A DNA stretch of 64,000 bases, from positions 5,963,566 to 6,027,565 of the forward strand of contig NC_087386.1 of the NCBI RefSeq assembly GCF_963675165.1. The letters are read 5' to 3'. Shown one piece after another: positions 1 through 64,000 of the stretch; position 1 is the stretch's first letter, and each line of letters begins with the position of its first letter. The position numbers were made by a program, and so were the translations under genes. This DNA is from Halichondria panicea (Eukaryota > Porifera > Demospongiae > Suberitida > Halichondriidae). Below the pieces are notes generated by a model, which worked only from the letters and a program-made list of their open reading frames with translations, ran no database searches and had not been told where the DNA came from.

Positions 1-568
1 TAAAACTGTGTACACGCGGCTTGGCTGGCCGGCTCTGTCTTCTAGCTTCATACTCCTACTCCCCCTCGTCCTCCTCCTCCTTCTATATAGCGGAGTCTTA
101 CAAGTTAATGGTGGCTGGTATGAAATAGTGGCTAGAGTCTACAAGTGCTGGTGGAATGAAGAATGGAATGGTGGCTACAAGTTCTGGTGTGAATTAGAAT
201 GGTGGCTGATTGATTTTGAAATGGATGTTCATTAATTGAGTGTCATGACGAACTTTGGTATCTATACAATAGAGCTAGTGCTCATGATCCTTGCCAATAC
301 ATGTATATGGACTTTTTAGCGTCAGATTTTCTAGAAAACTTAAGTTATGTTCCTTTCCTTTGGTTTGCCCATGCTCTAAATGTCATCTATAGGCTCCTGA
401 GTTTTGTTTTGTTTATCACTCTAATCACTCTATATCAGCTGCTCCAATATTGGAGTAAGTCTGTCAGCTATTTACTTATTCACCCAATTTTTAAGCCTGC
501 TCAATTTCTTTTGTGCAAAGCTGTTTCACATGAAATAATAAAATCATTGAACCAAGTAAAGGTGTTGG
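1..568. other. left edge, no gene recognised
   Basis: I see no supported gene here. The first 235 bases contain imperfect reiterations of a motif like aatggtggctacaagt, and short open frames on the plus strand lack any recognisable domain. Homology to the SMYD array stops abruptly near base 569, so this stretch lies beyond the truncation point of SMYD copy A. Confidence 0.5.
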
Positions 569-1415
569 GACGACAGGAATGGTTGAGCAGAGAGGGGGCA
601 GAGTACACGGCCACGCCCACAGAAAAGATGTCGTCAGCCGTCATTGAGAATGTATTACAGAGCAACTATACAGAGAGAGAGAGGGATTGAAGTAACACGA
701 TGAACAACCACAATGGTGTACCCTCCGGAGAAGCTGATCGATGACATGCGGAGGTCGAAGATAGTCACAGAAACTAGCAATTTTAGCTATTAAGTCCTGT
801 TCAACCATTCTTTCTCTGCCAGTGAACCAGTCAACAGGAACTATGGAGAAGACATTTACTCACCATCTCACATCACATTACTAATAGAGCAGCTGTTGCT
901 TACGTGAGCAGAGGTGTTGAGTGTCCCTGGTCAGTGCTCGGAGGATTAGTCTTACAAACGGTAGCGCCACTTTCGCACCTCTCAAAATCTTACACTCCGT
1001 CTTGTGCAGCGGCCAATCGAAACGCTGCATAAACATTATATACACTGAAAACACCCACACATCTAGACACGTACACGCAACACGTGGATACATATATATG
1101 CACACACACCTGGCAGGTGGAGTTGCAATAATAAACAAACTTGCATCGGCTGCACTTCTTCAGTGACCTACACAGGAATCATGAGCACTGCATGCAATAC
1201 ACAATCACTCACTCTGATCTGTTGAAACAGTGCTCACAGATAGTGCCTCTAGTCTCCTCCACACTGCAATGTGCTATAGGTAGTGCACTGAATATAGTGT
1301 CCCCAGCAGATATAGGCACTTTAGTAAACACTCCTCGACCCATCCCGTCCACTGTGCACAGCTCCAGCGACGGAGACAGCCCAACCACATCAGATAGCTC
1401 CTCCAGGTCCTCCAT
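569..1415 (-). pseudogene. SMYD copy A, 5' half only (SET-MYND methyltransferase relic)
   Basis: This is the leftmost of five tandem SMYD genes. Exon 1 (about 1213-1415) encodes the N-terminal SET segment with VDGMGRGVFTK and the first MYND cysteines (CEHC). Exon 2 (about 1110-1167) gives LKKCSRCKFVYYCNS. Exon 3 (about 904-1022) gives the end of MYND (DWPLHKTEC). A fourth exon follows near 750-830 (VPVDWFTGRERM). Exon 5 starts near 680 but similarity to the other copies stops just after the NHSCRPN core, at about 569. The rest of SET, post-SET and the C-terminal helical domain are absent. Splice signals of the remaining exons look normal. I read it as a truncated duplicate, unlikely to make a working enzyme. 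Confidence 0.8.
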
Positions 1416-1525
1416 TGTTCATGATTTGATCATACTAGATCTACATGATTTGATCCTGCAGCTGTGCTTTGCATGAGCAAGCAAGCAACATCTAACACTT
1501 GTAGACTACATGGACTAGATCTAGA

Positions 1526-2164
1526 TACAGCAGTTTTAAGCACCTTTGCAACACATGAACACAAGCATAAAACCACAATGTACTATTGTAGTAAATTGTG
1601 GTTACTCAAATGGGAGACCATCTGCAGTACTGTCCAGTCCAGTGGTGTACTAAAAGTAGGAACCAGGCCCCTAACACTGCATGCTTGCTTTTTACCCAAG
1701 CTCAATTGAATCAAAGACCAAGCTTTTAATTGTACCAAATACACCAATCAATACCAGAGCATGCAATTTTTTTAGGGGACTACCCTAAGACCCCCTTGCA
1801 GGCGCACTTTAATGTGTGTGCACATTAAAACTTTTTCCATGCTCTCTAAGTGATAACTCTCTTCCTACGCCACTGCTATCACTGCTGTCAATAATTATGT
1901 TATTTTTTCTGTGTGATATGAGATAGACCAAGTACACACCTCAGCTCTGGTACACCATTCTCCATCTCACGTCTGTGGAGTAGGCCTTATTACTGCAACC
2001 CTGTATAGCTAGATCTATAGTCGTTGTATTAGTACACTGGCCAATTTTTATTTGGTAAGAAACCACTCAAGGCTAGCCTGCATGTAGTCCATGTTTACAT
2101 TGTGGGTTTACATTGTGGTTTACCTATTTGTGTGTGTGTTGCAAAGGTGCTTAAAACTGCTGTA
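1526..2164. mobile_element. non-autonomous DNA element with about 55-bp terminal inverted repeats
   Basis: The left end (tacagcagttttaagcacc) is matched by the reverse complement of the right end (ggtgcttaaaactgctgta). The similarity runs inward for about 55 bp, through the GCACCTTTGCAACACA and aaaccacaatgta blocks. A TA dinucleotide sits at each outer edge, as expected of a Tc1/mariner-type target site. The interior (about 530 bp) has no coding potential that I can see, so this is MITE-like. It lies between SMYD copies A and B. Confidence 0.7.
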
Positions 2165-2426
2165 AAGATAATTTCTGCACAAGTCTGCTATTGGTACTGA
2201 GGGTTGAGGGAATGCTTCAGAGTGTAAAGTTACCCAACAAGGAATGTACATACAACAGTAATTTAATTATAACTTGATCAGTATGCATTGATAAGACAAA
2301 TACCTATTTACATGATCAATTCCCATTACTGTACACAGCTGTGTCACAAGTACTGTTACAAACACTTTAATAATTGTTATTATATCATAGAAAGTCTACA
2401 GCAAAATCAATAACAATGAAATAAAT

Positions 2427-2739
2427 TTATTGTTGTCTGCGTGCTAGTTTAAGTTGAGATTCGGTCAGCATGGTGGTTGCTGCCATAGTGATGCAGTGGT
2501 CAGCTCCATACAGTCTCTCAGCTGCTGTCTTAGCCTGCAGTGTGTGTGTGGGGGGGGGGGGGAGGGTGTAACTGCTGGGTACACTACAATGGAGGGCTTG
2601 CCTTCGTGAGGTCGTTTAGTGATAGGATCAGTTGGTCAGTAGTTTCTAAACATAGTCTCAACTCGCCAATTATCAGTAGCCGGGATACACTCGAAGGATG
2701 AAGGAGCCCATAGTGACGGCTGTGTGTGTGGGGTGTGTG

Positions 2740-2772
<33 letters not shown>

Positions 2773-4314
2773 GTGTGTGTGTGTTGGGGAAAAGCTGTAT
2801 AATACTGACTAACAGAGATGGTTCCAATACTTGGATGCTGTACTTGAGTGCCTCCTCCCAGAGACACAAGTGATTACTGGCATCGATCAGATGGTCCATA
2901 AGACACATACTCAGAATATTATCATGGGATAGTTGTGTTGAATGGCTCGTGTACAGAGCTCTGCCTTTGTCATACATCTCCTGCCACTGTACACACAAAC
3001 TGTTAGGGAGCATACACACACACACACACTCTGATGGTTATACTAAGAACTACAGTGGTAGGATATCTCCATGTTCATTCAACCCCTTCAACTCTGTCAG
3101 CTCTTTCTCCATATCCTGTCTTAACGAGGAGGAGATTTCCCTTCCTTCAACACAGGATAACAGTGTAATTAAAAGTATGTAGTACTAACAAAAGCAACAT
3201 ACCATTGGCACCCATTAAGAGCAATCGGTCAGAGCATCTCTATAATAAATATATAAGCAATAATACCACAGCAACAACCACTCACGGGGGATTTGCTGAT
3301 GTCCTCTAAGCATCTCTCACAGGCACAGGTGAAGTTGTATATACTCTGTAGCTCAGTTTGTCGCTCACTCAACAATTGCAGTGTATCAGTGTAGGTAATG
3401 AACAGTTGCTCATCAGGACCTATATCCCTGACAGCCTTGAGGACTAGTTGTCGTCCATAATACAACGGAAGAGTGTTGGGACGACAGGAATGGTTGAGCA
3501 GGGAGGGGGCAGAGTAAAAGGCCACGCCAGCTGGAGATATGTTGTTCACACCCGTGATGGAGAATTGATTACAGAACAACTATACAGAGAGAGAGGGATT
3601 GAAGTAACACGATAAACAACCACAATGGTGTACCCTCCGGAAGAGCTGATTGATGACATGCGGAGGATAGTCACAGAGCTGAGCAGTGTGAGCTATCAAA
3701 TGCTGTTCAATCATTCTGTCTCTGCCAGTGAACCAGTCAACAGGAACTATAGAGGACACCCTCACATTTTATCATCACATCACATTATAACTTGATGAAC
3801 AGAGCAGCTGTTGCTTACGTGAGCAGAGGTGTTGAATGTCCCTTGTCAGTGCTCGGAGAGCTAGTCTTACAAACGGTGTAGCCTTCTCACCTTTCACACC
3901 CTTACACTCTGTCTTGTGTAGCGGCCAATCCAAACGCTGCATACAACATACGCTGAAGACACGCCCACACATATCTCTAGACACACACGTACATGTATAC
4001 GTACGTACCTGGCAGTCAGAGTTGCAATAATAAACAAACTTGCATCGGCTGCACTTCTTGAGTGACCTACACAGGAATCATGAGCACTGCATGCAATACA
4101 CAATCACTCACTCTGATCTGTTGAAACAGTGCTCACAGATAGTGCCTCTAGTCTCCTCCACACTGCAATGTGCTATAGGTAGTGCACTGAATATAGTGTC
4201 CCCAGCAGATATAGACTCTTTAGTAAACACGCCTCGACCCATCCCGTCAACTGTGCGCAGCTCCAGCGATGGAGGTAGTCCAACCGCAGCAGATAGCTTT
4301 TTCAGGTCATCCAT
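2427..4314 (-). CDS. SMYD copy B, complete SET-MYND lysine methyltransferase
   Basis: SMYD proteins use S-adenosylmethionine to methylate lysines on histones and other proteins. All expected parts are present in order. Exon 1 (4112-4314, 203 nt) starts MDDLKKLSA and carries GMGRGVF and CEHC. Exon 2 (about 4009-4066) and exon 3 (about 3807-3935) complete the MYND zinc finger (CSRC, YYCNSDCQ, HKTEC). Exon 4 (about 3645-3755) has VPVDWFTGRDRM. Exon 5 (about 3290-3580) has NHSCRPN, the ITYTD catalytic region and the post-SET cysteines CACERC. The C-terminal TPR-like domain follows (QWQEMYDKGRALY, then IIGELRLCL, then LYGADH). The stop is at 2427-2429. Predicted size is near the roughly 430 residues usual for SMYD1-3, and SMYD3-like is the best guess. 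The stop TAA overlaps an AATAAA poly(A) signal. The donor of the short exon near 3050-3130 is not certain. Confidence 0.8.
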
Positions 4315-5115
4315 GTCCTAGATCCATGTGTCCTAGATCCTGGCTAGAGATAAAGAGATCAAAAGAGATAATTATGCCTTGGACTAGTTGGTGCGCATGC
4401 GCAAGCGCGGCAACTACACATGCGCATTGCAAGACGGTTTTAGACATACCTGCTACCTACGTACCTACTACCTACGGTACCTGCCTGCTTCCATACCTTA
4501 AAACTACCATCACTACCATCGACGCTGCTACCTGCTGCCTTGAGGAAGGCAAGGAAAGCCAAGTGCTGACTATTTATTTTATATTAGAAGTATTATTTTA
4601 TATAGTGTAGTGTAGTTGTGTGGTATTGGGATCACTCCTTAATGTTAATGTGATTTGATTGGTAGTAGTAGTAGTTTAGTAGTTTAGTTGGTGGTTTAGC
4701 TCAGTGGTTAGCTTTTGTTTTGTCTATTGTGCTCGTGCTCGACCTCCATTTGTGATCGGCCAGCTGCCCCCTCTTATGGCTTTCTCAACCTTTGGCCACC
4801 GCGGCACCGCCCCACTGCGTCGAAATAAAACAGGCGGCTAGACAGAGCAAATCAAAGTACCGGAGTCTCTTTGTTTGAAGGTATTGAGATCAAGTGTACT
4901 CATCGGACCAGCCACCAAGCAAACATTTCCCAAACACTAACATTTAATTACATCCATTGAACCAGAGATACATGCGAATTTGATTGAACACTTAGTACAT
5001 TTAGACAAGCATAATTATGATAATATGCACATACAATAATAATTATGTTATAACATGTCAACAAAAATGTATACGTTAAATAACACAACTCAACAATCAT
5101 ACATAGTCAGTTTGG
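4315..5115. other. spacer between SMYD copies B and C
   Basis: No gene is recognised. The part next to 4314 should hold the promoter of copy B, and it contains a GCGCATGCGCAAGCGCGGC stretch near 4392. Near 4690 a tRNA A-box-like string (ggtttagctcagtggttag) occurs without a convincing B box, so it may be the head of a decayed SINE. Confidence 0.4.
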
Positions 5116-8100
5116 TTATTGTCCGCGAGCTAAACGTAGTTTACGTTGGATCAGCACGGTGGCTATTACCTGAGTGATGCGGTGCTCAGCTCCGTACAGT
5201 CTCAGAGCTGCCGTCCCAGCCTGCAGTGTGTGTATGCGTGTGGGGGGGGGTAACTATATGAATTATGTTGTAAATGGAGGGCTTGCCTTAGTGAGGTCGT
5301 CTAGTGCTAGGATCAGTTGGTCAGGAGTTCCTAAACATAGTCTCAATTTCCCAATTGCCAGTAGCCGGGATACACTCAAAGGATGAAAAAGCCCATAGTG
5401 ACGGCTGTGTGTGTGTGGGGTGTGTGCATGTGTTGGGGGAAAGCTGTATATTACTGACTAACAGAGATGGTTCCAATATTTGGATGCTGTACTTGAGTGC
5501 CTCCTCCCAGAGACCTAACTGACGACTGGCCTGGAACAGATGGATAGTGAGACGCAGACTGAAAATATTGTCAGGGGATAGTTGTGTCAAATGGCTTGTG
5601 TATAGAGCTCTGCCTTTGTCATACATCTCCTGCCACTGTACACACAAACTGTTAGGGAGCATACACACACACACACTCTGATGGTTATAATTTATTATAC
5701 AGTGACAGGATATCTCCACGTTTATCCAACCCATTCAACTCTGCTAGCTCTTTTTCCATCTCCTGTCTTAACAAGCGGGGGACTTCCTTTCCTACAACTC
5801 ACAGGATAAGAGTGTAATACAGTACTAAACAACAAACCATTGGCAGCCATTAAGAACAATCGGTCAGAACATCCCTATATAGAATATATACAATTATATA
5901 ACACCATACCAGCAACCACTCACGGGGGATTTGCTGATGTCCTCTAAGCATCTCTCACAGGCACAGGTGAAGTTGTACCCCTTCTGTAGTTCCCTTTGAC
6001 GCTCACTCAACAATTGCAGTGTATCAGTATAGGTAATGAACAGTTGCTCATCAGGACCTATATCCGTGATAGCCTTGAGGACTAATTGTCGTCCATAATA
6101 CAAGGGAAGAGTGTTGGGACGACAGGAATGGTTGAGCAGAGAGGGAGCAGAGTACACCGCCACGCCCATGTCATTGAAGTCCTCCGCAGCCGTCATTGAG
6201 AATGCATTACAGAACAACTATACAAAGAGAGAGAGGGATTGAAGTAACACGATGAACAACCAATGGTGTACCTTCCGGAAGAGCTGATGGATGACATACG
6301 GAGGATGTTTGCAGAGCTGAGCAGTGTCAGCTATCAATAGCTGACTTTTTCTGCTCCATAAAAAGTCATCAGGAACTATATGAAAAGGGCATTATTATTA
6401 TGATTTTCATAGAGCAGCTGTTGACAAGATTCTTACGTGAGCAGAGGTGTTGAGTGTCCCTTTTCAGTGCTCGGAGAGCTAGTCTTATGAGTGGCGTCGC
6501 CTTCCCACTTCTCACACCTTTACACTCTGTCTTGTGTAGCGGCCAATCCAAACGCTGCAAAGTAGCGCACAACATACACTAAGGACGCACACACACACAC
6601 ACATGTGCACACACCTGGCAGTCGGGGTTGCAATAATAAACAAACTTGCATCGGCTGCACTTCTTCAGTGACCTATTATACGCAAATCATGAGCACTGTA
6701 TGCAATACTAGAGCCTCCAAGTATAATTATGGTTTTTTGAATTTCTCTCTTCTAATACGGTTATTGTACATTAATCCTCCTGGAGCTGCCCCCACATCAC
6801 ATGCAGACAGAAATTACCGCATAGCGGGTAAGTTTCGTGGGGTAAAAAATTCGTTCAACTCGAGAAACGGTAGTTTTCGTGAGTAAAAATTTCGTTTAGT
6901 CTCGTGGCTGCACGGCATTCCTACGTTCAGATAAGCCACGCCTACGATAAAATTTCGTGGAGGTCAGCCTGCCCACGAAAATAACGAATATTTTACCCCA
7001 CGAAAATTACCCGCTATACGGTAGTTATAAGGTCAAATTCATGGACATATATTTCTGTCTTTAGGCTCTCGTTTCGCTTGCCATGCCCCTTTATTGAAGG
7101 GGCGGAGCTGCGAGACCAGATTATAAAGTAGCCTCAATTCCGGGCCGCGAAGAGAAAGGCGGCCTGGTATACATTGTATGTGCCTGCGCGTATACATTAC
7201 CCCAAAAGGGGGTAGTCGGTATAATTATTTGTGGATACTGTCAGTAAAATAAAAACATACTATGTACTATGCTATTTTGTATTCTGAAGTTGTAGTCTGC
7301 ATGCATGTGTTACATCATTACATAGTGCAAAGATGACTGTCATGAGTTCTTACACTCTTTATTGTGTCAAGACAAGTCTCTACTCATAGCGACATCCTAC
7401 ACTGTAAGGCTACAGTCATGCCTATAGTTGGGTGTGACCTGATGTTCTATTTGTAGAAGAAGCTAGTTTAGGTAAGAACAAGAACTGATCCCCATAGATT
7501 TAGACCAGAACAGCTCATGTTACAGGAAAAGCATGATGTGTTCCTGTAGGTCCCTTGATGAGGCTGCGGTAATATGGACCAGGCAAGTCTTCTGCTACAA
7601 AATCTTGCCTTTATGTTCGACAAGAAGTCATTGCTGAAGAGATAAAGAAGCTAATGATCACTCCTGAAAGCTTTTAATAAGCTTTAACGTACTCGACACT
7701 CAGGAAGTTATTCACTCAAGATCTACTGATGTATTAAAGAGTCCACCACTCTTCCTAGCTGGCAGCTCTAGCTGTCTGGGAGGCCTTCTTGAACTGCCTC
7801 TTTGATAAACAGAACTAGAAGAAGCAACACCGCTGCAGCATAGTTATTCTACTTTAATTAGTGCTCTGAAAGCTGCCATTGTGGTCATGAACATTTTACC
7901 ACTAACCACATGGTCGACAAAATCTTCCTTTTTGTATATAACTTTGTCCGGTTTTTTACATAATATGATGAAATTGCTGTCAATTATTTCAATTATTTCG
8001 CGCATGCGCATGCAAAGTATACCAGGTCGCCTTTCTCTTTGTGACCTGGAATCGAGGCTTGCTAATTATAAAGCCATAAAATTAATTTTCATCTCATTTC

Positions 8101-8404
8101 CACTCCTTTTCACATCGTTTATAAGAATTTACTGAATACGGAAAAATGAGCTGATTAAGAAAAGGTTCTACTTGGAGGCTCTGCAATACACAATTACTTA
8201 CTTTGAGGTATTGAAACAGTGCTCACAGATAGTGCCTCTAGTTTCCTCCACACTGCAATGTGCTATAGGTAGTGCACTGAATATAGTGTCCCCAGCAGAT
8301 ATAGACTCTTTAGTAAACACTCCTCGGCCTATCCCGTCAACTGTGCGCAGCTCTAGCGATGGAGGTAGTCCAACCGCAGCAGATAGCTTCTTCAGATCGT
8401 CCAT
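5116..8404 (-). CDS. SMYD copy C, complete SET-MYND gene with transposons in intron 1
   Basis: Exon 1 (8202-8404) encodes MDDLKKLSAAVGLPPSLEL, the GIGRGVF motif and CEHC, and ends at a GTAAGT donor. Exon 2 with the MYND cysteines lies about 1.5 kb further on, near 6615-6673. In the other copies this intron is only about 45 bp, so insertions have stretched it. Later exons give HKTEC (about 6440-6560), VPDDFLWSRKSQLL (about 6270-6373), NHSCRPN with CACERC (about 5930-6217), and the helical C-terminal domain. The last exon ends LARGQ with a stop at 5116-5118. The frame looks open throughout. Exon 1 and exon 2 still have matching phase (203 nt, then 58 nt), so splicing across the enlarged intron could restore the normal protein. 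Function is as for copy B, and together with B it is the likeliest active member. Confidence 0.75.
6815..7023. mobile_element. MITE, CCGTATAGCGGGTAA family, full length
   Basis: The two ends are inverted repeats of about 40 bp. The left end reads taccgcatagcgggtaag and the right end, reverse complemented, reads taccgtatagcgggtaat. Both continue into TTCGTGGGGTAAAA. A TA flanks each end. The 209-bp interior has no coding potential. It sits inside intron 1 of SMYD copy C. Confidence 0.8.
7129..8064. mobile_element. 936-bp DNA element with about 55-bp TIRs and a 9-bp direct repeat
   Basis: The left end (tagcctcaattccgggccgc) and the reverse complement of the right end (gcctcgattccaggtcac) align. 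The match continues through AAGAGAAAGGCG and CCTGGTATAC. The identical 9-mer attataaag occurs immediately outside both ends (7120-7128 and 8065-8073) and looks like a target-site duplication. Nine bases would suit a Mutator-like element, but this is inference. No transposase is visible inside. It accounts for most of the enlarged intron 1 of SMYD copy C. Confidence 0.75.
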
Positions 8405-8792
8405 ATCGATATCTAATGTCAATGCACTCTTAGCCTCGATTCCAGCCCGGCCCGTCTTTCTCAATTGAGAGCGGCCTATAATAGAGACTTCCCAGACCAA
8501 TTTGTTTCTAAAATAACGCTAGGTCATGAAACAGCAAGTCTCATGAATCAGCCGCCCTTCTTTTGGGAAGACCCAGCAAAAATGGCTGATTCATTGAAAT
8601 TTCAAAAACTGAGAGAGTGTACTCATCAGCCCAAGCAAACATCTTCCAAACACTAGCATTTAAACACTTTGTCATAAATATGAGATTTGGTCTCTTGTGC
8701 ACAATGACTGACCACTATTCATTTGTCAACAAGAATATATAATAAACAATCGTACATAGTCAGTTTGGTTATTGTCTGCAAGCTGCATGTAG

Positions 8793-10868
<2,076 letters not shown>

Positions 10869-10897
10869 TCTAACCTCGATTCCAGGCCGCACTGAAG

Positions 10898-12869
<1,972 letters not shown>

Positions 12870-13022
12870 TGCATGCTGGTCGATCGTGCATGTGTAGTGT
12901 GTAGGTAAAGATCATTCCTGATCCTAGAGATTGAGCAGCCCCTCCCCTCCAATCAAACCCACCGGATAAAGCATCTTCCAGGTCCAAGCAGTGTCTCTGT
13001 TTTCAAGGAGTCTCATAGCGCG
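12870..13022. promoter_or_regulatory. short divergent promoter region, SMYD-E / FAAH-1
   Basis: Only 153 bases separate the start codons of the minus-strand SMYD copy E and the plus-strand amidase. They must share or overlap promoters. I see no TATA box that I would defend. Confidence 0.4.
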
Positions 13023-14870
13023 ATGATCTGGGCTCTAGCCATACCTGCAGGTGTTGCTTACTTGTTCTGGAGCTTCTGGTTCAAAAGGCAAGGTGTCTGT
13101 GATGGTGGAAAGACGCCTGGGAAGGTTGTACCCAAGATTCAAACTCTGCTGGACAACCCTGACAAAATCAAGTACAATATGAAGGATATGAAAGCTCCAA
13201 GAGTTGCTGGGTTCATCTTTAAGATCCTGATATGGCTAGCATACACACGTGTTGGACGATACTTCCTCATACCCACTATCAAGCGTAACAGTAATCTCCA
13301 CGCACTGGACGGACTGTACATACCTGACGAGCCAATAATGTACCCAACTCCATTGGTCAACCCTTCCAAAGAGGATCACTCTCAAGCAAACGAACAGCGA
13401 ATCAAAAAATTCCTTGATCAAGAAATTAACGATGGACATACTGAAGATTTTCATTTTCCGAGTGTTGCTGATTTTGTGCGTGCATATCGATGTGGTGACG
13501 TGACTCCTAGTGATGTGGCTATGACAGTGCTGGAGGCCATTGCTAACTCTGACCGAGCAACTCCTCCTCTGAGGGCCATTGTACAGAGCAACAGAAACGT
13601 GGTCCTTGCTATGGCCGCAGCCTCTACTCAGCGATGGAAGGACAACAAAACTCTCTCCCCTCTCGATGGAGTACCCATAGCTGTTAAGGAAGAGTTTCGA
13701 GTGGAACCTTACGAATTCAGAGCTGGAGCTACTTTCGTTCCAATCATAACACAGGGAGTACCGGAATCAGCCATTGTTCGCAAGCTATTGGACGCTGGTG
13801 CTGTATTAATTGGAATGGCAAACATGCACGAGTTTGGACTAGGTACTCTTGGGTCCAACCCAAACAAAGACCATTTGACCGCACGTAATCCGTACAATAC
13901 TCAGTGCTATGCTGGAGGGAGTTCATCCGGTTCTGCTGCTAGTGTGGCCGCTGGATTTTGTCCCATTGCTATAGGAGCTGACGGTGGAGGCTCAGTGAGG
14001 ATACCTGCTGCCCTGTGTGGTATTGTTGGACTTAAACCAACTTTTCGTCTGCTCAATTCTGAGGGACAGTTTCCCCAAGCCTTCAGTGTTGGAGTGCCTG
14101 GTCCTCTGTGCTCTAGTGTTCTCGATGCTGCCCTGGCGATGGATATCATGAGTAAAGGAGAGGACGGCAATCGATTGTCTCTGGATGGACTGGGAGAGGA
14201 GCGACTGGACGGACTTAACATTGGTGTGTACTGGGACTACTTCCAACACGCTGACTCTGAGATAGTCACCCAGTGCAAGGCAGCCGTTAGTAAATTGGAG
14301 AGCCTTGGAGCCACCATTGTCAGTATTGCCATCCCTGAACTAGAGGAGTCTCGAGTTGCTCATTCCGTCTCCATCATCTCCGAGTTTAGCAGTGCTCTGG
14401 CTGTGGATATTGATAAACATTTTGACGAGATGAACCTCGAATCTCACCTCTTGTTGTCCCTTGGATACCATTACTCCGCTATTGAATACCTCAATGCTCA
14501 AAAGCAACGTACTAGAGCTATTGCTGCCCTCAAGCACTTGTTTGAAGAGCAAAAAATTGATGCTATTGTAACTCCTGGAACTGGCTGTCCTGCCCCCATC
14601 ATTCGTGCTGATGCTGTCAAGGATGGAAGTGTGGAAGCCGAGATCTCTGGTCTATTGATGCGCTTTGCCTACCTTGCTAATCTGACTGGAGTTCCTGGTC
14701 TGGTTGTTCCGGTTGGCTACACTAGTGGCGAGGGCTTGCCCATTGGTCTGCAGCTAATGGGAGGATGGTATCAAGAGAACACTCTCCTTAAGATTGGCTG
14801 GGCTCTCGAGAAAGCTTTTCCTCGGAATAAACCACAAGTCTTTTACGACATACTCAAGAAAAATAACTGA
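13023..14870 (+). CDS. fatty acid amide hydrolase-like amidase 1 (intronless)
   Basis: This 615-residue amidase-signature serine hydrolase is expected to cleave fatty acid amides such as N-acylethanolamines. An N-terminal hydrophobic helix (about residues 2-20) suggests membrane anchoring. The Ser-cisSer-Lys triad is visible: Lys222 in PIAVKEEF, cis-Ser300 in GGSSSGS and nucleophile Ser324 in DGGGSVRIP. The N-terminal DMKAP segment, the IPDEP motif, and the C-terminal NKPQVFYDIL ending resemble plant-type FAAH (about 607 residues) more than mammalian FAAH1. The whole frame is uninterrupted, whereas neighbours have many introns, so an ancestral retrocopy is possible. A second copy lies 16 kb downstream and shares several almost identical stretches. 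An AATAAA-like signal lies near 14980. Confidence 0.9.
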   Translation: MIWALAIPAGVAYLFWSFWFKRQGVCDGGKTPGKVVPKIQTLLDNPDKIKYNMKDMKAPRVAGFIFKILIWLAYTRVGRYFLIPTIKRNSNLHALDGLYIPDEPIMYPTPLVNPSKEDHSQANEQRIKKFLDQEINDGHTEDFHFPSVADFVRAYRCGDVTPSDVAMTVLEAIANSDRATPPLRAIVQSNRNVVLAMAAASTQRWKDNKTLSPLDGVPIAVKEEFRVEPYEFRAGATFVPIITQGVPESAIVRKLLDAGAVLIGMANMHEFGLGTLGSNPNKDHLTARNPYNTQCYAGGSSSGSAASVAAGFCPIAIGADGGGSVRIPAALCGIVGLKPTFRLLNSEGQFPQAFSVGVPGPLCSSVLDAALAMDIMSKGEDGNRLSLDGLGEERLDGLNIGVYWDYFQHADSEIVTQCKAAVSKLESLGATIVSIAIPELEESRVAHSVSIISEFSSALAVDIDKHFDEMNLESHLLLSLGYHYSAIEYLNAQKQRTRAIAALKHLFEEQKIDAIVTPGTGCPAPIIRADAVKDGSVEAEISGLLMRFAYLANLTGVPGLVVPVGYTSGEGLPIGLQLMGGWYQENTLLKIGWALEKAFPRNKPQVFYDILKKNN

Positions 14871-16034
14871 AGAAATAAGAACTGAATTGACACTATTGCT
14901 GAATTGACACTATTGCTGACTAGATTTTTCCCCTGATTAATTATTGTATATAATTAATAATGTAATGTTTTGCCAAATTTAAAATAAAAATTTAGATTAT
15001 TAAACTAATGGCGTCTTATTATAGAGGCACAACAAATCTTTTTTTTTTTTTTTTTTTTTTTTTTAAGCCTTTATGGCGAAACGAGTAGGTAAGGTAAGTA
15101 CAAGACAGATATAAATGGATATAAGGTAAAGATATGAAGAACAAACTACATAGCATATAGTAAGTTTAGGTATGCCCATCAACAAATCTTGGTATGCGTA
15201 TGCGCGTGTAAATAGCCTCTCGATTCTGGCCGCGACGTATGATGAAGGTGCCCAACACCCCGAAATATGTCTAATGCAACACTTACTTTATTAAAAATGT
15301 GAATGGATCACAGTAAATTAAATCACTAAATGCTTGTCTACTTGACTCTTGAGTTCATGAAGCAAGTAGCTGCTGTGTGATCTCACATTTATTGTACTAT
15401 GCATCTTCATTCACCCTACTAATTTAATAGAGTGAAAATGAAAGTACCCTTTACAAGCAGTGAACATGCACCGCTACCTACTCACATTAAGTACATTTAC
15501 AAGCATTTAAGTAAGCTTTACAAGCTGTGAAAAGGGTACTTTATAAATATGTGAGTAGCATTTATATGCGTTTAAGTACCCTTTCAAGCAGTGAAAACGT
15601 TACTCACATCTTGAAAGGACCCTTTACAAGCATTTAAGTACCAAGCATGCACTGCATGGCACTATTCAAGGGGCTGGAGTCGAGGCTAGTTAGTGACGTG
15701 AAGTGGCCATCATGCAATAATTACAAGCCAAAACATAAAACATGGGTATAAGCCTATGGTTTGTAATTGTTGTGCAGTTATAGGGATAGTGATGTGGCGC
15801 ACACATGCAAACACAAGTGTTTATTCATTCTGCCAAAGCCAAACAGAAATTGTTGAGGTTCCATGATTATCTCCAGATTAGCAGACCACTAATTTTATCA
15901 GCTACTACAAATCACAAAACCTCCAAACAACATCTATTAAAGTTCCCATGCAATACGTATCAAGAAATATTGCTAAACACGGGCAAACCCACTGCCAATC
16001 CTATGTAAAACCTACTGGTTTTACTGGTTTTACT

Positions 16035-16193
16035 AATAATTATAGTGCGAAAGTTTTGAGGCACTTATATTTCGTGATGTGGAATGGCCTCTTGCACGTT
16101 TTAGCACATAATTCTAATAATTTTCGTGTAGGATTGCTAACCCACGAAAACAGCGAAAATTAAACCCCCTCGAAATTCCGCGCTATACTGTAC
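16035..16193. mobile_element. MITE relic, CCGTATAGCGCGAAA family
   Basis: The right end (cgaaattccgcgctatactg) is the reverse complement of the CCGTATAGCGCGAA terminus. The body shares the phrases 'gaggcacttatatttcgtg' and 'aacccacgaaaa' with the fuller copy at 46274-46517. The left end is degraded. Confidence 0.6.
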
Positions 16194-16671
16194 ATACCAA
16201 TAGACCACAGTCCCACAGTATGCGGAGTATACAATGTAATTACACTGAAGGAAAAACAACAGCCTTAATCGGCTCAGTATAAAAACAAAAAGCACTTGTA
16301 ACCCTCAGCGCTATAGTAGCTATAATATTATAGTAGGAAAAGAGCTTGCACACAGTGACTGTTGCACAATCGTTTTAATGCATGGAATATCTACACATGA
16401 AAACATAATTGCATGCTCTCCGATGCATTCTGCCTTTTACAAATGTCACTAGAGCACCTGCTGCTTTCAACAAGGCAGAGCTCGTTTTGTGTGCAGTGTC
16501 ACTGTGTATATATAGTAAGTACATTGTAGTATGCATGGGTATCATCTTGTATGAATAGCTGCTCAGCGGAAAAGTAGTGTGGGCTGAAAGCCTGCTATAG
16601 GTCTGGCTTTCACAGTCACATCCTTACTTCCCTTCACGAAGGCTGCATGGTTGGAAATATACCGTATAGCC

Positions 16672-16735
16672 GGTAATTTTCAGGGGACAAATATTTATGA
16701 CCACGAATATTTTACCCACAAATGAAGCGACCTTG
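16672..16735. mobile_element. MITE end, CCGTATAGCGGGTAA family, partial
   Basis: The sequence taccgtatagccggtaattt followed by a degenerate 'cgaatattttaccc' block matches the ends of the full element at 6815-7023. No matching right end is obvious, so this is a fragment. Confidence 0.5.
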
Positions 16736-19028
16736 ACTACCTTTACCTGCAGTGCAAGCATACTTATAATGTTGTCGTTGCATTGGAAAACAAATGGCCT
16801 GAGAATAATCCCCATCATTCACCATGAGATCTCCCATCAAACAACCAATAACATCACTAGCTGTTGCTATGGGGACAGCCCCTCGGATAATGACCACTTC
16901 CATCGTAAGTGCATTCCCTTCCGATAACTACATCGTGTTTGTCAATAATAGAGTCTTCCATTACCATACGGGTATATGTGCATGCATACTCCCTTTGACT
17001 GATAAGGGTTTTCTATCACTTCCAGTCATTGCTTCCATTGTGCCCGTTGTACGTGTAAACAGCTATAGTGCATTGTACATGCATTGCCAAGGATCTGACA
17101 GGCTTAGTGAGTGTCACTTTGGCTCGTGAGTCTTGTATACTCCACTGTGCATTATGACACACACACACCTGTGTCTGTGCTGCCTGCCAACCCCATCAGT
17201 GGAACACTAATTGTTATGGTCAGTCAATCAAAGAACCGGCAACAGACCACCTTAACTTGATTACCCTTTATTTCACCCTAAATGTATTCTCCAAATTCCA
17301 ACAGTAATGCATATGATATCTAGATAATCTATTTATGGTACCTGGCTATACATCCTCCAGTGTGGGATGTGCACTGTAAGATCATATGTTGTCATCCTCA
17401 CATAGCTGGCTGCTCTAATATCATCTCTTATGTGTTCTCAGGCAATGTATACATCTTGTTGGGGCTTGTACATACTCTGTTGTCAGTGCAGAACTCCCTA
17501 CATACACACAGGCAGGCGAGATAAGTGTATGCAGGGGAGTCCACCAAGCCTGATTGTGGCCATCCAGTAGACTAGAGGGAGCCTATGATATTCAAGAAGG
17601 TGGATAAACGGGTTGAATTAATCAATTCTGTCTACCCCACTGATGCCACTGTGCTTCACTCTGAGAGACAGTCCTGTGTATAGAGAGGAAGGGCATCCAC
17701 GTACACAATGATTGTTTAATGGCTTTGGGTAGAATGGGTGATAAATGGGTGCTACCAACTGGAATGTTTAGAGTGTGGGTATTCCGAGAGACTGTGGTCA
17801 GTCAGTGAGTGAGTGTCAATGTGTGGCTTCCCTGCAGTACAATAGAGCCAGGAAGCATTGCCTGCATTGCCTGCATTGCTAGGGTCCCTCAATTACACAC
17901 AGCATATGGTTTCTGTTGTAAACAATCTCGTATCAACAATCACTGTGTGTGATGCCCTACTCTCTCTATTCCCTGCACAGGACTCAGTGGCACCAGTGGC
18001 ACCAGACAGAATAAAATTAAGATGCATACAATTTATTAATTTTAGTTTTGTGCATGTATACATAATTATGTATGTGACTCGTGAATTCCATTCGTACACA
18101 TACTGTCTGCCTATCATATTTCATGCTGAGACATAACATGAAAACGGCTCTGTTTTGTGTTTAGTTCTGATTATGGAATGTCAGTGTGGGAATGAGTCGA
18201 TGTACTGTACCCACAAACCAAACAATTCTTGAGATTGGCTTCAATTAACCTCTAGCTCTGGATAGATCATTATTAGGTGTTTTTTTTTAGGTTGTACTGC
18301 AGAGAAGATTCAGTCTTAAGTACTTATAGGGGATCATATAAACAACTTTGAACCTTAACACCAATTAAAATATAAGTGCGAGTGACATCAAGACAACCCC
18401 GCGATTAGATCCTTATTAGGCCATACCACATAGTACTCCAACACCGCATCCTGTGCATGCAGCCTAACAGGCTAGCCCCGCATCGATATTCTCTTGCATG
18501 TATTCTACAGGTATGTATGCTATCAACTATTATATTATTTATGACTATATGTACCAATACAGTATAGCAGCATGCGTATGTACTTCAGTTTGAGGTGGTT
18601 GATTTTTGAACAATTGATTTTATAACAAGATTCATTGAGTACTCTTAATAAGACACATTCAGTGCACACAATAAAAATCACAGCACACACACACACACAC
18701 ACAAACAGAGAGTGAGTCACATAATAGCCACTAGGGTGTTAGTTTAGGAGCAAGAGTTGTCAGAAGTGCAACAGTCAATGAATCTGCAGGGACAGGGGGA
18801 GAGACAAGAATCACTAGACATGTTCAAACTGCCATATAAGTGTTAATTGAGATAGTCCCTTGTTTTGTTTACAAGCTGCTACAGTTTCAGTTCTGAACCT
18901 CCAAAACAACAACTCAACACAACTAAAGGACCCCCCCCCACACTCACACACACACTCACACACACACTCACACACACAAACAGCTAACTACAATAACTCA
19001 CAATGGTGTGCTGAATGATGCATTATGT

Positions 19029-22000
19029 CTAGTTGGCCAGCAGTGGCAAGGGGCTGCGTTGGTCCTCAATCCTTGTAGACTGAAGATGTTGAATCAAATT
19101 GAAGAAATCTTCACTAGGCATAGTGCTCTTCCGAACTGCCGCTCTATTGCTAGGCAACATCGGGTCCACAGATCTTTGCTCGTCAATTCTTGAGCTCTGC
19201 GTGGGGAGGGATAGGGTCAGTACAAGTAGGCATCAGATTATGGGTGCTGCATTTATCACACCAAACAATATAGAGAGGGAGCAGCCCCCCTAAAACAGTG
19301 TGTTATCAGTTTGAGTGTCTAGTGCTGGCTGTACAAAGGTTCTGTAAGTGTATTCACAAGGTGTGGGGCGTATTCAGAGGGCATGATCATATGAATACCT
19401 CCCCACCTAACTTGCCCTGGAATGCTGCTTGGGCTAATGTACCACTAGGCAGTGTGTCGAGTAATCAAGAGTTGTATCAACAGTTACTTTGTGTAACTAT
19501 TGTATACAGTCATTAAAGGGACCAAACAACCATTGTGCACAATACACACACACACACACACTACACACTAGGTTGCAAGACTAACAATGTACCTGGACAG
19601 ACAGGATCATATCAAAGAGCTCCTCTTGAGACTGCCCTCCCTGAGGTCGACCCTGGGCCATGATGTGAGGGGGCTCAATCATTGCAGATCGTTGATCCTC
19701 TATCCGTGATTCTTGTAATGTCCAGAGCATGTCAAACAAATCGTCCTCACGCTCCTTGTGTTGAATAGGCTGGTTTGAGGGAAAGGTAGTTCGCTGGTCA
19801 TCCAAGCGATGAGCCTGGCACTTGGTCACCATGTCAAAAAACCCGTCGTCCAATGTAACATCATCAACCTGTTAACAGATAATTATAAAGATGAATAGTG
19901 CACACACACAATGCACACACGGTGTTGTGTGTGTTTTGACTATTGACTAACGCAATTGGCAAGCTTCACTGTTAAATGTCACACCATTCTCACCACACTA
20001 TGGGATGCAACAGTACACAGCTACTAGCTCTAACTACAGAGGCTGGACAACCTACACCTCTACCTACACATGCATGACATGAAGTTACAGCTAGCTACAA
20101 GTACGTTGTATAACTACTTATAAATACAGGCATTGCAAGGCCAAGGGTCTCTAATCTCTATAACTCACGATGTTAGAATGCAGACTAGCGTAGGAAGAGT
20201 GTCTCACAACCAAACAAGCCATTGTTAGAACTATATCTTTCCACAAACCACAAAGAAACACAGAACACTAGCTAGCTAGCTACAGGCTGGCCACGAGAGA
20301 GTTTATAAGTAAAATTGACACTCTATTATAGCGAAAAGGAATGTAAAATTGAAATATTACCCAAATTAAAGCCGCACTAAAAACAATTAACTACCTCGAG
20401 GGCGGCTACTATTATATACAAACTCAAACTTACAGTGATAGTGCCAAGAGAGTCTTCATGTGATGATGCCATTGAGCTAGTGGGTGACGTAGTTCCTGTG
20501 GAGCCAGCACGCGAGTCTTGGCGAGAATGCTGCATTGGGTAATGATCTTTAAAACAAAACCACATAATGCATATAGGACATTTAATACATGTTTGGTTAA
20601 TGATCTTTACCCACCTTATAAAACACTCCTGAGCCTGTACTAGTGGTGCTGCTAGCAATGCTCAATTTCTTACCAAGTCGAGTTTTGCGGCGAACTGGAG
20701 GAGATATCAGACAATAAATAAAACTTATAACAGAGAATAGTAATAATTATTAATACTTTACTTGAACTACCTGTACTGTACATAATTATTATTATCAGAA
20801 TATTTTGCGGGTGAAAAAAACTTAATTTGCAGAATGAGCCAAATCAGCATAAAAATTGACCCTCTTTGCAATCTAAATATTGCGTTTCTGGCAAGTAATT
20901 ACCAGTATCACTTTAGGTGTTGCGATTGTAATTTTGCGAACTGATCAACGCTCGCAAAAGTTTGCATAATTATGTTTGATGCTCGCAAAACAATCTAGTA
21001 TTACAGAAATTGATAGTCACGTTACTGGACAAAAGGACTAGACACGTATTAAGCCAATAAAGTTAGCACCATAAAAGGCTAACTGCCCTGAGAGCCTGTA
21101 GTCAGGCACTAATTGCCGCTAATTGCCATTCATTAAGGAAAATGAGTACCCGAATTAACACTTGGAACTGTATACTCTAGTAAGCTAGCTCTCAGCTAGT
21201 TTGTAGGGGTGCTGTGATGAATCAATGAGCAGGAATGTCGGCTATGCATTAGCACAGCCAAACCACTTTAGCTACTCCCTTGGCTGGCATGCACACAGTA
21301 CAGGACTTACCGTTGCCCCAATCATGAGAAGCACTTGATAATCGTGGAGAGGGGGATGGGCACTCATATCTAGAGGAGGGGGGACATAGACAACTATAAA
21401 ATAAGGCCATACAATTAATTATAGAAAGTGTACAATAATCTTAACATCACTTACTAGTATTACACGCTATTGGCAAATAAGCACGTTACAACTATTACAC
21501 ACAAATAACTGTGTACACGCACTGTCAACAAGGGGGATAGCAAACGTCCTAATATAACAATCATTGAATGCAGTCAAAGAGACCTCCCCAACCATACACA
21601 GTCGCCTCTAGCGTGACACACGGCGTGCCTTTGATCGAAAGTGGATCAACAAATTGCCTAATGGAAGTCTTACTTAGTCTGAAAAGACCTCCATTTGGCA
21701 TGCGCATGCACTCACTTGTTGCAAAGGTTTAACACAGTATCCAAGTCTTCAATATTCTTCCTAGCGGTTGCAGCACCCTCACAATCCCCCAACTCCAGAC
21801 AGATCGTCAGATGCTTGTTAGCAAAATGCCGAGCTTGAATATGGTCTCTCATAGCTGTGTAGGAATTACCAAGACTCCAGTAGGCGCGTAACTCTCCCAT
21901 CCTATATATGAGGGAAAGAAAGTAAAAATAAAAATAGTGAGTAGTGGGGAAGATCATAAGATCATACTATAAAGTAATGCTCTAGCCACTCAACGTACTT

Positions 22001-24637
22001 GTCTCCCAGCTGTAGAGCAAAGTGCAAATGTTTCATGTGATAGTCGATAGCTCGATGATAGTTCTCCATGAGAGTGAAAGTGTTTCCCAGGCTGTAGCAA
22101 GACTGTGCCTCGAAGGCAACATCACCGACTTCCTTAGATACTTCCAGAGCATTCCTATAGAGAGAGGACATTAACAAAGGGCACGGACGATTGGACAGCC
22201 TCTATGTACAGGTTATGTCAACTAGACGATCGTATCTACATAACTCTATTAAATACACATAATCATATCATTATAGCTCTAGCTATTAATACACATACTC
22301 ACAGGTAGTATTGAGCTGCAGCACTGTACTTGCCCAGGAATACCTGAGCGTTGCCTAGGTTACTGTACGCTCTCCGACAAGCCATTTTATCGCCAAGAAT
22401 CTCAGCAATAGTCAGTCGCTGTGAGAAAAATTATTCTATAAAATTTGGACCAAAATCCAAATTATAGACACTCTCACCTCTTCGTGGTACTTGATGGCCT
22501 TCTTGTAGTTGCCTAGGAGATAGTGCGTATTACCAAGGTTACCAACGGTGCGACCCTGAGCTTGATGATCTCCCAGCTCTTTGACAATCTTCAGGTTGAG
22601 TCTGTGACATAAAGAGGGGTGGCACATGAGCTAGCGTATTGCATATATTATCTAAAAGTTAAAAGTAACAGCCGTTCAAAGATGCTCTATTGAACACTAG
22701 GTTCCTTGTAGTTTGAATCAGCTCTGTAACTTTAGTTCTGGTGGTCCAAATTAAACGATACACATCATGTGCACGTGCAGCAATGTTTGTATAAACGTGC
22801 TCTCAATCACATCCTGGCTGAGTGTTAACCATCTTTCTCTAGCAGGAATTATCACATGCGCTGGGGCCACCTGCTCTCTGGAGTACCACCACAAACACTG
22901 ACAATTACACACACCACCACACATGCGCCTGACCTGAAGCCACCCACCCCCTCTATACAGACTAGGCAGGTGCAGGCCAGGGGACACCCCTCACCACTAG
23001 GGCAAGCACAGCTGACAAGTTGGTGAAGCTCACTCACTCATAATGCCGTGCCGCTTGCTCTAGAGAGCCTCTAACGAAGGACTCCCCCTGACTAGTGGAG
23101 GCCTCTGTCACACTCTTCCCTCTAGCGTGGTAGACATTGCCAAGGTTGTACAGTGCTCTGCTCTCCAATACCTGTGTGTGGGGGGGGTGGTTGGGTATGT
23201 GTGTGGGGGGTGGGTGGGATGGAATCATTTACACGGATGCTCCTAACAAGATTGCGTTAATCGAATACATATAATCTAATTTTAGACTCACAACAAAGTT
23301 CACCAACATTGCTAGCTGTCAACACACACACAGTTGGTTGCTTAGGATAGTAATTATGTAATATGTGCATCATCAGATACGATAGTAGGAAACCGTTGAA
23401 ACTGACAACTAATAAGCCAATCAAACACTATCGTATGCAACCATTTTAGCTCAAAATGAACGTGACAAATCGTAGTGTTACAGTAAGGCAACTTGATCAG
23501 TGGTGCCTCACAATATCAAAGCTGAATTTACATAATAATAAAGGGAAGGAAGTTTTGGGGAATCAAACTACAGTGCATCACTTTCAAGGCAGTATGGTTA
23601 GCTGCTATAGATGATATAAACAAGTACACAGTGGGCATAGCAACCCAGGAACTAGTGGGATAAATCAACACACTAGACACACAAACTCTGCACTGTCTGA
23701 CAGCTGCATAATACAGTTGAGTATTGCACATGTAATGCAAGCTGGTCAGTATTGACCTAACCACAGACGCTATATCAGCTATAAGATATAACATTGCAAT
23801 TTTGCAATTTATAAAACTAGCTACAACAGTGTAAGCGAGGATGCATTGTCAAGTTTATGGTTGTTAGGCAATACTCCGAAATAGACATGCATACAATCAA
23901 CTGAAGTATCACAGGGGAGGCATAGACATCATTAGTAGGAGGCACAAACAATACACGAGCTGCCAAGAGTTAGTGAATCGAGGACTGGCCGTTGCATGGA
24001 GCCGTAACACACAAACACGCAATACACACACACACGCGTGCACGCACACACACACACACACACAGCGTGCAGAGACAGCTAAGGGAAGCCATACTGGCTG
24101 GATGTTAAATCTAGTTACGAAGGCATCGATTATTGAGTTAACTATTTCAACTACATTAATTTTAATGACATTCATAGCTGCTAGCTAGCTCACCTTGTCA
24201 GCCATTCCTCTCGCCAGATCAAGCTGCATCCTACAGCAAGCAATGGACTCGTCAAACTGTCCGAGTGCCTTCAGAGCACTGCCAATATTCCCGCATGCCT
24301 TTGCCTCTCCCAACTTGTCCCCCATGCTCCTTGCAAGGGTCAGATCTTGCTTATGATATTCCAGGGATTTGCCATAGTTCTCCAGATAGAAGTATGCATT
24401 ACCCAGTTGGCTGTACAGTGCACTGAGAGTTTTAATGTCACTGGTTCCAGTCCTAGTAGCTGCCTCCAGGCGCTCTATGCCTTCCTCCCAGAGGCCCTCC
24501 TTGCACAGCCGCTCTCCCTCTGTAGCCAGCTCGTTGCAGGTTTGTTCCACCATCACTTGACGGGCTTTCTTGCTCTTGAACGACATTCGAAACTTTGAGT
24601 TGCGTCTTTGCAGCTTGTGGTTAGTTATGGTACTCAT
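19029..24637 (-). CDS. GPSM2: LGN/Pins homologue: TPR plus four GoLoco motifs
   Basis: LGN/Pins binds Galpha-i-GDP through GoLoco motifs and NuMA through TPRs, orienting the mitotic spindle at the cell cortex. Exon 1 (24194-24637, MSTITNHKLQRRN start) has the first TPRs (EGERLCKEGLWEEGIERLEAA, NAYFYLENYGKSLEYHKQDL). Further TPR exons lie at about 23040-23170, 22478-22603, 22303-22421, 22000-22158 and 21715-21902, each with the ALYNLGN/NLGNTHYLLG type of helix. Small linker exons follow (about 21312, 20632 and 20437). The C-terminal exons hold four GoLoco motifs: DDGFFDMVTKCQAHRLDDQR, EDDLFDMLWTLQESRIEDQR, QEELFDMILSVQ continued as SSRIDEQR, and SEDFFNLIQHLQSTRIEDQR. The stop is at 19029-19031 after LPLLAN. 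The third GoLoco is split by an intron. Four GoLocos match GPSM2. Gene order within the protein is canonical and nothing appears broken. Confidence 0.93.
20789..21004. mobile_element. probable MITE in a GPSM2 intron
   Basis: This AT-rich segment has repeated 'attttgcgggtg', 'ttttgcgaactgatc' and 'gctcgcaaaa' blocks in both orientations. Ends resembling agaatattttgcggg and its inverse recur in the EZH introns near 41390-41560 and 50630-50800, with 'tgtttgcgagcatgc' and 'ccagcaaaatattcta'. The boundaries are approximate. Confidence 0.45.
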
Positions 24638-25294
24638 TGTGACGTCACCTTGTACTACTACAAGCTTAGTGAAATGTATTTTTTGCAATCAACTCTAAAC
24701 AAACAAATGATTCAAACATAAACTTTCTGCAGCTTATAAATGACTAGAAAGATGCAATATGATACAGGTCTAATTGAGCTAGCTATTTGGATGTGGGTGT
24801 ATCTGGTGGCAATGCCTAAAGAGAACGGTACTACTTAAAATCGGCACATGCTACATTCCATGAGTTATGAGCCATAGCACGGAAAGAAATGGCTTCCTTC
24901 ATTTATGGTGTAAGAATTCACTGCCAGGGAGACAGGCTACTCAGATGACGGATGTAGCCATCAAAAACTGTATTTATGGAATGTGCTCAATGCACATCAT
25001 TAGACCAAGTACGTGAGATTGTTTGCATCTTGCCATTAGCCGTACAAAGGATGACTACAACTTATAGGGCAGCCAGATAATCACGCGATAAACAAGCTGA
25101 AACAGAACACTGATTTATAGTGCCTGTAATTTGTATAGTGTACCATTTTAAGCTTAGCCTTATTTAATACCTAGATAGCATGAAATTGACGACGTGCAAA
25201 AAATGAATAACAACATGTTTGTGCAATATGCAATCAAAGCAGTACACATCACAGGAAATGGTGTACAAGAGACCTTTACAGAAAGTTAGTCCAT

Positions 25295-28200
25295 TTAGGA
25301 TGGTGGGTGAAAGTTTGGGTCAAGATAGTTGAACCCTGTGACCGTTGAGAGGGAGCTATAGTCCTTGTCAAACAGGGCTGACGAGTTGCTAGGGGCAATG
25401 ATAGACAACATCTGTAGATCATGACTGGGCAAGTGGGTGGAGCTTCGATGGTCACTGTGTGCGTGCGTCAGGGAATGGTATTTTGTACACACAACACAGC
25501 CTGAAGCAACCATTAGAGGATCAAAGACTAATTTGGTCAGGTTTATAATTTATATGTTTGTCCATCAGATAGTAAACACATTCAGTCACTGTCAAAACAC
25601 GTGATGTTGTACACATATGAAAGGCACACCTGTTTACACAGTCACTGCACAATTGTGTTGGGTTCTCCTCTGGGCAGTCAGAGCAGGACCAGTACACACC
25701 ACTCCCGAGCACCTTGCTACAGCAGCCACACTGCAGGCAACACATACACAACTTAACCACGGGGTTTATAAGGATGTGTTCCCTCACCGTGATGGAGCCT
25801 CCACTGCTCTCCTCTGTACCCAGCATCTCAGAGCACTCACTGTCATTGTCCTATGAAAGAAGGGAGAGGTCACACGCTACACACACTACACACTAACATG
25901 CATTCCTGACTACAAGCCACGCTCTTTGAAGATAATCACTCTAAATTGTGGTAACATGTGCTTAAATCAACAAGTGGTCCAAGCCAAATAGGCATGTTGT
26001 AACAGGGAAGGGAAGGAATGAGTACGGGGTACGGGGTTGGATATGAAGACTGAGTATGCATTATAAACATATTATCTTTATAGTTGACACAGTACACTTT
26101 ATACAAGTGTTGAATAACGTACTAGTGGTCCCTGAAATCCATTAAATGGGGGAGGGGGTTTGCAGTTGAATATCTTTCAACAGCCGTAACTTCAGTATTA
26201 ATGATCCAATTTCAAAAATGTTATGATTTTCTGAAAGCTTAGAAAGAGACCTTTCAAATGATGTGTTTAAATCCAAAAATTTGTTGGGCCATAATTAGTC
26301 ATTTTTCGGCCTTGGACCATGGGCTATAGCCAATGGTATTTGGCTGAAATTGGTAAATTTTTTTATATCCCAAATATGAACATTGATGATACCATTTGAA
26401 AGGGCTATTTCTAAGCTTTCAGAAAATCATAAAATTGTTGAAATTGAATACACGAAATTTAAGTTATGGCAGCTAAAGGAGTCCCCGAACCATTGATTAA
26501 TTAATAGAGGGTTTCGGGGGGTTGCAGTTGAACAGTCGTAACTTGAAAATGTTATGAAAACTTAGACACTAGTTGATAAGATCTACATGGGAAGTACATG
26601 GGAAGTACATGGGAAAAGTGCCTCAGAGCAGGTATACTATGGGACTTAGTATACCTGCAAATTTACTTAGTATACCTAGTATTCCGTTGTCAAGTAATTG
26701 TATTGTAGTCAAGCGGTTTGTGCATGTGCACTAGTATCTAAATGAGCTAGACACTGTTTTGTCGGTGTCCATGTGATTTAGAAGCCCTCAGCCACTTTAG
26801 TACCCTCGCTACGCTCGGGATACTAAATCAGTGCCTTTGGGCTTCTAAATCCCATAGACACCTCCAAAACAGTGTCTAACTATTATTTAGAAAGAGACCT
26901 TTTAAATGATGTGTTCCTTCCTTTTTACAACATGCCAATCTCAACTATCCACACTATACAACACTCACTGAAGAGTCATAGTCATCTCCCTGCTGCTGTG
27001 TTGGGTCAGTCATGAACACTCGGGGGGCCAGAGAGCTGAAGAAAGTTGAAGGACGACGGAAACCTCCTTTCCTACCACCGCGACCCTGTGAGGGAACATT
27101 GTTTCAAGATGTACCCTCAAAGGTAGCTCCTGAATTGTCTTAATCGCTTACCTTTCTCTTTTTCCTGGAGTACCTACTCATGTTGGGCACTCTACCAGGG
27201 ACAGGCAGTCCAGACTGGGCCAACTTGATGAAGTACTTCTGCACATGAGTTGCCACCTGCACGTGTACAGTCAATGACACTGTATATATAACAGCGGTCA
27301 TTTTCGTACGGTTCGATTTAGAGCATTAAATCTGAAAATTAAAACGGCGAAATTATTGTGCGCACTAGGTTCTTACCAGGAGTGCTACGTTACCATTCTG
27401 AGTTGTACGGATATTTAGAATACGAAATATTAAACTTGGTGGTTCATATGAAATTTTGCACAACAAGTATACTAGCATCGTACCTGTTGTGGTGTGCGTG
27501 AGCCGAGAGCCTTGGCTATCTTCTGGTATCTCTTACTCTCCACTTTCTCCGGAGGATATTCCGTTAATAATTCCTCAAAACGAGCCTGCAATGAATGGAA
27601 TGATAACGGCTTTTCCTTCTCTCACTCATCTCCACCTGCTCCTCTGGTGTCCAGGGCAGTCTGTAAGTAGCAGGTCTGTTGACATCCTTGCTCCTCGGCT
27701 CAGTAGAGACCTAGGGATGAGGGGAGGTGTGTGTACACACGCACACACACACATACTGTATTTGTCAGACATTTCTATTTACCCCGGACACTCCTTTGGG
27801 AAATTTTCGTTGTTCTACTACAACGGACACTCTAGTGCTTTAATATTACATTTGTTCTGATGAAAAGTTGAGTTACATTCATAGACGGCAAGTAAGACTT
27901 AAAGTGCTGCAGTTAGATAGCTTTGAGTAGCTAGTTTTAGATAGCTAGTGCAACTATTCAGTCGCACACTGTTCTATTAAACTTAGCTAGCTCGCATGCC
28001 TTGTTCTAATTATTCTGGACACTTCGCATGCTCTATAAAATCTGTTCCAATTATACCTACAAATAATTACTGTCCGATAAATTAGAACATATACGGTACA
28101 CACGCACACACGCACACACACGCACACACAACATACCAATGGTTTTTCATCCAGACTGGAGATCAAAGGTCGCGAGTGGCCTCTAGTATTGATATAAAGA

Positions 28201-28771
28201 TTCGAGTGTTGCTTAGCGACTTGTTGCAAGCTCTCGATGTAACCTTTCCACTCTATGTTGGGTATTTCCGCCACTGACTGTCGACTAGGCAGAGGGGGGC
28301 GTGTCTGTAGTGGGTGTAACCTTGTGACACACCCCCTTACAATGACCTCTCACCCCACTAGTGAGAGCCTCCACAAAAGCAACCGGATCTCTCTCAGCTT
28401 TAACCTGACTCTGTATTAAACACTCCATATCCTATATAAGGGGGTTGTGTGCATGTGCTATGTCAGGGTGTATAGTGACGTCACCTTTATGACTTGGATC
28501 TTCTGAGCCTCCAGCACAGCGAGCGTCTTGATAAGCCTCTGGTAGCTATAGACAGTGCATGGTAACACACACACACACGTACATAGGTGACTTACTCTAG
28601 GTTATTTTTGAGAACGAGTACATCAGAATCAAAGAAGAACCTCTCCTTCGTATTGGGAATGGGTGGACTGCTTTTCTCAGGCACAGAGGGACCTTGGTAC
28701 ACTGGTACAGTCTTACTACCAACACCACCAGCAGCACAAGCACCACTGCTGCTGCTTGTAGCTTCTTCCAT
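25295..28771 (-). CDS. ZZZ3: ZZZ3 homologue (SANT/Myb plus ZZ zinc finger, ATAC complex)
   Basis: ZZZ3 reads histone H3 through its ZZ finger within the ATAC acetyltransferase complex. The start at 28769-28771 gives [18 protein letters not shown]. Short exons follow to about 28140 ([21 protein letters not shown]). The SANT/Myb domain is split over three exons: LPWTPEEQ (about 27640-27710), [20 protein letters not shown] (about 27484-27592) and [12 protein letters not shown] (about 27180-27257). [18 protein letters not shown] linker follows. The ZZ finger ([20 protein letters not shown], then LCSDC) lies at about 25630-25740. The C terminus has ALFDKDYSS and [10 protein letters not shown], the same ending as human ZZZ3, which is what made the identification firm. 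The large intron from about 25860 to 26960 is filled with inverted repeats. The start is 318 bp from the divergent FAAH-2 gene. Confidence 0.88.
26150..26530. repeat. imperfect inverted repeat in ZZZ3 intron
   Basis: A left block (gattttctgaaagcttagaa, then gacctttcaaatgatg) is matched in inverse by a right block (catttgaaagggctatttct, then ctttcagaaaatcataaaa). The outer 'gggggtttgcagttgaa' string recurs near 26517 as a direct copy (ggggggttgcagttgaac). It looks like a decayed foldback or MITE insertion. Confidence 0.55.
26748..26878. mobile_element. foldback hairpin element in ZZZ3 intron
   Basis: The outer arms are tagacactgtttt and aaaacagtgtcta. Paired blocks follow: 'atttagaagccc' with 'gggcttctaaat', and 'tagtaccctcgc' with 'gggatacta'. 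The tip holds 'cgctacgctcggg'. The same design recurs at 41012-41142 and 52966-53097. There is no coding sequence. Confidence 0.7.
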
Positions 28772-29047
28772 GATGAGAGCTGAGAGGGGTTCTCTTGATC
28801 TTGGATCGTACGGATCGTCTCTTTGATAGGTACACTTCTTCTCTCCACGTGGGTGTAGTTTGTAGAAGGCGTGTCAGAGAGGGTGTGTGCTCAAGAAAGA
28901 GAACTGAGCTGAAAAAGAAGGTAAAAAGACAGCATATACATGCTACAGCTACCGACTGCTGGCTTTTACATACCTATGTACTATGGTTCTATACTGTACT
29001 TTAGTGTTCTGTGATATATCCGCCATTTAATATACTGATTCCATCCA

Positions 29048-29084
<37 letters not shown>

Positions 29085-29089
29085 CAACT
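28772..29089. promoter_or_regulatory. divergent promoter region, ZZZ3 / FAAH-2
   Basis: These 318 bp lie between two divergent start codons. They include a (CA)n tract at about 29050-29083 directly upstream of the FAAH-2 start. I cannot tell where transcription begins. Confidence 0.4.
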
Positions 29090-30934
29090 ATGCTGCTCTA
29101 CTTGATCCTGGGTGGTGTGTTGTGTGTACTGGCTCTCCTCAAGCTGAGGTTCTGGCTGTCCCGAACTCCAGTCTGCCACGGTCGAAAAGTGGCTCCGTTC
29201 ATGAAAAACATTCTACAAGATTCAGAGCAAATTCAATACGATCTCAAAGACGTTGTCGTCCCAGTCCTGTTTGGTTGGAAGTTCTCACTTGTAACTTGGT
29301 TGAGTTATACGCGAATCGGTCGTCTTCTTCTCGTCCCCTGGTTGCTACGATCTGCTGGAGTCGATCGAATGAGATCCTATTATATCCCTGAGAAACCCAC
29401 CTACTATCCTAATCCAGCCAAGCCTCCAATGACACGAGATAATTCAAGAGCTAATATCGCCAAGATTGCGGAACTAGTTGAGCGAGAAATCAGTGATGGA
29501 CATACTGAAGACTTTCATTTTCCGAGTGTTGCTGATTTTGTGCGTGCATATCGATGTGGTAACGTGACTCCTAGTGATGTGGCTATGACGGTGCTGGAGG
29601 CCATTGCTAACTCTGACCGAGCAACTCCTCCTCTGAGGGCCATTGTACAGAGCAACAGAGACGTGGTCCTTGCTATGGCCGCAGCCTCCACTCAGCGATG
29701 GAAGGACAACAAAACTCTCTCCCCTCTCGATGGAGTACCCGTAGCTGTTAAGGAAGGATTTAGAGTCGAACCATATCCCTTCAGAAGTGGTGGGGATTTC
29801 GTTCCTAAAATGTCGATAGGTATACCTGAGTCAGTGGCCGTGGATAATTTGAAGCGAGCTGGTGCTGTGATTATCGGAATGGCTAATCTGCAAGAGTTTG
29901 GTACGGGTACACTTGGTTCCAATCCCAACAAATCTCACTCCACTGCACGTAATCCGTACAATACTCAATGCTATCCTGGAGGCAGTTCATCCGGTTCTGC
30001 TGTTAGTGTAGCCGCTGGATTTTGTCCCATTGCTATTGGCACTGATGGTGGAGACTCAGTGAGGATACCTGCTGTTCTGTGTGGTGTGGTTGGACTTAAA
30101 CCAACGTATGGTTTGATAGATACAACTGGAATGCTTCCTCTGTCCTACAGTGTTGGAGTGCCTGGTCCTCTGTGCTCTAGTGTTCTCGATGCTGCCCTGG
30201 CAATGGATATCATGAGTAAAGGAGAGGACGGCAATCGATTGTCTCTGGATGGACTGGGAGAGGAGCGACTGGACGGACTTAACATTGGTGTGTACTGGGA
30301 CTACTTTCAACACGCTGACTCTGAGATAGTCACCCAGTGCAAGGCAGCCGTTAGTAAATTGGAGAGCCTTGGAGCCACCATTGTCAGTATTGCCATCCCT
30401 GAACTAGAGGAGTCTCGAGTTGCTCATTCCGTCTCCATTATCTCCGAGTTTAGCACAAGTTTGTTGGTAGACACGGACGCTCATTTTAATGACATGTGTA
30501 ATGAAACGCTCATGGTATTAACAGCAGGGTACCAAATGCCGGTGGTGAATTTCCTCAATGCACAGAAGCAACGATCGAGAGCTATTGCCGTCCTACAACA
30601 TCTCTTCGATGATAAGAAACTGGATGCAATTGTGTCACCAGGCACAGCGTGTGTAGCGCCTGCAATACTCCCTCAAGCCCTTTCCCATGGTTCCTCTGAT
30701 CTACAGCATTCCACCCAGTTGATGCGTTTTGCCTACCTTGCTAATTTGACTGGAGTTCCTGGTCTGGTTGTTCCGGTTGGCTACACTAGTGGCGAGGGCC
30801 TGCCCATTGGTCTACAGCTAATGGGAGGATGGTATCAAGAGAACACTCTCCTTAAAATTGGCTGGGCTCTCGAGAAAGGTTTCCCTCGAAACAAACCACA
30901 AGTCTTCTACGACATACTCAAGAAAAAGAACTGA
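29090..30934 (+). CDS. fatty acid amide hydrolase-like amidase 2 (intronless)
   Basis: This 614-residue paralogue of the amidase at 13023-14870 is also intronless. It has an N-terminal hydrophobic segment (about residues 1-20). Expected catalytic residues are Lys221 (PVAVKEGF), cis-Ser299 (GGSSSGS) and nucleophile Ser323. The residue just before the nucleophile is Asp322 (DGGDSVRIP), where the paralogue and the family normally have Gly. This still fits the loose amidase signature but lies in the oxyanion-hole loop. The first 137 residues and two internal stretches differ strongly from copy 1. The stretch beginning DGHTEDFHFP, the stretch around SVGVPGPLCSS, and the C terminus are almost identical at DNA level, which points to gene conversion. 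Substrate preference cannot be read from the sequence. Confidence 0.88.
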   Translation: MLLYLILGGVLCVLALLKLRFWLSRTPVCHGRKVAPFMKNILQDSEQIQYDLKDVVVPVLFGWKFSLVTWLSYTRIGRLLLVPWLLRSAGVDRMRSYYIPEKPTYYPNPAKPPMTRDNSRANIAKIAELVEREISDGHTEDFHFPSVADFVRAYRCGNVTPSDVAMTVLEAIANSDRATPPLRAIVQSNRDVVLAMAAASTQRWKDNKTLSPLDGVPVAVKEGFRVEPYPFRSGGDFVPKMSIGIPESVAVDNLKRAGAVIIGMANLQEFGTGTLGSNPNKSHSTARNPYNTQCYPGGSSSGSAVSVAAGFCPIAIGTDGGDSVRIPAVLCGVVGLKPTYGLIDTTGMLPLSYSVGVPGPLCSSVLDAALAMDIMSKGEDGNRLSLDGLGEERLDGLNIGVYWDYFQHADSEIVTQCKAAVSKLESLGATIVSIAIPELEESRVAHSVSIISEFSTSLLVDTDAHFNDMCNETLMVLTAGYQMPVVNFLNAQKQRSRAIAVLQHLFDDKKLDAIVSPGTACVAPAILPQALSHGSSDLQHSTQLMRFAYLANLTGVPGLVVPVGYTSGEGLPIGLQLMGGWYQENTLLKIGWALEKGFPRNKPQVFYDILKKKN

Positions 30935-31321
30935 AAAACATTGAAGCCAACTATTGCTGTAACTATTGCTATTGCTGCTATCAGAACTGCTGCTATTGCT
31001 GACTGAATGTGATGTTATTATTATTTTATGTGCTGTATGTTAAAGTGTCGCAAGCTGCGCTGTGCTAATGCCTCTCGCCATGTTATGCTTTCACTCAAAA
31101 ATTATTAGAGTGTTAAATATAGTAGTTAAAATTACAGATATACAATCTCACTGACTTGTTCTACATGCATGCATGCATCTATTATTGCAGCCTCATCTTC
31201 AGTGCGGCCTGGAATCGAGGCTAAAAGATTCCCTTCCTCCTACGTTATTGACTTGTTGCAGTTCACCCATGTAGCGTGTGGGGGCTCCGGAGCTGTAGGT
31301 GGGTGGCCGGAAACTGGTCAC

Positions 31322-31520
31322 TCACTTTCCTGTCGTCTTTCATTGTGATAGTCAACAGGTCTCCTGTAGTCTTTCATTAGATCACAGCCCCTCCTGTAGT
31401 CTTTCATTGTGATAGTCAACAGGAGCCCTTCCTGTAGTCTTTCATTAGATCACAGCCCTCCTGTAGTCTTTCATTAGATCACAGCCCTCTGGCCTGTAGT
31501 CTTTCATTGTGATAGTCAAC
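31322..31520. repeat. minisatellite with alternating unit types
   Basis: Six to seven units begin CCTGTAGTCTTTCATT. They continue either as GTGATAGTCAACAG or as AGATCACAGCCC, giving units of about 26-33 bp in a mixed order. No coding sense is visible. Confidence 0.85.
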
Positions 31521-32098
31521 AGCCCTGGCTACAGTGGTAGTTTTTTTTTTATATAATTGAAATTTAAATATTGTGAGTGACAGAGAGGCTGGGATGTGTA
31601 TGGATAATGTGAAGCTATAATTATTCAGAGTTCAAACAGAGAGATTGGTGTCCGCAATGGAAGCAACTAGATGGCCGTTGAAGGATGACTTCGAAAATAT
31701 AGCAGTCTACACGACACACACAAACACACACAGACACACACACACAAGTCTTTCATTAGGCAGTAGTTCCCTACTGTCTTTGATTAGGCAGTAGAAAACG
31801 GTTTTTTCCCATGCTGGATTGTTTTTTAATAATTATGCATGCAATGCGTACACTAGTAGCGTAAAAGGAACGGATGATGCTATGAAAGATTCTGAAGAGA
31901 CTGCTGCAGCCTTCACTGTGAGTCAAACTAGCCATAACTCGAGAAATAAGCTTTAGTTTGCTAATCGACAAATCAAAATTTGGCTAGAAGCCTATAGAAG
32001 CCGTTAGTTTTCGTTGCATTGCAACCGTTGAGCAGTTACAACTGGAACAGACACATAGACAGACAGACAGACAGACACACATAATTATAACCCTCATG

Positions 32099-32742
32099 CG
32101 GCTACAGTGGATTGCAGTGCACTTGCAACAGAGAATTGCCAAACAGCAAAACCACAATCAGATAAATTATTATGAATATCATTATCAGTTTTCTGGAGTT
32201 TACTTGAACTTTTCCAAGAGTACTGTACTACTTTATTACAGGTAGAAAGCATAGAGCCAACTGAAAGTAACCAATTTTCAGCAGACACTCATTGAACCTC
32301 TCTAGGCATGCCCCCTCCCCCCCAAGAACGATTTAACATGCATGACATTTGTACACTGTATAGTCAGTCAAGCATTCTTGAAATGTATTTCATGCATTTC
32401 TAGTCTACTTAAGCTTTCAAGAGTGCTATCATAAAGTATCCATTCTGTACGTATCTATGAGTGAGACTAATAGGAGTGCCCTGAGAATATCTATATAATC
32501 GCATGGAGGTGTATGACTGAGCACCTTTTTAGGATTTAATCCCCTGGGCCCAGCTTGTAGATACAATTTGCTCATACCTGTATATGTTTAGGAATAAGCA
32601 GATGTTCAATGAGATTTTCTGCTAATTGTAATAAAAATGCAAGCTGAGCTTAGAATTACTATTGGTAATGAAATTCATATCTGGTGGTTTTGCTGTTTGG
32701 CAATTTTCTGTTGCAAGTGCACAGCATCCACTGTACGCCTCG
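32099..32742. mobile_element. non-autonomous DNA element with about 60-bp TIRs
   Basis: The left arm (acagtggattgcagtgcac, then ttgccaaacagcaaaaccac) is matched by the inverse of the right arm (gtggttttgctgtttggcaa, then gtgcacagcatccactgt). The interior is about 520 bp without a gene. Target-site repeats are not clear. Confidence 0.7.
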
Positions 32743-32876
32743 AGGCATACTTAGAATGTTGTGGTTTTGTTTGTGTACGTTGTTAGAATTGGGGAAATCC
32801 CCAGAGTAGGCTTTCAAAGCTAGCTGGCCACGTGGTCTACAGTGTGCTTATCACTTTCAACAATAGCAGCTGGACA

Positions 32877-33025
32877 ATGACAGATTCTGAACTAGTAAGT
32901 GTCTCTAAGTACTTAATACCACTCGCTATTGACTCTAGGAACCACAGAGATGTATGCCTCATAGTGTAACGTTGTGACTGTCATGATGTCTACGTTTTTT
33001 AATTGTTATAACAACGCATTTTGTA

Positions 33026-33087
<62 letters not shown>

Positions 33088-34825
33088 TCGTACTCTCATG
33101 TAGGAAGACGCTCCACTTGTGATAGTTGAACATCCAGAGATGATGGATGAGCAAGGACAAGACGGATACGTTCTAGTGGACTCTTTCTCAGAGCAAGATC
33201 GTGGCGTTAGAATGGACCCAAGGAACAGGCCCAGAAGGGACCCACTAGCAAATAGGCCCAGACCTAGGGGGCCACGTCCACCTCAGGGAAAACGTAACAG
33301 AGGCAACAAGGGTAACAGAGGCAACAGAGGTCCAAATCCGTACAACAAAACTCTAAATTTCAAGAGAGCACAGGCCAGAGTGTCACAAGCTCGTGAGGTC
33401 CAGAGCAGGTTGCTAATGAAGAGACGATATGATCACGACACCTCCACTGCTGGTGACCATGGCCACTCCCATCATAGACCCTCCAGGGACTCTTATCAAA
33501 ACATCTACTATGACTCAAACATTGCCGTCAAATTAGTGGGAGGAGAGCCGACAGATCCAGTGCCATACACACAGATCACAGATCAAGATAACTACGCCTC
33601 GTATGAACAATCACCAATCAACAGGACGCCTTTACTTGACACTTCTTTACCGATTGTGGACACCCCAACAGCTAACAGTCAGTACATTGGTGGAGCAAGC
33701 TATCCCACTAACAGTCAATCGTCTTTTACGAGTATGGATCCAAGTTCAAACAGTATTGGATCTGATCAGTACACACAGCAATATAACTGGCAGTACGGTG
33801 GCTCTAACAGAAGCTCCCCCTCAGTGCCTACTTACCTACCCGATGATGTGAGAGTGCCTTCGCTAATGGAAGTTAGTCCTATGGTACCAACTAACAGTAC
33901 TGTATTCAACAGACTGGGTCATACAGCAAGTAACCAATACCCTGTACAGAGGCCAGCTCAACAGCACTCTATTGTACAACGAGCAAATACTGCCCCCCAA
34001 GGACCTACTGTGCAGTTACAACGCCCTCTTCCACCTCGTATGCCAAGACCAACTGTTTCTGACCCTCGACTAGTAGCAAGGAGGGAAAGTGGGCGTGGAG
34101 ACGAGCCTAACCCTCGGCTGCCCACTCGTACATCATCTAGACAGATATCATCATCATCTAGACAGATAACATCTACACAACAGAGACCATCTAGACGTCG
34201 TGCACCATTGATCCAGAGAGGATTCAGGTCGAAAGAAAGGGAAAGAGAAAGGAAAAAAGGTCAAAAAATTAGAAGCCGGCTTAGAAAGGAGCTAGCAAAT
34301 ATACTGGACGCTCAGAGTACCTCCACCCCGGCACTGCAACGAACACCTGCCGTAAAGAACACCACTTCTACCCCTGGCCCAGAGTTGCTACCGACACCTG
34401 CCTTTAGGAAGGAGCTGCCTGCCAAACTACAGAGCTATAACCGACCAAGAGGTGCCACTTTGAATACAAATCCTGCTATTAGGCCAGTCAATGCTGCACT
34501 GAAGACCCCCGGTCCCTCTCATGCACTGACTACAGCTGTGAGTGAACTCGCCTCTCATATACAACAAGTTCTTAGTAACTCGTCAATCAATTCACGTCAT
34601 GTTGACACTCCTGACACCTTTTCGCATCAAGTTAACTCACAAGTTATTGTAATTGATGCTGATGAAGTTAAAGATGAAACTAAGCCAAAGACGTCTCGTG
34701 ATCACAATATTACTAATCTGTTGTCTGCTATCAACGACGGCATCTCCTCCTTTGTTGCTGCCTCAAAGCAAATCACAGACTCTCTGGATAGCCTCAAAAA
34801 CATTATGGAGTTGAATGAACAATAA
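32877..34825 (+). CDS. long disordered basic protein, unrecognised
   Basis: A tiny first exon (32877-32894) encodes MTDSEL and ends at GTAAGT. The intron contains a (CA)n tract, and exon 2 runs 33104-34825, giving EDAPLVIVEHPEMM onward, about 579 residues. I do not recognise the family. Visible parts are an acidic N terminus, an Arg/Gly/Asn/Pro-rich stretch (about residues 40-80, GNKGNRGNRGPNPYN), a low-complexity Ser/Gln/Thr/Pro middle, and a basic Arg/Lys/Glu helix (about residues 375-400). The Pro-rich region is followed by a C-terminal segment that could form a coiled coil (SFVAASKQITDSLDSLKNIM). The RG/RN-rich part suggests RNA or nucleic-acid binding, but that is inference. The open frame of over 1.7 kb and clean splice sites support a real gene. 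It stands alone on the plus strand upstream of EZH. Confidence 0.7.
33028..33082. repeat. (CA)n microsatellite in intron 1
   Basis: About 27 CA units lie close to the 3' splice site TCTCATGTAG of the unrecognised gene at 32877-34825. Confidence 0.9.
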
Positions 34826-35002
34826 ACGATTTTCCCTTATCATTTATTTAGTGTATGCATACATTGTCATACATTGTCATGTGAACTATCTGTACAGTAA
34901 TTGTGTGCAATAATCATTAAAATAATTTTCTTAGTTATGACAAAATGGTACGGATAGTTTTTAAAAATCCTCCTTTGTACAAACCGCAGGTCATGTACCT
35001 TA

Positions 35003-35048
35003 GCCTCGAGACAATGTGTGTTATGGCAAAACACGCGGTTTAGTCTCG
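35003..35048. mobile_element. short TAGCCTCGAG-ended palindromic element
   Basis: Ends ttagcctcgaga and tctcgaggctaa form an inverted repeat around a core of about 25 bp. It lies between the unrecognised gene and EZH and belongs to the TAGCCTC-ended group seen elsewhere in this window. Confidence 0.55.
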
Positions 35049-35134
35049 AGGCTAAACCTTCCCTTGGAGTAATCTTATTTCTGTAGACTAGACCATCCCT
35101 GACGTCTGACTAGACAGTACTCACAAGACTAGCA

Positions 35135-38100
35135 ATGGCTACACAGAGAACAAAGGAAGACGCTGACAGGCAAAAGGTAGGTGTGTCTCTACTCAGTGTG
35201 TATTACAATGACACTACACCCACTGTCTCCACACAGGTCCTCCACTTGTCACACTCTTTGTATCGAAAGCGGCTACGAACCGAGTACCAGAAACTGCAGT
35301 CCTCCAAACGTTCTAAACAGCTGTCGTGTGTTCGTGATGATCTGCAGAGGAACAGGGCGTATCAGGACTCTCTGTATGGACCCCCCACTGAGACCACACC
35401 CACCTTTGCCACCCCACTACCTCCGGAGAACTGTACGTCTCTTGATCTCCCCCTCAAGGCCACTCTCGGTGAGCACACACCCTCACACACACACACACAC
35501 CACACACACACACACACACAACAGGTATGTCTGTATTCAATGGCAAGACTCAGTATATCAAGGTGTCAGTGACTCAGATCCCGGCACTCCACCCTCTCCC
35601 TCACTACAATACCTGGAGCTCCACTCAGGGAAACTTCCTAGTAGAGGACGAAACAGTCCTGCACAACATTCCTTATATGGGCGAGGAGGTCCTGGACAAA
35701 GACGAGGGATTTATAGAAGAACTGATCAGGAACTATGATGGAAAGATTCACGATGGTCGTGATGGAGGAGAGGGCATCGATGATGATATCCTAGTCGACC
35801 TTGTGGATGTCATGACTCAATTTGTGTGTAATCCTCCCAAATATATAAAGCAACAGCAGCAGCAACCACAACCCAGTGATACTGTCACTGTCAAGGTGGT
35901 CCCCCCTTTATAATAACGTGTAGTTGTATATATACATGTACATGTATTACACTTTTTCTTGGGAACTTTGTATCTGTTTCTAAAAAAGAGTATTAGACTA
36001 ACCCTCCCCTATAAAAACAGTACCTCTCTTTATACACCCTATCACCTCCCTCCCATAATTATAATAGAATCTATAATTATAGTGTGTGTATATTACACCT
36101 TTCTTTTCTGTATTACATATAAGACAATCGCATAGTGTACAGTGTGTGTGTTATGCCTGCCTCTGTTCACTTGTGTCTAGATGACTCAGAGTGACTACTT
36201 GTTCAGTGCACTAGGAGCAGCTGTCAATGAGAGCCCCACCTCACTGCGGAGGAGGTATCATAAGCTAACCACCAGTGAACAAGGGTCAAAGTGCATCCCC
36301 AACCTTGACGAGTAAGGCAACCACTCTTACAATATTATATCGTTTAGCGAGTAACTTGCGAATGAGGCAATTGAATAATTATTGGCAATTTAATTTTACG
36401 AGCATGCTGCATGGCGTGCAATATACTGGTACTGAGTATTTAGCTAAACTTTTGTTGACGACCCTCACTAAATAATTCGCTAAATTGCCAAATTTACCTG
36501 CTATACTGTACATATGTACTTGTAATCATTCCGTATATCATCTTCTTTAGTCCGAGCATAAAGCCCTTATCAAGGACGGAGGCACTGCACTCGTACCAAA
36601 CACTATTCTGTCGTCGCTGTTTCAAGTACGATTGTTTCTCCCACGGTTGGTACCCTGGCCCACCCTCTCCCACTCCCTGTCCCTCACAGTCGTCCCCTCG
36701 GAGGGAGCCCTGTGGACTACAATGCTTCCTGCACAAGGTCAGTCACTCATGGCTAGCCGGGTATAATGTCATTACATTAGCAGCCGCATAACCTGACTAC
36801 AGTCATTAAAAACCAAACTGCTATACTTACTTACATGTAGCTTACTTTTTAAACTAGTCCCCATGATTGTAAGCTATTCCAAATGTAACCATTTTTAGTT
36901 TGTCTTAGCACAGTTTATCACTAGCCTCGTTCCCAGGCCTTACTTTTTCTTGCTGTTGTCACTGTTCATCCATAAATCATAAGAAAGACATAGTGAGGCA
37001 GCAAAGAAAGAAATGGGCGTACAGTTAAGAAAAAGTAAGGCCTGGTTTGGGAAGATGCGTGATCCACAAGGATTTTTATGAACGTGGGCGATATGTAGCC
37101 CACAATCGTGACGTAAGGTATTCTCCCACGCATTCAGAGTTTTAATAAGACTGTACTGAGACAACCACCAAGCTGTGATGCAAGTCAGATCAGAGAACCA
37201 GCGTGGCCAGCTCTGGTGGCAGTAGCTACCTGCTATATGATAATGATGGCTAAGCTATTCTTGATCTATATACTACATGTATAGACTATAGCATGTAGAA
37301 AGACACAAGAAAAGGTGATAGTCTGATAGAATCTGAACACACAATTGCAAATTCAATCTAGATCATCTAAGGTATAGCTAGCTATAGTGCTTGCAAACTT
37401 CCAGTTCCAAGTCCATGTCCAGCTTGCTGCTTTATTAGTCATAGATCTCTGCGTGGGCAGTCCAACAGCTCTAGCTCAGTATGCCCACGCTCATTTTCAC
37501 CCTTCTACCACCCTTCTATACCCTCACGCGACTTCCCGATACAGGCTCTCCTTTTTCCTAACTCTACGTCTATTTCTTTCTTTATTCCTCCAATTAATAC
37601 CGTATTTATCTCATTGAACGAATAATACAGTATTTTATCTTATTGAACTATTGTGATAAAGAACAGAAAAAGGAGAGCCTGTGTAGAGGCTAGTTTAACT
37701 ACATTTGAGTACCATAATTATAATAATTATTGTGTCCCCAACTACAAAGACACCTTTTTGTGATTATGGTTGAAATGGGTAGAGATTATTGCTGAAATTA
37801 GTAAATGTTGAGCTCTGTATGTACAGTGTGTAGGCTAGTCTCATGAATTAGCCGCACCTCTCAGGGAGGAACATCTGAGCACTCTTTACGTGAAGTTATG
37901 ACGCAATGGAATGTATTACGTCACTGTACAAGCTAACAAAATGTAACCACATCCGCTATCTCTGTCAGTGCTTATTGCTCAACTGCATGTAAAGTTTCAT
38001 TATTTGCTGCCTCCTATTCAAGTCACCTGATACTTGTGAGCAATCTCATTGGTCACGTTGGAATTCCACCCAGACGGTCTTCTCCCTTAGGAAGGGCGGC

Positions 38101-41100
38101 TGATTCTTATAGTATAGTAAGGCCTGGATTAATAATTAAAGTATAAAAGTATAGCATATTCACACATTATTATAACACAACACTTATAATTACAGTTGTC
38201 ACACACTAGTAAGTTCAACTATAGCACAACGTATATAGAATAGTTAGTCTCAGTTTTTAGACACTGGCTGCTCTTGAAAGCAGTGGTTGTCGTTCATCGT
38301 TAGTCTCATTAATTGTCCCTCGGTTAGCCTCCAGTGACGCAGGTGTTTGAGGTGGATTCGGTCTAGATCGAGGAAGGTGCCTAAATCGAAAATAATAAAG
38401 CATAGGAAAAGAACACATGGCCATTACACATAAAGAAAACGTCAATCGGTGTACAAAGTTTGCAAGAGTTTTAGCAATAAACTTCTCTGTTAGTATTTGA
38501 AAAACCAAATTGCCAAAAAAAAATAAAATACCAAGAATCATGAAAACAAAAGAAATTGCAACTCCGATACAAGTGTTTGAATTACATAGTGTGCTATTAA
38601 TCCAAATTTGTACCTTAAAAACGGCAATAGAAATATATCGAGTTGCAGTCAGTAATCCACCAAAAGTTGCCATGGCCGACGTGAATGAACACTTGAATAC
38701 AAAGCAATTGATTTCAACATCAGAATTAAAATGCTCACTGCAGTTTGTTATTGGCACAGGTATCAGCACTGGAATAGGAAATATTGCCTTTGATTCATTA
38801 ATAAAAGCAAAACAGTCATGATTCGGTGTACAAGACTTAGTTATTGTGAATAAAAAGTCATTCCAAGTCGTTACCAAGATGAACATGCACACAATGACTG
38901 CACATATACCGAACACGAGTGATGCAAAGAATTTGTGCACTTGAGTTGTATCAATATAAATATCATTAGTTGTTATGTCTCTAGCAGGTTCAAAAGTCAT
39001 CACCACTTGTGGAGGTCCAAACACAGCATAGGCAAACCTTAAAAGAAAGTTAACTCCAAAGTTGCTCACCTTCACCAACTTTCTGTCTGCCCATCCCCAC
39101 CTTCGACAGGGCCAGAGGCAACCAATGACCACCAAAAACAAAATTAAAGCAACTAAGAACACACATGGAATCCCGTATCCAGTATCCAGCATAACATATG
39201 TCTCATAAGAAAGATTTAGCTTTCCCATCTTGACTAGATAGAACCTTGGAATCAAAGGAACTTTAAATACTTGAAAAATGTACAATTAAGCTCTTGAAAA
39301 ATAGCCAGATTTATGCTTATATTATATCTAAGATCAAGAAGCCTACTGGTAGACACATGACCAGTAAGGAATGTAGGCTGCCCACCTCTAGACGACCACC
39401 TCTAGACAAATCACCACCACAAAAAATAAAAGCCCTAAATTGAGGTTTAAAACTACACTTAGATCTGGTTGTTGTTTTTTTCAACCAATTTCGTGCACAA
39501 TTTTTGTGTAGAGCTATCAGGTAGTTCGACACTCTTCTCTTCTTGTAATAATTATACTCTTGCTAAGAAGATTGTGGCTTCAAATCATAATATATATGTA
39601 CTTGTGGTTTCCTGGTAATATTTCCTTGTGGTTACGTAACAATCATGTTTGTGGCTTGTAGTGTTGTACAGCTAATACAGCTCTAGCCTCCTTCACAAGG
39701 CCTCAACAAGGAGGCCTGCTACTGACTGCTAGTGCATGCGCAAAATTATTGGACAATTTCCCCGTAAAGTTTCTCATTAAACAGAAATTTTACCAGAAAA
39801 AATATCCTGAATAAGTATACAGACAAAGAATACAAATTTATAATAAAGTCATACACAGAGCCCTAGCTATCTAGAGACAGAGCTGTACGTTTGGTGCAGC
39901 AGCTAGACTCAACATGTAGACTTTCACCAAGGTTAGTAGCAGATGGGTGTGGCCTGTTCATATAGGCTATTGTCAGCCTTCCCTCCGTTCAGACGATTGT
40001 CATCCACACTGTTGCAGGCTTGTGAGTCCTTTGTTAACATAGCAGGCTAAGGGTAGCTATTAGAATGCTATCGGATAGGCTAGAAACCTTCACAATCGCA
40101 CTTCCATTCGTTGTGACGTCATTGTTTTACTGAGCATAATAAATTATACGATGTTATCCAAATTACCCACTTTCTGGGTAATAGATGGCGCATGCGCAAA
40201 CAGTCGATACCAGGCCCATCTTCAGTGCGGCCTGGAATCGAGGCTAATACACCTCGAGCCCAGGACAAAAGCTGTATTATCTGTACAGCACGAGATAACC
40301 GATTTATAGCCGTGATTATAATGAGCTTCCGTGTTCCTTATACAGGAGGACAAAAGCTGTAATTATAAGCTGTATTAGCTGTACAGCACGAGGGCATGAC
40401 ATCATAACCGACTTATAGCCGCGGTTATAATGAGATTAATTCTTTCCCTGTTCCTTAGTAGACCATATTTGATATCGCAAATATAACAACAATAAGTCGA
40501 ATGCAGTATTATTTTTATAAAAGGGCCTCCTGTACTACTATTTCGATGCGTTACATTGCAGGTCAATTCTGAGAACCTAGCGTCACTGCTGACTCAGCAC
40601 TCTGGTCCCAAAGGGAGGAGAGCTAACAAAGCGACCAATCAGATTGCAGCAAAGCCGACATGTGACTCCAGTGACGAATCAAGCTCAGAAGGTTCAGATG
40701 ACGAGTGGTTGGCTGAGGGGTCAAAGGACAATCCTTCCATCACTGGCGGAGAGGGGTCATCAAAGGTCATTGTGGAGGAGGCAGTAAAAGAAAAGACTGA
40801 ATGGAATGGCTCGGAAACGACATACTTTCGAATGCTTCATCCGATTTTTGTCAACAATTTCTGTGCCATAGCTGAACTACTACGAACCAAGACGTGCCTC
40901 GAGGTGTTTGAGCATGCTCAGTGCGTTGCTATGGAGATGGGTCAGCCCAAAGATCGGAGACTAGCAGCAAAGAAAAAGAAGAAGAGTATGAGGTAATGTA
41001 TATATAATAGTTAGACACTGTTTAGGAAGTTTCTACATGATTTAGAAGCCCAAAGGGCTGGTTGTAGTATCCCGAACACAGTGAGGGTTCTACTAGCCCT

Positions 41101-44100
41101 GAGGACTTCTAAATCATGTAGAAACTTCCTAAACAGTGTCTAAGCATTTTAGATCATAGCAACCATGAGTATTTAGCCAATCAGATTTGAATGTTCTTAT
41201 CTAATCTTTGCTACATGATTTTCTAAGTGAAGTACATGATTTTCTATTGAAGTACATGATTTTCTATTGAAGTACATGATTTACTAAATTGGATAGAACA
41301 TTTCCTCTAACCAATCAGATTGCAGTATTTATGACAAACATGGATCTAATTATATATACAGTATGTGTATGTGTACCGTATTACTTGAATGTTTGCGAGC
41401 ATGCTATTTTGCTATTTTTGAGCCTTTACACGAATAAAATCAGTACCAGCTAGTACTTGTATGGCATCATGGCCTTGCCAGAATGCAAAGGTTAGATCGT
41501 AAAATCTGCTGATTTGGAATATTCACAAAGGTTTTTTCACCAGCAAAATATTCTAGTATAGTATGTATGTAATACAGTATGTGTGTGTTGTGTGTTACAG
41601 GTCTTGGACGGCACACCATCGCAAGATCCAGTCAAAGTTGGAGGGTCAAGTGACATCGCAATCTAACTACCAGCCATGTGATCATCCCGGTGTGTCATGT
41701 GACAGCAACTGCTCCTGTGTCTCCTCAAGGAACTTCTGTGAGAAGTTCTGTAGATGCAGTCAAGAGTGTCCCAACAGGTACACACTGTTATATTCTGTTA
41801 TAGAGTGATTTTTCTGAATATGGGCCTGTTTTGATAGCTAACTTTGAGTTAGGATTGTGCATTTTCACAATTAGAATATAGCCCTTTGATATACCTGTAT
41901 CTACGTACAACTGCAGGTTCCCTGGATGCCGTTGCCGTGGCTCCTGCTCCACTAAACACTGTCCTTGCTTCCTGGCCGTGAGAGAATGTGATCCAGACTT
42001 GTGTAACCTTTGTGGAGCGGGTGCGCAGTAGAATATAACCCCCCCCCCAATGTTGTAGAATAATGACAATAATTATCATGTCTGTGATGTAATAGGGGTG
42101 TGGTCAAAAATGTGGGAGTGGCCAAAAAAATTGCACTCACGCGTGCCCAAATCCCCCCTAACTTTTAATCCTACATGAAACCCTGCCTGGTTGATCCTTT
42201 AGACAAGACCCCACGAAATATACTGAGTTAGCATGTGCAATAAAAAAAGCAGTTAAACCCATATTTTGCTAAATTACATTCGCATGGAGGTATAGACTAT
42301 AAATGTATATTGCTATCTTTAACATGGAGGTTTGACCATAGCACATTGGTTGGTACCTTTAACATGGAAGTTGGGCCATATGATGTACCTTTAGCATGGA
42401 GGTACGAAATATGCTGAGTTAGCATGTACAATAAAAAGCAGTTAAACCCATATTTTGCTAAATTACATTCGCATGGAGGTATAGACTATAAATGTATATT
42501 GCTATCTTTAAAGGTAGCGACACTATGGCCAAACCTCCATGCTAAAGATAGCAATATACATTTATAGTCTATACCTCCATGCGAATGTAATATAGCAAAA
42601 TATGGGTTTAACTGCTTTTTATTGTAATCAATATAGCATACATTTGTATTTCGTACCTCCATGCTAAATAAAGGCAATAAAATTATAATTATGGCCAAAC
42701 CTCACATGCTAAACATAGTCAATTATGTATTGCCTTTAGCATAGAAGTACGAAATATGCATGTGCAATAAAAAGCAGTTAAATCCACATTACATTCGCAT
42801 GGAGGTGGTATAGGCATATTGCTATCTTTAACATGGAGGTTTGACCATAACATTGCTAACATGGAGGTTTGTTTTACTTCCTTGGAATTATCAATTAGCA
42901 GAAAATGCTCAGAGCCTATATATGGTGTGGTCCCACTGTGTATACACTTGGACAGTGGTTGGGGTTAATGTTTTCTCTAATAAACGTTTGCATTTCAAGT
43001 GAGGTGAAAAGGTTTACTAAAGAGTGCTCATCTCTCCTCAGGTGATGGTCTTACTGTGGGCTCTGCTGGCTACAGTGGCTGCAGCTGCAAGAATGTGTCC
43101 ATCCAGCGTGGTCTCAGCAAGCACTTGTTACTGGCTCCCTCGGATGTGGCAGGGTGGGGCATCTTCCTCAAGGACAGAGTTCAGAAGAATGCTTTCCTCA
43201 GTGAATATTGTGGAGAGGTTAGTCAGTTAGTGTGCACAGTATGTGAAGGGTGACCTTTGTATTATCCATTATCCTTGTTGCCCTCTACGTGTATGTACTT
43301 CGTGCGTTGAACTTGATTACAAAAATATGTAATGTAAAAAGACATAGTCACTGTGTGTGAGCTCTTTCTCTTTGTCTTTGTTGCCAGGTCATCTCTCAGG
43401 AAGAGGCAGACAGACGAGGGAAGGTCTATGACAAGTACATGTGCAGCTTCTTGTTCAACCTTAATCACGGTATGCCCCCCCCTTAATCACGGTATGCCCC
43501 CCCCTTAATCACGGTATGCCCCCCCCCCTTAATCATGGTATGCCCCCCCCCTTAATCATGGTATGCCCCCCCTTAATCACGGTATGCCCCCCCCCCCCTT
43601 AATCACGGTATGCCCCCCCCCTTAATCATGGTATGCCCCCCCCCTTAATCACGGTATGCCCCCCCCCTTAATCACGGTATGCCCCCCCCCTTAATCACGG
43701 TATGCCCCCCCCTTAATCATGGTATGCCCCCCCCTTAATCACGGTATGCCCCCCCCCTTAATCACGGTATGCCCCCCCCTTAATCATGGTATGCCCCCCC
43801 CCTTAATCATGGTATGCCCCCCCCCTTAATCACGGTATGCCCTTGCATCGATCAGTGAAGCATGTAATGAAGTTGGTTTAATAATAACTACACACAGTCA
43901 GCGCTACCGTATCCCGCGCCTCGAGGCATAACTAATGAAAACACCACTCCCCCCCCTTGTAATTAGTTCTCCTAATGATTGCAGCTACAGTGTACTGTCA
44001 GTATTATACACATATCCACTGTATACCTAATGTCACTGTGTGTTGTGCTGACTCAACAGATTATGTGGTGGACGCAACTCGCAAAGGCAACAAGATCCGT

Positions 44101-44530
44101 TTTGCCAACCATTCAATTAACCCAAACTGCTTTGCTAAAGTTATAATGGTGAGTGGTGACCACAGGATTGGCATCTTTGCCAAGAGGAACATAGAGTCTG
44201 GGGAGGAGCTCTTCTTTGACTATCGGTAAGAGCACTTTACTGTACCCATTTAATAATTATTAAACTGGTAATAGGTGGTTTTTTTCAGAATCAGGCCTGT
44301 TTTGATAGCTAACTTTGATTGTCTGTCACTCTAGTTGGGATTGTCCATTTTCACTTTTGAAAGATGCATTTTGATGCTCTTTAGTACTTCTATCTAATGT
44401 GTGTCCAAATCTTCTGTTTCTGAAGAAAAAGCGTAAGCTATTTGTAAGTGTGATTGTGTGTGTACTTGTATGCAGATATGGACCGACTGAGCAGCTCAAG
44501 TACGTGGGCATTGAGAGAGAAGCACTCTAG
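35135..44530 (+). CDS. EZH2: EZH histone H3K27 methyltransferase, complete copy
   Basis: EZH is the catalytic subunit of Polycomb repressive complex 2. I read twelve exons: 35135-35176 ([14 protein letters not shown]), 35237-35468, 35525-about 35894 ([32 protein letters not shown]), 36181-36311 (SANT-like), 36551-36737 ([12 protein letters not shown], the MCSS cysteines), 40562-40992 (second [19 protein letters not shown]), and the CXC exons 41601-41777 and 41916-42020. The SET exons are 43042-43217 ([14 protein letters not shown]), 43388-43469 ([13 protein letters not shown]), 44060-44225 ([15 protein letters not shown]) and 44476-44530 (YVGIEREAL). The NHS catalytic core and CXC cysteines match human EZH2. 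The donor after exon 3 (CAAG/GTGGTC) is the least certain. The long intron 36738-40561 hosts an opposite-strand membrane protein gene, and the intron after 43469 a minisatellite carrying its own 5' splice site. Confidence 0.92.
36325..36512. mobile_element. MITE relic with CCGTATAGC-like right end, EZH intron 4
   Basis: The right end (aaatttacctgctatactgt) is a variant of the CCGTATAGCGGGTAA terminus. The interior repeats the 'cgtttagcgagtaact' and 'gcaatttaattttacgag' kind of sequence. The shortened duplicate copy is seen at about 45700-45748. Confidence 0.5.
36922..37055. mobile_element. TAGCCTC-ended MITE in EZH intron 5
   Basis: The left end (ctagcctcgttcccaggcct) continues as TACTTTTTC. 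The inverse of the right end (gaaaaagtaaggcctggttt) continues as GGGAA. The core is about 80 bp, and the duplicated unit lacks this insertion. Confidence 0.6.
37541..37692. mobile_element. MITE with ACAGGCTCTCCTTTTTC ends
   Basis: The left end acaggctctcctttttc is mirrored by gaaaaaggagagcctgt at the right. The interior repeats 'cgtatttatctcattgaacg' and 'cagtattttatcttattgaa'. It lies in EZH intron 5. Confidence 0.6.
37843..38113. mobile_element. probable MITE with TGAATCAGCCGCCC-like ends
   Basis: The left end (catgaattagccgcacctc) and the inverse of the right end (aagaatcagccgcccttcct) match imperfectly. The same end sequence (tctcatgaatcagccgccc) also appears near 8538, upstream of SMYD copy C. 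Confidence 0.5.
38257..39285 (-). CDS. multipass membrane protein nested in EZH intron, copy 1
   Basis: This single-exon frame of 342 codons lies on the strand opposite EZH, inside intron 36738-40561. I do not recognise the family. The likely start is either the first Met (39285) or the later one at 39228 ([14 protein letters not shown]). Five hydrophobic segments are visible: around residues 38-58 ([14 protein letters not shown]), 120-142 ([16 protein letters not shown]), 200-220, 245-270 ([16 protein letters not shown]) and 290-310. Between the first two lies a conserved block with [21 protein letters not shown] and IYIDTTQV. A Cys- and Asn-X-Ser/Thr-containing loop follows. The C terminus ends with ERQPLL, a dileucine-type sorting motif of the [DE]xxxL[LI] form, which suggests endosomal or lysosomal routing. 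A receptor or channel role would be a guess. Confidence 0.7.
   Translation of the reverse strand: MYIFQVFKVPLIPRFYLVKMGKLNLSYETYVMLDTGYGIPCVFLVALILFLVVIGCLWPCRRWGWADRKLVKVSNFGVNFLLRFAYAVFGPPQVVMTFEPARDITTNDIYIDTTQVHKFFASLVFGICAVIVCMFILVTTWNDFLFTITKSCTPNHDCFAFINESKAIFPIPVLIPVPITNCSEHFNSDVEINCFVFKCSFTSAMATFGGLLTATRYISIAVFKVQIWINSTLCNSNTCIGVAISFVFMILGILFFFGNLVFQILTEKFIAKTLANFVHRLTFSLCVMAMCSFPMLYYFRFRHLPRSRPNPPQTPASLEANRGTINETNDERQPLLSRAASV
41012..41142. mobile_element. foldback hairpin element in EZH intron
   Basis: Arms ttagacactgtttaggaag and cttcctaaacagtgtctaa enclose the paired 'catgatttagaagccc' and 'gacttctaaatcatg' blocks. The terminal tagacactgttt is identical to that of the element at 26748. 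The second EZH copy has a different foldback at the equivalent spot. Confidence 0.7.
41212..41287. repeat. short tandem repeat, about 21 bp x 3-4
   Basis: The unit is approximately gaagtacatgattttctatt, repeated three to four times in the EZH intron after 40992. Confidence 0.8.
42225..42870. repeat. CATGGAGGT-rich repeat array in EZH intron, with an inversion point
   Basis: The motif (A/G)CATGGAGGT recurs many times, separated by set phrases (tatagactataaatgtat, 'attgctatcttta', 'aaaaagcagttaaaccca'). Around 42510 the order flips to the reverse complement (acctccatgc), giving a palindrome centred on 'aggtagcgacactatgg'. Equivalent arrays flank the large palindrome in the second EZH copy (51490-51960 and 54893-55210). 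Confidence 0.8.
43460..43849. repeat. minisatellite of 17 units carrying the exon-10 5' splice site
   Basis: The unit is TTAATCACGGTATGCC followed by about 5-10 C, roughly 22-24 bp. The first unit is the real end of EZH exon 10 plus the start of its intron (TTAATCACG/GTATGC). I count 17 occurrences of TTAATCA(C/T)GGTATGCC, so there are up to 17 consecutive donor-like sites, six of them with CATG instead of CACG. The duplicate EZH has 7 units. Confidence 0.93.
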
Positions 44531-44761
44531 TCTAGTGGACACTAACATTGTGTGTGTGTGTGTGTGTGTGTTGGAGACATTCTGTTATCCTTTTCCTGTG
44601 TGATGACCTTTCTAAACTATTGCTATTAAATTGTTGACTTGTGATGATCTTTACTAATAATATTTAATCTTTACCTGTGATGACTGTGATGATCTTTACC
44701 AACTAGTAATAGTGTAAACACTGTACTAGAGGCTGAGCCAATTTGCATGTGTGTGTGAGCC

Positions 44762-45203
44762 ATGGAGTTGAATGCGATTGGCATTAAAAGACAACAGAAC
44801 TCGCTTCTCTTCGCGTCCCCTCCACTCCCTGTGGAGCATGTCATCTACTTCCAAGGAGATGTACAGGTAACGTGTATATAATGTTCTCAGGCACAATCAA
44901 TCCTTCCTCCCCACACAGAACACTCACAATGCTATGACTGCTCAACCACCAGAGGTGGCACAATGGCAAGAATGGTGTCTAGAGCATACTTGTACGATGC
45001 TGCAGTGTTCATTCCCTGCGGCGGCCGTGTGGATTGTCCGTCCTAGTCGAATGCTGCGTCAAATGTTTAGTTGCTTCCACAACTTTGTCCAGTCCTCGCT
45101 GATCGGTGTGCCTACCTACAACACGACGTATGGTTGTCTCCTCCAGTTAGAAGCCTTGCTCAAGGATGCAATACAGAATGCCATTCGAAAGGGCCACTTG
45201 GAT
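44762..45203 (+). pseudogene. C2orf69: C2orf69 homologue, 3'-truncated duplicate
   Basis: Exon 1 (44762-44866, MELNAIGIKRQQNS through YFQGDVQ) and the beginning of exon 2 (from 44919, NTHNAMTAQPPEVAQW through AIRKGHL) are nearly identical to the full gene at 56800. After codon GHLD, at about 45203, the sequence changes to EZH exon 3. The frame continues as [10 protein letters not shown] and stops at 45234-45236. The GxSxG nucleophile elbow and the C-terminal half are missing. It has the full gene's promoter region, so it may be transcribed as a short chimera. Confidence 0.85.
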
Positions 45204-45529
45204 ATGTCGTCCACTCTGGGAAACTTCCTAGTATAGGACGAAACAGTCCTGCATGCACAACATTCCTTATATGGGCGAGGAGGTCCTGGACAAAGACGAA
45301 GGATTTATAGAAGAACTGATCAGGAACTATGATGGAAAGATTCACGATGGTCGTGATGGAGGAGAGGTGTCAAGGTGGTCCCCCCATATAATAATGACGT
45401 TGGAGGAGAGGTGTCAAGGTGGTCCCCCCATATAATAATGACATAATGTGTATTATACATTCCTCTGTCTACCTTTATATCCTCCCTATAAAACAGTACC
45501 TCTGTTATGCACCATATCACCCCTCCCCT

Positions 45530-45647
45530 AGCCTCCTTCGCAGCCTCTCCTTTTTCTGTTCTTTGTCACACGGTCAATAAGATAAAATACGGTAAGAATT
45601 GGAGGAACAAAGAAAGAAAGAACGAAGGAAGGCCTGCGAAGGAGGCT
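45530..45647. mobile_element. TAGCCTC-ended MITE, 118 bp
   Basis: The left end tagcctccttcgcag and the right end ctgcgaaggaggcta are exact inverse copies. The interior resembles the element at 37541 (ctctcctttttctgttcttt). It lies in the truncated EZH copy where the first copy has an exon, so it is associated with that copy's decay. Confidence 0.75.
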
Positions 45648-46273
45648 ACCCCTCCCCCCCCATAAGACAATCACAGAGTGTGTATTAGTGATTTTTTATT
45701 TTGACGACCCTTACCTTGATTCGCCAAATTTACCCGCTTTACTGCACGTGTGTACTTGTAATCATTCCGTATATCATCTTCTTTAATTAGTCTGAGCATA
45801 AAGCCCTTATCGAGGACGGAGGCACTGAACTCGTACCAAACACTATTCTGTCGTCGCTGTTTCAAGTACGATTGTTTCTCCCACGGTTGGTACCCTGGCC
45901 CACCCTCTCCCACTCCCTGTCCCTCACAGTCGTCCCCTCGGAGGGAGCCCTGTGGACTACAATGCTTCCTGCACAAGGTCAGTCACTCGTGGCTAGCCGG
46001 GTATAATGTCATTACGTTAGCAACCTCACTGCAGTCGTTAAACCAAACTGTTATACGTAGCTTACTTTTTAAATTAGTCCCCCATGATATTCCTTCTACA
46101 AAATTATAATGTAACCATTTTTATATGTCTATAGTTTGTCTTAGCACGGTTTATTACTACATTTGAGTACCATAATTATTATAATATTATCATAATTACG
46201 TAAATTGTATCCCCAACAATGACACGCACAAAGACACTCACAGACACCTGTATATACCTGGTGTAGTATAGTA

Positions 46274-46517
46274 TACCGTATAGCACGAAATTTTTGAGGC
46301 ACTTATATTTCATGGATTGGCCTCTAAAAGCCATTTCGTTGCACAATGTTCGCGGAATGACTGCTTACCGGAAGCCACGCCTTTAAATCTTTGCATGCAT
46401 GTTATAGCAGGTAATTCTAATTAAAGAAGAATTTTCGTGGACTTAATTTTCGTGTAGAATTCTAACCCACAAAACCCGCGAAAATTAAGCCCCTCGAAAA
46501 CTTCGCGCTATACGGTA
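46274..46517. mobile_element. MITE, CCGTATAGCGCGAAA family, full length
   Basis: Ends taccgtatagcacgaaattt and (inverse of the right) taccgtatagcgcgaagttt form the TIRs, with TA at the edges. Internal blocks 'gaggcacttatattt' and 'cgcgaaaattaagcccctcg' are shared with the relic at 16035-16193. It is 244 bp long. Confidence 0.75.
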
Positions 46518-46613
46518 TTCTAATATACGTAACACAACACTTATAATTACAGCTGTCACACACTAGTCAGTTTAACTATAGCACAACTTATATATAATAG
46601 TTAGTCTCAGTTT

Positions 46614-47633
46614 TTAGACATTGTCCGCTCCCGAAAGCAGTGGTTGTCGTTCATCGTTAGAGTCATTAGTTGTCCCTCGGTTAGCCTCATGTGACCCATG
46701 TGCTAAATGCAGTCTAAGTCGATGGATTAAAAAAAACGACACAGGAGACAGAGATATCATCACTCCACAAATAGGAAACAATAATTGGTGTAAAGTGTTT
46801 GCAATATCATTAGCAATAAATGCCTCATTCTTGGTTCTTGGTGGTTGACTTAAAATACCCACCATAAAAAAAACACTTAATACGAAGAAACAACTAGAAA
46901 TTAGAAGTCTGATAACATAGTTTGAAATACGTAGTGTGCGATAAATCCAAAATTGTACCTTAAAAACGGCAATAGAAAGGTATCGAATGGCAGTCAGTAA
47001 TCCACCAAAAGTTGCCAAGGCCGATATGAATGAATATGTGAATACAAAGCAACTGATTTTAACATCATTAGAATAGTCACTGCAGTTTGTTATCGGTACT
47101 ATATAACTTAAAAACGCTGATCCATTATTAAAAGGTGATGATCCATTAATAAAAGCAAAACAGTCATGAGTCAGTGTACAAGAGTCAGTTATTGTGAATA
47201 AAAAGTCATTCCAAGCCGTTACCAAGATGAATATGTACACGGAGACTGCACCTGAACCTAACGCGAGTGATGCAAAGAATTTGGGCACTTGAGTTGTATC
47301 AATATAGATATCATCAGTTGTTACGTCTCTAGCAGGTTCAAAAGTCATTATCACTTGTGGAGGTCCGAACACAGCATTGGTAAACATTAAAGTCATGTCA
47401 ACTCCAAAGTTGCCTACCTTCACAAACATTCTGTTTGCCCATCCCCACCTTCGACAGCACGAGAGGCAAAGATAGACTATAAAAAACAAAGTATAAAGAA
47501 GTCCAATTACACATGGAATCCAGTATCCAGTATCCAGCATAACGTATGTCTGATAAGAAAGATTTAGCTTTCCCATCTTGACTAGATTGAACCTTGGAAT
47601 CAGAGGAACTTTAAATACTTGAGAAATGTACAA
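46614..47633 (-). CDS. multipass membrane protein nested in second EZH copy, copy 2
   Basis: This 339-codon single-exon frame sits at the duplicated position of the gene at 38257-39285, again antisense to EZH. The layout is conserved: [43 protein letters not shown], five hydrophobic segments, and a C-terminal ERQPLL sorting motif. Yet by eye I count about 28 differences in the first 100 residues after MGKL. They are clustered in the first membrane segment (VIGLLYTLFFIVYLCL against [16 protein letters not shown]) and in the loops. The surrounding EZH exons hardly differ, and the 3' flank is about 90% alike. The frame has stayed open despite this divergence, which argues for a used protein. The family is unrecognised. 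Confidence 0.7.
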   Translation of the reverse strand: MYISQVFKVPLIPRFNLVKMGKLNLSYQTYVMLDTGYWIPCVIGLLYTLFFIVYLCLSCCRRWGWANRMFVKVGNFGVDMTLMFTNAVFGPPQVIMTFEPARDVTTDDIYIDTTQVPKFFASLALGSGAVSVYIFILVTAWNDFLFTITDSCTLTHDCFAFINGSSPFNNGSAFLSYIVPITNCSDYSNDVKISCFVFTYSFISALATFGGLLTAIRYLSIAVFKVQFWIYRTLRISNYVIRLLISSCFFVLSVFFMVGILSQPPRTKNEAFIANDIANTLHQLLFPICGVMISLSPVSFFLIHRLRLHLAHGSHEANRGTTNDSNDERQPLLSGADNV

Positions 47634-47867
47634 GCTCTTGAAAAATACTATTAAAGATCAAGAGTATATAAGAAGTAAACTACTGGTAGACACATGACCA
47701 TATAATAATAATGACTACTGGTAGACACATGACCATATAATAATAATAATGAATGTGAACTACTGGTAGACACATGACCAGTAAGATGAATGTCATTAAC
47801 CCTTTCCCCGTTGAAGCCGTTATTTGACGGCCACTCTAGTGGTAGTTTTCAAAAAATTCGCTGTGCA

Positions 47868-48237
47868 CGCTGTGTTGGAGCTAGTCGAGCGCCGCCGCCC
47901 TCCTTGAAGGAGGTCGGGAATCAAGCCTATCCACAGTTTTGTTTTGACCTGTTACGCAATAGTATCACGAATATCATTCATTCTATGTGGGTGCTAGCCA
48001 ATAGCGATGAATATCATTTATTAAAGTGGGTCCTCGCCTCTCAGTCAATCCAACGTGTGCAAAATTCACACGTGGTACAGTTGAGTGGGTGTGATCAATC
48101 CCCTTGAGATACTGCAATCTGATTGGAGCTGGTGGAATTGTTGGAATTCCAACAACAGAACAAAACTGTGGATAGGCTTGATTCCCGACCTCCTTCCGGG
48201 CAACGGTAGAGGGCGGCGGCGCCCGACTATGTTGGAG
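47868..48237. mobile_element. 370-bp element with long inverted ends, unit 2 only
   Basis: The inverted arms share 'gcgccgccgccctc', 'aaggaggtcgggaatcaagc' and 'ctatccacagttttgtt'. The interior is about 180 bp without a gene. The first EZH unit has no such sequence at this position, so insertion followed the segmental duplication. Confidence 0.7.
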
Positions 48238-49719
48238 CATAGATGATACAGTATACTGACGTGGATGTGAAACGGCCTAGTATCCGGAGGGAATTACGGG
48301 AAATGTCTGAAGCTATCATAGTAACGAGCAGATTTTGTCAGAAACCCTGCAACTGTCATGTTTATATAGCAACCAGAGCGTAGTAAACAGTGTTCCGTGT
48401 CTGAAAACTGGTGAAAATGACCAGCACACATTGGTACTTGCATTGGGCTTGCAGGTAAGACTAGTTTCCCTAAGCTTACGAGTGAATATCATGTTGTAGT
48501 ACATATTTTCCTGTAAAAATACTTTGTGTGAGATTTTTGGCTGTGGACAGTAAATATTCAGGTTACCATTCAGTAGAAATACTTGCAGTACACTGTAAAC
48601 TACGAGGAGAATCTATGTTTGACAACTGTTATGAAAGCTTAAGTGCTGTACAAAGGCCTAAAAGCATGAGTTGGTTGCACTTTTTGTATTTCTAAACTGT
48701 TGAGCCTACTATGGACATCGATAGTGGATATGGTTTGGCATGTATCTTTCAAGAAATACACTTGGATCAGGCTTGTTGATTGTTGGGCTTAATGCTGACG
48801 TAATTTTTTTACCAATTACCAATTTCGTTCACAGTTTTTGTATGTTTTCAGTAGTTCGATTTCAGTAGTTAGACACTCTTCATTATGCTAAGATTGTGGC
48901 TTCAAATCATGTATGTACGTGTGGTTTCCCCGGCAAATTGAGTAATATTTCCTTGTAGTAACAATCGTGTTTATAGCTTGTTCACTAACAGAATGTGCTC
49001 CTGTTATCACTCATTTACTCGTGCCCTCGTGCTGTACAGCTAATACAGCTCTAGCCTCGATCCCAGGCCGCACTTCCCACTTCACTTCTTTCCTATGAAG
49101 GCCGGTGAAGGAGGCTAATACAGCTCAAGCTCGCGGGCAAGATCATAACTGCGATTTAATTCTTTCCCTATTCCTTAGTAGACCACATTTGATACAGCAA
49201 ATATAACAACAATAAGTCGAATGCAGTATTATTTTTATAAAAGGGCCCCTGTACTACTATTTTGATGCGTTACATTGCAGGTCAATTCTGAGAACCTAGC
49301 ATCACTGCTGACTCAGCACTCTGGTCCCAAAGGGAGGAGAGCTAACAAAGCGACCAATCAGATTGCAGCAAAGCCGACATGTGACTCCAGTGACGAATCA
49401 AGCTCAGAAGGTTTAGATGACGAGTGGTTAGCTGAAGGGTCAAAGGACAATCTTTCCACCACTGGCGGAGAGGGGTCATCAAAGGTCATTGTGGAGGAGG
49501 CAGTAAAAGAAAAGACTGAATGGAATGGCTCTGAAACGACATATTTTCGAATGCTTCATCCAATTTTTGTCAATAATTTCTGTGCCATAGCTGAACTACT
49601 ACGAACCAAGACTTGCCTCGAGGTGTTTGAGCATGCCCAGTGCGTTGCTATGGAGATGGGTCAGCCCAAAGATCGGCAACTGGCAGCGAAGAAAAAGAAG
49701 AAGAGTATGAGGTACGTAT

Positions 49720-50620
49720 AAGTTATAGTTATAACACGGGCACAAGGGATGTATGGAATATATTGCACTGAAGCACGAGGGCGTAAGCCCCGAGGGCTGA
49801 GTGCAATATATTCCATGCATCCCGAGTGCACGTGTAATAACTAGTTTATATCCCGAGGGCATAGCAACATAACACTGTCTTAGTAACACAATATAAACTG
49901 CACAAAAAGATGACAAAGACAACTCTAGACACAGCTCCATCTCTTCTCTCTCCTAGACGCCAGTATATGCAGCGTATAAGATTGGCATGACAGACAAATG
50001 GCTTGACACAAAATTGTTGGAGTTCCAACGCTGAAACCACTGCAAAACAGCCCCACACGTACCCCACTTCTGGTGCTGCAAAACAGCCCCACCCCTCTAC
50101 TGCTGCAAAGAAACAGCCCCACCCCATTTACTGCTGCGAAGAAACAGCCACACCCCACTGCACTATACTACTCAGTGTAACTGCTGCTTGAACAGCCCCC
50201 TCCACTAGCACTATCCTCGGTATCACAACCAAGCCAAAGAAGCTCGCCTCTACACTGCTGCAAAACAGCTCAAGCCCCCTGCAAAAAGAGCCGCTTCTAG
50301 TGCTATGATGAAGCCAGAATTGACAGTGCATCAAGAAGTGGAGGACTAGGTCTAGGATCACAGAATCTTCGAGCCTGGGACGATTTTAAAACCTGCATGG
50401 TTGCAAAGAAGAAACTCCAGCAGTGCTGAACATTCATGCATGGCTGGACTTACTTTGATACTTGTTATTTCTCATGATACAATATTTAATTTAATTATGC
50501 CAGAGGGGCGTTTTGTGGTCAGTGCAATATGACTTTTCAGCAGTGCAATATGACTTTTCAGCAGTGCAATATGCTTCATATTGCACTTGGCAACAACATA
50601 GCAACGGGATATAATTATAT
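49720..50620. mobile_element. foldback cluster and minisatellite in second EZH copy
   Basis: At 49725-49860 a hairpin has arms around 'ggaatatattgcact' and 'agtgcaatatattcc' and a tip 'cacgagggcgtaagccccga'. From about 50030 to 50200 a degenerate 30-bp repeat (tgctgcaaaacagccccacc) follows. Near 50520-50600 a 'cagtgcaatatgacttttca' unit repeats three times. Outer strings 'tatatcccg' and 'cgggatata' suggest one composite insertion. It is absent from the first copy. Confidence 0.6.
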
Positions 50621-51489
50621 ATACATTACTCGAATGTTTGCGAGCATGCTATTTTGATTTTTTTGAGCCCCTTTATACAAGAATACCAGCTAGTACTTGT
50701 ATGGCATCATGGTCCTTGCCAGAATGCAAAGGTTAGATCGCAAAATCTGCTGATTTGGCACATTCACAAAGGTTTTTTCACCAGTAAAATATTCTAGTAT
50801 AGTATGTACATGTATGTAATACAGTATGTGTGGGTGTGTGTTGTGTGTGCAGGTCTTGGACGGCACACCATCGCAAGATCCAGTCAAAGTTGGAGGGTCA
50901 AGTGACGTCGCAATCTAACTACCAGCCATGTGATCACCCCGGTGTGTCATGTGACAGCAACTGCTCCTGTGTCTCCTCAAGGAACTTCTGTGAGAAGTTC
51001 TGCAGATGCAGTCAAGAATGTCCCAACAGGTACACACTGTTATATTCTGTTATAGGGTGATTTTTCTGAATATGGGCCTGTTTTGATAGCTAACTTTGAG
51101 TTAGGATTGTGCATTTTCACAATTAGAATATAGCCCTTTGATATACCTGTATCTACGTACAACTATAGGTTCCCTGGTTGCCGTTGCCGTGGCTCCTGCT
51201 CCACTAAACACTGTCCTTGCTTCCTGGCCGTGAGAGAATGTGATCCAGACTTGTGTAACCTTTGTGGAGCGGGTGCGCAGTAGAATATAACCCCCCCCCC
51301 CAAATGTTGTAGAATAATGACAATAATTATCATGTCTGTGATGTAACTAGATCTAGTGTGATGTAATAGGGGTGTGGTCAAAAATGTAGGAGTGGCCAAA
51401 AAAATTGCACTCACGCGTGCCCAACTCCCCCCCCCCCCCAACTTTTAATCCTACATGAAACCCTGCCTGGTTGATCCTTTAGACAAGAC

Positions 51490-51960
51490 CCCACGAAATA
51501 TGCTGAGTTAGCATGTGCAATAAAAAGCAGTTAAACCCATATTTTGCTATATTGCATTCGCATGGAGGTATAGACTATAAATGTATATATTGCTATCTTT
51601 AACATGGAGGTTTGGCCATAGCACATTGGTTGGTACCTTTAGCATGGAAGTACGAAATATGCTGAGTTAGCATGTACAATAAAAAGCAATATTTTGCTAT
51701 TTTACACTAGCATGGAGGTATAGACTATAAATGTATATTGCTATCTTTAACATGGAGGTTTGGCCATAGCACATTGGTTACATCGGTTACTGTTTCCATT
51801 GAAGGACTGCATAAGTTGGTACCTTTAGCATGGAAGTTGGGCCATATGATGTACCTTTAGCATGGAGGTACGAAATATGCTGAGTTAGCATGTGCAATAC
51901 AAAGCAGTTAAACCCATATTTTGCTGAATTACATTCGCATGGAGGTATAGACTATAAATT
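51490..51960. repeat. CATGGAGGT-rich array, second EZH copy, left part
   Basis: This is the same phrases and spacing as 42225-42870. It is interrupted at about 51960 by the insertion that contains the recombinase relic and the palindrome, and it resumes in the opposite orientation at 54893. Confidence 0.75.
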
Positions 51961-52189
51961 TAGTTACTAGTAGCCCAGAATCCAGCAATCTGATTGGTCA
52001 GTACAGGGTTTATATTTCCCATATTAACCTGTAAATTCTCATATAAACCTGTAATTTTCATGTTCACAACAACCATTCATTATTAATTTTTGTGTTTTTC
52101 AAACATGTTTTTTGTATATTGTATTATAAAAAACAATGAGAAGTAACTGTTTTGTTTTGGTAATGACAAAAAATTATAATGTTCAGTCG

Positions 52190-52960
52190 CTGTTAATACG
52201 TTGGTTGTTGGATGTAGGCATATAGAGAGATTGATGGTATAACGTTGCAGGCACTAAAGTTAAAGTTTGGAGGCATAAATAATTGACAGCAGTTGGTTTG
52301 TGAGTTTTGTTGCACTGCCATCTGTGAGTGATCAGTGTGTGCCAGTATGTTAATTGGCTTTACGTTGAAACTGACTTCTTTTGACACTCAGAAGTTCTCT
52401 TGTAGCTGCGAACTCCTTCCAAGCTTCGGTGTCCAGTTGTTTCCATTATCATTTGTTCGTCCACTCCAGCGTTGTAGAGTCTAGTAGCATGCAGCAGTTG
52501 CACAGAGTATGTATTAGAGGTTCAGCCTTCTTTTGTGACCCTAGTCCAGCTCTCTGCAAGCGCTTCATTTCGGAGTCTAGGCACACTCGAAAGTCAGCAA
52601 AACAAGCATCCTTGAACAGGTCAATCCCGGGATTTCCATTCTAATTATTCACCTTATGCAGATATCACTATCCAAACTGTACACTGCACCTGCCGTGATA
52701 AGAGGCCTGCAGACACTTTGCTTCATTCGCTTTGAGTTAGATAGAGAAGATTGTGCAGGTTCTGTTGGCTTGTCCAGCTCCTCCTCCTTTCTTTGTTCTG
52801 TAGAAAGAGTAGCCAGCTCCGCCTCCACATTTAGAGGGCGGGGTCTATGGGCTCGGTCATTATTATGCCGAGTACTTCTTCAGAAAAGAGCTTGTCTAGG
52901 CCTAGGTCTTTGTCCGCGTCCATTCTTTCGGTTAGTTTTTGAAATGAACCTAGCAACTAA
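52190..52960 (-). mobile_element. tyrosine-recombinase element relic (Crypton-like)
   Basis: On the minus strand near 52383-52510 a stretch reads ATRLYNAGVDEQMIMETTGH, followed by RSLEGVRSYKRTS. This is the C-terminal catalytic region (His and Tyr positions) typical of Crypton-type tyrosine recombinases and their domesticated relatives. The upstream part is degraded, so the element is a broken fossil with several breaks. It lies only in the second EZH unit. Confidence 0.6.
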
Positions 52961-52965
52961 ACTCG

Positions 52966-53097
52966 TTAGATACTGTTTAGTCGGTATCTATGGGAATTAT
53001 AAGCCCGCAGGCACTCGTAGTACCCTCGCTTTGCTCGGGATACTACAGCAGGCCTTTGGGCTTATAATTCCCATAGATACCTCCTAAGTTATAGATA
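52966..53097. mobile_element. foldback hairpin element
   Basis: Paired blocks 'ggtatctatgggaattataa' and 'ttataattcccatagatacc' surround 'gtagtaccctcgctttgctc'. The design is the same as at 26748 and 41012, with a slightly different arm (ttagatactgttt). It abuts the left arm of the large palindrome. Confidence 0.7.
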
Positions 53098-54887
53098 GTA
53101 CATGGGCATGAGGTATCTATGTGTTATAGTGTCCCATATCACGAGGGCTTTGCCCGAGGGATGAGGGACACTATAACCATAGATACCGAATGCACATGTG
53201 CTAACTGATTTAGATCCCACTTTTCATTGGCTGCCTCAGGCAAGAAGTGTATCTATAAAAGCAGCAAGCCTTAGCAACAGCTTTATTTTTGAAAATGTCC
53301 TGTTTTGACAAGCTAGATGATTTCTGCTTCTCTGCTAAAAAACCTTTGCATTGGCCTTGCTTCAACATTGGAATGGACAACTGGTGACTCCACCTTGTGC
53401 AGGAAGCACTCTGCAACAAATGAGCCCAGCCTCCTCTTTTCTCTGCACTCAAGCCCCACCCCCAGCTCAAGCTTCTCAGTAAACTATTCTGATATGTACG
53501 GCTAGCTAGCAAGGAACAGCTTGCAGCAATGCTACAGTGCACTATCATTCCCAAAAAGACACAGGAGTCTACTGTTTGAAACATGGCTGCAGGATAGAAA
53601 CAGAAGTCAGGAGGAAGAAGTTGACAAATACTACAAGTTGAAGACATGCTTTCATGCTTGTGACAATGGACCCATAATCATTGGCTCTTAGTGTTCCTCG
53701 TAAAGACAAGAAAAGATACTGGTGAACCCTACCATCAACCCAGCAAACGCTATAGAAACTGGTAGTGAAACTGAACAGCCATAGCTAATTATCATGCAGC
53801 TAGCTACAGCTTTATTATCATTTCTGTGCATTCAAAAAAATTATACTTGTACTTTATACCCTCAAGCTTATAATTCCCTGGGAAACTATGAGATTATGGC
53901 TCATAATTCCCTGCTAAACACACACAAGTGGGATCTAAACAGTATCTAACTATTATATGTATATTGCTATCTTTAAAGGTAGCGACACTATGGCCAAACC
54001 TCCATGTTAAAGATAGCAATATACATTTTTAGATCCCACTTGTGTGTGTTTAGCAGGGAATTATGAGCCATAATCTCATAGTTTCCCAGGGAATTATAAG
54101 CTTGAGGGTATAATTAAAGTACAAGTATAATTTTTGAATGTACAGAAAGGATAATAAAGCTGTATAGCTGCATGATAATTAGCTATGGCTGTTCAGTTTT
54201 TTCACTACCAGTTTCTATAGCGTTTGCTGGGTTGATGGTAGAGTTCACCAGTATCTTTTCTTGTCTCTACGAGGAACACTAAGAGCCAATGATTTTAACA
54301 GTTCTGGGTCCATTGTCACAAGCATGATGAAAGCATGTCTTCAACTTGTAGCATTTGTCAACTTTGTCCTCCTGTTTCTATCCTGCAGCCATGTTTCAAA
54401 TTGCAGTAGACTCCTGTGTCTTTTTGGGAACGATAGTGCACTGTAGCATTGCTGCAAGCTGTTCCTTGCTAGCTAGCCGTACATATCAAAACAGTTTACT
54501 GAGAAGCTTGAGCTGGGGTGGGGCTTGAGTGCAGAGAAAGAGGAGGCTGGGCTCATTTGTTGTAGAGCGCTTCCTACACAAGGTGGAGTCACTAGTTTGT
54601 CCATTCCAATGTTGAAGCAAGGCCAATGCAAAGGTTTTTTTTAGCAGAAATCATCTAGACTAGCTTGTCAGAACAGGACATTTTCAAAAATAAAACTGTT
54701 GCTAAGGCTTGCTGCTTTTATAGATACACTTCTTGCCTGAGGCAGCCAATGAAAAGTGGGATCTAAATCAGTTAGCACATGTGCATTCGGTATCTATGGT
54801 TATAGTGTCCCTCATCCCTCGGGCAAAGCCCTCGTGATATGGGACACTATAACACATAGATACCTCATGCCCATGTACTATCTATAA
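53088..54887. repeat. 1.8-kb near-perfect palindrome
   Basis: The left arm 53088-53939 (about 850 bp) is the reverse complement of the right arm 54028-54887, with few mismatches. The spacer of about 88 bp is itself partly palindromic (atgtatattgctatcttta, then taaagatagcaatatacat). It is the same sequence as the inversion point of the array in the first EZH copy (about 42497-42565). Each arm includes a small hairpin with 'cacgagggctttgcccgagg'. Open frames inside the arms show no recognisable domain. Confidence 0.85.
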
Positions 54888-55761
54888 CATAGTCTATACC
54901 TCCATGCGAATGCAATATAGCAAAATATGGGTTTAACTGCTTTTTATTGTAATCAATATAGCATACATTTGTATTTCATACCTCCATGCTAAATAAAGGC
55001 AATAAATTATACATGTACATGATTATGGCCAAACCTCACATGCTAAACATAGTCAATTATGTATTGCCTTTAGCATAGAAGTACGAAATATGCATGTGCA
55101 ATAAAAAGCAGTTAAATCCATATTTTGCTACATTACATTCGCATGGAGGTATAGGCATATTGCTATCTTTAACATGGAGGTTTGACCATAACATTGCTAA
55201 CATGGAGGTTTTTTGTACTTTCTTGGAATTATCAAAAAGCAGACAATGCTCAGAGCCTATATATGGTGTGGTCCCACTGTGTACACACTTCGACAGTGGT
55301 TGGGTTAATGTTTTCTCTAATAACGTTTGCATTTCAAGTGAGGTGAAAAGATATACTAAAGAGTGTCCATCTCTCCTCAGGTGATGGTCTTACTGCGGGC
55401 TCTGCTGGCTACAGTGGCTGCAGCTGCAAGAATGTGTCCATCCAGCGTGGTCTCAGCAAGCACTTGTTACTGGCTCCCTCGGATGTGGCAGGGTGGGGCA
55501 TCTTCCTCAAGGACAGAGTTCAGAAGAATGCTTTCCTCAGTGAATATTGTGGAGAGGTTAGTCAGTTAGTGTGCAAAGTGTTGTAATGATCACTTTAGAT
55601 GTATGTACTTCGTGCATATTACAAAAATGTAAAAGACATGATAGTCATTGTAGGTATGTGAGCTCTTTCTCTTTGTCTTTGTTGCCAGGTCATCTCTCAG
55701 GAAGAGGCGGACAGACGAGGGAAGGTCTATGACAAGTACATGTGCAGCTTCTTGTTCAACC

Positions 55762-55915
55762 TTAATCACGGTATGCCCCCCCCCTTAATCACGGTATGCC
55801 CCCCCCCCTTAATCACGGTATGCCCCCCCTTAATCACGGTATGCCCCCCCTTAATCACGGTATGCCCCCCCCCCTTAATCATGGTATGCCCCCCCCCCCC
55901 TTAATCACGGTATAC
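55762..55915. repeat. minisatellite of 7 units with the duplicated 5' splice site
   Basis: The unit is the same as at 43460-43849 (TTAATCACGGTATGCC plus a C run), beginning with the exon 10 end of the second EZH copy. I count 7 units, one with CATG, against 17 in the first copy. The difference arose after duplication. Confidence 0.93.
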
Positions 55916-56594
55916 CCTTGTATCCGGTGAAGCATGTAATGAGGTTGGTTTGCCCTAACTAATAATAACTATACACAGTCAGCGCTATCTAATGAAAACA
56001 CCACCTCCCCCCCCCCACTTGTGATTAGTTAAACCAGTTCTCCTACTGTCAGTATTATACACATATCCACTGTATACCTAATGCCCTCTAATCACTGTGT
56101 GTTGTGCTGACTCAACAGATTATGTGGTGGACGCAACTCGCAAAGGCAACAAGATCCGTTTTGCCAACCATTCAATTAACCCAAACTGCTTTGCTAAAGT
56201 TATAATGGTGAGCGGTGACCACAGGATTGGCATCTTTGCCAAGAGGAACATAGAGTCTGGGGAGGAGCTCTTCTTTGACTATCGGTAAGAGCACTTTACT
56301 GTACCCATTAATTTTTAGGGTGTTTTTCAGAGTCATGTCTGTTTTGATAGCAAACAGTAACTCTAGTTGGGATTGTCCATTTTCACTTTACTTTCATAGC
56401 TCTTTGATACTTCTATCTAATAGTGTGCCTAAATCAATGATTTCTGTCCGGGCTTCTGTTTTCTGTTTCTGAAAAAAAGTGGGAGCTATTTTTAAGTGTG
56501 ATTGTGTGTGTACTTGTATGCAGATATGGACCGACTGAGCAGCTCAAGTACGTGGGCATTGAGAGAGAGGCACTCTAGTCTAGTGGACATTAAC

Positions 56595-56628
<34 letters not shown>

Positions 56629-56799
56629 GGAGACATTCTGTTATCGTTTTCCTGTGTGATGACCTTTACCAAACTATTGCTATTAAATTGTTGACTTGTG
56701 TGCTCTTTACCAATTACTATAATTAAACTGCATGTTATGAATGTGATGATCTTTACCAATAATTATTGGTTCATATGTAAACACTGAGCTGAGCCGGCC

Positions 56800-58074
56800 A
56801 TGGAGTTGAATGCGATTGGCATTAAAAGACAACAGAACTCGCTTCTCTTCGCGTCCCCTCCACTCCCTGTGGAGCATGTCATCTACTTCCAAGGAGATGT
56901 ACAGGTAACGTGTATATAATGTCCTCAGGCACAATCAATCCCTCCTCCCCACACACAGAACACTCACAATGCTATGACTGCTCAACCACCCGAGGTGGCA
57001 CAATGGCAAGAATGGTGTCTAGAGAATACTTGTACGATGCTGCAGTGTTCATTCCCTGCGGCGGCCGTGTGGATTGTCAGACCTAGTCGAATGCTGCGTC
57101 AAATGTTCAGCTGCTTCCACAACTTTGTCCAGTCCTCGCTGATCGGCGTGCCTACCTACAACACGACGTATGGTTGTCTCCTCCAGTTAGAAGCCTTGCT
57201 CAAGGATGCAATACAGAATGCCATTCGAAAGGGCCACTTGGAGATGGACGTACATGCTGCTTTGAATTTACCTGTGGTGTTGGTGGGTTTCAGCAAAGGC
57301 TGTGTCGTCCTCAATCAGATAGTACATGAATTGGTCAACTATGTCATCCCTCGAGGCTTGCAAAGAAGTCGACACTTTAACCTTTCAGTCTCCACTCCAA
57401 GTATGCACTCAGGTCAAAGGTCGGCACATTCATCGCCCACCCCCCCTCGTTCTACCCGATGGGCCAGCCCCGAAGTTGGAAGACGAACGGGCGATAGTTC
57501 TAATACTGAGAGACAACGGGACAGCACTAGAGACAGTACCGAGAGGCTGAAAGGGCAACATAGCTTACCAGAGCTATCGGTAGAGGAAGCATCAGGTAAC
57601 GGTAGACCACGATCAGCTGATTCTCGTTCACGACTGAGTTCAACCTCATCAACACGAAGTGAACGCGGGGCTACTCCGGAGAGGGCTCTTCTGCAACCGT
57701 ATAGAAGCAGTAGTTTTGGAGCGCCTGCCAGCAAGCACATTCTTAAACCAACAGAGACTGATGTACGTAATATAACGATGTTTCTACGACGACTGAAAGG
57801 GCTGTACTGGTTGGACGCTGGTCATTCTGGTGGACATGGTGCGTGGGTAACTGACAGTGAACTATTGAGCATGCTCGCTGGACTGGGTGTGACTGTGTGG
57901 GTGCATGTGACCCCCCAGCAAGTTAGAGACCCACACAGAGTGTGGATAGGAGAGGAGCAGAGAGAGTTTGTCGATAAATTGAGAGGATTTGGAGCTACTG
58001 TTCACGAGACAATGCATTTTGAGAATGAAGAACGATCTTTAGATAATCACTTTCGAGTCCTCACTAAATTGTAA
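56800..58074 (+). CDS. C2orf69: C2orf69 homologue, complete
   Basis: Human C2orf69 is a mitochondrial protein with an alpha/beta-hydrolase-like fold whose loss causes a severe childhood disorder. Exon 1 (56800-56904) gives MELNAIGIKRQQNS through YFQGDVQ. Exon 2 (56959-58074) gives NTHNAMTAQPPEVAQW to the end, 406 residues in all. Matches to the human protein include YFQGDVQ, MFSCFHNFVQSSLIGVP, VGFSKGCVVLNQ (GxSxG nucleophile elbow), YWLDAGHSGGHGAWVT, VHVTPQQVRDPHRVWIG and the ending NHFRV, whose His may be catalytic. A Ser/Arg-rich insert (about residues 165-275), probably disordered, replaces the shorter linker of the human protein. The first exon and part of the second exist also at 44762-45203 through the tandem duplication. 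Confidence 0.9.
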
Positions 58075-58246
58075 ATAAGCATGATTCAATCTCTTAAACT
58101 TATTATATACAATGTACTTGTTTTGCAACTGTTACAGTATACAATGTATGTCTTGTTTTCATATTACAAAATTATTAAAAGTCATTTTATAACTTCAAAA
58201 TTAATTAGCATGCAATCAATAAGCCAGCTGTTATTTAATTATAAAG

Positions 58247-61200
58247 TTATGCAGTGCTCTCAGAGAGTTCAACTTGAGCCAGTTCTATAACTGTGTCTTG
58301 TGGTTGATCATGTGAGCTTGTTTCTTCGGTGACCTCTTCTGTTGATCCGTCCTTTAACTCTGGCACATTCTCAACAGTTGTCACTTTCACCCAATCATTT
58401 TCCACTTCGTCTTGCTTTGGCTCAGAACCATTCACTGGTACAACTGAAGCTCCTGATTTTCTTAAACTTTCATTACGAGCACTTTGTCCTGTATATTGGG
58501 AGGAGGGGAATTATGTAATTAGTTTATACATTTTTATATTCAAGTTTTATGCATAAAGTACATAGAAAACAGCTAATCAAAGGTCGGCCATACCTAGTGT
58601 GTTTATAATAACACATACTTTCTAGTTGAATCTTTTCCCTATCTTTGTCGGAGGTGTATAGCATGTGAGTGTACTTGTCGGTTATAAACTTCCTTCGTTC
58701 ATCACCCTTCCGTACCAGAGCTCTGTCAAAGTCCTCGGGTAGTTGGCCCTCGTACACAGAGTTAGAGCGAGTATTGCCAATCTCCTTCAAGCGTCGTACC
58801 CACTCAGCCTTGAGGGTATCGAGTGTGAGTGAGCGTGCCTGTGACACATACACACCCAGACTGCGATGTACTCCAGAGCAATCAATACATACTACCACAC
58901 CGAGGTTCACACTGTAGGGGGACACACACACTAGTTATACCAAGGTTCACAGTTCACACTGTAGGGGGACATGCAGTACACACACATACTTGGTAATGGT
59001 ACGTGATAGTCACCTCGCCCATTTAGGATTTGCTGACTTGCAGTCAGCACACTCTTCATTGCCAGGCACTGAATAGATCTCTTTGAGTATGGAGCTCTTC
59101 TTCTTGGGTCGAGGTGGCTTCCTGTATACACACACACACACACTAAAAGTAGTAGAGGCACAAGCATACACTCACTCACACTGGCTGTGGACACACAAGC
59201 ACAGGCACACAGAGGCACGTACACACAGGCACACACACACACACTCACACTGGATATGGACATACAAGCACAGGCACACACAGGCACACACACACACACT
59301 CACACTGGATGTGGACACACAAGCACAGGCACACAGAGGCACGTACACACAGGCACACACACACACACTCACACTAGACGTGGACACACAAGCACAGGCA
59401 CACAGAGGCACGTACACACAGGCACACACACACACACACACACACTCACACTGGATGTGGTGATACGTCACCCTCTGCACCCTCTGCACTCCCTATACTT
59501 CCTATACTCCCCACACTGTCCCTATGACTGAAGAGGGCTGCTGATATGCCGTTGGTGAGCACATTCATCCAGTCCTGCATATCACCAGAGCTCTCAGCTT
59601 GCAACAACAAACTGCGCAAAGGAGAGATGACTTTGAAGCAGAAGTTACGCTCTGTGTCCACAGCTTCAGCAGGCTGTGTGTGTGTGTGTGTGGGTGGGTG
59701 GGTGAGGTGTGTATGTGGGGGTGGGGTGGGGTGTGTGTGGGTGTGTGTGGTGGGTGTGGGGAGGCAATGGTTAGGTCATCAGGTTTACCTTGACACTGCA
59801 TAGGTTGAGACTCAGGGAGATTGGTACCTTCACTTTGGACTGAAAGAGGTACAAAACAATAACAATATATTATAGAGAAAGTACTTATCTTATCTGACAG
59901 GTATAGTATCACTAACTAGCCTCTGTGCTCATTTGGAAGTTTGGAGGGCGAATAGTAAATAGTAACAATTTACTATGTGTGTATAAACAGTTTACACAAG
60001 TAGACCATGGGATCACTCTCAATCAAAAGGTACATTTTATGTAAACTGTCCAATAGTTTTCCTACAATTTCCCAAACTTCCAAGTGAGCTGCAAAGCACA
60101 GTGGTGTCTCTAAAGGTGCTTGTGACACTGACTAACTGTTACTACCTCCTCAGAGAACAGCTGTCCCTTGTGTATGGAGAAGTAGAGTCGTATCCAGGTA
60201 GTGCCAAAGGTCTTAGGCTCAGCATAGTGCATATAACCGTGTTTCGTGAGTGTTTCTTTGGACGTCTGCTCTTGTTCTATTGATAGGGTCTCCAGCGATG
60301 GTTCAGAGGTGACCTTTGACAGCAATCGACTACAAGGGAGGGGGTGAGTATGGACTGTGGAGAGAGGTGTGGTTACCTGATACTGGCCTTGGCCTGGTCT
60401 GCTGGAATATGCAGATCCTGAGTCTGCAGGTGGTACAAATGTCGTGCTCTGGTGGTAGCCACTCTCTCCAAAAGCTCTCTGGCTTGAGTCCTCTGCTCAG
60501 CATCTCTAGTGGTGGCCTCGCTGCGAAGACTCTGCAATAATGTGAATAGCTATTGTCTTCCTAAATTCTCTAATCTGTTGCACTCAGCTACATCTACTCT
60601 GTCTTCCTAGACTCTCCTATGTACAGTATACAAGAGCAACACTCGTGTAGAGAACACTGAAGACACACACTCTCCCCTACTACTATTTTCTCTTTTTTCC
60701 CCACTTTCATCGATCTGAGGAACAGACCACGGCACACACACATACGTACCTCCAGGGTGGTGTAGAGGGTTGTAATGTGCAGCTCCGTGTCTTTGACTGT
60801 CACGTGACCCAAGTGAAAGTACGAGAGCTGCGTTGTCATGAAGTCAACCTGAAGGCATTGAACTCGGTCATAATGCTGCAACAAGAGCAATGGAATAGCT
60901 AACTCACAATTCTTTGTAGGAAGTCAGGGATTCTCTTGGACTGGAGCAAGTTGAGATCCATGGCGTAGTGACAGGCTGCTTTATGGAGGCTGTAGCGAGC
61001 TTCAAACAAGACACTGGCCAGCTATAAGGGGGGGGGCAATAGCGTAAGGTGGGATAGTGCAGGGGGGCAATAGCGTATGGGATAGTGTAGGGGGGGCAAT
61101 AGCGTAGGGGGGTAGTGTATGGGGGGCAATAGCATAGTAGAGTGTAATTTTTTTCTAGTGGATAGGTGGACTCACTTCAGTCATTAAGTTCATCTCGTAC

Positions 61201-61584
61201 TTCTTGCATTGTCCAAACCTATCAGTCGCTTGTAAGGCTTCAGAGTGGGCCTTCTTATAGTTCTTCCTGCACACCTTCAAGCCCTCCAGCTCTTGAGAGA
61301 GGAAGTGTTGCAATGGCTTCACGATTCCAATACTGCAGAGAGGTAATGGTCAAATTTTGAATTTTTGTGTTCTAGTAATTTCAACAACACAACACTTACT
61401 TGATTTGCTCAAACATTCTCTCCTGGTTGTCAATGAGTTGTCTCAATGATGTCGTGATTACTTCAACTGAAGCCTGCACTATTAAAGGATGAACTGATTG
61501 TTGAATAATACTCGAGATACTTACCGCAGTGCTGGAGGTGCTGTCAAGATCATTAGATCCTAGCTCTTCAAACTGAGTCACCAG

Positions 61585-61625
<41 letters not shown>

Positions 61626-62116
61626 TGTGTGTGGGTGTGACAGTTGTGTGTGTGCATGACAGTGTGTACGACAGTTGTGTATATGTACAGTGATAAAGCC
61701 ACACTACTAAATTAGGACATACACTGAAGCCATCACACATCACACACTAAATCACATCACACACCTTCAGACTAGTTTAATAAGGATAATTACATTAATA
61801 GGATACTACCCTACTCACTTGTAGACATGCAAACATGCACCTCCCCTATTAAGCATGTATATCATGTAGCTACCTTACAATGCGTGCAATGTAGGTACCT
61901 TGTGTGAGCTTTCTCTCTTTCTTTGCTGCCTCTTGACGCTCCTGACATAAAGTGACCAGTCGCTTTAGCTTTCTTTCAAGATTACCAGTTACGGCCTACA
62001 GAGTGGTATAGCTACAATGTTATAGCTAACTGACAGCACCTCACCTCAAGCTTTGCAAGCCCCTCTTTGAAATCAGGATTGTCCTCATGGCTTCTTGATA
62101 TGTCCAGTAGCTCCAT
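58247..62116 (-). CDS. BAR-PH-ArfGAP protein, ACAP-like without ankyrin repeats
   Basis: This protein is expected to stimulate GTP hydrolysis on an Arf GTPase at curved membranes. The likely start is 62114-62116 ([16 protein letters not shown]). About fourteen exons encode a BAR-type coiled coil ([58 protein letters not shown]) and a PH domain ([10 protein letters not shown] near 60210; [20 protein letters not shown] near 59600, closest to ACAP). The ArfGAP zinc finger follows (ECADC at about 59050, [13 protein letters not shown] with the arginine finger at about 58860), then the KYTHMLY helix. After ArfGAP only an acidic tail follows ([15 protein letters not shown]), with a stop at 58247. 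ACAP and ASAP proteins normally carry ankyrin repeats there, and none are seen. Introns hold repeats (59187-59460 and about 61020-61140). Confidence 0.8.
59187..59460. repeat. minisatellite, about 72-bp unit x 4, in ArfGAP intron
   Basis: Each unit has 'acacaagcacaggcacac', an 'agaggcacgtacacacagg' phrase, a CA run and 'tcacactggatgtgga'. It lies between the ArfGAP and PH exons. Confidence 0.85.
61021..61141. repeat. GGGGGGCAATAGCGTA minisatellite next to a 3' splice site
   Basis: Four to five units of about 30 bp contain 'ggggggcaatagcgta'. In the transcript sense they read as repeated pyrimidine tracts (ctattgcccccc) directly before the acceptor CTTATAG of a BAR-domain exon. Confidence 0.75.
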
Positions 62117-62416
62117 GCCTCCTTGCAACTCTTCAATATTGTGCAGTAAGTCAGTCAAGCAGCAAGACCATGAAGAAAGCCCAAGTTGAAAGTTTAGAGC
62201 TAAAGAAAGTCACTCCAACGACGAACACGCCCACCTACACACACCCACTCTCAAATGGTGGGCGTGATCATTATTTTGAGAGTTCAAAGGACAACAACAT
62301 AGGCGTGGTTTTGCTTCTTGCCAGCATATAAACATGTGACTTCCGGTGAGGTCTCATTTTAACCGGAAGTTAGGCGGAGTGAACTGTTACATCAAAGGAG
62401 ATCAAAGGAAATAATA
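62117..62416. promoter_or_regulatory. bidirectional promoter, ArfGAP gene / V-ATPase G, with inverted ETS-like sites
   Basis: The two start codons are 300 bp apart and divergent. ACTTCCGGT (about 62340-62348) and ACCGGAAGT (about 62361-62369) form an inverted pair of ETS-family core sites (CCGGAAGT) separated by 12 bases. Such sites are common in housekeeping bidirectional promoters. A 'gcccaccta..ggtgggc'-like inverted pair lies nearby (62230-62266). No TATA box is evident next to the starts. Confidence 0.6.
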
Positions 62417-63071
62417 ATGCCAGAACAGGAGAAGGAGCGTCAGAGTGACACGACAGTAGTAAGAAAGAGAGACAAGAACATGGCTACTCAAAGTCAAGGC
62501 ATCAAGCAGCTCATGGCTGCCGAGAAGGAAGCAGCTCAAGTGGTCAATAACGCAAGAAAAAGTGAGTGCTTTGCTTGAAGGGAGGCTGGTGTTATTTACT
62601 GCTACGGTTGTAAAGTACTAGAGGTTTGGATGACATTGCAAACATGCTAGCTGTGTATGAAATGGTAGAGTTGAGGCCTGAAGAGGACCATTGCTCTATG
62701 TGTACATGTGAGTGTGTGACAATGTATGCTTGAATGGACTCATGTTAGTGATACATGGTGGTGAATTGACGACTAAAAGTGTCCTTTGTTCCTGTCCAGG
62801 AAAAGCTCAGCGACTCAAGGAAGCAAAGGAAGAGGCGGCCAAAGAGATTGAAGAGTATCGTAAAGAGAGAGAGGGCCGCTTCCAAGAGCAGCAGAGGACA
62901 TTCATTGGGTCAAAGGATGACTTCACGGCCAAAATAGGGGAGGAATCTGAGGACAAGTTACGTACAATTGAGATCGAAGTGAAGGAAAACAAAGAAGAAG
63001 TCATCGGCCGACTTCTGGAGCTCATCTATGATATACAACCAGAACTGCATATAAATGCTAAGAATATCTAG
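62417..63071 (+). CDS. ATP6V1G: V-type proton ATPase subunit G
   Basis: Subunit G forms the peripheral stalk (with E) of the V-ATPase that acidifies endosomes and lysosomes. Exon 1 is 62417-62561 (donor GTGAGT) and exon 2 is 62800-63071. The family's usual start corresponds to the second Met at 62480 (MATQSQGIKQLMAAEKEAAQ). The first Met at 62417 adds 21 residues (MPEQEKERQSDTT) in frame, and I cannot tell which is used. The joined sequence NARKRKAQRLKEAKEEAAKE, the long charged helix (EEYRKEREGRFQEQ) and the ending LIYDIQPELHINAKNI match animal subunit G. From the second Met it is about 118 residues, the normal length. It is transcribed divergently from the ArfGAP gene. Confidence 0.93.
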
Positions 63072-63334
63072 ATTGGACCATTTTGTTTAGTGAATGTGTG
63101 CTGTTAGTTTATTGTAGCTTTGTTGTTTCATCTATAGTTTGTTGCAATAATTATGTTGAAAAAAGTGAACAGACTCAAGGGAAAGTATAAAGGAATTACA
63201 GTACATGTATATAACAACAAAATAATTAATTTATGTATAAAGGAGCCTACGTACAACGTGCAACAAACTTTAGCGCATAAAGATGAAATTAATTAGTGGT
63301 TGCATAGCCATGAAGAAATACAAGAAACATGAAA

Positions 63335-63976
63335 CTAGCTCATAACTGAATCAGTTCCAAACTGTTGTCTCAGCAGTCTTTTTTCTTCCTCCACATAATT
63401 CTTTCCACGAGAAGACTGTCCCAAATCTCTCTTTCTCTTTTCCTTAAGTCTGAAAGTCTTTGCTTTTTTGGTACTATTACTTGCTTGCTCATCAGCTACA
63501 CCCCGCTTGACACCTCTCGTCTCCTCAGTACAAACCTTGTCCTCGGTTGAGGTTGTGGCCACCTCACGAGTGCTGCCGCTGTAATTAACAGGAGCACCTG
63601 CTATCTGTCCAACTGCTCCTTTGTTGTAAGTGCCCACGATTGCAGCTGACAGACTGTTGTACACTCGATCGTCAGAGTCTTGTGAGGGTGGTGGAATGGC
63701 TGCATACGAACCATCCTCTGTAATGTGAACACTGTACTTGTCCTCGTCTAACTTATTTTTAACAAAGTGGTCCCAATCAATTTCTTTTCCCACAGGGTCA
63801 TTCAGAAAGGATGGCTTGCCAACAGTAGAAAACAGTGTGGATGGTGATGGCAGTTTATCCACTGAGGATGGTGTTTCAGAGTCTTCATCACAGTTATCTT
63901 GAGCCGCCTCCTCTTCTTCAGACGAGGACGAATCATCACCAGCGAACAGAGAGAGAGGATCAGACATTTCACACAA
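63335..63976 (-). CDS. C1orf52-like (UPF0690) small acidic nuclear protein
   Basis: This is a single-exon frame of 213 codons. The probable start is the Met of MSDPLSLFAGDDSSSSEEEE, three codons after the first Met (MCEM). The pattern of a PLS-F-A start, a Ser/Glu cluster, then a LFSTVGKPSFLNDPVGKEID block followed by WDHFV, and a Lys-rich C terminus (KRKRDLGQSSRGK) matches human C1orf52. There the equivalent core reads PxxLFRSVTRPAFLYNP..IDW. The biochemical role of that family is not established, and the basic tail suggests a nuclear protein. It converges with the V-ATPase G gene, with about 260 bp between the stops. Confidence 0.7.
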   Translation of the reverse strand: MCEMSDPLSLFAGDDSSSSEEEEAAQDNCDEDSETPSSVDKLPSPSTLFSTVGKPSFLNDPVGKEIDWDHFVKNKLDEDKYSVHITEDGSYAAIPPPSQDSDDRVYNSLSAAIVGTYNKGAVGQIAGAPVNYSGSTREVATTSTEDKVCTEETRGVKRGVADEQASNSTKKAKTFRLKEKRKRDLGQSSRGKNYVEEEKRLLRQQFGTDSVMS

Positions 63977-64000
63977 AGCAGATTTGTGCTAGTTCTTGAT

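Follow-up and report, generated by a model that had tools for sequence, protein, structure and literature searches.

In a 64,000-nucleotide stretch of the Halichondria panicea genome (the window in what follows; contig NC_087386.1, positions 5,963,566 to 6,027,565 of the forward strand), the end of an EZH exon and the 5′ splice site that follows it are repeated in tandem, and the same arrangement recurs in a second copy of the gene. The question raised by this locus is which of the repeated donors could yield a working protein, and what the others might do for the gene. The coding sequences concerned are the following.

40562-40992, 41601-41777, 41917-42020, 43042-43217, 43388-43469, 44060-44225 and 44476-44530, plus strand: seven C-terminal exons of EZH copy 1, covering the CXC and SET domains and a part that we take to be SANT2-like; the spliced frame is open to the stop codon.
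43388-43469, plus strand: the exon of copy 1 whose end is duplicated (...CSFLFNLNH, phase 1).
44060-44225, plus strand: the downstream SET exon of copy 1, 166 nt.
49281-49711, 50853-51029, 51169-51272, 55381-55556, 55689-55770, 56119-56284 and 56524-56578, plus strand: seven C-terminal exons of EZH copy 2, located by blastn against copy 1.

When joined, the seven exons of copy 1 match the Pfam families SET (1.2e-24) and preSET_CXC (2.8e-10), and the best match of the protein among solved structures is EZH2 (PDB, E = 4.2e-83). The combination of CXC and SET domains with EZH2 as the top solved structure identifies the gene as EZH. The Pfam families of the EZH N-terminus (PF18118 and PF11616) gave no match and were equally silent in the control genomes (0/14), which makes their absence here uninformative. 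Splicing at the first donor joins FNLNH to DYVVD, and the alignment to human EZH2 is gapless at this junction.

Copy 2 lies in tandem, 12 kb downstream, and its seven exons are 96.3-99.4% identical to those of copy 1 without gaps (blastn). Between the two copies, 19 codon changes are synonymous and 5 nonsynonymous (dN 0.0059, dS 0.081 by NG86, dN/dS ~0.07), where neutrality of one copy would predict about 38 nonsynonymous changes (P = 3e-11). Over six stretches, introns 2-6 show 2.2-7.5% substitutions, compared with 8.4% for the 3′ flank and 12.4% for intron 1, which is gappy. Constraint on the C-terminal half of both copies is probable, although gene conversion would be a formal alternative. 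Since both SET-coding copies appear conserved, transcripts are presumably spliced successfully across the array. A six-frame genome search with the SET part returned 11 matches, four of which are exons of copies 1 and 2 (93-97% identity); the remaining seven are 42-50% identical, as expected of other SET genes. No array-free or third EZH-like SET locus was found by this search, in which the best candidates were scored.

The repeats themselves were delimited with TRF and by parsing the units.

43459-43842, plus strand: array 1, 17 units of exon end plus 5′ splice site.
55760-55917, plus strand: array 2, 7 units, the last of them with GTATAC.
43470-43475, plus strand: donor 1 of copy 1 (GTATGC), the sole donor of the 17 that keeps the SET frame open.

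TRF reports a period of 23 with 16.8 copies and 93% matches for array 1, and a period of 24 with 6.8 copies for array 2. The unit of both is TTAATCACG followed by GTATGCC, the EZH exon end with its 5′ splice site. Array 1 begins inside the last 11 bases of exon 43388-43469, and the exonic part of its first unit (43461-43469) is the last 9 bases of that exon. Counted by the pattern TTAATCA[C/T]GGTAT[G/A] followed by C3-C12, the units number 17 and 7. The C runs are, in order, 8, 8, 10, 9, 7, 12, 9, 9, 9, 9, 8, 8, 9, 8, 9, 9 and 3 in array 1 and 9, 10, 7, 7, 10, 12 and 3 in array 2. GT is intact in 24/24 units (17 + 7); this pattern itself requires GT, and a unit lacking it is excluded by the regular spacing of 21-26 bp between successive donors throughout both arrays. 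The donors are identical except for C or T at position -2 and the single GTATAC. An earlier note on this DNA had described the exon end plus splice site as the unit of a minisatellite at 43460-43849 with 17 donor-like sites in a row, each keeping a potential GT donor, and a seven-unit counterpart in the second EZH copy. All of this is borne out, TRF, the unit parse and the exon boundary being in agreement; its unit length of 22-24 bp is narrower than the range found. The CAC/CAT variants were considered as coding evidence and rejected: T at the CpG in 7/24 units is what CpG decay would produce, and the synonymous reading as His carries no weight.

Across the 131-Mb assembly the exact unit pattern has 22 matches, all inside arrays 1 and 2, the two last units (C3) falling outside the pattern used for this search; the reversed pattern, used as a control, has none. 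Three 10-kb stretches elsewhere, a sample too small for a rate, contained no array with a period of at least 10 and more than four copies. Homopolymers are error-prone in some long reads at lengths of 7-12 C, and the arrays hold runs of just this size, so that the true arrays might be much shorter or the C runs wrong. Such an assembly or consensus error is scarcely credible here, since there are two separate arrays of one design that differ in unit number, C runs and flanks, and the assembly is contiguous (131 Mb in 39 contigs).

Scoring the splice site of every unit, as the earlier note had suggested, separates the array donors hardly at all. With the bases that we assume for the 5′ end of U1, donor 1 has a predicted pairing energy of -4.4 kcal/mol and the other array donors -4.2 to -4.4 kcal/mol. 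The corresponding values for five other donors of copy 1 are -6.1 to -8.2 kcal/mol (copy 2: -6.0 to -8.2), which makes donor 1 the weakest of the six donors checked in copy 1. Donor 1 is no stronger than the other array donors, and nothing in the sequence itself explains why it should be preferred.

The consequences of choosing a later donor were obtained by joining the exons in silico with each possible donor in both copies. In copy 1, all later donors (16/16) run into one and the same stop codon within the first unit that is inserted: the initial C run, C8, brings the TAA of TTAATC into frame. This stop lies 171-514 nt before the last exon junction. Donors 7, 10, 12, 14 and 16 were candidates for in-frame insertion, their inserts being divisible by three, yet these inserts contain the same stop. 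In copy 2, where the first C run is 9, the six later donors all end prematurely, five in the next exon and one within the insert; from these stops to the last junction the distance is 79-171 nt. The frame is thus left open by 0/16 later donors in copy 1 and 0/6 in copy 2. Skipping of exon 43388-43469 or of exon 44060-44225 produces a frameshift. The mixed insertions into the SET domain that had been expected from later donors therefore give way to one early stop in copy 1 and to premature ends in copy 2. Nonsense-mediated decay (NMD) generally applies to a stop codon more than 50-55 nt before the last junction, and the stops of 22/22 later donors lie well before it (79-514 nt), as in alternative splicing coupled to NMD. 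As predicted from these joins, the outcome is probably binary: donor 1 gives a working SET domain, and any other choice a truncated SET domain and an NMD target.

The closest known system is intron 18 of human ABCA7, where a C-rich 25-bp VNTR has the exon 18 donor as its first two bases; it is described as having 23.7 units in the reference, with a range of about 12 to 427 among people (PMC5954066). According to the same account, splicing at the next GT keeps one unit in the mRNA and yields a frameshifted NMD substrate in ~2% of transcripts, a share that is independent of array length, whereas longer arrays go with more skipping of exon 19 and with lower expression. The EZH arrays resemble this case, as far as it is described there, in being C-rich repeats whose first GT is the exon donor. 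They differ in that the EZH unit also carries exonic bases (CCTTAATCACG), with C runs of 7-12 between units, and in that the later donors of EZH copy 1 all reach one in-frame stop. The reported effects of length, namely skipping of the next exon and lower expression, are a feature of ABCA7 and would be conjecture for EZH.

We consider it likely that the EZH array is a tolerated, donor-spanning intronic minisatellite, in which donor 1 would be dominant and a low level of unproductive splicing would leak through the others; donor usage and decay are inferred here. As befits such a repeat, the array begins at the 5′ splice site of the exon and repeats that site, and GT is kept in the further units. 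Donor 1 would be the ancestral site, the only one to give a working SET domain, and would be used in most transcripts. Occasional use of a later donor would produce an early-stop transcript that NMD should remove. Array length would be largely tolerated at a small cost in unproductive splicing, and the next exon might at times be skipped, as has been measured in ABCA7. The inverse correlation of VNTR length with ABCA7 expression calls for caution, in that length need not be neutral (PMC5954066).

The earlier note had seen a regulatory role in the array, and selection on the extra donors was accordingly considered. It was rejected: intact GT in 24/24 units (48 bases) is equally expected under neutrality, with P ~0.38 at an assumed 2% per site and 0.14 at 4%, and turnover of units would make the argument for selection weaker still. 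A role of this kind could take the form of unproductive splicing as a dial, with the array diverting a regulated share of the pre-mRNA to later donors and the amount of EZH being set by array length or by a splicing factor such as a poly-C binding protein. We regard this as unlikely. It would agree with the finding that all later donors (16 + 6) are unproductive, with stops beyond the limit of the NMD rule, and with the presence of the array in both constrained copies, but random frames would be mostly unproductive too and the selection signal on the extra donors is no greater than chance. The literature, in the portions drawn on, mentions human EZH2 together with poison exons and NMD. ABCA7 can be read both ways, its expression falling as the VNTR lengthens while unit retention (~2%) stays independent of length (PMC5954066).

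A different function is suggested by the pairing of neighbouring units. The octamer GGUAUGCC is nearly self-complementary (with two G-U wobbles), and 22/22 neighbouring donor pairs (16 + 6) are predicted to form 8-bp hairpins of -8.5 to -9.0 kcal/mol, by which donor 1 would be masked. In 16 folded array lengths of at least two units (2-8, 12, 16 and 17 units for copy 1, 2-7 units for copy 2), donor 1 is predicted to be 0-5% unpaired; the other five donors of copy 1, folded in shorter, 142-nt contexts, reach 31-67%. The array might then mask itself, each GGUAUGCC pairing with that of the next unit and the donors being hidden in hairpins with C-rich loops; access of U1 to donor 1 would be set by timing and by the number of units, and longer arrays would lead to exon skipping or intron retention. 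This we hold to be quite improbable. Even when one unit is folded by itself, donor 1 is predicted to be just 7% unpaired in copy 1 and 20% in copy 2, which means that its masking does not depend mainly on the array. Compared with shuffled sequences, the fold of the entire array is only weakly better (z = -1.75, with 3/100 shuffles as good), and about 5% of octamers starting with GGT are self-complementary by chance. The two ideas can be combined: an array of near-identical donors that mask one another, labile in length, would act as an on/off dial for this Polycomb methyltransferase, with the amount of EZH set by the number of units and the folding time, and with a single stop awaiting every transcript of copy 1 that bypasses donor 1. 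We rate this combination as highly unlikely.

The preferred reading, that of a tolerated minisatellite, is accompanied by a plausible history of the repeat. The last unit of both arrays has C3 followed by TTG, presumably the ancestral intron, and the penultimate unit carries CAT in both. The array probably predates the EZH duplication, judging from its presence in both copies and their common 3′ end. Unit number and C-run order otherwise differ, and at least one array has therefore changed length since the duplication. The repeated stretch has CCTT at either end (CCTTAATCACGGTATGC-CCTT), and reading from both ends we infer the ancestral sequence AA-CCTT-AATCACGGTATGC-CCTT-G. The flanking CCTT could have seeded the first tandem duplication of exon end and donor, leaving C3 between the units. 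Growth of the C runs from C3 to C7-12 and expansion of the array, by slippage or unequal exchange, would have come next, with duplication of the EZH segment as the last step of this suggested order.

Minisatellites that span a splice donor are already known from ABCA7 and from human IFI6 (6-16), and the EZH arrays add a further case. In IFI6 the minisatellite supplies several splice donors (Turri, Cuin and Porter 1995, as cited in PMC4526556), two downstream units being used to give three mRNA species (via PMC4526556). Its units carry splice donors, as do those of EZH, where their use is predicted; the alternative donors of IFI6 are said in that account to encode isoforms, whereas every later EZH donor is predicted to truncate the protein. 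Internal tandem repeats have also been described at exon-intron boundaries of human segmental duplications (PMC2812944). In the cases given there, as here, a minisatellite sits in a recently duplicated gene and can alter its exon-intron structure; those cases concern changes in gene structure, often with alternative transcripts, whereas in EZH the ancestral boundary stays and the copies of the unit lie downstream in the intron. The portions of the literature drawn on that link EZH2 or enhancer of zeste with VNTRs, minisatellites or splice sites contain no comparable repeat.

The two arrays present the spliceosome with 17 and 7 near-identical 5′ splice sites in competition, a naturally occurring series in the same intron of two constrained gene copies. 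They make it testable how the spliceosome chooses one donor among equals and whether array length affects output. They also extend repeats of the ABCA7/IFI6 kind beyond humans and to a gene that acts on chromatin. Were length to set EZH dosage, Polycomb silencing would be tuned by a heritable dial that mutates rapidly.

Copy 2 appears to be 5′-truncated. Its homology to copy 1 begins at about 45210 (45206-45450 against 35600-35920), inside what we take, by resemblance to EZH2, to be an N-terminal EZH-like exon; a Pfam scan of 35114-35569 gave no match. Copy 2 has TAG at a GAG of copy 1, plus an insertion and a deletion, and at the edge of its truncated exon a 44-bp unit containing a C6 run is duplicated with 100% identity (45357-45442). 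Immediately before copy 2 begins lies a truncated version of the downstream gene, whose full ORF (56920-58071) matches Pfam C2orf69. Copy 2 may encode a short EZH or supply alternative 3′ exons; its SET exons look constrained (dN/dS ~0.07).

The window holds several other features. Two minus-strand ORFs without a Pfam match, 38260-39285 (342 aa) and 46617-47657 (347 aa), belong to the duplication unit, one per EZH copy, and are apparently nested in an EZH intron. Intron 3 of copy 2 contains an inverted repeat (53084-54892) with arms of ~0.9 kb and 91% identity to its own reverse complement; intron 3 of copy 1 measures ~1 kb, and the repeat, perhaps a mobile element, has no other match of more than 150 bp among those listed in the window. 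Positions 1-12900 are a cluster of repeated segments, in which, of two scanned minus-strand ORFs, one matches SET and the other MYND below the cut-off, presumably as SMYD-like genes; (CA)n tracts of 317 bp (9328-9644) and 258 bp (11441-11698) lie at 9-12 kb. Two ORFs of the Amidase family (PF01425), at 12909-14867 and 29039-30931, are 16 kb apart and share ~89% DNA identity over 1 kb.
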